A stretch of DNA of 40,486 bases from Stenomitos rutilans HA7619-LM2 (GTDB taxonomy: Bacteria; Cyanobacteriota; Cyanobacteriia; Leptolyngbyales; Leptolyngbyaceae), in assembly GCA_019358945.1 (NCBI GenBank), contig JAHHIE010000062.1:1-40486 (forward strand), in the 5' to 3' direction. The notes beneath the pieces were generated by a model, which saw nothing but the letters and a program-made list of their open reading frames with translations, searched no databases and was not told the DNA's origin. Numbering within the stretch: the first letter of the stretch is position 1; every line of letters begins with the position of its first letter. Positions 1 through 40,486 of the stretch are shown in pieces. The position numbers were made by a program, and so were the translations under genes.

Positions 1-2
1 TG

Positions 3-119
3 ACTCAACTGCAAACGCAAGTGGACACTCTGATTGCCGATTTAACCGCTGAAATCGTTGCTTCTGTGACTGGCTTTCGCTTTATCGTCGAGGCCCTATC
101 TGTCGCAGGCCTTGTTTAA
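3..119 (+). CDS. 3' end of an unidentified gene (partial)
   Basis: An open frame enters from the left edge and ends at a TAA at 117-119. About 38 residues are visible, starting TQLQTQVDTLIADLTAEIVA, which looks like a short amphipathic helix followed by a hydrophobic tail. The start and most of the protein lie outside the window, so no function can be given. The next gene begins 15 bases downstream on the same strand, so they may be co-transcribed. Confidence 0.45.
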   Translation, partial: TQLQTQVDTLIADLTAEIVASVTGFRFIVEALSVAGLV

Positions 120-133
120 TTTGGTATGATTGC

Positions 134-451
134 ATGATGGCACAGAAACAACCGTTGACAGGAGAAGCCCTGATCAAAGAAGCTTGCCGACGGATTCGGG
201 TTGCTCGCAGTTACTGGGATGCTCACAGGAATGCTGCCTGCCGAGGCGAGCGCGTTGGCGTTAGTCTGTGCGTTAGCACGCATCGTGCTCTGGCCCTTTA
301 CAACACACTCGCCAAGGAACAAAAGGAGCAAATTCCACAGCAGCTACGAGTTTGGCTGCGCTATCGCAGTGAAAAATGCTTTGGAGTACACCGCACTCCA
401 CCCAAGTCAACGCGCAAAACACGATCGCCAATCCAGAGCGATGATGACTAG
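134..451 (+). CDS. Small conserved-looking hypothetical protein upstream of DUF1823
   Basis: This encodes a 105-residue basic protein with no signal peptide or membrane segment. The part around LALYNTLAKEQKEQIPQQLR and the following WLRYRSEKCFG looks like a real folded domain, and I have the impression of similar small cyanobacterial proteins. Two tandem ATGs (134 and 137) could start it. Its stop (449-451) overlaps the ATGATG start of the DUF1823 gene, which suggests translational coupling in one operon. The stretch encoding residues 33-52 (AACRGERVGVSLCVSTHR) is Arg/Cys-rich and repeat-like at DNA level and may be an inserted repeat read in frame. Function unknown. Confidence 0.6.
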   Translation: MMAQKQPLTGEALIKEACRRIRVARSYWDAHRNAACRGERVGVSLCVSTHRALALYNTLAKEQKEQIPQQLRVWLRYRSEKCFGVHRTPPKSTRKTRSPIQSDDD

Positions 452-833
452 CATTCCACCCCTGACCACTACAACCATTTGGGCTATTCTCGATGAAACG
501 CTGGATGATGCGACTGTGAATCAGTTGGTGTGGCATGGGTTGGGCTACCGTTACGACGCAACAAGCGATCGCTGGGATACAACTGCCGTCTCCCCAGATT
601 GGCAAGAAGCCTATCCTGAACCACCAGACTTTATCGAACATCGTCCGCCTAATGTCAAGCTGACACGATCCATTCCCGCCGAAAACAAACAACTGCTGAA
701 GGAGAAGCTTGGGTTTCAAGGCTACAAGGTTGGCGAACTGATTCCACGCAAGACCCGACGCGCGACGATCGCGAACTGGCTTCTCAGCTATATGCAGCAA
801 ACGGGTCTCGATTCTTACGAAGATAGCAATTAG
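441..833 (+). CDS. DUF1823 family protein
   Basis: The 130-residue product matches, from memory, the cyanobacterial/plastid-lineage DUF1823 family. Family-like segments are PPLTTTTIWAILDETLDD near the N-terminus, NQLVWHGLGYRYD, and ENKQLLKEKLGFQGYK followed by PRKTRRATIANWLLSY at the C-terminus. Length fits the family. The frame is open upstream to a Met at 201, but that extension overlaps the preceding gene in another frame, and residues from MTSIPPL are where the family begins, so I place the start at 441 or 444. The start overlaps the stop of the upstream gene (ATGATGACTAG). No catalytic motif is evident and the family's function is unknown. Confidence 0.8.
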   Translation: MMTSIPPLTTTTIWAILDETLDDATVNQLVWHGLGYRYDATSDRWDTTAVSPDWQEAYPEPPDFIEHRPPNVKLTRSIPAENKQLLKEKLGFQGYKVGELIPRKTRRATIANWLLSYMQQTGLDSYEDSN

Positions 834-834
834 T

Positions 835-855
835 GGTCAGCGGTCAGCGGTCAGT
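835..855. repeat. GGTCAGC short tandem repeat
   Basis: Three copies of the heptamer GGTCAGC (the last ends GGTCAGT) lie directly after the DUF1823 stop codon. The same motif recurs at 9690-9725 in variants such as AGCGGTCAGC and AGCTATCAGC. It is a low-complexity intergenic repeat with no visible gene function. Confidence 0.7.
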
Positions 856-953
856 AGCTCTTCTGGGAAGCAACCTGAAAGGTCAGGAATCACAGTCTAC
901 TCTTGAAGCTGATCGCTGATCGCTCTCTAAGCAACATTCCACCCAAAATTGCA

Positions 954-2171
954 ATGTCTACTCCCTACGCCTGGTTAGAGGACGCTCTCATAACCATTCA
1001 TCGGGCAGATTGGTATCGCTCAGTGCAAGCAACCCAGGGGCGTGCTGGTGCCGTAGTGCAAATGGATGGGCAAGCCGTCATCAACTTTGCCAGCAATGAC
1101 TACTTGGGACTGACAGGAGACGATCGCCTGATGCAAGCCGCGATCGCGGCCATTCAGGAGTTTGGCACGGGCAGCACAGGATCACGGCTGGTCAGTGGGC
1201 ATCGAGAACTGCATGAGCAGCTAGAACGGGCGATCGCAGCGCTGAAACAAACGGAAGCCGCCCTGGTCTTTAGCTCTGGCTATCTGGCAAATGTGGGCAC
1301 CGTGAGCGCACTGGTTGGTAAGCGAGATCTCATTCTGTCTGATCAATACAACCACTCCAGCCTTAAGCAGGGCGCTATCCTCAGTGGGGCAACGGTGTTG
1401 GACTACGCTCATGGGGATGTAGCTCAGGTTCAGCAATTATTGGCGCAGCACCGCGATCGGTACCGTCGCTGTTTATTACTCACCGATAGCGTCTTCAGCA
1501 TGGATGGCGACCTGTGTCCGCTCCCAGAGCTTCTGGCACTCTCAGACACATTTGAGGCCATGCTGCTGGTGGACGAAGCCCATGCCACAGGCGTTTTAGG
1601 TGCAACAGGCGCAGGGGGTGTGGAGCATTTTGGCTGTACGGGACGCGCGATCGTGCAGGTAGGTACACTCAGCAAAGCACTGGGCAGTCTCGGCGGGTAT
1701 GTCGCTGGTTCAGCCACGCTCATCGACTACCTACGAAACCGTGCGGCTGGCTTTATTTACACCACCGGGCTATCTCCAGCCGATACTGCCGCTGCTCTAG
1801 CTGCTATTGCGATCGTCCAGCAAGATCCCGATCGTCGCGCTCAACTCTGGCAAAACGTCACGACCCTCAAGCAAGCTTTGAGTCAGCAGCTTGCCACTAG
1901 AAGCAATCTGGAGATGAAGCTTCTAGCGTCTGAGTCATCCATCCTATGTTTGCAAGTGGCTAGCCCTGCGATCGTGCTGCATCTGGGCAAGCAGTTACGT
2001 CAGGCAGGAATCTTTGCACCAGCTATCCGTCCGCCCACCGTGCCCATTAGCCGTTTGAGACTGACCCTCATGGCAACCCATGACAGCACGCATTTGGAAA
2101 AGCTCGTCATCGCTCTGAACCAAGCACTTAAAAAGACCGAAGGCAACAAATCCAAAACGAAGGAAGGTTGA
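954..2171 (+). CDS. bioF: 8-amino-7-oxononanoate synthase (biotin synthesis)
   Basis: BioF is the PLP-dependent enzyme that condenses pimeloyl-thioester with L-alanine to give 8-amino-7-oxononanoate, the first step of biotin ring assembly. The 405-residue product has the alpha-oxoamine synthase fold throughout: [10 protein letters not shown] near residue 45, [12 protein letters not shown] near 72, the aspartate motif [13 protein letters not shown] near 205, and the PLP lysine in [12 protein letters not shown] (Lys241). I use the ATG at 954 ([12 protein letters not shown]). An in-frame TTG at 903 adds 17 residues unlike the family. It stands alone, without other bio genes, which is common in cyanobacteria. 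A related enzyme (KBL) is possible but the cyanobacterial context favours BioF. Confidence 0.9.
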
Positions 2172-2232
2172 AGATGTAAGGCTATTTTGGGAGGCAGTTC
2201 AACGATCGTCTGAGATACATAGTTCAGCGTTA

Positions 2233-2598
2233 TCAAGTACGGCGATCGCGCTTCAAATCATGGATGACTTTCTCCCATATCCATTGTTCAGACTGAAGAG
2301 GATTTTTTCTACGGGTGTACTCTAGTAGCCTGTTAGCTGTTTTCATATCGCCATTCACTAGGGTAAGAAGTTGGTTTTGTACCTTGCCAGTCACTGACTG
2401 TTTTGCTGCTGGCAAAACTGTTTGCTTTTGTTGCTTGAAGTTCTTGCCCTGAAGCGGTTGTGAGATATGAACATATAAAGTCGGTTTACCTGTCTGTGGT
2501 TTGCGCTGGTTGTCGATTGCTCGAATCAGCAAAAAAATCGAGTAAAAACCAGCACAAAAGATGAATGCCCAAAATAGAAAGACAAAAACTTCAATCAT
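2233..2598 (-). CDS. Small membrane-anchored protein, paralogue of the gene at 35292
   Basis: This encodes 121 residues with one N-terminal hydrophobic segment (about residues 3-26, FVFLFWAFIFCAGFYSIFLL), then a basic linker, then a compact C-terminal domain. That domain (NQLLTLVNGDMKTANRLLEY, TRRKNPLQSEQWIWEKVIHD, ending LKRDRRT) is closely matched by the C-terminus of the 172-residue protein at 35292-35810. The likely arrangement is a membrane anchor with a cytosolic helical domain. The gene is convergent with bioF, whose stop is 61 bases away, and divergent from pdxH. I do not recognise a function. The existence of a copy in the accessory region raises the question of transfer between the two. 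Confidence 0.7.
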   Translation of the reverse strand: MIEVFVFLFWAFIFCAGFYSIFLLIRAIDNQRKPQTGKPTLYVHISQPLQGKNFKQQKQTVLPAAKQSVTGKVQNQLLTLVNGDMKTANRLLEYTRRKNPLQSEQWIWEKVIHDLKRDRRT

Positions 2599-2807
2599 GG
2601 AAAGCCCAATTAATCATGTTTTAGAGTCATGCAACAATACAGACTCGATTAGACGGTAAAAGAGAGCTTGCCTACCAAAACTATAGGCAGACCGAACTTA
2701 ACTTATTTAATTTAGTGATGCCAGATGCCTTAAAACACGTTTAGCTGGGCGATCGCTTGGGCAGAAGACATATCATACGGGAATCAATCGAGAAACTTTA
2801 CCTTGAT

Positions 2808-3464
2808 ATGCGTTCAGATCTGAATATTCAATCCATTGCTGACCTTCGACAAAACTACACGCTGCAAGCACTCGACGAAGCAGACGTTGATCCTGATCCC
2901 ATCAAGCAGTTTCAGCATTGGTTAGACCAGGCGATCGCGGCGCAGCTACCCGAACCCAACGCGATGACGCTTGCTACGGCCAGTCGTGAAGGCATCCCGT
3001 CTGCCCGCATCGTGTTGCTCAAAGGCTTGGATGATCGCGGTTTTGTCTTTTACACCAACTACGAAAGCCGCAAAGGGCAAGAACTGACAGATAATCCCCA
3101 CGCAGCGCTGGTTTTTTTGTGGACTGTACTAGAACGGCAGGTGCGAATTGAAGGTCGGGTTGAGAAAATCACAGCCGCCGAAATGGACGCTTATTTTCAG
3201 AGCCGCCCGTTAGCAAGTCGGTTGGGTGCCTGGGCTTCTGATCAAAGTCGCATCATTCCCAATCGCGACGTGCTAGAACAACGCTTTGCAGAGTTGAAAA
3301 CCATCTATGCGGATGAAAAAGTTCCTCGGCCCCCGCATTGGGGAGGCTACCGAGTCATTCCAATGCAGATCGAATTTTGGCAGGGACGTACCAGCCGTCT
3401 GCACGATCGTCTTCGCTATCGTTTAGAGCAAGGCCATTGGCTCCTTGAGCGTCTGGCACCTTAG
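2808..3464 (+). CDS. pdxH: Pyridoxamine 5'-phosphate oxidase
   Basis: PdxH is an FMN-dependent oxidase converting pyridoxine/pyridoxamine 5'-phosphate to pyridoxal 5'-phosphate. From the ATG at 2808 the protein is 218 residues, the normal size. Family motifs are clear: [20 protein letters not shown] with [20 protein letters not shown] (FMN and substrate binding), [27 protein letters not shown], and the C-terminal [16 protein letters not shown] containing the substrate-binding Arg-x-His. An in-frame TTG at 2757 would add 17 unconserved residues and is rejected. The gene is convergent with the FecR-domain gene (40-base gap), with no obvious terminator between them. Confidence 0.95.
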
Positions 3465-3503
3465 TAGCTGGTTGGAGGCGATCGAGAATCCGGTTTTGCC
3501 CCC

Positions 3504-4634
3504 TCAGGGAGTTTGTCCCGGAAGAGAACCCGCTTGCACTGGGGAAAGATCACCCGACGCGGAAGGTGTGCCTGTGGAGGCGGGGGGTGGGCCGTTGGGT
3601 ACTGGAGGTGCGCCAACACTACCAGAAGAGATTCCTTTGAAACCAGGCGGCTCTGTTGGCCTTGGAGGGGTAGACCCAGTAGCGGGTGGATTCGCCAGCG
3701 GGATGGTAGTTGGAAGCGCAATGGTTGGTGGAAACGTCGCAGGCATCGTCACGGTTGATGGAGTTAACAGGCGATCGGCAGGTGGGGCGATCGCGCTGGG
3801 TTCAGCCTGCTGCTCCACAGACGTTGTAGCCGTTGGTGTAGACTGGTTGATTACAGGAGCTTTGGCAGCGACTGGCGGTTGATCAGTGGCGGCGGTATTC
3901 TCACTGCAAGACCCAGGCAACGCTTGTGGGTTTGCAGCCTCAGCGGTTTCTGCACGAACTGCCGCGATCGCCGGATCGGTTTCTGTGCGATCGTTCGCTG
4001 CCATGCACTGCAAATTTAACCCCTTGACCAATTCGCTCGTGTCGTAAAACGTCTTGAGGTCAAAGCGATACACCTGCTCAATCCGATTGTTAGCCACAAC
4101 AGCAATCTGCCCCGCTTGCAGCGTCTGCATTTGAGAGCGATCGCGGTTGGTAATCTCAATGCCACTTTCGGTGAGTGCCCCAACCAGAGTGACATTGGTT
4201 GCTGGCAGATAGCGCACAAACAGCGCTGAACCAGGGACATTCGCAATGGCATTGGGGGTTTGAATCCGGGTTTGCCCACGATTCGGAGGCACTAAAACGA
4301 GCAGCGTCCCATTCAACAGTTGTAGGGTGCGGCTTTCTGCCTCAAAGCGGAAGAGCGCTTGTCCCCCGACTCTAGCCAGTGAACCGTCATCAAAGTGTAG
4401 TTCCGCTCGTGCGGCTTGGGCGGTTAAGAGTGCGTCACCGGGGGCTAACGTATCACGAATGTTGGCCGATCGCGGCGCTTGATTGAGCAAGTTGAGTTCT
4501 ACGGCATTCCGCAGGGAAGCAATCACAGCGCGTTTGAGGGGCACGCCAGCTTGAGCAATCGCAGGCACCACAATCGCACTAAGACTCAATGTTGTCAGTA
4601 AAGCAAGGCGACAAAGCCAGTAGCCCTTAACCAT
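3504..4634 (-). CDS. Secreted FecR-domain protein with Pro/Gly-rich tail
   Basis: The 376-residue product starts with a signal peptide (about residues 1-29, WLCRLALLTTLSLSAIVVPA then AIAQAG). A FecR-like beta domain follows at about residues 35-190, with typical pieces: GDALLTAQAARAELHFDDGS, LARVGGQALFRFE, RTLQLLNGTLLVLVPPNRG, TPNAIANVPGSALFVRY. The rest is a linker, then a low-complexity Pro/Gly/Thr tail from about residue 265 that gives long false reading frames on the opposite strand. Cyanobacteria carry many free-standing exported FecR proteins, possibly acting as periplasmic sensors or wall-associated proteins. No sigma/anti-sigma partner or TonB receptor is adjacent, so a role in iron signalling is not supported. 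Confidence 0.85.
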   Translation of the reverse strand: MVKGYWLCRLALLTTLSLSAIVVPAIAQAGVPLKRAVIASLRNAVELNLLNQAPRSANIRDTLAPGDALLTAQAARAELHFDDGSLARVGGQALFRFEAESRTLQLLNGTLLVLVPPNRGQTRIQTPNAIANVPGSALFVRYLPATNVTLVGALTESGIEITNRDRSQMQTLQAGQIAVVANNRIEQVYRFDLKTFYDTSELVKGLNLQCMAANDRTETDPAIAAVRAETAEAANPQALPGSCSENTAATDQPPVAAKAPVINQSTPTATTSVEQQAEPSAIAPPADRLLTPSTVTMPATFPPTIALPTTIPLANPPATGSTPPRPTEPPGFKGISSGSVGAPPVPNGPPPASTGTPSASGDLSPVQAGSLPGQTP

Positions 4635-5051
4635 GACATCCTTCCATGCAACTCTCTAGCAGAACGGCATCATACTCCCGTTTGATCAGAACGATAAATG
4701 TTCACACAGCCATGCATCTCATGGCTGTGTGAACAATGCGTAGCACCGCTTCAAACGACATTTTAGGAAAACAACGTGCTTGGCTTCCCCTGGCGATCGT
4801 CTGAATCAATGCAACCCAAAAGCGTTGGTTCCAAAGGTGTCAACGCTTCAAACGACCAATCAAGCCCTGTGGAAGTGTGATGAATTCACTCAAGCATCAA
4901 CCGTCCCGTTGAGGTGATCATATCGTAGTTGTAGGGCGCGAGTCCTGGGTTCATAGCCAGTCTTAGTCACACCCTCATATTTCGAAGAGCCAAACTTTAC
5001 ACCCCTGCTGTCAGACTTGGTCATTGATGAGCTAACACTGGCTTCATGCTC
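4635..5051. other. Intergenic region with inverted repeats, no gene seen
   Basis: This 417-base gap lies between two leftward genes. It contains the long hairpin annotated separately (4699-4735), a second inverted repeat AGCGTTG (4821-4827) / CAACGCT (4841-4847), and a repeated GCTTCAAACGAC motif near 4747 and 4844. I see no convincing reading frame or RNA gene. It should contain the FecR-gene promoter. Confidence 0.5.
4699..4735. repeat. Perfect 16-bp inverted repeat hairpin
   Basis: TGTTCACACAGCCATG (4699-4714) is followed by a 5-base loop and its exact reverse complement (4720-4735). It sits 65 bases upstream of the FecR-gene start, in the untranslated leader or promoter. No run of T follows on either strand, so it is not a normal terminator. 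It may be an operator, a leader RNA structure or a dispersed palindromic repeat. Confidence 0.8.
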
Positions 5052-5600
5052 TTAGGGAAGGGCAACCAGCGCCACATCGACCCGTTGATCTCCTGCTGGG
5101 CTGACGATCGCCTTCACGCCAGGGCCAAAAAAGCTTGCGATTTTATCCTGCTTTTCCTGCCACAGCTCTAAGGGAATAAAAGGAGACTCAAATTTCAACA
5201 CTAGAGTATATACACCCTCTGTTTTCACTTCCTGAACGCCGATCAGCGTTGGACATTCCTCATCTGTAGGACTCAAGCCAAGATGGCTGAGCGAGCTATC
5301 CAGATGTGCTCGTTGCCCATAGCGATAGCGCGTCACATCTTTGCGAATCTGATTTTGAGTTGAAGTGGCTTGCTGCTCTCGAAGAGCAAGAACATCAGGA
5401 GCCGTTGGCTGCATCAACGGTACTGGCTCCAACTCAGAAGCTTTGAGCGCTAACCCTCCTAATAAGAGTGGAATGCCGTAAAAGAAACCCACCAGGTTCA
5501 GCGTGGCATTATCGGTAATAAAATAGGCCCAAAAGCCAATGATGGTGAGAATACCACCGACGCTAAGACCCAGCGTACCTAGAGAAATTCGACGTAACAT
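5052..5600 (-). CDS. DUF2854 family membrane protein
   Basis: The 182-residue protein has two hydrophobic segments near the N-terminus (about residues 10-30, LGLSVGGILTIIGFWAYFIT, and 36-53, LVGFFYGIPLLLGGLALKA). A soluble C-terminal domain of about 125 residues follows, with RKDVTRYRYGQRAHLD and LGLSPTDEECPTL. This layout and sequence match DUF2854, found in cyanobacteria and plastids and of unknown function. Start Met is at 5598-5600 (MLRRISLG). It follows the FecR gene at some distance on the same strand and probably has its own promoter. Confidence 0.85.
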   Translation of the reverse strand: MLRRISLGTLGLSVGGILTIIGFWAYFITDNATLNLVGFFYGIPLLLGGLALKASELEPVPLMQPTAPDVLALREQQATSTQNQIRKDVTRYRYGQRAHLDSSLSHLGLSPTDEECPTLIGVQEVKTEGVYTLVLKFESPFIPLELWQEKQDKIASFFGPGVKAIVSPAGDQRVDVALVALP

Positions 5601-5990
5601 AGAGATAAAGGTCTGGCAGAATCGTAAAGATTTATTCTACGCTTATTATCCTTCTCTTAGGGCATTCGTGCTGATTAGGGGGATCAAGACAATCCTAAAA
5701 TCGATACTCTTACTGAATGGTGAAGCTGCGTACACGATCGATATCGTGAGCTTCGGGATAGCTGATTGAGGTTGACCAGGAGGCTAAATGAATGCGCGGG
5801 TAATGCTAGCACCGTGCAGACAGGTACAGGGTCGCTGCCGTTTGACAACGCCAATGCAATCAGGTTAGGTGAATGGTATTCGCTCCTATCACCGCAAGGC
5901 TGGCTTGATTGCAGCCCTGACTTTATACCGTCAAGTAGCCAACGATCGCGTCTTGTTCGTTCGTTTTGTTCCCTTCATGTGGGCACTTCT
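5601..5990. other. Intergenic region upstream of the 5991 gene
   Basis: This 390-base gap separates divergent genes and should hold promoters for both. A frame open from 5766 into the 5991 gene has no family-like sequence. I checked for small RNA signatures (SRP RNA, 6S RNA, tmRNA, RNase P) and saw none that I could support. Confidence 0.4.
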
Positions 5991-6248
5991 ATGTCTGAGG
6001 ATGAAAATCGACGTTCTGCTGAAAAAGAGTCGTTGCTAGAGCAAATTAACGCGTTGAAACGAGAAGATGAGACGCTCAACAACATTTTGGCTGTGGACGT
6101 ATGGGCCTTAGCTAAAACAATGGATGAGTTTCAACCCGGTTTTTGGTCAGCGTTTATGAAAAACCGCGATCAGGCGCTCAAGCGTTTTATTGACGAAGTC
6201 GTGCGCAGTAAACCAGTGAACGTCAAACGCCCTCCCTATTTGCGTTAG
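5991..6248 (+). CDS. Small hypothetical protein (85 residues)
   Basis: From the ATG at 5991 the product is a charged, helical 85-residue protein: an N-terminal coiled-coil-like part (ENRRSAEKESLLEQINALKR), then AVDVWALAKTMDEFQPGFWS, ending VKRPPYLR. The frame is open upstream to 5766 but that part is compositionally unlike the rest, so I prefer the internal start. There is no signal peptide or membrane segment. It is followed by the 60-residue gene at 6420 on the same strand. Function not recognised. Confidence 0.6.
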   Translation: MSEDENRRSAEKESLLEQINALKREDETLNNILAVDVWALAKTMDEFQPGFWSAFMKNRDQALKRFIDEVVRSKPVNVKRPPYLR

Positions 6249-6419
6249 GTATGAGACCAAGCGTAGATAGTGACTGCTACAGCTCCCACCAGGGACGGAT
6301 AAATGCTCGATCGGGCATGAAGACAATCGGTTTAACGAAGAGAAGCTTTACAATAGAACCTGGTCAGTAAAGGCTTAAATGACCACGCAAGCTTACATTC
6401 AGCAAAGGAAGCGCTAACA

Positions 6420-6602
6420 ATGAATCCTGATACTCTTCGAGAGCGTATTACTCTGATTCAAGGCAAACGTGAAGCGTTAGTGCGTTTGTTAGAGCAACCA
6501 GACTTAGGCACGCTAAGGATTGATGTCAACCAGGCGATCGAAGAAATTGACGACCTTTTGGATGAATTTAAGCAAACTTTTCCAGACTCCCTATCAAGCT
6601 AA
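6420..6602 (+). CDS. Small hypothetical helical protein (60 residues)
   Basis: This is a 60-residue acidic protein predicted to be almost entirely alpha-helical, with leucine-rich heptad-like spacing (LRERITLIQGKREALVRLLE; IDVNQAIEEIDDLLDEFKQT). An AGGAAG ribosome-binding site lies 10 bases before the ATG. The length, composition and good initiation site argue that it is a true gene. It could be a small cyanobacterial regulatory or scaffold protein, but nothing identifies its partner. Confidence 0.65.
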   Translation: MNPDTLRERITLIQGKREALVRLLEQPDLGTLRIDVNQAIEEIDDLLDEFKQTFPDSLSS

Positions 6603-6837
6603 TCAGAAGGCACAATCGTTTTACAAGATAGGTAGAGCCGTTCTGGCTTTTCAGAAAAGCGATAGCGTGGCCTGTGTGGGCCTTGTTTCTAAGCTTTAAC
6701 CAACCCTGCGTCTATCTTGTTTTTGATTTTACCCACTTCTTTAGTGAAGGGTGCTGCCAATGTGTTGGTGCTATCTCACCAGAGTCAGCACGATCACAAG
6801 CGAAAAAGGTCAATAGGTATGGGCGATCGCGCTGTTC

Positions 6838-7230
6838 CTATACAACTTGTTGCCCAAGGTGTCTGACCATTGCAATCAGGTCTAACGTTGCAGTGTCTTT
6901 TTTGCAGAAAGCATCGATCTTTGCCGTCTGAATCATCACTTCTGTTTGCGGATCATCCAACGAAGAGTAGGCAAGAATCTGAATCTTTGGATTAGTGCTT
7001 TTGATTTGAGTGGAGGCGCTTAACCCATCTAAAACTGGCATCTGGAGATCCAGGATAATCACATCTGGCTGCTGCTGGTGCACCAGATCGATCGCTTCTT
7101 GTCCGTTGCTCGCTAAACCAACCAGTTCAATATCAGTCTGACTCCGAAGAGCCAAACTCAGACTGAGCCGGGTGAGTTCATGATCATCGACAATTAGAAC
7201 ACGAATAGCGGTTTTTTCACGCGTCAACAT
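6838..7230 (-). CDS. Single-domain response regulator (receiver only)
   Basis: The 130-residue product is a CheY/NarL-type receiver domain with no output domain. The acidic pair is in VLIVDDHELTRLSL, the phospho-acceptor Asp in DVIILDLQMPVLDGLSA, the conserved Ser/Thr in ILAYSSLDD, and the Lys in AFCKKDT. The sequence most resembles NarL/LuxR-type receivers, whose HTH is absent here because the frame stops just after the last helix. It would be phosphorylated by a histidine kinase encoded elsewhere and act through protein contacts. It lies 3' of the sigma factor on the same strand, but a 437-base gap containing a MITE separates them. Confidence 0.9.
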   Translation of the reverse strand: MLTREKTAIRVLIVDDHELTRLSLSLALRSQTDIELVGLASNGQEAIDLVHQQQPDVIILDLQMPVLDGLSASTQIKSTNPKIQILAYSSLDDPQTEVMIQTAKIDAFCKKDTATLDLIAMVRHLGQQVV

Positions 7231-7419
7231 CCTAACCCTGGCATTACTAAACGATACGCAATCAGCTTCAGTTTAGTATTGACGAATACGTACGGCCTCT
7301 ACCATGCGAGTTAACCGTTCGTACCTTTCTACTGTTCATACTAATGATCTTTTCATTATGACTGTTAAAGCGCTCCATATCTGCACCAAAGAAGCAGAGC
7401 TAAGATTGCTCTCACTTTG

Positions 7420-7546
7420 CTAGGGGTTGACATCAATGACTCATACACGTAGCTTCAGCAAGGTTCCAGTCCCTAGCCTTGTTTGTGGGGACGGGCGCGG
7501 TTAGGCTGATACAAGACTTTTGAGCTTAATTAATGACGCGCCCTAG
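7420..7546. mobile_element. MITE-like element A, copy 1
   Basis: A 127-base non-coding element bounded by CTAG, with imperfect terminal inverted repeats: CTAGGGGTTGACATCAATGA at one end and TTAATGACGCGCCCTAG at the other. The same element occurs in opposite orientation at 23601-23731, sharing the internal TTGTTTGTG(A/G)GGACGGGCGC and TTTTGAGCTTAATTGATGAC-like blocks. No protein is encoded, so any movement would depend on a transposase elsewhere. Confidence 0.8.
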
Positions 7547-7667
7547 CTCATTGCTGCATTCATGATCTGGTTTAATGGGCCAACCTTTACGACCGAGAAC
7601 AAACGTCGAGCATCTACTGAGTTGCACTGGCTATGGCGTCTAAGGCATTGACGATCGCTCGTTTCAC

Positions 7668-8669
7668 TTAGCGAATCCAATCTTTGAGTAAGGCTTGGCG
7701 GCGTGGGTGGCGAAGTTTACGCATCGCTTTAGCTTGAATTTGACGCACTCGTTCTCGCGAGAGATGATAGAGTTCGCCGATTTCAGTCAGCGTATAGTGC
7801 TGGCCGTCTTCTAACCCAAAGCGCAGTCGGATAATATCCCGCTCACGATCGCTGAGGTGATCCAAAACAGAATTGAGACGATCGCACAGCAATTTGTGAT
7901 CCAAACAATCGTTTGGCGCAACATTGTCGGCATCTTCAATGAGCTGCATCAATTCTGTATCTTCTTCTCGCCCAACCCAAGCGTGCAGTGAGAGGGTACC
8001 CTGGCTCACATCCAGCACTTGCTCCAACTTGTCTTCATCAATTTCGAGGGCGGCCGCGAGTTCGGCTTTGGTTGGCTTGCGTCCAAGCGCTTGAGACAAC
8101 GTTTGGCGGGCTTTGCGCACTTGATTCAATTTTTCGACCATGTGGACGGGAAGCCGCACGGTACGAGATTGGGAGGCGATCGCGCGTGTAATGCCCTGAC
8201 GAATCCACCAGTAGGCGTAGGTCGAGAACTTGTAGCCGCGTTCGTAGTCAAACTTTTCAGCAGCGCGCATCAACCCCATCGCACCTTCCTGGATTAGATC
8301 TAGAAACGGCACACCCCGGTTGAGATATTTTTTGGCAATGGAGACAACCAGGCGTAAGTTTGCTCGCACCAACTTCCGTTTTGCCTGTTCACCGCGATCG
8401 CCTCCTTTGACAATTTCTCGCGCCAGCTCAATTTCTTGTGCTTGAGTTAGGAGAGGATAGCGAGCCATTTCGCGCAGAAATAACCCGACTGAATCATCGG
8501 TAAGACCGAGACGTTCAGCTTTGGTTGGCTTATATGGAACCTTGTCTGGAACCGGATCGTCCGGATCTAGCTCTTCAATTTCAGTGAGATCGATCGCAAA
8601 GTCGAGTTCGGCAATCTCTGATTCAGCGGAATCAGTTTCAATCGGATCGGGAGACAATTTAGCAGTCAT
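7668..8669 (-). CDS. RNA polymerase sigma factor, RpoD-related group 2 type
   Basis: The 333-residue protein lacks the long N-terminal region 1.1 of a principal sigma factor but has a normal sigma-70 core. Region 1.2 is at about 57-90 ([17 protein letters not shown]), region 2 at about 100-170 ([18 protein letters not shown], then [17 protein letters not shown]), region 3 at about 180-255 and region 4.2 at the C-terminus ([20 protein letters not shown]). It therefore recognises -10/-35 promoters similar to the housekeeping ones. This fits the cyanobacterial group 2 sigma factors (SigB-SigE), used in stress, light and nitrogen responses; I cannot decide which. The acidic N-terminal 50 residues are variable in this group. 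Confidence 0.92.
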
Positions 8670-9119
8670 AGACGCTCGAATAAAGCTCTCAGAAATGGAT
8701 GTAAAATTGCCTCCAACTTTAACAAAGAATTTTGAAAATGCTCACTTTTTTTGAAAAAACTTTCTAAATTTTTGTGTTGAGGCTAAAGCAACCAATAATG
8801 GACGATACCAACTCCTTCATTTTTTGTCCATTTTATTGAGTGCACTATACGATCTTGGGTTTCATTCAGCCTCGATCGAGCACCAGCGATCAGTTTTTCT
8901 TATGGACTCAACGGTTTTTTTCAATAATTAGCTTTTTAGCTGATCGAACACAGTAGAAGGAGTCGAAAACTTTGAAAGGTCGTTATCTTTACAGTTCGTT
9001 ACTCAAACGTCAACCCTGACTAGTCGCCGATCATCTACTTTTAAGTCATTAGTTAGGGATCTACTTCTCTTCTCATTCGTCAAAAAATTGCCCTCGATCG
9101 CAGTCGCGCAAAATTTCTG
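8670..9119. promoter_or_regulatory. AT-rich divergent intergenic region of the sigma gene
   Basis: This 450-base gap between the leftward sigma gene and the rightward DUF2809 gene is clearly AT-richer than its surroundings, with several T and A runs (for example near 8745-8775 and 8920-8940). It must contain the sigma-factor promoter and 5' leader. I cannot assign specific boxes with confidence, and no gene or structured RNA is evident. Confidence 0.4.
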
Positions 9120-9542
9120 ATGCCACGTTTGCACTCCAAAGGTTCCTGGTTTTTAAACTATCGGTTGGTGCTGTTAGTCAGCATGGCGATCATTGTGCCG
9201 ATCGGGTATGTCATTCGCTTCGCTCCCAACCCGACCTTCGCATGGTTAAATGATGCGATCGGCAGCCTTGCCTACGAAATTTTCTGGGTTTTGCTCGCGG
9301 CTTTCTTCTCACCGCGCACATCCTCACGGGCGATCGCGATCGGTGTTTGCCTGGTGACTTGCGGCTTAGAGTGGCTTCAGCTTTGGCATCCACCATTTTT
9401 AGAAGCAGCACGCGCTACTTTAGCAGGGCGGCTCATTCTAGGCAATACCTTTAACTGGTTGGATCTTCCGCCTTACGTCATCGGCAGTGGTCTGGGTTGG
9501 CTGTGGGCGCGATCGGCTCAATGGGTGACGCGGAGGGAGTGA
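9120..9542 (+). CDS. DUF2809 family membrane protein
   Basis: The 140-residue protein has about four hydrophobic segments. The characteristic stretches are LVLLVSMAIIVPIGYVIRFA, NDAIGSLAYEIFWVLLAAFF, GVCLVTCGLEWLQLWHPPFL, RATLAGRLILGNTFNW and YVIGSGLGWLWAR, which match DUF2809 (VanZ-like small membrane proteins). Function is unknown. The last base of the stop codon is the first base of MITE-like element B, so insertion may have altered the original 3' end. Confidence 0.8.
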   Translation: MPRLHSKGSWFLNYRLVLLVSMAIIVPIGYVIRFAPNPTFAWLNDAIGSLAYEIFWVLLAAFFSPRTSSRAIAIGVCLVTCGLEWLQLWHPPFLEAARATLAGRLILGNTFNWLDLPPYVIGSGLGWLWARSAQWVTRRE

Positions 9543-9643
9543 TACCGATTTAAAGAATGACGGCTACAGATCAATCGGTGGGTAGGGGCAAGGCAATGCC
9601 TTGCCCCTACAGGATGTGTCGCATTTTCAATTCAAATTGGTAT
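9542..9643. mobile_element. MITE-like element B, copy 1
   Basis: A 102-base element with short terminal inverted repeats (ATACCGATTT ... AAATTGGTAT) around a perfect internal palindrome, GTAGGGGCAAGGC / GCCTTGCCCCTAC. The copy at 22917-23018 has the same length and differs, by eye, at one base near the right end. Ends of the form TA-CC...GG-TA would suit a TA-targeting (IS630/Tc1-like) transposase, but that is inference. It begins at the DUF2809 stop codon. Confidence 0.85.
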
Positions 9644-9689
9644 GAGAGGATGCAGAAGGTGCGAGGGCAGTTTTGAGTTGATTAAGCAA

Positions 9690-9799
9690 TTAGCGGTCAG
9701 CTATCAGCAGTTAGCGGTCAGCTTTTTTAGCCTTTAGCCTTTCCCCTGCCTCCCTTGCTTCCCCTGCCTCCCCTGCCTCCCCTGCTTCCCTTGCTTCCT
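9690..9799. repeat. GGTCAGC repeats and CCCCTGCCTCC pyrimidine tract
   Basis: Two AGCGGTCAGC copies (9691-9722) are followed by a pyrimidine-only tract (about 9741-9799) of tandem, slightly varied CCCCTGCCTC / CCCTTGCTTC decamers. Such tracts are common intergenic filler in filamentous cyanobacteria. The units are too short and have no spacers, so this is not a CRISPR array. Confidence 0.7.
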
Positions 9800-9887
9800 T
9801 ACCAAGCAAGCTGCTTTAGACTATGGATTGCAGCCTTATGAATTAGAGTCGTCTTGCTCCAATCTCAACGCTGCGATCGCACATCAT

Positions 9888-9927
9888 TTAAATAGATATA
9901 AATAGATAAATTAAATAGATAAATAGA
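9888..9927. promoter_or_regulatory. AAATAGATA direct repeats upstream of the formaldehyde dehydrogenase gene
   Basis: Four near-copies of AAATAGATA lie in a short AT-only stretch ending 15 bases before the dehydrogenase start, with GGAGC acting as a ribosome-binding site just after. The repeats could supply the -10 region or bind a regulator, but no specific factor can be named. Confidence 0.4.
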
Positions 9928-9941
9928 CTTGGAGCAACGTT

Positions 9942-11051
9942 ATGGATGTCAAAGCTGCTGTCGCGCTCGAAGCAGGCAAACCCCTCAGTATCGAAACCGT
10001 GCAGCTTGAAGGCCCTAAAGCAGGCGAAGTGCTGGTGGAAATTAAAGCGACTGGCGTTTGTCATACCGATGCCTACACGCTCTCTGGTAGTGACCCTGAG
10101 GGGCTGTTTCCTGCCATTCTGGGGCATGAGGGCGCGGGTGTTGTTGTAGACGTTGGTGCAGGCGTCACATCGCTCAAACCAGGCGACCATGTCATTCCTC
10201 TGTACACACCCGAATGTCGCCACTGTGAATACTGTTTAAGTCAGAAAACCAATCTGTGTCAGGCAATCCGCTCTACTCAAGGGCGAGGTGTGATGCCGGA
10301 TGGTGGTAGTCGGTTTTCGATCGACGGCAAACCGCTTTACCACTACATGGGCACCTCCACGTTTGCCAACTACACTGTGCTGCCCGAAATTGCCGTCGCC
10401 AAAATCCGCGAAGACGCGCCGTTTGAAAAGGTCTGCTATATCGGCTGTGGCGTTACAACTGGAGTTGGTGCCGTCATCAACACCGCAAAGGTCGAGCCAG
10501 GAGCGAATGTCGTCGTCTTTGGGCTGGGTGGCATTGGGCTAAACGTCATTCAAGGTGCCCGCATGGTGGGTGCCAATATGATTGTGGGCGTAGACCTGAA
10601 CCCCAAAAAGAAAGCCCTGGCTGAAAAGCTGGGCATGACGCATTTTGTGAATCCCAGTGAAATTGAAGGCGATTTGGTCGCGCATTTAGTCGAGCTGACG
10701 AAGGGTGGCGCTGACTATAGCTTTGAATGCATTGGCAATGTCAACGTGATGCGTCAAGCGCTGGAATGCTGCCACAAGGGCTGGGGCGTGAGCGTCATCA
10801 TTGGTGTGGCAGGGGCAGGGCAAGAAATCAGTACTCGCCCGTTTCAACTGGTGACGGGTCGCGTGTGGAAGGGCAGTGCGTTTGGTGGCGCAAGAGGCCG
10901 CACCGATGTCCCTAAGATTGTAGACTGGTATATGGACGGCAAAATCAATATTGATGATTTGATCACAAATGTGATGCCCGTTGATCGTATCAACGAAGCC
11001 TTTGACCTAATGCATAGCGGTGAGGGCATTCGGACGGTGATTACGTTTTAG
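9942..11051 (+). CDS. frmA: S-(hydroxymethyl)glutathione dehydrogenase (class III alcohol dehydrogenase)
   Basis: This enzyme oxidises S-hydroxymethylglutathione, formed from formaldehyde and glutathione, to S-formylglutathione with NAD, and can also act as S-nitrosoglutathione reductase. The 369-residue product is full length. The catalytic zinc site is Cys40 (TGVCHTDAY) with His62-Glu63 (GHEGAG). The structural zinc cysteines are 92, 95, 98 and 106 (ECRHCEYC...NLC). The Rossmann motif is [10 protein letters not shown], and the C-terminal [10 protein letters not shown] and [20 protein letters not shown] are typical of class III. No S-formylglutathione hydrolase gene is adjacent, although the two often pair. 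Confidence 0.95.
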
Positions 11052-11120
11052 CAGAAGCCATCAAGTATGGATGGTTCGACCATAAAGTGAGCAGCTATGA
11101 CGATCGCAACACCTAAACAA

Positions 11121-11224
11121 GACTTACGCAAATTCTCGCAAAACTGCCCCCCGGCCCCCAACTTTGGGAGCAAGCACTTAAAGTCCCCCAAAGTTGGGGG
11201 ATTTAGGGGGCAACTGCGTAAGTC
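11121..11224. mobile_element. MITE-like element C inside the Uma2 pseudogene
   Basis: A 104-base insertion flanked by the inverted repeat GACTTACGCA (11121-11130) / TGCGTAAGTC (11215-11224). Within it is a second inverted repeat, CCCCCAACTTTGGG / CCCAAAGTTGGGGG. The length is not a multiple of three, so it shifts the host gene's frame. A related half-element starting GACTTACGCAAA is at 13198. Confidence 0.8.
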
Positions 11225-11400
11225 CTGCTAAAGTTACTTTACAGGCATTCTTGCAGTTGCCTCATATTGAGGAATCATCCTCTTGGGAATACATTAATGG
11301 CGAGGGAGTGCAAAAGCCGATGGGTGTTGGTAAACACAGTCTGTTGCAGAAAGGTTTGATCGCAGCGATCGATCAGGCACAGACGGGCTATGAAGCCTTG

Positions 11401-11451
11401 CCATAGACGCTATTGCACCTACCCTTCGGGAAGCCGCAATAGCGTCTATGG
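11401..11451. repeat. 51-base palindromic insertion inside the Uma2 pseudogene
   Basis: CCATAGACGCTATTGC (11401-11416) and its exact reverse complement (11436-11451) flank a 19-base loop that itself contains CCCTTCGGG. It lies precisely where the conserved Uma2 sequence between EALP and GNRSIVPDV should continue. It is a dispersed-palindrome type repeat of unknown mobility. Confidence 0.8.
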
Positions 11452-11793
11452 CAACCGTTCCATTGTGCCAGATGTGGTGGTCATTGCTAAAAACCACCTG
11501 CCACTGGATGAAAGTGGCGATAGAAGCAGCGCTGGTATTGAGTTTGCTCCACCCTGGGTGATTGAAATTCTCTCTCCGGCTCAAAGCCAAACGAAGGTCA
11601 CTGGCAACATGCTCCACTGTCTTCGGCATGGCAGTCAGTTAGGCTGGTTGCTTGATCCCCACGAGCGGTCAATCCTGGTCTACCAGCCCGATCGCTTGCC
11701 AGAGTTACTCTTTGGCAGCGATCGGTTGACTGCACTGGACGGCGTAACCTTGTCGTTAGCCGTTGAGACAGTTTATGGCTGGTTACAACGAAA

Positions 11794-12753
11794 CTAGACT
11801 CTAGCCTTGCGTCGTTTGGGCACAGGCGCTTGGGCAACGGCTTCCTTCGATGATGGCTTTCGTCCAGGCTTGCCTTTGATGCTGGTTTCGCGCTCAAGGC
11901 TGTTTTTAGCAGCCGCTTTAGGGCGACCACGCTTAGGTTTTGCTGGCGCTGGAATTGATTCTGTTGTAGCCTCTTTGGATGATGAGGGTGCCGGAGCGTT
12001 GATCGGGGTTGGTTCAGCAGGTGTTGCTTCGTCAGCCGATGGTTCAGAGGCGATCGAGGCAGGCGTATCGGTAATTTTTGCAGCAGTGGCTTTACCTGCT
12101 TTAGCGGCTTTCCCGATTTTAGCTAATCGTCTTGCGGCTGAAATGTAGTTTCTCAAGGTAGAAGCGCTAATCTTGGCACCGTGACTTGTCAAAATTTCAG
12201 CGAGGTCATCATACGATTTTCCTTCTTTCAACACGGCGCTCAGAAGTTCGTGCTGTTGCTCAATGACCGTGCGCGAGGTGAGCTTGGCGGTCGCCTGATC
12301 AGACAGAGCGCTGATGAGCTTCTCGGTGGCACTACCGGGTGTGGCGCTGCTGGCGGTGGCATTCGTTGACGGCTTTGCTTTAGTTGCTTTCGCGGTTGCG
12401 GTTGATTCTGAGGGTTTGCGACCGTTCTTCTTCCGTCCATCAGGTTTTACAACTGGTTCAGCGATGGTTTCAATAGGGGCATCCTGGCTTTCGATCGCCG
12501 TCGTTGGAATGGTGTTGGTTTCAATCGCAGGCAACAACAGCGCTTGAGCCGTGTCTTGTTTGCGCCAATCATCAAACGAAGGTAAACCTGCAATGTGCAA
12601 ATGGCGAATTTGCTCTCGCAATACTTCATCGGAATTACGGAGCGTTGCTTCGCAGACAAATTTGAGGTATTGATACTCAATCTCAGCGAGAGCGACTTCG
12701 ACATCGACGGTCTGAAACGAAATTTTTCTGAAGGCTGTGAAATCTTGAACCAC
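11794..12753 (-). CDS. AT-hook, histone-like DNA-binding protein
   Basis: The 319-residue protein starts with a folded domain of about 75 residues (MVQDFTAFRKISFQTVDVEV, LREQIRHLHIAGLPSFDDWR). Then comes a linker containing DGRKKNGRKP, and a helical domain at about residues 140-215 with an HTH-like piece, SYDDLAEILTSHGAKISAST-LRNYISAARR. The Ala/Pro/Lys-rich tail carries two classic AT-hooks, KPKRGRPK and KGKPGRKP. This layout suggests a nucleoid- or minor-groove-binding protein. The middle domain resembles short plasmid-transfer (TraK-like) HTH segments, a resemblance too weak to name the protein by. Its stop overlaps the Uma2 pseudogene by 4 bases. Confidence 0.75.
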   Translation of the reverse strand: MVQDFTAFRKISFQTVDVEVALAEIEYQYLKFVCEATLRNSDEVLREQIRHLHIAGLPSFDDWRKQDTAQALLLPAIETNTIPTTAIESQDAPIETIAEPVVKPDGRKKNGRKPSESTATAKATKAKPSTNATASSATPGSATEKLISALSDQATAKLTSRTVIEQQHELLSAVLKEGKSYDDLAEILTSHGAKISASTLRNYISAARRLAKIGKAAKAGKATAAKITDTPASIASEPSADEATPAEPTPINAPAPSSSKEATTESIPAPAKPKRGRPKAAAKNSLERETSIKGKPGRKPSSKEAVAQAPVPKRRKARV

Positions 12754-13079
12754 GATTATCTCCTTTACACGTTAACGAGGATGGTTGAAATTGTTTGCTG
12801 CCAGCGCATGTGAAAATTCAATACGCCACAATCCAAAGATGTTGCTACAGGTCCACTTCCCAAAAAAAAGGCTTTCAGTCTACTCAAATGGGTTTTCCTC
12901 TCGTCACCGTATGGAGCCTCCATCGGTCAAGAAACGCCCGATCGCGAAATGAATGTTATGCACCAAGCTTAGAAACGTTCTACATCTACTGACGTTATAC
13001 TGCCTGTGGCTTGAGGTTGATGCAAAATTTTTAGCCAATTTTGCGATCGCACCACAGAACTTAGTCAACATTTGATCAA

Positions 13080-13115
13080 ATTGCCCAATTCTGGTCGATT
13101 GCCCAATTCTGGTCG
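13080..13115. repeat. Exact 18-base tandem duplication
   Basis: ATTGCCCAATTCTGGTCG occurs twice head to tail with no spacer. It probably arose by replication slippage; a paired binding site is possible. Confidence 0.85.
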
Positions 13116-13197
13116 TAGAACTTCAATGATTGAGCAAGTAAAAACGCCGATGAAGGTATGCCGACACGTTTGTTAGACTCTGGCATAGCTTTATTAA

Positions 13198-13276
13198 GAC
13201 TTACGCAAACCTCGGAGGTTTTAACCACAAATGAGGCGTCGTTACCCAATGTAGCCGTTTAAACCTCCGAGGTTTT
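13198..13276. repeat. Half-element with twin AAACCTC(G/C)GAGGTTT palindromes
   Basis: The segment starts with GACTTACGCAAA, the terminal sequence of element C, but I find no matching TGCGTAAGTC on the right. It contains two 15-base palindromes, at 13207-13221 (AAACCTCGGAGGTTT) and 13261-13275 (AAACCTCCGAGGTTT), which can also pair with each other. It looks like a truncated dispersed repeat. Confidence 0.65.
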
Positions 13277-13332
13277 GGTCAAACCACGTCAATCCTGTTT
13301 GTGCGATCGCACCTCAACCTACTTTAATCATC

Positions 13333-13869
13333 ATGCGAATTTCACCTGTCTTATTTTTACCGCCAGTCTTGGTGTTATCGGGATCGTCTGCGATCGCCAA
13401 CGACGATCGTCCCGCTTCGCCTCAACCCGCTATCGTCTCGCCCACTCTCGCACCACTCACGATCGAGTCACTGGCAGGAACGTATACCCTTGATGATGAA
13501 GAGCGATGGGTAGCCACGAGATTAGAAGAGATGCAAAAAGACGGGCTGGATGATGAAACCTTAAAGTCAATGGAAATACTTCTAAGGCGGTCGTTCATCA
13601 CAAGCAAAGTCACGATCGCCGCAGATGGCAAGTTTGAATTTCAGGAGTTAGATTTCAAGGCAGACGGACAAGTCAAGCATGACAGCGACAAATTCATTTT
13701 GACCATTGACCTAGCCAAACTCATCAAAAGGACAGACGGTTCAACTAACCCTCTCAAATGTACCAAGTGCTGTACATTCACTTTAAATGTTTCAGCCGAT
13801 GGGCAAAAGTTACTACGCTACGATTTCAAAAAGTCTTCCAAACTCCTGCGCGTCTATGTGAAGCGGTAA
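13333..13869 (+). CDS. Exported protein of unknown function
   Basis: The 178-residue protein has a signal peptide (residues 1-23, MRISPVLFLPPVLVLSGSSA-IAN) and a Pro-rich linker. A compact domain follows from about residue 40, beginning IESLAGTYTLDDEERWVA and including ITIAADGKFEFQELD-like beta strands and a CTKCC cluster near residue 144. The pattern LAGTY...G.F.F.......G suggests a lipocalin-like or META-like beta-barrel domain, an inference from shape only. It is followed by 499 bases without a large gene before chlL. Confidence 0.6.
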   Translation: MRISPVLFLPPVLVLSGSSAIANDDRPASPQPAIVSPTLAPLTIESLAGTYTLDDEERWVATRLEEMQKDGLDDETLKSMEILLRRSFITSKVTIAADGKFEFQELDFKADGQVKHDSDKFILTIDLAKLIKRTDGSTNPLKCTKCCTFTLNVSADGQKLLRYDFKKSSKLLRVYVKR

Positions 13870-14128
13870 CGCAACTGTTACGAAAAGGATACAGGTTGGC
13901 AAGTTGTCACTATTTTTAATAAAAGAGTGGTTTGCGGCGATCGAATCCCGTTGAGTCAGCCGCGACAAATAGATGATTGCCTGGGTTTCAGTAGGTCGAT
14001 CGCCGCTCAGTAACGCTTACGGTGCTGCTGATCCCTTCTAGGGAGGCTATGAGAGCGATGAATGGGCACGTGGTGGAGGGGCGATCGCAGCAAAATTCCG
14101 CCAGAGCAAACATTTCAGCGGTGTTTTC

Positions 14129-14156
14129 TTGATTGTCTTTTGTTCCGTTTTATATA
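14129..14156 (+). promoter_or_regulatory. Candidate sigma-70 type promoter upstream of chlL
   Basis: TTGATT (14129-14134) and TATATA (14151-14156) are separated by 16 bases, in an AT-rich stretch about 210 bases upstream of the chlL start. It could drive both the small ORF at 14210 and chlL. The boxes are common by chance in AT-rich DNA. Confidence 0.35.
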
Positions 14157-14209
14157 AAAAGCAAAGTTAAAACTGATTAAGCGATCGTTTTAGAAATTGA
14201 TAGGGCTTT

Positions 14210-14314
14210 ATGCTTGCTGAGAAGGCTCTGGTAAATTTAGACGGGTTCATCGTTTGTTTAGCAAGTCTGTTCATTGTTGGTGGCGCTTTCCTTTGCGATC
14301 GAGTTGCCCAATAA
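14210..14314 (+). CDS. Possible 34-residue single-span membrane peptide upstream of chlL
   Basis: The ATG at 14210 opens a 34-codon frame ending TAA-TGA, 54 bases before chlL. The peptide has a charged N-terminus (MLAEKALVNLDG), a clean hydrophobic segment (FIVCLASLFIVGGAFLC) and a polar end (DRVAQ). That shape is typical of small thylakoid subunits, but I do not recognise it as any known psb, psa or pet peptide, and the ribosome-binding site is weak (AGGG). It could be a chance frame. Confidence 0.3.
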   Translation: MLAEKALVNLDGFIVCLASLFIVGGAFLCDRVAQ

Positions 14315-14368
14315 TGACTTCAACGACCAGCGGCATTAGCCCACGACACGATTAGGAGACTAACTAGA

Positions 14369-15235
14369 GTGAAACTCGCAGTTTACGGCAAAGGCGGCAT
14401 TGGCAAATCCACGACAAGCTGCAACATCTCAGTCGCACTGGCGCGTCGTGGCAAAAAAGTTTTGCAAATTGGGTGCGACCCCAAACACGACAGCACCTTC
14501 ACGCTCACAGGGTTCCTCATCCCCACCATCATCGACACCCTGCAAGAAAAAGACTATCACTACGAAGATGTGTGGTCTGAAGATGTCATCTATAAAGGCT
14601 ATGGCGGCGTGGATTGCGTCGAAGCAGGTGGACCTCCCGCAGGCGCAGGCTGTGGCGGCTACGTGGTGGGCGAAACCGTCAAGCTGTTGAAAGAACTCAA
14701 CGCCTTTGATGAATACGATGTCATTCTGTTTGACGTGCTGGGCGACGTGGTGTGCGGTGGCTTTGCCGCTCCCCTCAACTATGCTGACTACTGCATGATC
14801 GTCACCGACAACGGTTTTGATGCGCTGTTTGCAGCCAACCGCATTGCGGCTTCTGTGCGCGAAAAAGCCCGTACTCATCCCCTCCGTCTCGGTGGCCTCA
14901 TCGGCAACCGCACGTCCAAGCGCGACCTGATTGACAAGTACGTTGAAACCGTGCCCATGCCCATTTTGGAGATTTTGCCGCTGATTGAAGACATTCGCGT
15001 GTCGCGGGTGAAGGGCAAGACGCTGTTTGAAATGGCAGAAACCGATCCGTCACTCAACTATGTGTGTGACTACTACCTCAACATTGCGGATCAAATTCTG
15101 GCGCGTCCCGAAGGTGTTGTTCCCAACGATACACCCGATCGCGACCTGTTCGCCCTTCTCTCTGACTTCTACCTCAACCCTGCCAAACCACCTACGCGAA
15201 CAGAATCAGAAGAATTAGATCTGATGATGGTCTAA
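14369..15235 (+). CDS. chlL: Light-independent protochlorophyllide reductase, iron protein ChlL
   Basis: ChlL is the ATP-dependent, NifH-like electron donor of dark-operative protochlorophyllide reductase, passing electrons to ChlN-ChlB so chlorophyll can be made without light. The 288-residue product has the P-loop GKGGIGKST at residues 8-16. Cys95 (GAGCGG) and Cys129 (DVVCGG) bridge the [4Fe-4S] cluster between two subunits. Start is GTG at 14369, with a TAGGAGA ribosome-binding site 10 bases upstream and [13 protein letters not shown] as the expected first residues. chlN follows after one small gene; chlB is not in the window. Confidence 0.98.
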
Positions 15236-15238
15236 GGG

Positions 15239-15302
15239 GCAGTTTTGAGTTATGAGTTATGAGTTACGAGTTAGCGAACCAACTCAAAACTCAAAACTTA
15301 CT
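15239..15302. repeat. GAGTTATGAGTTA-type repeat between chlL and DUF5331 gene
   Basis: Tandem GAGTTATGAGTTATGAGTTA is followed by AACTCAAAACTCAAAACTTA, roughly its inverse, so the RNA can fold. It fills almost the whole 72-base spacer and leaves little room for a ribosome-binding site for the next gene. It is a common cyanobacterial low-complexity intergenic repeat. Confidence 0.6.
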
Positions 15303-15307
15303 TCCCC

Positions 15308-15736
15308 GTGAACACTGAGCAAATTCGCCAATCGGTGCGAGAAAAATGGTTGACCTACTACGCCGAAAATCGCCAATGGCTGTCGAGACTGGGTGTATGG
15401 GTCAACTGCGATGGACAACGCCGTCCCTCCTCTGGTTTTATTTTGGCAACCCTCTCAGTGTTGGAACCACGTTTGGCGCAACTGTTACCCCTGGTGGTCG
15501 ATCTAAGCAGTAACCCCGATCGCATCGTCATGGCACTGGGACTCAACTTCAACCCTGAAGACCAGCTAGACAAACTGGCAGCCACCAGCGGTACCACCAG
15601 CGATCCTAAAAATGGCTCCCGTAAGCTACTGCCTGCTGGCTTAAATGAGATCAACATTCAAGCCAGTCAAATTCCACTTAAAGCGCCTGCTGAAATGGAT
15701 GAAGACTGCCGTGGCTCCCGCGATCGCCGTGATTAA
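15308..15736 (+). CDS. DUF5331 protein between chlL and chlN
   Basis: This encodes 142 residues beginning (GTG start) MNTEQIRQSVREKWLTYYAE, then NRQWLSRLGVWVNCDGQRRP and SSGFILATLSVLEPRLAQLL. From memory this is the DUF5331 protein commonly found next to chlN in cyanobacteria. It has no cofactor motif and no membrane segment. Its conserved position suggests a link to dark-operative protochlorophyllide reductase, perhaps assembly or regulation, but this is inference. No good Shine-Dalgarno is visible, so translation may be weak. Confidence 0.75.
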   Translation: MNTEQIRQSVREKWLTYYAENRQWLSRLGVWVNCDGQRRPSSGFILATLSVLEPRLAQLLPLVVDLSSNPDRIVMALGLNFNPEDQLDKLAATSGTTSDPKNGSRKLLPAGLNEINIQASQIPLKAPAEMDEDCRGSRDRRD

Positions 15737-15838
15737 TCCTCCACTATCTTCTGTACGGGCGGGTTTGTGAATCCCTTTTGCTAGTAATCAGTTTGATTTC
15801 TAAAACCGCCCCTACCAACTATTAACAATTCCTTCTAG

Positions 15839-17260
<1,422 letters not shown>

Positions 17261-17287
17261 GTAAGCTTGAACCATCAATGACTGAAG

Positions 17288-17316
17288 CAGGGTTGGCAAG
17301 GCTGACCCTGTTTTTA
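17288..17316 (+). terminator. Rho-independent terminator after chlN
   Basis: CAGGGT (17288-17293) pairs with ACCCTG (17305-17310), with an extra internal GGC/GCT pairing, followed directly by TTTTTAG. It lies 28 bases after the chlN stop codon and probably ends the chlL-DUF5331-chlN transcript. Confidence 0.75.
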
Positions 17317-17396
17317 GCGCTGTTCTTTCTACCGTGACTGAAAATCGTTTTGCTCCTTCAACCAAGCCTTGATTAATAAATTTGAAAGCAGCTTAA

Positions 17397-18281
17397 TCAT
17401 CCTTTCTTAGCTATTAAAGCCTCAAACAATTCATGCAACCTATTCATCACTAATTGCAAATTAAAAAAATCAACATAGCAATCAGGAATGCTGTCTGAGT
17501 GTCTAATTGGTTTAGAGTCAGACTGTGAATTTAAGTATCTAAATGAAGTGGAGCCAGGATCTATTCTATGGAAATCAATTAAGCGCTCTTTGATCCAAAA
17601 GGGAAACTTTTCACCGTACTTAACTTCTATTCTTGCCACAAGCGTATCTATAGAATGCTCGCTTCCATCCTTATTAAAATCGTAGTCGCCTACTATTTTT
17701 AGATATAACTCAATGGAATGCCTGTACAGAAAAAATATAGGATAGGCAAGATCGTATGGTAACGGACTAAGCTTAACCTGTCTAACCAATTCATCCGCAG
17801 CAGCTTTATAACTCCTTGCAACCTCAACTTGATGGAATTTAGAAGCCATATCGCCTATTATTATTCCTCTAGTCCACGCTTCTTCGCCCTCGTAGTAGTT
17901 TTCCGTATTTAGCAAATCTTGGAATATGGGAGTATTCAGATACTGGAACTCGGTATAAATTTCCTCATCTTGCCTTCCTGAACATAAAAGCGAATCTATA
18001 TGTTCGTAGTCTGGATCTTCGTCCCAGTAGTAGTAAACAACGGCTAAAACTCTTAAGTCTGATTGTGTAAACAAACGAGCTTTTCCTTTAGCAGGATTAG
18101 CAAAATCACTAAGATGTTGCTTAAACTCGAATGCCCACTTTTTAACGAGTTCTTTATCTATCTCAAATACTTTAGCTACTTCTGATACGTTTCTCATGTC
18201 TTCATACTTTCTGATCTTTGGATGTAGAATTATACTGATCAAGGCTATAGCAGTCAAAAATTCTGGGTCACTTGAAATCAT
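17397..18281 (-). CDS. MerR-like HTH plus HEPN-like domain protein, AT-rich
   Basis: The 294-residue protein has an N-terminal DNA-binding-like region at about residues 30-100: NVSEVAKVFEIDKELVKKWA then KARLFTQSDLRVLAVVYYYW, the layout of a MerR-type HTH. The C-terminal region, about 145-290, is helical with AYPIFFLYRHSIELYLKIVG, typical of HEPN-like proteins, and Arg233-Leu-Ile-Asp-Phe-His238 matching the R-x4-6-H ribonuclease motif. A toxin or abortive-infection RNase with a built-in DNA-binding domain is possible, but no antitoxin gene is adjacent. The gene is clearly AT-richer than its neighbours, suggesting transfer. A start at Met29 (MRNVSEV) is also possible. Confidence 0.6.
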   Translation of the reverse strand: MISSDPEFLTAIALISIILHPKIRKYEDMRNVSEVAKVFEIDKELVKKWAFEFKQHLSDFANPAKGKARLFTQSDLRVLAVVYYYWDEDPDYEHIDSLLCSGRQDEEIYTEFQYLNTPIFQDLLNTENYYEGEEAWTRGIIIGDMASKFHQVEVARSYKAAADELVRQVKLSPLPYDLAYPIFFLYRHSIELYLKIVGDYDFNKDGSEHSIDTLVARIEVKYGEKFPFWIKERLIDFHRIDPGSTSFRYLNSQSDSKPIRHSDSIPDCYVDFFNLQLVMNRLHELFEALIAKKG

Positions 18282-18349
18282 CAGGTAAAGCTAGCACTAA
18301 CCTGGTAACACCTTTCACTAATTTAAGGGCTATGTCAGAATAAGGGTAG

Positions 18350-18519
18350 ATGTATTCTCTAACCACTCAACAAGCTCTAAAAGCAGTCAAAGCTTATCGA
18401 CATTATTGAGACATCACATTACTTCGGTTCGATCCTCTTACTGGCGATGTCTGTATTCTGGCTGGGGATAACATTGAAACTAGCATTGATTCAAGATGGA
18501 CGCTGGGAGTTTTCTAATG
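18350..18519 (+). pseudogene. Decayed DUF6888-like gene
   Basis: A frame from the ATG at 18350 (MYSLTTQQALKAVKAYRHY) is stopped at 18407-18409 by TGA, continues as LLRFDPLTGDVCILAGDNIE, and after a one-base shift gives LIQDGRWEFSND. The pieces LxRFDPLTGDVxILAGDxIE and DGRWEF are typical of the small DUF6888 proteins that precede DUF6887 genes. The frame breaks mark it as inactive unless there is a sequencing error. It runs directly into the DUF6887 start. Confidence 0.6.
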
Positions 18520-18714
18520 ACACCTGACTTTGAAAGCATGAGTAAAGCCGAGCTACGGGCGTATGTTCTAGAAAACCGAGAAGATCTGGAAGCCGTTCGT
18601 TCCCTCATGCGTCGTCGAAGTCCTAACGCTGTGCGATATGACTTTTCAGATGCCGAGGAGGGGCAGGCGCAGATGACAGAAATACTGCGACGGAAGATTA
18701 ATGGTGAACTTTGA
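18517..18714 (+). CDS. DUF6887-like small protein
   Basis: The 65-residue protein begins MTPDFESMSKAELRAYVLEN, the usual opening of DUF6887 proteins, and continues with charged helices (REDLEAVRSLMRRRSP; YDFSDAEEGQAQMTEILRRK). The ATG at 18517 is preferred over 18496 because it matches the family start. It lies between a decayed DUF6888 gene and a Uma2 gene, the standard order of a widespread cyanobacterial cassette. A toxin-antitoxin-like role has been suggested by the arrangement, but function is unproven. Confidence 0.75.
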   Translation: MTPDFESMSKAELRAYVLENREDLEAVRSLMRRRSPNAVRYDFSDAEEGQAQMTEILRRKINGEL

Positions 18715-18722
18715 GGCAAATC

Positions 18723-19289
18723 ATGCAGTCAACGCCAACTAATGCAATTCGTTGGACGATCGCCGATCTGGGTCTTTTTGAAGGCGATCGCGTGAACCGT
18801 TATGAAATTATTGACGGAGAGCTTTTTGTGACAAGGGCACCCAACTGGGAACATCAGGCGGCTTGCATCAACATTGGATCAGTACTGAAGCTTTGGTCAG
18901 ATGAGAGTGGGTTGGGTCGAGCAAACATTACGCCCGGTGTTGTCTTTTCAGATTCCGATAATGTGATTCCTGATGTCGTTTGGATCAGTAATGCTCGCCT
19001 GGAGCGCTTGTTAGATGAGGCAGGACATCTTACCGCTGCACCGGAATTGGTGGTTGAAGTACTATCTCCAGGGAAAATAAATGAACGGCGCGATCGGGAA
19101 GCAAAGCTAAAACTGTATTCTGCTCAAGGCGTTTTTGAATATTGGATTGTCAATCTTAAAGAACAGTCCGTTGAAATCTACCGTCGTGAGAATGCAGCCT
19201 TAAAGCTTGTAGCTACTCTCTACAGTCAAGATGAATTAACCAGCCCAGTCTTACCTGACTTTCGCTGCTTGGTCAACCAGTTTTTTTAG
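18723..19289 (+). CDS. Uma2 (DUF820) family putative endonuclease
   Basis: The 188-residue protein (ATG 18723) carries the Uma2 restriction-endonuclease-like fold: YEIIDGELFVTRAPNWEHQA, FSDSDNVIPDVVWISNARLE, APELVVEVLSPGKINERRDR (the D...E-V/I-x-S core with following K), KLKLYSAQGVFEYWIVNLKE, and PVLPDFRCLVNQFF at the end. The catalytic-type Asp (IPDVVW), Glu (VVEVLS) and Lys (EAKLKLY) are present. These genes are very numerous in cyanobacterial genomes and their biological target is unknown. The start is 9 bases past the DUF6887 stop, so they are probably co-transcribed. Confidence 0.88.
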   Translation: MQSTPTNAIRWTIADLGLFEGDRVNRYEIIDGELFVTRAPNWEHQAACINIGSVLKLWSDESGLGRANITPGVVFSDSDNVIPDVVWISNARLERLLDEAGHLTAAPELVVEVLSPGKINERRDREAKLKLYSAQGVFEYWIVNLKEQSVEIYRRENAALKLVATLYSQDELTSPVLPDFRCLVNQFF

Positions 19290-19354
19290 AATGCAATGCC
19301 GCATCACAGTCAAATTCAGGCTGAAACAGAGTGGTTGCTCACGTTGAGCATGGG

Positions 19355-19780
19355 TTAGGAGCGCTCCCAACGAAACTTGCGATCGACTTCTTGAATTGGC
19401 ACATCGTTAATACTGGCAAACCGCCGCATCATCAACCCATTTTCGGCAAATTCCCAATTCTCATTCCCATAGGCGCGATACCAGAAGCCTGCATCATCGT
19501 GCCATTCATATTCAAAGCGCACCGCAATGCGGTTGTCCATAAAGCACCAGAGTTCTTTTTTGAGGCGGTAGTCGAGTTCTTTTGCCCACTTGCGTTTGAG
19601 AAATTCTCTAATGGCAGCACGTCCACTAAAAAACTCGGCTCGATTGCGCCATTCCGAATCTTCGGTATAGGCCAGAGCAACCCGATCGGGATCGCGGGTA
19701 TTCCAGGCATCTTCTGCCGCTTGCACTTTGGCTTTTGCAGTTTCCAGGGTGAATGGGGGAAGTGGGGGTTTTGTTTCCAT
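19355..19780 (-). CDS. DUF1348 / SnoaL-like (NTF2 fold) protein
   Basis: The 141-residue protein begins [20 protein letters not shown] and shows an NTF2-like pattern: [86 protein letters not shown]. This matches DUF1348, small cone-shaped alpha/beta proteins that bind or isomerise small molecules. The frame is open upstream to 19972, but the METKPPL start at 19780 fits the family. It is the third leftward gene after the GST and FMN-protein genes, so it probably belongs to the TetR-controlled set. Confidence 0.85.
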
Positions 19781-19821
19781 AGGTTGTGATGTGTTTAGGT
19801 TTGACGGTGGGCTGACATCGT

Positions 19822-20784
19822 TTACCAGGAGCCTGTGCGATCGAGAAAGGGTGAAAACTCCGCCTGTGACCACCGCAAAGGTAAACTTCCTTCCACTCGA
19901 TAGCCTTGAGTCAGAGAAAATTGCAACAATCGCTCTGCTCCTGCGTAAGCGCTCACTTCCATACCGTCCCAAATTACTTTGGCAGTGCCTGTTAAGTAAA
20001 GTAGATCCCCGCGATCGAAATCTAGAAACAGCAAGCCAGCGCGAGGATTGAGTTCCAGGTTGCCAAACGTATTGAAATGGTGATTACCAGAAAAGTCCGG
20101 GACTGTAAGCGTCTGATCGTCATCAAGCCGCACAAAGCCTGGTTTACCACCACGATGAGAAACATCTACACCACTGGCTGCTCTTGCTTCTGCGGCTTGA
20201 TACGCCGTTGTAATAAAGAACGTGTCTGATCGGGTGATCATCGCACGTTCCATATCTCCCAACCTTTCTACCGGATGAATCGGTTGGGACGGTTTCACCA
20301 GATGTCCTTCAATCTCAAACTGACGGGCTTGAATGTATTGAGGGCAGTTGCCAAAGCTTTGCTCTACCTGCACATCGAAACCATCGCGGCTTACGGCTGT
20401 CACAAAGCCATTGAGACGATTACGGCGGCGAGTATGCAGTTCAATCCCAAGCAGCCCAATCTTAGCACCCATTGTAAGCGTGCTGGTTAAAGGGTCGCCC
20501 AAAAGGGGGGTAGCGGTGATGCGCAAGGTGCGATCGTCCGGGGTAGATAGAAAGCCAGGGTTGCCCACCAAAATGGAAGCCCACGGCTTTCCATCAGCAT
20601 CTACCGTACCCACAAGCACATAGGAAAGTTGAGCAAAAAACTGGCGATGCTGAAGCGTAAGGTACGTGCGAATTATCTGCCGTCCTTGCTTATTAATGCG
20701 ATCTAACACGCCCAGTCGAGCCTGAATGGCAAGTTCCCCTGCATGAAACGGAGATTCAATCCTTGACCAGCCTGAGTTGAACAT
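19822..20784 (-). CDS. Pyridoxamine 5'-phosphate oxidase-like FMN-binding protein
   Basis: The 320-residue protein has the split-barrel flavin-binding fold in two parts: [20 protein letters not shown] and [20 protein letters not shown] in the N-terminal half; [60 protein letters not shown] and [20 protein letters not shown] in the C-terminal half. It resembles the PNPOx-like half of proteins that are sometimes fused to ferredoxin/flavin reductases, but no reductase domain is present. It differs from the biosynthetic pdxH at 2808. It lies between the GST and DUF1348 genes on the same strand. Confidence 0.85.
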
Positions 20785-20911
20785 ATGCTTGCTCCGTTCA
20801 GATGAGTGTTGGTTTTACAGCTTTTTTCCTTTGCATTCCACACACCCGATATTCCACACCCCACACCCTCTCCGATCAAAACCGCGAACGATGGGTTGAT
20901 GACGTGCGCCT

Positions 20912-21511
20912 TTAGATTCCTGCCATTGGGGTATAACCAGGGAGTTGTTTAACACGATCGATCCAGGCAAGCACATTGGGGTACGCATCGAGGTCAATTT
21001 TGCCATCCCTCGCCAGTGCAACGTAGGGAAACACTGCGATATCCGCGATCGTAGGGTGATCGAACTCCAGCCAGGTGTGCGTGCTCAAGTGTTTGTCGAG
21101 TTGCGTCAGGATGAAAGCAGCTTTTTGGTGAGCGCGATCAATATTGATATTGGTCGCACCAAACAGGTAGTAAAGCCGTGCAGTTTCAGGCCCCTGACGC
21201 ACTTCACCCGCCGCTGTTGACAGCCAACGAATCACTCGACTCATCGGCTCGGCATCCACAGGCAACCAGGCTTCACCGCCATACTGCCGTGCCAGGTAGA
21301 CCAGAATGGCTTGAGCATCTGCTACAACGGCCCCGCCATCAACTAAAACAGGTACTTGCCCAAAAGCATTGAGCGTGAGAAATGCAGGCTGCTTGTGTGC
21401 ACCTGTGAGCAAATCGACCTTAATCCATTCGTAATCTAAGCCAAGCAGCGACAGCATGAGCTTTGCTTTGTAGCTATTGCCAGAAACTTCGTGGCCGTAA
21501 AGCTTGATCAT
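20912..21511 (-). CDS. Glutathione S-transferase
   Basis: The 199-residue protein has an N-terminal thioredoxin-like domain (MIKLYGHEVSGNSYKAKLML, FGQVPVLVDGGAVVADAQAI with the cis-Pro in VPVL and the Asp-Ala glutathione-binding turn) and a C-terminal helical domain (WLEFDHPTIADIAVFPYVAL with the conserved N-capping Asp). It should conjugate or reduce electrophiles with glutathione. It is the first gene of a leftward set and divergent from a TetR regulator 307 bases away. Confidence 0.92.
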   Translation of the reverse strand: MIKLYGHEVSGNSYKAKLMLSLLGLDYEWIKVDLLTGAHKQPAFLTLNAFGQVPVLVDGGAVVADAQAILVYLARQYGGEAWLPVDAEPMSRVIRWLSTAAGEVRQGPETARLYYLFGATNINIDRAHQKAAFILTQLDKHLSTHTWLEFDHPTIADIAVFPYVALARDGKIDLDAYPNVLAWIDRVKQLPGYTPMAGI

Positions 21512-21704
21512 GGGTTGAATCCTTGAAGGTTAATCACAACAAACGCGAGGCAAAGGAACCGTGGGATGGGAGCGATTCCCGTTCTAACCGAGCCAGAGCG
21601 GCAAAGACACATAGCGCACCTCAGACCATCAAAGGTTCCTTGACAGATAGAACGATCGAAGTGAACAGAACATGGCGCATAGAGCTTTGTTGTCTGGAAA
21701 ACTG

Positions 21705-21749
21705 TACCGTTCGTTCGGTCTAGATTCACTGTACCGATCGTTTGGTACA
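21705..21749. promoter_or_regulatory. Candidate TetR operator palindromes
   Basis: TGTACCGATCGTTTGGTACA (21730-21749) has perfect GTACC/GGTAC arms. A related imperfect copy, GTACCGTTCGTTCGGTC, is about 25 bases to the left (21704-21720). Both contain ACCG(A/T)(T/C)CGTT. They lie in the divergent region between GST and tetR, where the regulator would be expected to bind and repress both directions. Confidence 0.55.
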
Positions 21750-21802
21750 ATGTCAACAGATGGATTCAACGTCTTTAGATTTCTGCAAGCCTGAGCAAAT
21801 GC

Positions 21803-21834
21803 ATGTCTAAACAAACTCATGTCTAAACAAACTC
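21803..21834 (+). repeat. 16-base tandem duplication at the tetR start codon
   Basis: ATGTCTAAACAAACTC is present twice in direct succession (21803-21818 and 21819-21834). The first ATG reads MSKQTHV and stops after seven codons because 16 is not a multiple of three. The second ATG opens the full regulator. The duplication therefore creates a mini-ORF that overlaps the real start. Confidence 0.85.
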
Positions 21835-22370
21835 ATGTACCACCACTGCTCGACTTGTTTCGGCAATATGGCTACGACGGTGTAACGCTCTCAAAAATTT
21901 CTCAAGCGACGGGATTGGGCAAGGCCAGCCTGTATCATCACTTTCCTGGCGGAAAGGATGAGATGGTAGAAACGGTTTTGATCGCTCTAGAGCAAGGTTT
22001 AGAGCAAATTGCTATCGAAGCGTTGCAATGTGAAGGGGATGCGCTAACTCGGTTAAAGGCAATGTGCGATCGCATCAACAAGGTTTATAACAGCGGGCAA
22101 AAGCCTTGCCTGTTAGCGGCCCTGATGCTTGGCTCCGGGAAGGACGTCTTTCAAGAGCGGGTACGGACTTTGCTGCGTGTGTGGATTAGTGCGATCGCGG
22201 CAATTTTGATCGATGCAGGCATGGATGAAGCGATCGCACATCAGCGCGGTGAAGATGGAGTCATCGCCATTCAGGGGGCATTGATTTTGGCTCAGGGACT
22301 AGATGATCCTGATCCCTTCCAACGAGTGATTCAGCAACTGCCTGAGCAACTCTGCCGCGGACTGATGTAA
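21819..22370 (+). CDS. TetR-family transcriptional regulator
   Basis: The 183-residue protein has an N-terminal TetR HTH (LLDLFRQYGYDGVTLSKISQ, ATGLGKASLYHHFPGGKDEM), then a helical ligand-binding domain (GQKPCLLAALMLGSGKDVFQ; IQGALILAQGLDDPDPFQRV). It is related to the AcrR/LmrA-YxaF-type subgroup with the C-terminal QGALILAQ segment. The first HTH helix starts almost at the N-terminus, so the recorded start is already short. Divergent from GST-FMN protein-DUF1348, it is the likely repressor of that set and of itself. Confidence 0.9.
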   Translation: MSKQTHVPPLLDLFRQYGYDGVTLSKISQATGLGKASLYHHFPGGKDEMVETVLIALEQGLEQIAIEALQCEGDALTRLKAMCDRINKVYNSGQKPCLLAALMLGSGKDVFQERVRTLLRVWISAIAAILIDAGMDEAIAHQRGEDGVIAIQGALILAQGLDDPDPFQRVIQQLPEQLCRGLM

Positions 22371-22381
22371 ATACTGGTTAA

Positions 22382-22860
22382 TTTAGCTTTCTAGCCAACC
22401 TTGCTGAGGACGCAGAACTGCATTTAGTAGCCACTGCCGCCATTACCTGTATACATCCCAATGTGCATATTTATCGCCAGATTGAGGCATACACACCGGA
22501 ATGATTAGCGCTCTACCACCAGACAGATGTGTTTGTTTGCCAACCCATTCAGAGCCGTTTGGCTGGGTGTTCATCGAAGCACTAGCAACAGGTTTGCCAG
22601 TGATTGCCACTGATCTCAATGCCATTCCTGAAATTGTTTCGCATAAAGAAACGGGCTTTTTGATTGCCCCAAGCGACCATTTTGCCCTCACCCGCAGCCT
22701 CTGCACCTTGATGGATTATCCCCATTTATGCCTTGAAATGGGTATGAGAGGGCGGCAGGTCGCCGAGCAAATGTTTGATGTTCATAAAAATTTTCAGCTC
22801 TTGGAGTCTCTGTTTCGCGAAGTCGGTTTGAAGCAGTCATGCCTACTCAGTCAGCTATGA
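22382..22860 (+). pseudogene. Glycosyltransferase (GT-B, family 1-type) remnant
   Basis: A frame from about 22382 gives LAEDAELHLVATAAITCIHP and VHIYRQIEAYTPE, meets a stop at about 22504, continues as LALYHQTDVFVCQPIQS, then shifts frame to PTHSEPFGWVFIEALATGLP, VIATDLNAIPEIVSHKETGF and LIAPSDHFALTRSLCTLMDY. These are the C-terminal donor-sugar-binding blocks (SEPFG..EALA.G.PVI) of a GT-B glycosyltransferase; the N-terminal acceptor domain is gone. Only the last 119 codons form a continuous frame. The stop overlaps the next gene's ATG (ATGA), showing the two were once an operon. Confidence 0.7.
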
Positions 22861-23600
22861 AAATTTTGTTCACGTGTCATTATCATCGCAATCCCAACGC
22901 TGGAGCCTTTGGTGTCATACCGATTTAAAGAATGACGGCTACAGATCAATCGGTGGGTAGGGGCAAGGCAATGCCTTGCCCCTACAGGATGTGTCGCATT
23001 TTCAATTCAGATTGGTATCACAAACCGCTTCGCATTGCTCAAATTGGCACCTATATCATTCGCAAAGGAGTGCATTATGCTGCGCCAGCGTTAAATACCA
23101 TGCTGGCTCGTTATCCCCAAGTGGAAGTGAGCTTTTTGGATACAGAATGCCCCGTCAAAAAAGCATATGCCGATTTTGATGTGGGGGTGCGCGATCGCGT
23201 GACCGTTGTGCCCACCGATGCCAACGAAACCCTACCTTCACTGCTCAAAGGGCATCACATTAAATTGTTTCCCACCATTTCCGAGGGGTTTGGAGTTGCC
23301 CTGGTGGAAGCAGTGGCGTGTGAACTGGCACCCATTACAACAGCAGCACCAGGACCGATGGAAATCGTGCGCGACGGGCATAATGCTGTTGTGATTCCCT
23401 GCCGCGATCAGATAGCGATCGAGCAGGCATTAGGGCGGTTAATCTGCGATCGACCCTATCTAGAAGGGTTGCGCCGTAATGCTTATGAAACGGCTCAAAG
23501 CTACAGTTGGTCTAATCTGGCTCAACAGGATCTCTCGTTGTATCAGCGAGCCTACGCGTTAAGGCAAAGTGCGGTTGCCATTAATCTCGGTCAGGGCTAA
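22857..23600 (+). pseudogene. Second glycosyltransferase gene, interrupted by MITE-like element B
   Basis: The start MKILFTCHYHRNPNAGAFGV (22857-22916) is a normal GT-B N-terminus and is cut immediately by element B. After the element the frame resumes at HKPLRIAQIGTYIIRKGVHY and runs through KLFPTISEGFGVALVEAVAC, ELAPITTAAPGPMEIVRDGH and the end of the protein. The middle of the N-terminal domain, perhaps 130-170 residues, is missing, so a deletion accompanied or followed insertion. A frame from 22932 through the element can still be read (about 222 residues) but would lack the acceptor domain. Confidence 0.75.
22917..23018. mobile_element. MITE-like element B, copy 2
   Basis: A 102-base copy in the same orientation and of the same length as 9542-9643, with one visible base difference (CAGATTGGTAT instead of CAAATTGGTAT). 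It carries the same internal GTAGGGGCAAGGC palindrome. It lies inside a glycosyltransferase gene, and the near-identity of the two copies suggests recent movement. Confidence 0.88.
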
Positions 23601-23731
23601 CTAGGGCGCGTCATCAATTAAGCTCAAAAACCTTGAGTATCAACCTTACAGCGCCCGTCCTCACAAACAAGGATAGGGGCTAGAACCCTTGCTTCAAGTC
23701 ATGTGTATGAGTCATTGATGACAGCCCCTAG
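23601..23731. mobile_element. MITE-like element A, copy 2
   Basis: This 131-base element is bounded by CTAG, in opposite orientation to 7420-7546. Terminal inverted repeats are CTAGGGCGCGTCATCAATT at the left and TCATTGATGACAGCCCCTAG at the right. It begins one base after the glycosyltransferase stop codon. The two copies differ by several substitutions and small indels, so it is older than element B. Confidence 0.8.
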
Positions 23732-23850
23732 TGTTCTGAAACAGAAATGATGCAACAGGCTTGAGCACTACTCAGTCCTCAGCACTCTTTCAACCGACGT
23801 TGCAGAACTTTTGATGCGCTGTACTAGAGACATTGCGCCAAGCTTACTTT

Positions 23851-23912
23851 CGCACAATGTAGAGATCGTAAAGGTTTCGGATCCGAAACCTTTACGATCT
23901 CTACATTGTGCG
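23851..23912. repeat. Perfect 62-bp palindrome
   Basis: CGCACAATGTAGAGATCGTA followed by AAGGTTTCGG (23851-23880) is matched base for base by its reverse complement (23883-23912) around a central AT, so the whole 62 bases are a perfect palindrome centred on GGATCC. It is followed by CGATTTTT. On the plus strand this could end transcripts, but the length and perfection go far beyond a terminator. It lies 139 bases from the tRNA-Met remnant. Confidence 0.9.
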
Positions 23913-24050
23913 CGATTTTTAAGCTGTCGCGGATCTAAATCCGCTGGCAAGGCATTACAGACCTAGACCTTGGGGTAACCCGTGAAAACTCGAGAAAAGA
24001 GACAACATCTAAAAACGCGCGCTATTTAGAAGGTGCACATTCTGCAACGA

Positions 24051-24091
24051 TGGCTCAGGCGGGATTTGAACCTGCGACCTTGGGCTTATGA
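24051..24091 (-). pseudogene. 3' half of an elongator tRNA-Met (CAU) gene; candidate attachment-site scar
   Basis: Read on the minus strand: TCATAAG (anticodon loop with CAT) followed by CCCA, variable AGGTC, T-arm GCAGG-TTCAAAT-CCCGC, acceptor strand CTGAGCC and discriminator A, with no encoded CCA. These are the consecutive 3'-half parts of a cyanobacterial elongator tRNA-Met. Upstream of the anticodon loop the sequence is ACCGCA, which cannot form the anticodon stem, and no D-arm or 5' acceptor strand follows. One T-stem pair is mismatched (A-C). An isolated tRNA 3' half is the usual direct-repeat scar left at one end of an integrated element. Confidence 0.75.
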
Positions 24092-24390
24092 GTGCGGTCT
24101 TGAAAGTTCCAGAAACCCTACTGTGAAGGCTTTACAGGATTCACTCTCGATACTGGCATTCCCAAATCAGGTAACACTTAATAAGACTTTTGAAGCCAAG
24201 CTTGCACTTGTGACACGAGGATTTTCAGACATAACGACCAAGATAAGCGGCGGCAGATAACCTCAAACTCAGCACCCAAATCGTTTAACCGTACGCTTCA
24301 TCGACTTGTTAGCTACCGAGTGCACCGACTATCTTTGCCTATCTAAACAGGCTCTGAATGTAAGGAGGCAGTCAAATCCTTGCTTATAAA
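24092..24390. other. Intergenic region, no gene seen
   Basis: About 300 bases between the tRNA remnant and the 3' end of the NmrA-type gene. An open frame running from 24033 through it is the antisense of the tRNA half followed by random-looking sequence. I see no integrase fragment, RNA or clear terminator. Confidence 0.4.
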
Positions 24391-25311
24391 TTAGTTTACG
24401 TTGATAGCATTCTGATTCATCTCTACCCACGTTGCAAAGCTGGTGAGCGAGATCCCCTCGTACTCTTGTAATTCTTCGATCGCAATCGGGTATCCTACTT
24501 CGTTTGCCCACGCTTGATGTTGCACCATCACCGGATGCTTGCCTCGTGCGATCGCTGCCTCTGGAGTCAGACAAACAGCAGAAACGGATTGCCTGCTCAC
24601 ACGGCTCAAAACAGCAGCAGCTTCAGGAATTGTCAACTGGTCGCCTGCTAACTCAATTTGTTTACCGTTAAAGCGATCGGGATGGTTGAATGCCGTAACC
24701 ACAAACTTGCCAATATCCTGCGCGGCAACCATCGCCAGTTTCGTATTTGGCTGCATGGCAATGACAAGTTCTCCCTGCCGAAGTTCAGGAAATGCGAAGT
24801 TGACTTTTGGTGCAATCAAGCTCTCCATCAAGAACGCAGGGCGGAGAATTGTGACTACCGGAAAGTTTGCTGCCTGTACTGCTGCCTCAATGTGCAGCTT
24901 ACTGTTCCAGAACGATCGATCCCACAGATGTTCTTGTTCTGGCAGTACGCGCTTGTACAGATCAATTCCAGAGACAGAAGTGTGAACAAAGTGTTGAATT
25001 TTCGCCCGTTTTGCTGCTTCAATCAGCGCCACCGCATGGCGATATTCCGTATCATCACCAGTCAAACTGGGGACTTGCACTGAGAACACTCCGCTTATTC
25101 CCTCAAGCGCGGTAGCCAGCGAAGCAGGGTTGTCATAATCGCCGTGAACCACTTCTACTCCGATTTCACTCAGAGCTTTGGCTGGTTCACTTGTTGGATT
25201 TCGAGTCATTGCTCGTGCTGAGTACCCCTGCTCTAATAATTGCGCGATCGTCGCGCTGCCCTGAGTTCCTGTTGCACCCGTGACTAGAATCCGTTTGTGT
25301 CGTTGGCTCAT
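24391..25311 (-). CDS. NmrA-like NAD(P)-binding oxidoreductase/regulator
   Basis: The 306-residue protein is an atypical short-chain dehydrogenase of the NmrA/HSCARG type. The N-terminal nucleotide motif is RILVTGATGTQGSATIAQLL (GxxGxxG), with RAMTRNP giving an NADP-preferring Arg. Further blocks are VEVVHGDYDNPASLATALEG, HFVHTSVSGIDLYKRVLPEQ, SKLHIEAAVQAANFPVVTIL, and IAMQPNTKLAMVAAQDIGKF. The Tyr-x3-Lys catalytic pair of classical enzymes is replaced by SFWNSK. Such proteins act as redox sensors or quinone/flavin-type reductases. It is divergent from the TetR gene at 25472, with twin operator sites between. Confidence 0.88.
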   Translation of the reverse strand: MSQRHKRILVTGATGTQGSATIAQLLEQGYSARAMTRNPTSEPAKALSEIGVEVVHGDYDNPASLATALEGISGVFSVQVPSLTGDDTEYRHAVALIEAAKRAKIQHFVHTSVSGIDLYKRVLPEQEHLWDRSFWNSKLHIEAAVQAANFPVVTILRPAFLMESLIAPKVNFAFPELRQGELVIAMQPNTKLAMVAAQDIGKFVVTAFNHPDRFNGKQIELAGDQLTIPEAAAVLSRVSRQSVSAVCLTPEAAIARGKHPVMVQHQAWANEVGYPIAIEELQEYEGISLTSFATWVEMNQNAINVN

Positions 25312-25342
25312 CGTTTCTTTTCTCCTGAATTGTTAAACACCT

Positions 25343-25432
25343 GTCGTCTAAGCAACGACTGTTGTATATAAGATAGAAGCGGCAATGTGATAACGACAAT
25401 CCACAAACAGCGAGGTGTGTTGTCTAAACAAC
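25343..25432. promoter_or_regulatory. Twin operator palindromes between nmrA-like and tetR genes
   Basis: GTCGTCTAAGCAAC (25343-25356) and GTTGTCTAAACAAC (25419-25432) are 12/14 identical, each is palindromic around CTAA, and they are 76 bases apart. One lies 32 bases from the NmrA-type start and the other 40 bases from the tetR start, the positions expected for a regulator controlling both promoters. Confidence 0.7.
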
Positions 25433-25471
25433 AGAACTGCAAAAGTGTTGCTGTAGCGGGGAATAAGAGCA

Positions 25472-26110
25472 GTGAAGGAAACGTACAGAGACGAAGCAGC
25501 GATTAATATCAATGATCCTCGCGCTAAGCGCACACGGCAGTTGTTGCTCCAAGCTTTAGTTGAACTGGCGGCAGAGCAAAACTTGAATGTCATTAGTGTG
25601 CAAGCGATCGCAGCACGAGCGGGGGTAAACCGAGCGACTTTCTATGCTCATTTCGAGGACAAAGCAGCCCTAATCGAGGCAGCGATGCGGGACGCGATCC
25701 AGCAGGCATTGGAGAAAAAGCTTCAAGTTTCTTCTCCGTTTAACCAAAGCAACTTATGTCTGCTAATTTGTGCCGTCGCAGAAATGCTGCGATCGACGCG
25801 GAATCAGTGTCGTGGACCCAACTATGCGTCGTATCCCCTAGTGGAGGCGGCAGTTCAACGTGAGCTTTATGCGTTTATCTTGCTGTGGCTGCAACTGGAA
25901 CTGCCCGCCGAAGAGCGGTTGCAATCTTCGTTAGAACTGATCGCCACTCTGTTGAGTTGGGCTATTTTTGGTACAAGTTTGCAATGGAGCCGTGAGCCGC
26001 AGGATTGCACTGTGGAAGAAATGGCAAAGCAGCTTATGCCTCTGCTGCTGCATGGAGTCAGTTCAACGCTCTCTCACCATTGCGCTCTAACTCACAAACC
26101 AGAAAACTGA
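25472..26110 (+). CDS. TetR-family transcriptional regulator
   Basis: The 212-residue protein (GTG start) has a TetR HTH at about residues 20-65: KRTRQLLLQALVELAAEQNL, VISVQAIAARAGVNRATFYA, HFEDKAALIEAA. The rest is a helical ligand-binding domain without recognisable specificity. It is divergent from the NmrA-type oxidoreductase and flanked by matched palindromes, so it probably represses that gene and itself in response to a redox-active or toxic compound. Confidence 0.9.
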   Translation: MKETYRDEAAININDPRAKRTRQLLLQALVELAAEQNLNVISVQAIAARAGVNRATFYAHFEDKAALIEAAMRDAIQQALEKKLQVSSPFNQSNLCLLICAVAEMLRSTRNQCRGPNYASYPLVEAAVQRELYAFILLWLQLELPAEERLQSSLELIATLLSWAIFGTSLQWSREPQDCTVEEMAKQLMPLLLHGVSSTLSHHCALTHKPEN

Positions 26111-26263
26111 CTGGGCGATCGTACTTTCCACAACTAGTCTCCAACTACCGTCACCACAGACGACAATGCAACCAGCTAACGACCCCGTTCACCCGCCGCT
26201 AGTAACCTCTCGAACTCAACAAAAGAACTCTGTACGGTCGGCGTGCAACGGGATTGTTAGCCT

Positions 26264-26581
26264 TCAGTTTCGGAACCATGAAGCAATCATAGATACTAAA
26301 CTAGGGGAACTGAAATCATATGGACAAACAATCATTGGATTAGGCAAAGATGATTCTCGAATTGATACCTTGACATCAACTTCAAGAAGTTCTCTCGTTA
26401 GCTTCTCTGCCAACTCTAGCTCGACTCCAGCAAGAAAGACACATGGACAGTGTTTACTGGAATAGTTGTAAAGCGTTTTTGTTTCCTTTAAACCCGTTCC
26501 TAATAGATTCCGTAACACACGAAGCACAGGAATATACTTTTCGGGAAACTGATCTACAACCACTTCATATCGTTTTGCCAC
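26264..26581 (-). CDS. Orphan L7/L12 C-terminal-domain-like protein
   Basis: The 105-residue protein resembles the C-terminal domain of ribosomal protein L7/L12: RYEVVVDQFPEKYIPVLRVL, RNLLGTGLKETKTLYNYSSK, ELAEKLTRELLEVDVKVSIR match the beta-alpha-alpha-beta-alpha-beta order and the GLGLKEAK helix of that domain. The L7/L12 N-terminal dimerisation domain and hinge are absent, so it is not rplL. Free-standing copies in other bacteria may bind translation GTPases or be domesticated adaptors. It lies between the TetR gene and the structural-like block and is not obviously part of either. Confidence 0.6.
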   Translation of the reverse strand: MAKRYEVVVDQFPEKYIPVLRVLRNLLGTGLKETKTLYNYSSKHCPCVFLAGVELELAEKLTRELLEVDVKVSIRESSLPNPMIVCPYDFSSPSLVSMIASWFRN

Positions 26582-26972
26582 TTTCCTTAACCGCCTCTAA
26601 TCGCTCTTTCAATTCTATACATGCTAAACCCACATGCTTACAGCCATATCAGCATTAAGCATAAATATGAACTAACGACAAAGATATCAAAATCTCGTGT
26701 GGAATGAAGATGGCTAACTATTAATAGATGAAAACTTTCCGCCTAAGATCCCAAATTGGATGGATAGGCAGAAACTTTCCGCCTATCTCTCCTAGCTTAC
26801 TGGACTAGAACTGGCATAAATCACCGTTCAGTTATAGTCTGCAACCCCGATTCTCTCGTTTCTGTTAGCTCCTACGCATAGGCTGAAAAGCCGATTCTTG
26901 CGTTGCACTTCTGCGGTCTGACGCAGAAGGGCAGGCATAGGGCACACTTGAGAAAGTTTTTAGGTATTTTTC
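26582..26972 (+). promoter_or_regulatory. Leader region of the structural-like gene block, with repeats and hairpins
   Basis: This 391-base gap lies just before the long rightward gene block. AAACTTTCCGCCTA occurs twice (26732-26745 and 26772-26785), 40 bases apart, and the second copy is the loop/arm of a hairpin GATAGGC (26763-26769) / GCCTATC (26781-26787). Nearer the genes are GGCTGAAAAGCC (26881-26892) and CTTCTGCG (26908-26915) / CGCAGAAG (26922-26929), an 8-bp stem with a 6-base loop. A late promoter, regulator sites or an antitermination leader are possible. Confidence 0.45.
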
Positions 26973-27269
26973 ATGACTACGATCACATCGGCTCAAGTGC
27001 CTCCCCAACTCCTCACCATAGAACAGTATTGCGCTTGGTCAGGCCTGCTGTTGCATCGGCTCAACCCTACGCTCAGAGTGTTGGAGACAGAGAACAATTC
27101 AGAGCTAGCCTGCACGGCTGCAACCTTCACCGCAGACGACAACACGGAACGCTTACTGCTGCGAATCAATTTGAAGCTAGATCCGAACTGGCAGGCTACA
27201 GCCCAAAAGCTATGGCTGGCAACGCAGGCATTTAGCAACACTGAAGCCCCATCTGGGTATTTGGCCTAA
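26973..27269 (+). CDS. Unknown protein, first gene of the structural-like block
   Basis: This encodes 98 residues beginning MTTITSAQVPPQLLTIEQYC with a Trp-rich pattern (AWSGLLLHRLNPTLRVLE, LRINLKLDPNWQATAQKLWL). There is no signal peptide or membrane segment. The ribosome-binding site is weak. Its TAA overlaps the next start as TAATG, so the 880-residue protein is translationally coupled to it. Function not recognised; in a virion block this position often holds a scaffold, chaperone or minor structural protein. Confidence 0.6.
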   Translation: MTTITSAQVPPQLLTIEQYCAWSGLLLHRLNPTLRVLETENNSELACTAATFTADDNTERLLLRINLKLDPNWQATAQKLWLATQAFSNTEAPSGYLA

Positions 27270-29911
27270 TGCTGACTTTGCGCCTTGAAACCCCAGTCGA
27301 ACTCGAATCAGGCTTCCCCTCGGAGCTAGCGACCAAATCGGCACCACCGCAGCCTGGACTACGCTTGATGTCGCCACAAGCTCCTGCTCCCGGCCCAGGC
27401 CCGTATGATGCTGTGTTAGGTGGGAAGGATGCGTACCGCCCACCACCGAGTGCAACGATTTCAGGCCCAACGGCCCCACGATCGCCCATTGGGCCGAGTG
27501 CGCTCAATGCAGCCGCAGAAGGAGCAGCCGTAGGGCCGTTGGCAAAGCTAGCAGGGCCGTTGTCTTTACTGCCTCAAACCCTTGACTCTGTTGGTCGTGC
27601 CGTTGACAGTTCAATCGATACGGGTTCAGCTTGGCGCGACTATTTCGGCGCAAAGGGGGATGAAGACAAGTATTTAGCCAAGCGGTTGAAACGGCTCTCA
27701 GACGACCCCTCGCAATCGATGAGTCCTTTCGAGTTGGAAGGGGTAAAGAACCGCATCAGAAAGCGGAATCCAAACGCCGTGCCTCCGTGGGTAAAGCCAA
27801 TCGACCCAAACGCTGGTAACCTCTCTGGGTATGGTGATCCGGGCAGTCTCTACAACGTAGTGATTCAGGTAAACGCTTACAACTACGACCCCTTCGGTGG
27901 TGAAAGACGTAGCACCTATGAAGGCCCTGCCCAAAATGGGCCGTTTAGAGGCCCCATTTTAGGAGTCACGATGGACCCCGCTGCTGAGGTGCAACAGAGA
28001 CTCTCAGGCACTGGTACGGTGATTCTGTCGCATGGAAACCCCGTGCAGCAGGTAGGGGTAGGACTATTCGACTACAGCCCTAATTCAAGGCGTGAAAGTA
28101 GTTCCATTGCTAGAGTGACAAGGCTGGACGGTCAACTCGTCCAGGGCACAGATGCGCCAACACAAAACACCCCTTCTATTCCCGCTACGTTCAATCAATC
28201 GCCGCTGCTTTTATCACCGATTCCAGAGGCACTCAACCCGCAAAGCCTTCCACAATCGCCAACACTGCAACCGCAGAAACAGGGCGCGGCACAACCGCAA
28301 AAACTGCAACAACCGCAGAAGTTAGGGCAACCGCAGGCACAAAAACAGCCGCAAAACTTACAGCAACCTCAGAACTATATCCCTCCGCAATTAGTTCCAA
28401 ACCTGCCTGCAAACTACCCAACATCGACGACTCCCACGCCTACTACAACACAGCAAAATTTAACAGGAGGAAACAACCCCTTCCCTAAAAATTATCAACA
28501 GGTAGGTACACCACAAACACAGCAGACGCAACAACCGCAGACACCTCAGACAATGCCCCCTAGATGCGAAGATCCATGCATAGCCGAATTGCAAAAGGGG
28601 CAAGATGAAGCAAAAGATTTTCTAGATAAATTGCTTGATTTTTTAACTGATTTTGCCGATCAACAGCAAGAATATCAAGTTGCACAGCAACAGCAACAGC
28701 AAGACAACACCACTAAAACGACTATTAGCGTTCCTGTATGCAGTTGCAATGAAGATGGTACGGCTTCACTTGAAATGATGGATATCGAGTTACCTAATGC
28801 AATTGCTGATTCAGTTAAAGAGCAATTTGAGGTAATGGCTAACATCCAATCGGCACAATGCCAAATTCAACGCCACACCGAGCGATCCTATAACGTTTTA
28901 GGTGGGGACATTTGGTTTAAAGACCCAGAGGGCAGGACTCCAGAGTACAAAGTGAAGCTGGAACGCAGGCTGAAGGAAGTTGGTACGGTGTTTGGTTTTC
29001 CTGCCATCCCAGATGAAGATCCAACGGCTGTTGCCATTGAGGAAGAGCAGGCACGGTTAACGGGCCAACCCATACCGGGACAGGTGAAAATCAAAAATCT
29101 AGTCAGTTTGATTAACCTCTACACCTCAAACCTTTATCACCGTGCAGGGTACCAGGGCCTACCTGCAAGCGTGCCTAAAACATTGCTCGGTTATACCGAC
29201 AATGATGATCCAGAAATCATCCAAGACTTTGCTACTTACTTTGTTTGGTTTGTGAAACAAGTGGATGGTTTAATCGGGAAGTTTCCCATCAACATCACGA
29301 TTGAAGATGTTGATCCATTAACAGAAGGGAATCAAACCAAGCAGGTTGAACTACCGAACATCTCTGAAGCACTGGCAGAAATGTACGGCTTAAACATCTC
29401 TAGCTCAGTGAACGGCGATGTCGCAGTTAACTTCTTAATGAGGCTTGCATCAGAGGTGATTGCAACTAAGAATAGTAGTCTCATCACGCAAGACTATGTA
29501 AGAGCTAACGCTGCCTTTTTGGGCTATAAAGGCAACCCCGCAAGACGTGAAATCAACTATAGTTTTGATGCCGCAAAATTAGGCTCATTAGATGAATTTC
29601 TAAACGAGTCTAAAGGTTATGTAGTGGGTTGGGAAGAAGACGATAAAGAGTCTATTGTTGGCTTCTTACAGCGGATTGTCTTTAGTGCTGGCATCATCAA
29701 AGCAGCCTTCTTTAGGGACAAAAACCGACTAGCAGAGCTACAAAAAGAAATTGAAAGCATGATGACCGGTGATAAGACCGCTTCAGATGCCGAATGGGAG
29801 GCACTGTTAGCACTCATCAATGGTCCGACAAACTACTTCAATAAGGACTCAATTCCTCAGCCCAGAGTGAGAAACAAACCCGCAGATCCACCGCAGGAGC
29901 CAACCCCATGA
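27269..29911 (+). CDS. Large unrecognised protein with Pro/Gln-rich linker
   Basis: The 880-residue protein has four parts by eye. Residues 1-110 are Pro/Ala/Gly-rich. Residues 110-310 form a moderately conserved-looking domain (VKNRIRKRNPNAVPPWVKPI; NVVIQVNAYNYDPFGGERRS). Residues 310-430 are a low-complexity Gln/Pro tract built on (Q)PQKLQQPQ-type repeats. From Cys-Glu-Asp-Pro-Cys near 433 there is a coiled-coil (IAELQKGQDEAKDFLDKLLD; QQEYQVAQQQQQQDN), a CSCNEDG motif, and a long helical C-terminal domain. There are no membrane segments and no enzyme motif. It overlaps the next gene by 4 bases (ATGA). It could be a large minor virion protein, but sequence alone does not prove that. Confidence 0.7.
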   Translation: MLTLRLETPVELESGFPSELATKSAPPQPGLRLMSPQAPAPGPGPYDAVLGGKDAYRPPPSATISGPTAPRSPIGPSALNAAAEGAAVGPLAKLAGPLSLLPQTLDSVGRAVDSSIDTGSAWRDYFGAKGDEDKYLAKRLKRLSDDPSQSMSPFELEGVKNRIRKRNPNAVPPWVKPIDPNAGNLSGYGDPGSLYNVVIQVNAYNYDPFGGERRSTYEGPAQNGPFRGPILGVTMDPAAEVQQRLSGTGTVILSHGNPVQQVGVGLFDYSPNSRRESSSIARVTRLDGQLVQGTDAPTQNTPSIPATFNQSPLLLSPIPEALNPQSLPQSPTLQPQKQGAAQPQKLQQPQKLGQPQAQKQPQNLQQPQNYIPPQLVPNLPANYPTSTTPTPTTTQQNLTGGNNPFPKNYQQVGTPQTQQTQQPQTPQTMPPRCEDPCIAELQKGQDEAKDFLDKLLDFLTDFADQQQEYQVAQQQQQQDNTTKTTISVPVCSCNEDGTASLEMMDIELPNAIADSVKEQFEVMANIQSAQCQIQRHTERSYNVLGGDIWFKDPEGRTPEYKVKLERRLKEVGTVFGFPAIPDEDPTAVAIEEEQARLTGQPIPGQVKIKNLVSLINLYTSNLYHRAGYQGLPASVPKTLLGYTDNDDPEIIQDFATYFVWFVKQVDGLIGKFPINITIEDVDPLTEGNQTKQVELPNISEALAEMYGLNISSSVNGDVAVNFLMRLASEVIATKNSSLITQDYVRANAAFLGYKGNPARREINYSFDAAKLGSLDEFLNESKGYVVGWEEDDKESIVGFLQRIVFSAGIIKAAFFRDKNRLAELQKEIESMMTGDKTASDAEWEALLALINGPTNYFNKDSIPQPRVRNKPADPPQEPTP

Positions 29912-31476
29912 GCCTCGGCCTCTCCGTGGGAGTGCTCCTCTCACGCAAAATTAGGGCCAATGCCGCCGCCGGGAAGACAGGCAGTGAACTACTCAACGCC
30001 ATCACAACGACTGTCGTTGCACCCCGCAAAATCACCAGCCTGACAAAGCTCAAAGCTGAAGAATCAGGCGGCTTGATTCAGAACGTTTGGAATGCGGTAT
30101 CTAAGTTTGCAGGCTTCATTGGTGGGTTGATCAAAGCCGTTGCCTTCTCTGCGACAAAGATCTGGGGTTGGGTTGTGGGTGCGATCGAGCGCTTAAAGTC
30201 CTTCAACTGGAACGCGACCGACGAAGAGCTTAAAACGATGGTGGACGCTCAGAATCTGCGTCTCGCTGGCTTATGGGGTGGTGTGGTCGGTCAGGGTTTC
30301 GGCTGGCTGGCTGGTATTGGAGTGGGCTATGGTGTGGCGTTTCTCTGCCCGGTCGTGGGTGGTGCTGCCCTGGCGCGGCTGGTGGCAACCAAAGTGGGCA
30401 AAGAAGCGATGGAAGAGCTTTTACCGACGCTGCGGAATGCCCTGGCTCAAACAGCCGGGGCCGTCGCTACCAGTGCCCTGATCGGCGTGTACACCAACTA
30501 TCGACGGTTCCTCAAGAATGCCCCTGAAGCGTTCCTCAATACGGTGTTTGGTGCCGACAGCGCCAACTTCATCAAGAACGTGTGGGGGGCCAAAGGTGGC
30601 CCGGATATGAGCTTCAATCATCAAATGGATGAAGCGATTGAGAACATCCAAAACAAAGCGCTGCAAGAGTTCTTAGAAGAGTTCTTCGATGAAGCGTGGG
30701 ATAGTTTCACAGAAGCAGGCTTCATCGTTGCTCAGGAGATAGACGAAGCCTTTGCCCAACACAAAGCCTCACAGAAGGAACTGTTAGGGCCAGAGCGCAC
30801 CATCGAAATCATTCCCGATCGGGAAGCGGAGGACGAAAGCCTCAAGCTCATCCAGATGCCGCAACAGTTGGCACTGCCAGCCATCCAGCAGACTATCAAC
30901 ACCCAACGGCTGCTTTATAACCGTGATGTGGGAGAGGTAATCGGCACACCAGCCGCAAGTATGGGCCGTGCGAACTTCCAACTGCGTCAACTGGTGATTG
31001 TGTTCCAGACACGGCCTGAACCCCCTTGGGTCGAGTTGACGGGCAAGCGCTGTAAACGGGTAGAGGTGCAAATCCCAGATCTCAAAGTGGGCGTGAGTTG
31101 GGAAGACATCAAAACGGCGGCTAACCCTTATGATTGGGGCCGCTTCAGAGCCACGGCCAACATGAACAACCGCCGTCAAATGGCTGTTTATGGCGCAACG
31201 GCACAAGAGGCAGAAACCAAGCTCAGAAAGCTAGCTCTGCTCTCAACCTCAGACATTCTCACGCTGTCGATATCGGAGGAACAAGAGCGGCCAGAGAAGC
31301 TTAAAAAACGTCCTACACGCGTGTATCCCACCTATGCCACGCTGATCAATCGCCACAACACCATCGACGGTCAAGGACGAACAAGCATCGATAATCGCAC
31401 CTATGACGAGAAAACAACTCGGTTTGCACTATGGACAGTCACCGAGCCGCGCAACTTCCCCACACTGACCATATGA
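29908..31476 (+). CDS. Large unrecognised protein with glycine-rich membrane segments
   Basis: The 522-residue protein has hydrophobic, glycine-rich stretches at about residues 67-92 (FAGFIGGLIKAVAFSATKIW-GWVVGA) and 119-158 (LAGLWGGVVGQGFGWLAGIG, VGYGVAFLCPVVGGAALARL). These look like membrane-inserting helices and glycine zippers. A helical acidic section (ALQEFLEEFFDEAWDSFTEA) follows, then a soluble C-terminal domain of about 180 residues (QLVIVFQTRPEPPWVELTGK; YATLINRHNTIDGQGRTSID). It is coupled to the 880-residue gene by ATGA. A role in crossing or lining a membrane (penetration or DNA-delivery protein, virion membrane protein) is plausible inference. No homologue named. Confidence 0.7.
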   Translation: MSLGLSVGVLLSRKIRANAAAGKTGSELLNAITTTVVAPRKITSLTKLKAEESGGLIQNVWNAVSKFAGFIGGLIKAVAFSATKIWGWVVGAIERLKSFNWNATDEELKTMVDAQNLRLAGLWGGVVGQGFGWLAGIGVGYGVAFLCPVVGGAALARLVATKVGKEAMEELLPTLRNALAQTAGAVATSALIGVYTNYRRFLKNAPEAFLNTVFGADSANFIKNVWGAKGGPDMSFNHQMDEAIENIQNKALQEFLEEFFDEAWDSFTEAGFIVAQEIDEAFAQHKASQKELLGPERTIEIIPDREAEDESLKLIQMPQQLALPAIQQTINTQRLLYNRDVGEVIGTPAASMGRANFQLRQLVIVFQTRPEPPWVELTGKRCKRVEVQIPDLKVGVSWEDIKTAANPYDWGRFRATANMNNRRQMAVYGATAQEAETKLRKLALLSTSDILTLSISEEQERPEKLKKRPTRVYPTYATLINRHNTIDGQGRTSIDNRTYDEKTTRFALWTVTEPRNFPTLTI

Positions 31477-31530
31477 GGCACTTAAGAAATATTTACAGTG
31501 TCCTACCAGTGTCAATAAGCGGGTATGGCG

Positions 31531-31556
31531 GAACCCTACGGGTTCACTCAATTTTT
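31531..31556 (+). terminator. Terminator-like hairpin before the 180-residue protein gene
   Basis: GAACCC (31531-31536) pairs with GGGTTC (31540-31545) around a TAC loop, followed after a short gap by ATTTTTT. It lies 54 bases after the 522-residue gene. It would reduce read-through and separate the downstream genes as their own transcript. Confidence 0.5.
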
Positions 31557-31666
31557 TACATACAACTATATCGGCCAATTCTCTAAGCAAAAACTCTGAA
31601 CTCTCCACCAGGCGGGTGGGATAGACTCCAAAGCATCAACGTTTTGCAATTTAGGAGAACAGGGCT

Positions 31667-32209
31667 ATGGCTCGTCGCTATTCCCAGATTAAGCGTGGGG
31701 CAGAGTATGAAAAAGCGCTCGACAACTATGTTGACTACTTAAAGAATATTGAGACGCGGCCCACCAAGCGGTTACAAGGCGGCGTGAGAGGGGCCAGACG
31801 TGAGACGTTACCTGCGGCTCTGCGTCCCTTTGGGGCTGATTTGGCGGCTGGAGTCTACTTGGCGACACGGGTGGGTCGGGAATCCTCTCAGGAGATTGGC
31901 TCAACAGTAGCTGGTCGGTTGTACACCCAAGGTGCGAACCTGGCTGCTGCCACAAAGATGCAAGGGTTTAGACCTGCCAAAGCCACTGCGTTCCGTGGTA
32001 CTGGTGCGGCAGCTTATGTGCAATCGAAGGTCACGAAGCTTTATTACCTCAAGTACACAGGCGATAGCTTCTCCACGCCCTTTGGTGCTACTTCGGATGC
32101 TGAGGAAGAATTAGCCGGTGGCACGGCAGTGAAGAACGCCATCATTACCCTGTTTGGTGCGGCTGACATCAAGCGGGTCTCCATCTCACCCGAAAAGGTG
32201 CCCGTCTGA
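31667..32209 (+). CDS. 180-residue basic protein; candidate major structural protein
   Basis: The protein begins MARRYSQIKRGAEYEKALDN, has a basic N-terminus and a Gly/Ala/Thr-rich body (YTQGANLAAATKMQGFRPAK; FRGTGAAAYVQSKVTKLYYL), and shows no signal peptide, membrane span or enzyme motif. Three features suggest high expression: a 190-base leader isolated by a terminator-like hairpin, an AGGAGA Shine-Dalgarno 8 bases before the ATG, and first position in a coupled gene run (TGATG overlap with the next). In a virion block this would suit the most abundant coat or nucleoid-packing protein. I do not recognise any described capsid fold from sequence. Confidence 0.7.
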   Translation: MARRYSQIKRGAEYEKALDNYVDYLKNIETRPTKRLQGGVRGARRETLPAALRPFGADLAAGVYLATRVGRESSQEIGSTVAGRLYTQGANLAAATKMQGFRPAKATAFRGTGAAAYVQSKVTKLYYLKYTGDSFSTPFGATSDAEEELAGGTAVKNAIITLFGAADIKRVSISPEKVPV

Positions 32210-32460
32210 TGATCGCTACCGATCTACTGGACACTCCCCTCATCGTCCGTCCTGGCATGGATGATGAGGAGATTGAAGCGCTGTGGCAACAGACCTATCG
32301 ACGGGCAAAGATGACGCAAGCCTTTTTAGACCGTGAGATTGATGTAGAAACCTACTTTGATTTCATGGCTCAAGCAGGTTACGAGCCATCCGAGCTAATG
32401 GACGCAGCCGAGTCAAACCTTGAGTTCGTGATGCAGCAAGGACTTGAGCTAGAGCGATGA
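32209..32460 (+). CDS. Small acidic protein (83 residues)
   Basis: This is an acidic helical protein: RPGMDDEEIEALWQQTYRRA, FLDREIDVETYFDFMAQAGY, ELMDAAESNLEFVMQQGLEL. It overlaps both neighbours (TGATG upstream, ATGA downstream). The strong negative charge next to a basic 180-residue protein suggests a scaffold or chaperone pair, which is inference from charge and order only. Confidence 0.6.
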   Translation: MIATDLLDTPLIVRPGMDDEEIEALWQQTYRRAKMTQAFLDREIDVETYFDFMAQAGYEPSELMDAAESNLEFVMQQGLELER

Positions 32461-32906
32461 GCCGTCAGTTTCCAGACTTCAGGGATACGCTCGAATGGAA
32501 CTTGGTGAGTCGTTCGAGCTACCAAGCCGTCAATAACGTCAACGTCAAAGATCGCTTACCAGCTCGTACCTTTTTAATTGAGAACAGCCATGTGCTCATC
32601 ATTGGTGTTTCGTCTCAGTCCGCGCGATCGACTTGGCGGACGGGAGGCTGGGCGGCACAGGTGTTGCCATTCCTCCCTAGCACTACGTCTCAATATGTGG
32701 CCGCCGTGCAGAGTTCCCGGCGCTGGCTCAGGCTACGCACGTTGACGCTGGTGGTGTTTCCCAAGGTACTGCCAACCTATTTTCTAGAGTTGAGCTTTCC
32801 CTACTATTTTGATGATGTGTCCGTCGAAATCTGGCGCTATGACGGGCGTGACCTTGATACGTTTGACCGCATTGATCAACTTGAAGCGAACCTTGATACG
32901 GTGTGA
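32457..32906 (+). CDS. Unrecognised beta-rich protein (149 residues)
   Basis: The protein is rich in alternating hydrophobic residues (ARTFLIENSHVLIIGVSSQS; LRLRTLTLVVFPKVLPTYFL; ELSFPYYFDDVSVEIWRYDG), suggesting a beta-sandwich. The segment from LPTYFLELSF to VEIW resembles, loosely, equivalent segments in the next two proteins (SLTLQIEV at the middle of the 206-residue product; SLKLTIQVE in the 363-residue product). The start is ATGA-coupled to the 83-residue gene. A virion surface or vertex protein is possible. Confidence 0.6.
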   Translation: MSRQFPDFRDTLEWNLVSRSSYQAVNNVNVKDRLPARTFLIENSHVLIIGVSSQSARSTWRTGGWAAQVLPFLPSTTSQYVAAVQSSRRWLRLRTLTLVVFPKVLPTYFLELSFPYYFDDVSVEIWRYDGRDLDTFDRIDQLEANLDTV

Positions 32907-33523
32907 ATCATTGGGAACTCTTAGTAAGTCTTGAAATCACCAAAGATTGGCAATTCACCCCCATTTGTGACGGGCTTTTCTTTCGGTTTCGCTATGTGTC
33001 AGTGCAGAATTTTTCTCACATTTTAGTGGCTCAAGCTCAGCTTGATGATGAGCTTGAGTTCTTTGGACAGCAACGATTACAGGTTAAGTCAGCCCTCGAT
33101 ATTCTCGAAATTCCTGCCCCTTTTTTCTTTGCTGCACGACGTTTAGCGATTCGAGGCTTTGAAATCAAATCGCCTCGCTATGAACCACCCTCTTTAACGC
33201 TACAAATCGAGGTAAATACAATGCCCTTCTCTAGTGACCCAGGTTCTCAAAGCTCTAATGCTGGCACTACTACCACAGTGGCCGCTAGTATCACTTCGGT
33301 TTCTTTGCTGACGGCGAACTCCAGCCGCAAAGGTTTGACCGTTTATAACAATTCGGCTCTAGCCACGTTGTATGTAGGTTTTGGGGCAACAGCTAGCACA
33401 ACTAACTTTGCCGTCAAGATCGCCCCAAATACAACATGGGAATGCCCACAGGACTATGACGGGCCACTTTCAGGGATTTGGAGCGTGGCGAATGGTGGCG
33501 CGCAAGTGACGGAGTTTATCTAG
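32903..33523 (+). CDS. Two-part protein with a C-terminal capsid-fibre-like beta domain
   Basis: The GTG start at 32903 overlaps the previous stop (GTGTGA). Residues 1-105 are an unrecognised beta-rich domain (LLVSLEITKDWQFTPICDGL; IPAPFFFAARRLAIRGFEIK). From MPFSSDPGSQSSNAGTTTTV onward the protein has a small beta-sandwich: SLLTANSSRKGLTVYNNSAL, ATLYVGFGATASTTNFAVKI, APNTTWECPQDYDGPLSGIW, SVANGGAQVTEF. The pattern N.xRKGLxVYNNS...LYVG.G..A....F.xKxAPxxxWE...Y.GxxSGIW..A.GxxxVTE is familiar from phage head-fibre and virion decoration proteins. The two halves look like a fusion of units that could exist separately. Confidence 0.7.
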   Translation: MNHWELLVSLEITKDWQFTPICDGLFFRFRYVSVQNFSHILVAQAQLDDELEFFGQQRLQVKSALDILEIPAPFFFAARRLAIRGFEIKSPRYEPPSLTLQIEVNTMPFSSDPGSQSSNAGTTTTVAASITSVSLLTANSSRKGLTVYNNSALATLYVGFGATASTTNFAVKIAPNTTWECPQDYDGPLSGIWSVANGGAQVTEFI

Positions 33524-33536
33524 GGATGAACGCGTT

Positions 33537-34628
33537 ATGAGTTGGGAAACTGTTCTTAGTGAGACCTATGCGGTGAATCCAGCAACGGAACCGCTGACAC
33601 TGCCCTATGACTTTCAGCCTTATTACCGCTTGATTGTGACGGCTGACTTGTTGACGGGGTTGGGCGTGAGAGAACCCGTTCTAGGATACTTACGGCAACT
33701 TTTGATGATACCTAGCATTGGCCCGGTGAAAGGGCGCACACTGGCTTTAACGCCCTTTCAGCAATTGTTCATACCTTCAACGGAACTGCCTTACAAGTTG
33801 ATTTATCAACCCGTGCAGAGGGATTTCAGCTTGAAATTAACCATTCAGGTGGAATCAACCATTGTGAGCACGGAGGGGACGGCTGATAACGGGCCAGTTT
33901 TAACGGCGATCGCGGCACTGCAAGAGCAGTTGGAGACATTACCAGGGACTGCCGAACCGATCGATTACGTGCCCCTGTTCACGCAAGTGCTTGCTGCACT
34001 GACGACGCAGGGCCAAGCTGTGAACGCCATCAGCAATCAAGTGGCAAGCGGCTTTGATGGACAGGTTGCGATCGCTACTGACCTGGCGGACGTGCAAGAC
34101 CAACTCACAACGCTTGTTGCCAGCGTCAACCAAATCCGAACCGTGTTGTCTCTGCCTACTCCCACCCCGACCCCGACTCCGACTCCGCCCCCACCAGCAT
34201 CACCAACCGTAGCGGGTGTCGCGTACACAGTCGCGCAGTCCTCTCGACGGCTGGACAATAATTTCTTCTTAGCCACGTATGCCAGCCTGACCGATGGCGA
34301 TTTTTCAACCGGGGGCGTGACTGCTGATGAGGGCACTAACTGGCTACAGGCGACTTTTCCCTACAAAGTGACCATTGCTCAAATCACGCTGAGCGGTGGC
34401 CGCATTGATGGGTATGGCGAATCGGATTTAGGGCAGAACGGGGGGATGTTGCAATATACCGTGGATGGTTCGACCTGGATTGATTTCCGAAGTGTTTCGG
34501 ACATTCCCGGCGCTGGGGCACCGCTACCTAAAACGGTTGCGTTCAACCTGTCACCAGCCATAGAAGCAACGGGTGTAAGGCTTTTCAAAGTGGGTGTGGT
34601 AGCCGTACCACGCTTTGAATTTCAGTAG
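33537..34628 (+). CDS. Spike-like protein with coiled coil, Thr-Pro hinge and discoidin-like tip
   Basis: The 363-residue protein has a beta-rich N-terminal domain (1-115), a helical coiled-coil-like section (about 120-200; TAIAALQEQLETLPG, QVAIATDLADVQDQLTTLVA), a rigid hinge of Pro-Thr repeats (about 205-222) and a C-terminal domain (about 225-363). That last domain has the layout of an F5/8 type C (discoidin) module: ATYASLTDGDFSTGG, NWLQATFPYKVTIAQITLSG, and MLQYTVDGSTWIDFRSVSDI. Discoidin modules bind carbohydrates or lipids on cell surfaces. An anchor, trimeric stalk, hinge and binding tip is the standard plan of a receptor-binding spike. The position at the end of the coupled block agrees. 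Confidence 0.75.
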   Translation: MSWETVLSETYAVNPATEPLTLPYDFQPYYRLIVTADLLTGLGVREPVLGYLRQLLMIPSIGPVKGRTLALTPFQQLFIPSTELPYKLIYQPVQRDFSLKLTIQVESTIVSTEGTADNGPVLTAIAALQEQLETLPGTAEPIDYVPLFTQVLAALTTQGQAVNAISNQVASGFDGQVAIATDLADVQDQLTTLVASVNQIRTVLSLPTPTPTPTPTPPPPASPTVAGVAYTVAQSSRRLDNNFFLATYASLTDGDFSTGGVTADEGTNWLQATFPYKVTIAQITLSGGRIDGYGESDLGQNGGMLQYTVDGSTWIDFRSVSDIPGAGAPLPKTVAFNLSPAIEATGVRLFKVGVVAVPRFEFQ

Positions 34629-34675
34629 AAACGGTCAGAGGGTGCGATGAAGTCAAATAACCTAGTCACAGAATC

Positions 34676-34876
34676 ATGACAGAGCCAACCTTCTGGATCG
34701 ACAGTGCGAAACTGAAGCCGATCGCCGCCGCGCTTTTCAGTTTGGCAAACCTTTTAGAGGACGCTTACCCTGGTTTGGGTGCCCAGTATGGTTGGGCACG
34801 CATCACGGACGCGAGTGAGCTAGCGAAAGCCCTGGAAGCGATGAGCGAGGCAACCAAGCCGGATGGATTGCAATGA
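34676..34876 (+). CDS. Small unrecognised protein (66 residues)
   Basis: The protein (MTEPTFWIDSAKLKPIAAAL, FSLANLLEDAYPGLGAQYGW, ITDASELAKALEAMSEATKP) is helical and mildly acidic. It has no membrane span or signal. Its stop overlaps the start of the next gene (ATGA), so the two form a pair. In this position, just after a spike and before a membrane-coil protein, it may serve in lysis or assembly, but nothing in the sequence identifies it. Confidence 0.55.
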   Translation: MTEPTFWIDSAKLKPIAAALFSLANLLEDAYPGLGAQYGWARITDASELAKALEAMSEATKPDGLQ

Positions 34877-35295
34877 ATTTAGATGCAAGCTTCATCACTG
34901 CGGTGGGTGGGTTGGCTTCTGGGGCTTTTGCTGCTTACTGGACGGCCAAAACGTTCTACTTGAAGCGACAGGACGAACTTCGAGAGCGCCAACGCCAGGA
35001 GCTAGCAGCAGCCCAGGCCGAAATCGATCGTCAGAAAGCCCAACGTCAGGCAGAACTGGATACCTACGCAGAAGGGAAAACAAAGGAATATGCCGCGCAA
35101 CGTGACTTCAATCACTTGATGAGGCAATATGAGGCACTGTCGATGAACCTCAACACGCTGCACGAGTTGGGCGATCGCAGACTTGATGGGATTGAGGATG
35201 ATTTGCGCGATGTGAAAGGACTGCTTCAGATGTTGGCTGTTGCTGTAGGGCAGACAGAAACGGGCATTCAGCGCTATTTGAAGCGTGAGGACTAA
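34873..35295 (+). CDS. Membrane-anchored coiled-coil protein (140 residues)
   Basis: An N-terminal hydrophobic segment (about residues 6-28, SFITAVGGLASGAFAAYWTA-KTF) is followed by a long charged coiled coil (about 30-75, ELRERQRQELAAAQAEIDRQ; KAQRQAELDTYAEGKTKEYA) and a helical end (LDGIEDDLRDVKGLLQMLAV). This is the shape of small phage holin-accessory, spanin-like or superinfection membrane proteins, but no lysin gene is adjacent. It ends 4 bases inside the convergent 172-residue gene. Confidence 0.6.
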   Translation: MNLDASFITAVGGLASGAFAAYWTAKTFYLKRQDELRERQRQELAAAQAEIDRQKAQRQAELDTYAEGKTKEYAAQRDFNHLMRQYEALSMNLNTLHELGDRRLDGIEDDLRDVKGLLQMLAVAVGQTETGIQRYLKRED

Positions 35296-35810
35296 TGACG
35301 ATCTCGTTCTAGGTCGTAAATAACTTTCTCCCACACCCATTGCTCAGTTTTGTGTGGATTTAGCCTGCGAGTGTTAGCTAGTAACCGATCGACAGTTTCA
35401 GCTTCACCATTTACCAGCGAAAGTAGTTGATTTCGTACCTCTCTAGCAACAGTAGGTTTTTTAGCTATTTTTGCGTCTACCAATGCATGAAGACGCTCTT
35501 CTTCCATGTCTGCAAGTGCCGATTCAATGCACCATAGCTCTGATTTGTCAGGGTTAAAAAGCTTGATGTAGTTGAGCGTTCGCTCTGTTTTATCAACTCC
35601 AAGAATGTCGATTAATTGCTGTTTTTTGGTTGATGGTAAAACAGTTGGAGACATTCTCATCGGAGACTGGTAAACTTTGCGCTTTGGTTGCACTTTTGGT
35701 TGCACTTGTAGACGTATTCCTTGAACAATTGAAGCGATACCAACTAGAGCCATGAAACCCCAAGCACCAAAAATGATTGCTACCAAGATGCTGATGAGAA
35801 GCAAAGTCAT
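35292..35810 (-). CDS. Membrane-anchored protein, paralogue of the gene at 2233
   Basis: The 172-residue protein has a strongly hydrophobic N-terminus (about residues 2-32, TLLLISILVAIIFGAWGFMA-LVGIASIVQGI), a basic linker, and two copies of a helical motif. The first is KQQLIDILGVDKTERTLNYI...NPDKSELWCIESALADMEEE; the second, NQLLSLVNGEAETVDRLLAN, TRRLNPHKTEQWVWEKVIYD, LERDRH. The second copy matches the only copy in the 121-residue chromosomal protein at 2233. The duplication within the protein and the second gene elsewhere suggest a mobile or expanding family. It is antisense to read-through from the structural-like block. Function unknown. Confidence 0.65.
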   Translation of the reverse strand: MTLLLISILVAIIFGAWGFMALVGIASIVQGIRLQVQPKVQPKRKVYQSPMRMSPTVLPSTKKQQLIDILGVDKTERTLNYIKLFNPDKSELWCIESALADMEEERLHALVDAKIAKKPTVAREVRNQLLSLVNGEAETVDRLLANTRRLNPHKTEQWVWEKVIYDLERDRH

Positions 35811-35834
35811 GGGAAAAATGGGATAGATACGACA

Positions 35835-35870
35835 AAGCCTCCCTAAATGGCTAGAGGGAGGCTTTTCTTA
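35835..35870. terminator. Strong hairpin terminator, works best rightward
   Basis: AAGCCTCCCT (35835-35844) pairs perfectly with AGGGAGGCTT (35855-35864) around a 10-base loop, followed by TTCTT (TTTTCTT counting the stem end). In the rightward direction it can end read-through from the 26973-35295 block. In the leftward direction only TTTG follows, so it would be weaker for the 36677-35929 genes. Confidence 0.75.
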
Positions 35871-35928
35871 TGGTTCCCAACGGTGGGAGAGTTGATCGCT
35901 TTGACTAGAGGATAAAAATCGTCAAACG

Positions 35929-36366
35929 CTAATCTTTGTACTCGTCCGGTCTCTTGTCTTTGGGATAGTTGCGGCGTGAGTCTGATGAGCCTTTATCGGT
36001 CTCCTCTGCCTTTGTATAACAACCATCTTCATCCCACGATCCACGCTTCCCATAGTCTCTAACAGCTTCATTCCCTACACGTTCTTCGTCATCAGTGTAA
36101 ATGGTGCGGCGGCCTCCGTGACCATCGTTGGCAAACAGCCTCCACCACGATTGGAAGTAGTTGGTGATGCCTTCGAGCGGGATATGGACGGTGCCACCAC
36201 TGACGAGTAGCCCGCGCATGATGCCGCTACCGTCAAAGGTCTCCTCCAGGATGACCCCGTTCCCAGCATCGATAGGCTTGAGAACAGCCGTATGCTGTTT
36301 GCCTGCAACGGTGTACTCATAGATGTGGACGAGGGTAAGCTGCAAGTCTTTCAGGTTCCACTTCAT
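35929..36366 (-). CDS. Unrecognised acidic protein (145 residues)
   Basis: From ATG at 36366 (MKWNLKDLQLTLVHIYEYTV) the protein has a beta-rich N-terminal half (AGKQHTAVLKPIDAGNGVIL; GGTVHIPLEGITNYFQSWWR) and a charged, probably disordered C-terminal half (YTDDEERVGNEAVRDYGKRG; SSDSRRNYPKDKRPDEYKD). The start overlaps the stop of the upstream 103-residue gene (TAATG on the minus strand), so the two are coupled. Function not recognised. It is probably expressed separately from the late block because it is on the opposite strand. Confidence 0.6.
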   Translation of the reverse strand: MKWNLKDLQLTLVHIYEYTVAGKQHTAVLKPIDAGNGVILEETFDGSGIMRGLLVSGGTVHIPLEGITNYFQSWWRLFANDGHGGRRTIYTDDEERVGNEAVRDYGKRGSWDEDGCYTKAEETDKGSSDSRRNYPKDKRPDEYKD

Positions 36367-36677
36367 TAGTTGGCCCCCCATGACTCTGCGCTTGCTGCAT
36401 AGCCATTAGCGCTATACGCACCATACGCAGCCTCACCAACAGTTGCAGTTGCAGCACTATCAGCTTGAGAACTGGCCTGTCGATAGTTGGTGCCATAGCC
36501 ATGCAGGTCACGGTAGACAGAAGCACCAGCCTGCTCTGCGGCGCGGTTGAGGTCTCCCCAGCGGTAGACGCAGTTGCCTTCACTGAGGGCAGGAGGAGGG
36601 GACGTGATTAAACCGGGCAATTGTGCCCCTAAAATGGCGGCGATCGTGGCGATCACCAAGCGTTGAAAAACTGACAT
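36366..36677 (-). CDS. Small exported protein (103 residues)
   Basis: The protein starts with a signal peptide (MSVFQRLVIATIAAILGAQL then PGLITSPPPALS) and a mature part rich in Ala, Tyr, Gly and Ser (GNCVYRWGDLNRAAEQAGAS; ATATVGEAAYGAYSANGYAA). AGGAGC lies 9 bases upstream of the ATG. As a leftward gene expressed beside the repressor, it could be a lysogenic-conversion or superinfection-exclusion factor acting outside the membrane. That role is inferred from position only. Confidence 0.6.
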   Translation of the reverse strand: MSVFQRLVIATIAAILGAQLPGLITSPPPALSEGNCVYRWGDLNRAAEQAGASVYRDLHGYGTNYRQASSQADSAATATVGEAAYGAYSANGYAASAESWGAN

Positions 36678-36776
36678 AGTTTAAATGCTCCTAGTTTGGG
36701 TAGATCGAACTGGGGGAAGTCGTCTTGGGGTTGTGTTGGTACCACTGCCTCAAGGCGCACTACTTTTGCTTAAAAC

Positions 36777-36806
36777 GCTGGAGTCTCATTAGGCTCCAGC
36801 ATTTTT
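36777..36806. terminator. Bidirectional terminator overlapping the repressor stop codon
   Basis: GCTGGAG (36777-36783) pairs with CTCCAGC (36794-36800), followed by ATTTTT on the right and preceded by TTAAAAC on the left, so it can stop transcripts both ways. The stop codon of the leftward XRE gene (36789-36791) lies in the loop. Confidence 0.7.
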
Positions 36807-37094
36807 GTATGGGCCTAAGTCGTCAGGCAGTTCCTCAATAGATAAACCGACAGAATCCAGCAACTTCTTTAGATTTTTGAGTTGCGGAATTGTAAACATT
36901 GCAGGTGTTATACCGCGTTCCCATCGGCTTACTGTGGCAATGCCTACGCCAAGGCGCTGTGCCAATTCCTGTTGAGAAATTGGAGCGCCGTGACCTTCCA
37001 TGTTTCCTATTAGCTCTCGAAGGAGTTTCAAGGGTGATTTGCCCTCTTCGACGTTGAATCCACTGGAATTTATCATATCATCGTAATCAATCAC
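36789..37094 (-). CDS. XRE-family (cI/Cro-like) repressor
   Basis: The 101-residue protein has a Cro/C1-type HTH at about residues 37-90: SQQELAQRLGVGIATVSRWE, RGITPAMFTIPQLKNLKKLL. There is no peptidase or dimerisation extension, so it is a minimal single-domain regulator. A GTG at 37094 gives the longest form; ATG at 37076 (MINSSGF) is an alternative. Neither has a good Shine-Dalgarno. Twin operator palindromes cover the GTG and the next 20 bases. The gene faces away from the five small rightward genes and the primase-helicase, the arrangement of a temperate immunity switch. Confidence 0.85.
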   Translation of the reverse strand: MIDYDDMINSSGFNVEEGKSPLKLLRELIGNMEGHGAPISQQELAQRLGVGIATVSRWERGITPAMFTIPQLKNLKKLLDSVGLSIEELPDDLGPYKNAGA

Positions 37095-37112
37095 CGTGAT
37101 TACTCACAGTGA
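37090..37112. promoter_or_regulatory. Twin operator sites at the repressor start
   Basis: ATCACCGTGAT (37090-37100) and TCACAGTGA (37104-37112) are both perfect short palindromes sharing TCAC-N-GTGA, with centres 13 bases apart. The first overlaps the GTG start codon of the XRE gene. They lie in the divergent region that must hold the promoters for repressor and early genes, consistent with self-regulation and control of the early genes. Confidence 0.65.
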
Positions 37113-37245
37113 TTTGTTTGAGGGTACAAGGTATTAGCGCGGGGAAAGAATTGCAGCCCTTGTCCCCGTGCTGATTCCACTAATCATCCATCCAACCGGG
37201 TGATTGACCAAACAGCCATCACGCGCAACCCATCAGGAGGGAATT

Positions 37246-37494
37246 TTGACTGACTTAGAACGACTGCAAGCGCAAGACGCGCAAATCGAAGAGGCAGAAA
37301 GCCGGAGGCAGGAAGACATCGAAGCGCAAATCATCGCCCTGTTTGTGCAACTCTCCCCAGGCAATCAAGCCGCACTACTCGAAACACTCGCTGATGAGGG
37401 CTTCTTCGATGAGGACGATGAAGTAGACGATCGCTTTGTTGTCGCAGGCACACCAGAAGACGCGGCACAAAAAGAGGGCATCCCTACTCACTAG
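37246..37494 (+). CDS. Early small acidic protein (82 residues)
   Basis: I choose a TTG start at 37246, 5 bases after a perfect AGGAGG (37236-37240 region), over an in-frame TTG at 37204 with no ribosome-binding site. The protein is acidic and helical (LERLQAQDAQIEEAESRRQE; DIEAQIIALFVQLSPGNQAA; LADEGFFDEDDEVDDRFVVA). Its stop codon is inside a perfect 11-bp hairpin (37476-37502). It is the first gene after the repressor switch. Acidic early proteins may mimic DNA or act as host-takeover factors, but no motif proves that here. Confidence 0.6.
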   Translation: MTDLERLQAQDAQIEEAESRRQEDIEAQIIALFVQLSPGNQAALLETLADEGFFDEDDEVDDRFVVAGTPEDAAQKEGIPTH

Positions 37495-37502
37495 GGATGC
37501 CC
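37476..37502 (+). promoter_or_regulatory. Perfect 11-bp hairpin over the stop codon of the first early gene
   Basis: GGGCATCCCTA (37476-37486) pairs exactly with TAGGGATGCCC (37492-37502) around a 5-base loop. The TAG stop is the first three bases of the right arm. No T-run follows (ATCCGTC), so it is more likely an attenuating or RNA-protecting structure than a terminator. Confidence 0.65.
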
Positions 37503-37551
37503 ATCCGTCATTGGTAAAAACTTTTAACACTACACAGGAGAATTTTAGCCT

Positions 37552-37758
37552 ATGCGACTCGAACCCCGCATCCATCTTTCACAGCCCCACTTCGAGCTTT
37601 ACCAGGACGTGACCCTCTGGCACCACGGACGCAGCGACAACACTCGTATCGTCCAGCGCTGGTACAACCCCGATGAAGAATGCTGGCTCTACCGTGTCTA
37701 TGGTAGTGAGCAGTTTTACACCGCTGATTGCCTTGAAAAGCGTGAGGCCGTGGCATGA
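37552..37758 (+). CDS. Early small protein (68 residues)
   Basis: The protein begins MRLEPRIHLSQPHFELYQDV and continues TLWHHGRSDNTRIVQRWYNP, DEECWLYRVYGSEQFYTADC. The Trp/Tyr-rich core with WYNPDEECWLYRVYG suggests a compact beta domain (SH3-like layout), as in several small phage-encoded proteins. AGGAGA lies 9 bases before the ATG. It is coupled to the next gene by ATGA overlap (37755-37758). Confidence 0.6.
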   Translation: MRLEPRIHLSQPHFELYQDVTLWHHGRSDNTRIVQRWYNPDEECWLYRVYGSEQFYTADCLEKREAVA

Positions 37759-37994
37759 GCGACGATTTAGCGTTTCCGGTCTATCAAGTTGACCCGGTGC
37801 ACCCAGGGCTAACAAAACGCGAACTCCTCGCAGCGATGATCTTTCAGGCAATGATTCGCAATGATTCAGACCTGCCGTTCGTTAACCCAGAGACAGATCC
37901 AGTGGTGACAGAGTTGATTCCTGTCTGGGCTAAAACTGCTGTCAAAGCTGCTGATGTCCTCATTGCCGCACTCGCAGAGAAGGAGGAAGGATGA
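37755..37994 (+). CDS. Early small protein (79 residues)
   Basis: The protein (MSDDLAFPVYQVDPVHPGLT, KRELLAAMIFQAMIRNDSDL, TELIPVWAKTAVKAADVLIA ending ALAEKEEG) has the layout often seen in phage ORFs of the form GLTKRE.LAA..L.......A..AV..AD.LI.AL, a common small early or pre-replication protein type. It is coupled on both sides by ATGA overlaps. Its biochemical role is unknown. Confidence 0.6.
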   Translation: MSDDLAFPVYQVDPVHPGLTKRELLAAMIFQAMIRNDSDLPFVNPETDPVVTELIPVWAKTAVKAADVLIAALAEKEEG

Positions 37995-38140
37995 AAGGTT
38001 ACAGCCTCCTGCCTACCTATCAGCACGACTACCACTGCCTTTCAGAGGTACTGCTGAAGCTGGTCTCCCTGACTCCAGCCCCAAGGCAGCTAAACCTTTT
38101 GGACGGGAACGATACAGCAGCATCGAGGTGGTATCGATGA
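37991..38140 (+). CDS. Early micro-protein (49 residues)
   Basis: The ATG at 37991 overlaps the previous stop (ATGA) and the TGA at 38138-38140 overlaps the next ATG. The product, MKGYSLLPTYQHDYHCLSEV then LLKLVSLTPAPRQLNLLDGN and DTAASRWYR, is not hydrophobic and is not recognised. The perfect fit between two coupled neighbours is the main evidence that it is translated. Confidence 0.55.
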   Translation: MKGYSLLPTYQHDYHCLSEVLLKLVSLTPAPRQLNLLDGNDTAASRWYR

Positions 38141-38340
38141 GCGATCGCACCACCCAAACCCTGACCAACCTGACCTATGAAGTCACAGCGATCGCTGCGG
38201 AACTCTACAAGTTCTACCAGCGCTTGCACCAAGTGGCCCCCAACCTAGTCAGTGCCAGCGAAGTGCACGACGCAGAGCAACGGCTCAACCGACTGCGAAC
38301 CATGTTCAAAGGGCTTCAGCAGCGAGCCAAACAAGATTGA
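38137..38340 (+). CDS. Early small helical protein (67 residues)
   Basis: From the coupled ATG at 38137 the protein is MSDRTTQTLTNLTYEVTAIA, AELYKFYQRLHQVAPNLVSA, HDAEQRLNRLRTMFKGLQQR, AKQD: amphipathic helices with no enzyme motif. A longer reading from 37954 would overlap two coupled genes and is rejected. It is the last gene before a strong terminator. Confidence 0.6.
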   Translation: MSDRTTQTLTNLTYEVTAIAAELYKFYQRLHQVAPNLVSASEVHDAEQRLNRLRTMFKGLQQRAKQD

Positions 38341-38369
38341 TGCTCATGCTCATCGCGTGACCATGCAAA

Positions 38370-38412
38370 AGCCGTAGGAGACACGCCAATGTCCCCTACG
38401 GCTCATTTTTTG
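38370..38412 (+). terminator. Terminator after the early small-gene run
   Basis: AGCCGTAGG (38370-38378) pairs with CCTACGGCT (38395-38403), extendable by imperfect GAGAC/GTCC pairs, followed by CATTTTTTG. It separates the five early genes from the primase-helicase, which starts 56 bases later. Confidence 0.8.
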
Positions 38413-38467
38413 AGGCTGTCGCGGCTCATCGATATGCCCCCATCCATTTCACCCAAAAGAAACCAAG

Positions 38468-40486
38468 ATGCAACAATTCAACATCAGAGAGTATGTCGAA
38501 TTTAACACGGACGCTAGAGCCATCTGCCCTAGTTGTGCTCAGTCCAAAGGCGCAAATCACCGCAAGCTCAATCTGAGCCTCGTGACATCAGGAGAGTACG
38601 AGGGTGCCTACAAGTGCTTTGCAGGTTGCACACCGCAAGACATCCGTGCGGCCTTGGGCGTGAGTGAGAACCGCATCATCCCCACTGCACTGGCACAACC
38701 AAAAGCCACCGCTGGTAGAACAACTGTCACAGTCTCACCGCAGAAAGTCAAAGAAGCGCACGATCGCCTCATGCAATCGAATGGCCCTGCTAAGGACTGG
38801 CTCCATCAGCGTGGCTTTGATGACGGCCTGATTGCCCGCTATCAGTTGGGAGTAGTGAGAGCCAAAGCAGGCGATCGCCATCTGCCAGCGATCAGCATTC
38901 CGTTGCCAAACCATGACGGCACCGCTTACTACCAGAAAAAGCGCGTGGCTCCGTGGCTGTCAGCAACAGAACAACCGGATGGTTATCAGCCCTGGTCACA
39001 AGCCGGCATCCCTGCACGTACCTTTTTCACATACCTACCCGTAGAGGCAACGTCTACATGGCTCTGTGAGGGGGAGTGGGATACCATGCTGCTAGGGCAG
39101 CACGTCAGGCAGGCAGAGCTACCCGTCGCAGTGGCGTGCTTCACCGCTGGCTGTAGTAACGTGCCACCGCAGCCGGAACTAGAGAAGCTGCCCGGTGACG
39201 TGTATGTCTTTTATGACCGCAACGACAAACCGACCAAGACAGGCTTGATTCCAGGGGATGAGGGAGCGAGAAAAGTAGCGGCGGCTCTGGGCGATCGCTG
39301 TCGTCTTGCCCAGGTGCCGATGACGGATGGCTGCGAGATCCACGGCTGGGATGTGAGTAATGCGCTTGCTGTTGGGTTTCAAATGGCTGACTTTGTAGCA
39401 GCCGCCCAAGCTGCGACACAAGCCACAGAGTTGGGGGAGAAAGCAAAGCCCAAAACTCAAAACTTATTGAGATCGCGGCTCGTCACGAATGCTCAGTTGA
39501 TGGCAACCGCACCCGATTATGTGGAATGGCTCGTCCCTGACCTGCTACCAGCGAATGAACTGATCATGCTGGCAGCAGGCCCCAGGGCTGGCAAATCACT
39601 CCTGTCGATGCTCTTAGCGAAGAGCGTAGCCACAGGTGAATCATTCCTCGATCGACCCGTGACGCAGGGAGTCGTCCTCTATGTGCGGTGTGAAGATGCC
39701 CCGGTCAAAATTAAGCAGCGACAGCTTGCACAGGGTTGGGCTGAGGATATTCCGGTCTACTGGCTTGATCGCTTCAAGCTCTCCGAAACCAGTCAGTTAC
39801 GCGAATTGGCTGAAGAGCTAGACGCACGGCTCATCGTCCTCGATACGCTTTCTCGCATTCGGGACGATGGCACAACTGAATCCAGTGCCGAGATGAGCCG
39901 AGTCCTTGAGCCACTGCAAGAACTAGCCGAGGATGTTAACTGCTCCATCGTGTTGGTGCACCACACCGGGAAAGTGAATGTAGACAATGCGAACGCGATC
40001 GACGTGTTCGACACCATTCGCGGTTCTAGTGCCATCAGAGCGACGTGCAGAGGCTCAATGGTGTTAGCTGCCGATAGCGACTGTTACCGCCTCTGTGCGG
40101 AGAATGGCTACGGCAAAATTGACCTCAAAATTCGGCTTGACTGCGCAACGTTGGAATGGAGATTACTAGGCCGTTGGACGGAAGCAATCTCATCTGACCA
40201 GCGCACCACGGTAGAGGAGTACATCAACAAGGTTGGTCAGGCCACGCTTGATCAGATTTTCGAGGATACGCAAATCCCGAAACCATCGCTGTATAAGGTT
40301 CTTAGCCGCTTGTCGCGCGAAAACTTCATCGTCAAGTCAGGCAACCGTCGTCAAGTGCTCTATAGAACCCATTTGAGATCTCAAGGGGAGGCAGCAAGCC
40401 GCTTCAGCATCAGCCTGACAAAGCAGAGGTTGATTTTGGTCGTGGCGTTGTCCAAAGTTCGTTCAAAGTTCTTGACCAGGATTTTA
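38468..40486 (+). CDS. Primase-helicase (zinc finger, Toprim, RepA-like RecA-fold ATPase), runs off the window
   Basis: The ATG at 38468 opens 673 codons with no stop to the edge. Residues 20-54 form a primase zinc finger (CPSC...CFAGC: Cys20, Cys23, Cys50, Cys54). The Toprim-like domain is at about 195-260 (WLCEGEWDTMLLG; GDVYVFYDRND with the D-x-N-D metal site). A RecA-fold ATPase starts near 350: Walker A in LAAGPRAGKSLLS (about 368-378), Walker B in RLIVLDTLSRI (about 453-460), and sensor IVLVHHTGK near 497 with RGSSAIRA after it. A winged-helix-like end follows (ATLDQIFEDTQIPKPSLYKV). This is the layout of bifunctional replication proteins of phages, satellites and plasmids, showing the element starts its own DNA replication. 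Confidence 0.85.
   Translation, partial: MQQFNIREYVEFNTDARAICPSCAQSKGANHRKLNLSLVTSGEYEGAYKCFAGCTPQDIRAALGVSENRIIPTALAQPKATAGRTTVTVSPQKVKEAHDRLMQSNGPAKDWLHQRGFDDGLIARYQLGVVRAKAGDRHLPAISIPLPNHDGTAYYQKKRVAPWLSATEQPDGYQPWSQAGIPARTFFTYLPVEATSTWLCEGEWDTMLLGQHVRQAELPVAVACFTAGCSNVPPQPELEKLPGDVYVFYDRNDKPTKTGLIPGDEGARKVAAALGDRCRLAQVPMTDGCEIHGWDVSNALAVGFQMADFVAAAQAATQATELGEKAKPKTQNLLRSRLVTNAQLMATAPDYVEWLVPDLLPANELIMLAAGPRAGKSLLSMLLAKSVATGESFLDRPVTQGVVLYVRCEDAPVKIKQRQLAQGWAEDIPVYWLDRFKLSETSQLRELAEELDARLIVLDTLSRIRDDGTTESSAEMSRVLEPLQELAEDVNCSIVLVHHTGKVNVDNANAIDVFDTIRGSSAIRATCRGSMVLAADSDCYRLCAENGYGKIDLKIRLDCATLEWRLLGRWTEAISSDQRTTVEEYINKVGQATLDQIFEDTQIPKPSLYKVLSRLSRENFIVKSGNRRQVLYRTHLRSQGEAASRFSISLTKQRLILVVALSKVRSKFLTRIL

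Follow-up and report, generated by a model that had tools for sequence, protein, structure and literature searches.

The window analyzed here is a whole stretch of 40,486 nucleotides, contig JAHHIE010000062.1 of the cyanobacterium Stenomitos rutilans HA7619-LM2, and the gene block at its positions 26973–35295 raises the question of what kind of entity encodes it. The initial annotation read the block as nine rightward structural-like genes of a virus, a satellite, or a secreted particle. The rightward direction is confirmed, but ten open reading frames on the plus strand, not nine, fill the interval (Table 1). Six junctions overlap by 1–4 bases, as had been described (g1/g2, 1; g2/g3, 4; g4/g5, 1; g5/g6, 4; g6/g7, 4; g9/g10, 4), and gaps of 190, 13, and 47 bases lie 5' of g4, g8, and g9, respectively. 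The spike-like protein had been placed at the end of the block, but the last genes are g9 and g10.

Table 1. Features of the block and of the remainder of the element copy in the window; C-numbers denote contigs of the same assembly
Feature	Coordinates	Strand	Length (aa)	Family	dN/dS	Remarks
g1	26973..27269	+	98	F11		Opens the block; relatives form a small protein family
g2	27269..29911	+	880	F0	0.24	
F0 conserved core	29228..29713	+				33 invariant columns among 13 sequences
g3	29908..31476	+	522	F1	0.046	
g4	31667..32209	+	180	F17	0.029	95% identity to C99 copy
g5	32209..32460	+	83	F14	0.079	Small, acidic
g6	32457..32906	+	149	F4		Found at 25 loci (lower bound)
g7	32903..33523	+	206			N-terminal domain and ~95-residue C-terminal fibre-type domain
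g8	33537..34628	+	363	F24	0.20	Pro/Thr linker and discoidin-like tip
g9	34676..34876	+	66			86% identity to C99 copy
g10	34873..35295	+	140		0.042	Hydrophobic N-terminal stretch and charged helical part
n1	35292..35810	-	172	F21		
n2	35929..36381	-	150			95% identity to C3 element
n3	36366..36677	-	103			99% identity to C3 element
Repressor-like gene	36789..37094	-		F6		Plasmid members annotated as helix-turn-helix regulators
p11	37954..38340	+	128	F34		
p12	38468..40408	+				Replicative helicase/primase-like (AAA_25; DnaB-like), PF13481, E 4.9e-32
126-bp sequence	40361..40486	+				Common to ends of contigs C43, C76, and C104; assembly break

The two largest proteins, g2 and g3, had been called unlike anything nameable, and searches of Pfam and PHROGs identified neither with confidence (best E 0.022 and 0.17). 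Against NCBIfam, g2 has no match and g3 reaches only E 0.036, with a bit score half of what the cut-off of that model requires. The g2 protein consists of a variable Pro/Gln-rich N-terminal part and a conserved core of ~160 residues near the C terminus; its weak PHROG match is to a tail assembly chaperone (E 0.39), with no tape-measure match. In g3, hydrophobic Gly/Ala-rich stretches occupy the N-terminal half, and the C-terminal half is conserved. These moderately hydrophobic stretches are the only sign of the membrane that the initial annotation suggested for the particle.

Among the smaller proteins, g1 has homologs of 25–42% identity in the C99 element and at loci L020, L022, L023, L024, and L028. 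The slot of g4 is occupied in many other elements by family F3, of ~200 amino acids, and no match was found between the F3 and F17 profiles; F7 and F15 likewise occupy one slot, and their profiles do not match either. Judged by eye from its sequence, g6 is probably beta-rich. The fibre-type domain of g7 also occurs in tailed phages, and this C-terminal part matches phrog_30212, of unknown function (E 2e-5). The discoidin-like assignment of g8 comes from a match to PF00754 (F5/F8 type C) at E 7.9e-4, below Pfam's cut-off, and the protein also gives weak PHROG matches to a tail protein (E 0.14), a tape measure (E 0.15), and a connector (E 0.33). The g10 protein, present in 8 of the 97 genomes searched (its own genome included), weakly matches the Rz-like spanin phrog_2466 (E 2.1e-4). 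Structure prediction yielded unusable models for g4 alone (mean pLDDT 34.5) and for g3 with one relative (mean pLDDT 30.9). Profile searches of the PDB with eight alignments gave no trustworthy match; the best, to a 'Tet4 Variant' chain for alignment A12 (E 0.0018), contains no single stretch that passes alone.

The order of g1–g6 and g8–g10 is kept on contig C99, where g7 is absent. For g3, g4, g5, g9, and g10, dN/dS is 0.03–0.08 (synonymous sites near saturation), and several block proteins are, by this measure, under strong purifying selection. Conserved order and low dN/dS together indicate that the block is not due to chance. The faster change of g2 and g8 would fit receptor-facing parts.

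The absence of tailed-phage hallmarks noted from the sequence held up under profile searches. At E ≤ 0.1, the ten block proteins match no terminase, portal, capsid, protease, tube, or tape-measure family, and at the sequence level no terminase large subunit, portal, or HK97-type capsid was found among them in Pfam or PHROGs. When the 135 proteins of six elements were compared with the same databases, the 25 commonest of 66 Pfam and of 104 PHROG families included no terminase, portal, or capsid, and the 25 Pfam families no relaxase. No Pfam capsid match was seen among the proteins scanned from the window and its relatives, nor was a capsid-redirecting or packaging gene recognized in the proteins scanned. 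An ATPase of the Tolypothrix plasmid described below gives one weak FtsK/HerA P-loop match below the cut-off (E 2.2e-4). Homology to tailed-phage modules is limited to the one fibre-type domain and to weak matches of the tail and spanin types. Two of the 135 proteins match phrog_17517 (tail protein; best E 3.1e-5), and the tape-measure matches of the coiled-coil F0 protein of locus L102 are weak (best E 9.4e-7) and of a kind that coiled coils yield easily. In seven host genomes, phrog_2 (terminase) has no match inside any element. Its matches in genomes G309 and G198 are weak (E 2.2e-4 and 1.8e-6), so neither has a clear resident helper of that terminase family.

Searches of virus collections gave a similar picture. 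Pattern scans of the viral contigs of IMG/VR with g3, g6, an F1 alignment, and the F0 core returned neither the F0/F1 core nor any other relative; these scans use short peptide patterns, by which distant relatives can be missed. No phage record is matched by g2, one F1, or one F3 protein, and at megablast sensitivity the DNA of the window and G309 elements has nothing in common with phage records.

Beyond the block, the window copy contains leftward genes, a repressor-like gene whose product is 45% identical to an annotated helix-turn-helix regulator of Microcystis plasmid NZ_CP046059, and the replication gene p12. The p12 protein is 75% identical to its L020 counterpart as far as about position 40408, where it is ended early by a repeat plus the contig end, and the copy lacks its right end. 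The 126-bp sequence at this point is probably an insertion sequence in p12; no match to p12 was found in the retrieved ends of C43, C76, and C104. Neither an integrase nor an att site was recognized in the window copy, and the window contains no tRNA gene. A T-arm pattern that might have marked the left att site occurs 13 times against 8.1 expected, little above chance, as 13 was reached in 6 of 100 shuffles.

The missing functions are found in relatives. Related elements lie on contigs C99, C3, and C15 of the same genome, and a one-sequence search of 388 sampled cyanobacterial genomes found the g3 protein in 57 of them, and in none of six other genomes of its genus; the distribution across host families is patchy. 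A single-sequence scan of genome contigs found one locus. Of the 51 loci at which F1 was called, 43 pair it with F0. F0 was not called at three loci, the C3 element, which carries cargo genes, has no F1, and a few F1 copies are split or contain stops. The ORF caller missed F1 in L075 and L110, where the g3 search found it, so family and locus counts are lower bounds. Relatives also encode malectin and FHA-domain proteins, and the G198 element encodes a cell-wall peptidase, M15. Together these form an apparently undescribed family of small mobile DNA elements widespread in cyanobacteria; no earlier description was found among the papers listed from the open PMC literature, which mostly does not cover subscription papers.

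Integrase, xis-like, replication, and repressor-like genes are present in the relatives. Six complete elements are flanked by direct repeats of 21–61 bp, spaced 12.6–18.3 kb, that coincide in part with genes for tRNAs (Met, Glu, Cys, Leu); genes for integrase and replication lie between them. The integrase-type gene adjoins the repeats, which overlap the 3' part of the tRNA gene. For C3, C99, and G309, the integrase matches in Pfam are below its cut-off, and the C99 integrase matches PHROGs at E 6.8e-8. Genome G309 contains both an integrated element and its excised circle, an 18,288-bp contig that is an exact permutation with a single att site, and genome G198 carries two identical copies in exact tandem. 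Two further relatives, in Tolypothrix sp. PCC 7601 and Allocoleopsis franciscana PCC 7113, are circular 20.8-kb 'plasmids', both typed non-mobilizable. One CRISPR spacer matches the F0 core of another element. The block is conserved within a mobile element that has genes for replication and integration, not as a fixed chromosomal locus. Neither of the two findings named beforehand as telling against the initial annotation, clear tailed-phage homology and a stable locus lacking such genes, was thus obtained. The integrase, xis-like, replication, and repressor-like genes, tRNA att sites, circle, tandem copies, and spacer support the initial annotation as far as a mobile, temperate, virus-like element. 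Insertion at tRNA genes, circular forms, and particle-like or attachment proteins of their own suggest that these elements are probably viruses or virus parasites.

The reading we tentatively prefer, at somewhat less than even probability, is that the block is the particle or adsorption module of a temperate, tRNA-integrating element of about 12.6–21 kb that is satellite-like and borrows its head from a tailed cyanophage. The integrase would insert and excise the element; upon induction the circle would replicate and the block be expressed from its left end. The F0/F1 pair, g4/g5, the beta-rich and lectin-like g6–g8, and the spanin-like g10 may then form the host-recognition and DNA-entry part of the particle. 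The element would thus supply its own attachment and entry parts and take head and packaging from the phage. The satellite-like form is the likeliest because neither a packaging ATPase nor a portal or capsid can be recognized. Counted for it are the mobility genes, att repeats, circular and tandem forms, spacer, patchy distribution, and purifying selection, as well as the tailed-phage domain, the M15 peptidase, and a stretch of plasmid P1 (see below) resembling Ma-LMM01-type phages. Counted against it are the lack of a known helper and of a recognized capsid-redirecting or packaging gene, the weakness of the terminase matches in G309 and G198, the negative phage-record and IMG/VR searches, the sub-cut-off Pfam integrase matches, and the interrupted replication gene of a window copy in which neither integrase nor att was recognized. 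An autonomous temperate virus with an unrecognized capsid is nearly as likely, with perhaps one chance in three. Here F0, F1, F3/F17, and F7/F15 would build a complete virion, perhaps non-tailed or membrane-associated, that needs no helper. Up to ten structural-like genes, the recurrent F0-F1 pair, the spanin-like and M15 peptidase genes, and the lack of phage-record matches for g2, one F1, and one F3 are in keeping with this, as is the lack of a strong terminase match in G309 and G198; the element genome size is within the range of small non-tailed viruses. Yet neither a packaging ATPase nor a capsid family was recognized in the proteins scanned, F0 or F1 is missing at some loci, the viral-contig scans found no match, and the predicted structures were unusable. 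Slightly less probable still is the fuller claim of a new temperate cyanobacterial virus lineage, in which orphan F0/F1 and small orphan coat proteins (F3/F17, F7/F15) would form a novel virion architecture missed by virus detectors.

The block could instead be a cell-surface or secreted adhesion structure (for attachment, kin recognition, or DNA uptake) of a plasmid-like integrative element that makes no virion. The lectin-like (discoidin, malectin) and FHA domains, the circular plasmid forms, the negative viral-contig scans, and the cargo genes of the C3 element agree with this, but the non-mobilizable typing of both plasmids, the domain in common with tailed phages, and the spanin-like and peptidase genes make it unlikely. 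Degenerate remnants of tailed prophages, to which the interrupted p12, the damaged F1 copies, and the weak tail-type matches might point, are very improbable: complete elements with att repeats exist, and g2 and one F1 match no phage record. This origin is largely refuted by the G309 circle and was set aside because of that circle and the purifying selection.

Carriers of g3 make up about 1 in 7 sampled cyanobacterial genomes, yet no copy of the F0/F1 core turned up when viral contigs and phage records were scanned, and the elements are probably viruses or virus parasites missed by current catalogues. If particle-borne, they would carry genes between cyanobacteria by a path so far overlooked and would be either a virus of novel architecture or a satellite of novel type. 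The circular forms in named strains allow a direct test.

Phage satellites (PICI, P4-like, PICMI, tycheposons) combine a tRNA-gene integrase, their own primase/helicase, a repressor, and an incomplete set of virion genes. The cyanobacterial elements resemble them in size class (10–20 kb), integration at tRNA genes beside the integrase gene, excision as a circle, an own primase/helicase (VapE-like in G309), a repressor-like gene, and a partial virion set. They differ in that no packaging or capsid-redirecting gene was recognized and no helper identified, and in their large conserved structural-like F0/F1 module, for which the phage records searched gave no match. Tectivirus-like and corticovirus-like non-tailed viruses have similar genome sizes, and temperate forms are known, but no double-jelly-roll capsid or packaging ATPase was recognized by sequence in the elements. 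With tailed phages (Caudoviricetes) they have in common the C-terminal domain of g7 and weak tail- and spanin-type matches, whereas terminase, portal, capsid, and tail tube are unrecognized and tape-measure matches are weak or on coiled coil. A further comparison is with plasmid P1 of Microcystis aeruginosa NIES-298 (NZ_CP046059.1; PMC12510456), a 17.3-kb circle. Its integrase belongs to the family found in the elements (43% identity over the whole protein), as does its repressor to theirs; P1 also encodes VapE, a series of hypothetical proteins, and a 218-amino acid protein that matches element family F37 (26%, E 8e-10). A stretch of ~200 bp is 89–90% identical to Ma-LMM01-type tailed phages. 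In profile searches P1 is without the F0 core, F1, F3, F4, F7, F15, and long F2; by the F0/F1 criterion its sequence places it as a sister lineage outside the family. The Charybdis elements of a marine archaeal host are circles of ~4.6 kb with a double-Greek-key protein, Gp3, and a protrusion-like structural module; their description reports no hallmark genes and discusses a virus or a satellite (PMC12324425). Although the two groups differ in size, host, and genes as described there, both are, without recognized hallmarks, virus-like mobile elements that carry a structural or structural-like module.

Relatives of the block integrate at tRNA genes, exist in a circular form, carry replication and regulation genes and, in one instance, match a CRISPR spacer. 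Six complete elements are flanked by direct repeats, one copy of which overlaps a tRNA gene situated close to the integrase (see table). At four further loci (L019, L083, L084 and L087), an integrase gene of family F9 lies near a tRNA gene, and a long repeat was not found within the stretches covered. In genome G309, the 18,288-bp contig C5 corresponds exactly, at 100% identity, to a circular permutation of the element that contig C7 has in integrated form; the two repeats are collapsed to one, and the att site joins both element ends. Contig C5 is the excised circle, assembled alongside the integrated copy. Genome G198 carries two identical 15,374-bp copies in tandem, with the 57-bp repeat present three times, and genome G102 (loci L114 and L154) has an element twice in one chromosome, at separate sites, with 94% identity between the copies over 7.6 kb. 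Circular relatives are plasmid unnamed14 of Tolypothrix sp. PCC 7601 (20,757 bp) and pMIC7113.08 of Allocoleopsis franciscana PCC 7113 (20,803 bp), in which F1, the family of block gene g3, is split in two. Both encode a site-specific integrase and both are typed as non-mobilizable; a conjugative element is unlikely. The element works like a temperate phage or a satellite.

Features to the right of the block in the window, and direct repeats flanking complete elements
Feature	Window position	Direction	Direct repeat	tRNA gene	Distance between repeats	Remark
Repressor-like gene, family F6	36789-37094	leftward				right of block
p11, small gene		rightward				between F6 gene and p12
p12, helicase/primase-like						right of p11; AAA_25 domain, E 4.9e-32
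C99 element (same genome)			49 bp	tRNA-Met	15,493 bp	
L075 element			47 bp	tRNA-Glu	15,478 bp	
L081 element			61 bp at 95%	tRNA-Met	12,576 bp	
C3 element (same genome)			21 bp	tRNA-Glu	14,505 bp	
G309 element			50 bp	tRNA-Cys	18,287 bp	
G198 element			57 bp	tRNA-Leu	15,374 bp	

From the att site, the G309 circle carries F11 (the g1 family), F0 (the g2 family), F1, F8 (leftward), F15, F3, F59, F20 and F113, then small genes, an FHA-domain protein (E 7.5e-16), F21 and leftward genes including F6. The last part encodes a VapE-like protein (E 9.6e-72), which also has DUF3854, and ends with a small excisionase-type HTH gene (E 1.4e-4, under the Pfam cut-off) and the integrase gene F9; the Pfam scan covered ten of the circle's proteins. 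The F9 genes of C99 (E 2.8e-4) and G309 (E 0.0049) are also under the Pfam cut-off, and that of C99 matches a PHROGs integrase (E 6.8e-8). The replication gene is exchangeable among elements, being of the AAA_25, VapE-like or other types.

F0 of the G309 element is matched at 28 of 31 bases by one of the 13 spacers read in a CRISPR array belonging to a genome of the same genus. The site also matches in two further elements (at 22 of 24 bases in one and 25 of 28 in the other), and the only other spacer match is a 15-base word. Among ten short matches whose surroundings were fetched, one lay within a CRISPR array.

The window covers contig C54 (40,486 bp) from end to end; the genome, 7.28 Mb in size, is assembled in 119 contigs. 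Most of the genes scanned in the part left of about 26.6 kb are of ordinary chromosomal kinds. They include NifH/frxC-family and nitrogenase-component-1-like genes close together at 14369-17260, which we take to be probable protochlorophyllide reductase subunits, and a leftward gene at 26264-26581 for a 105-residue protein in which the C-terminal domain of ribosomal L7/L12 was recognised (E 5.7e-7). A short repeat occurs at 9542-9643 and 22915-23021 in two copies 99-100% identical and is present on contig C4 too. Another, at 26716-26916, is dispersed, with many partial copies in the genus, a 98.5% copy on C4 (where the 16 kb retrieved contain no element genes) and a 92% copy upstream of where the block begins in the C3 element. 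The block itself consists of ten rightward genes from 26973 to 35295 with six overlaps of 1-4 bases, followed by three leftward genes, the F6 gene, p11 and p12. The terminal 126 bp (40361-40486) have 100% identical copies at the ends or starts of contigs C43, C76 and C104, and no match to p12 was found in the fetched ends of these contigs. Therefore, p12, the replication gene, is probably interrupted by an insertion sequence, with the contig broken at the repeat, and the right end of the element is not contained in C54.

Three other contigs of this genome contain related elements. The C99 block is 92% (g3), 95% (g4) and 91% (g10) identical to that of the window and lacks g7. The C3 element has genes like g7, g8, g10, n1, n2 and n3, the last at 99% identity; these are followed by an AAA_25 gene (E 1.2e-28) and by one of integrase type, whose E of 7.4e-6 falls just short of the Pfam cut-off. 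A single-sequence search did not find g3 in this element. Between its att repeat and block is apparent cargo (L003 1761-5657) of FAD-binding enzyme and LysR genes, with an enzyme-like gene at 1987-3018. C15 carries divergent g2 and g3 genes, then an integrase on the opposite strand (E 5.5e-21).

With g3 as the single query sequence, 57 genomes out of a 388-genome sample of the class gave a match, and these represent 39 of the 160 genera; the six further genomes from the genus of the window gave none. A profile of 40 relatives detected F1 in 29 of 386 genomes of a phylum sample. Genes were called and proteins clustered at 56 loci, which were the window and loci picked by a match to g3 (42), g10 (11), g2 (1) or g7 (1), so the frequency of F1 among them means little. 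Where F1 was called (51 loci), F0 lies immediately before it on the same strand in 43, with a gap of -53 to +70 bases; it is separated or inverted in five and uncalled in three. Within the fetched stretches of these 51 loci, often ended by contig ends, 21 have an F9 or F16 integrase, 19 a replication gene (F18, F22, F29 or F41) and 17 an F6 gene. A tree of 40 F1 sequences requires at least 21 changes of host family (minimum 14; shuffled mean 27.5; lowest of 500 shuffles 23), which suggests some inheritance and much transfer.

F0 proteins share a conserved core and have a variable first part that, by eye, is Pro/Gln-rich, Cys-rich, collagen-like or composed of long coiled coils. F1 has a conserved C-terminal half and moderately hydrophobic Gly/Ala-rich stretches, with a family mean hydropathy of up to 1.58 over 19 residues among the windows listed, and is short or split at some loci. 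The two halves of F3, which takes the g4 position in many elements, look alike by eye. Sequence-based searches gave no trusted solved relative of the element proteins, and AlphaFold2 with one or two sequences yielded no usable model. Between the window and C99, with synonymous sites near saturation, dN/dS was obtained for seven block genes and is 0.046 for g3, 0.029 for g4, 0.079 for g5, 0.076 for g9 and 0.042 for g10, and higher for g2 (0.24) and g8 (0.20). The block would be a late operon in which the variable, faster-changing g2 and g8 may face the receptor, while the conserved F0 core and F1 may hold or deliver. Release might be aided by g10, which has a weak Rz-like spanin match (E 2.1e-4), or by the M15 peptidase whose gene ends the G198 block (E 5.5e-16; one copy scanned).

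Apart from the C-terminal domain of g7, overlap with phage collections is slight. That domain also ends a protein of about 268 residues near F0 in many elements (hhalign probability 97.7) and recurs in six viral contigs and three tailed-phage records of equal length. Contig L119 has it in the vicinity of terminase, portal and protease genes; in L120 and L123 the genes nearby are tail-fibre or endolysin-like. Weak tail-type matches were obtained with PHROGs, namely phrog_17517 for two of 135 element proteins (best E 3.1e-5), tape-measure families for one coiled-coil F0 protein (best E 9.4e-7) and a minor-tail family for one pMIC7113.08 protein (E 9.4e-4). Phage records gave no match to g2, one F1, one F3 or, at the DNA level, to the elements of the window and G309, and viral contigs gave none in scans with g3, F1 and the F0 core. 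At the sequence level, membership of the tailed phages fails.

No packaging ATPase, portal or capsid was recognised in the proteins scanned, where the sole packaging-ATPase-like signal is one weak FtsK/HerA P-loop match on the Tolypothrix plasmid. We therefore rate a satellite-like life, in which the element would bring its own adsorption and entry parts and borrow a head, as slightly more likely than that of an autonomous virus with an unrecognised capsid. The window's genome has two strong terminase matches on contig C70, outside the elements, but G309 and G198, where the signs of activity are best, have only weak ones, which counts against a satellite. There is a real chance that the elements are a new virus lineage; the family was not found described in the open PMC literature.

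Among known systems, plasmid P1 of Microcystis aeruginosa NIES-298 (NZ_CP046059.1; 17,272 bp; PMC12510456) resembles the elements in its F6 gene, VapE protein, a protein matching family F37 and an F9-like integrase, annotated as a tyrosine-type recombinase and sharing 43% identity with the element integrase along its entire length. In contrast, a profile search found it to be without the F0 core, F1, F3, F4, F7, F15 and long F2. About 200 bp of this plasmid (L182 11602-11803) share 89-90% identity with Ma-LMM01-type tailed phages of Microcystis, a possible satellite-helper link that may offer a lead to a helper. According to PMC12510456, the best BLASTn matches of the plasmid include contigs of uncultured phages. 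The closest published idea appears to be that of the Charybdis elements, which are archaeal and 4.6 kb long (PMC12324425), whereas the elements described here are larger and cyanobacterial.
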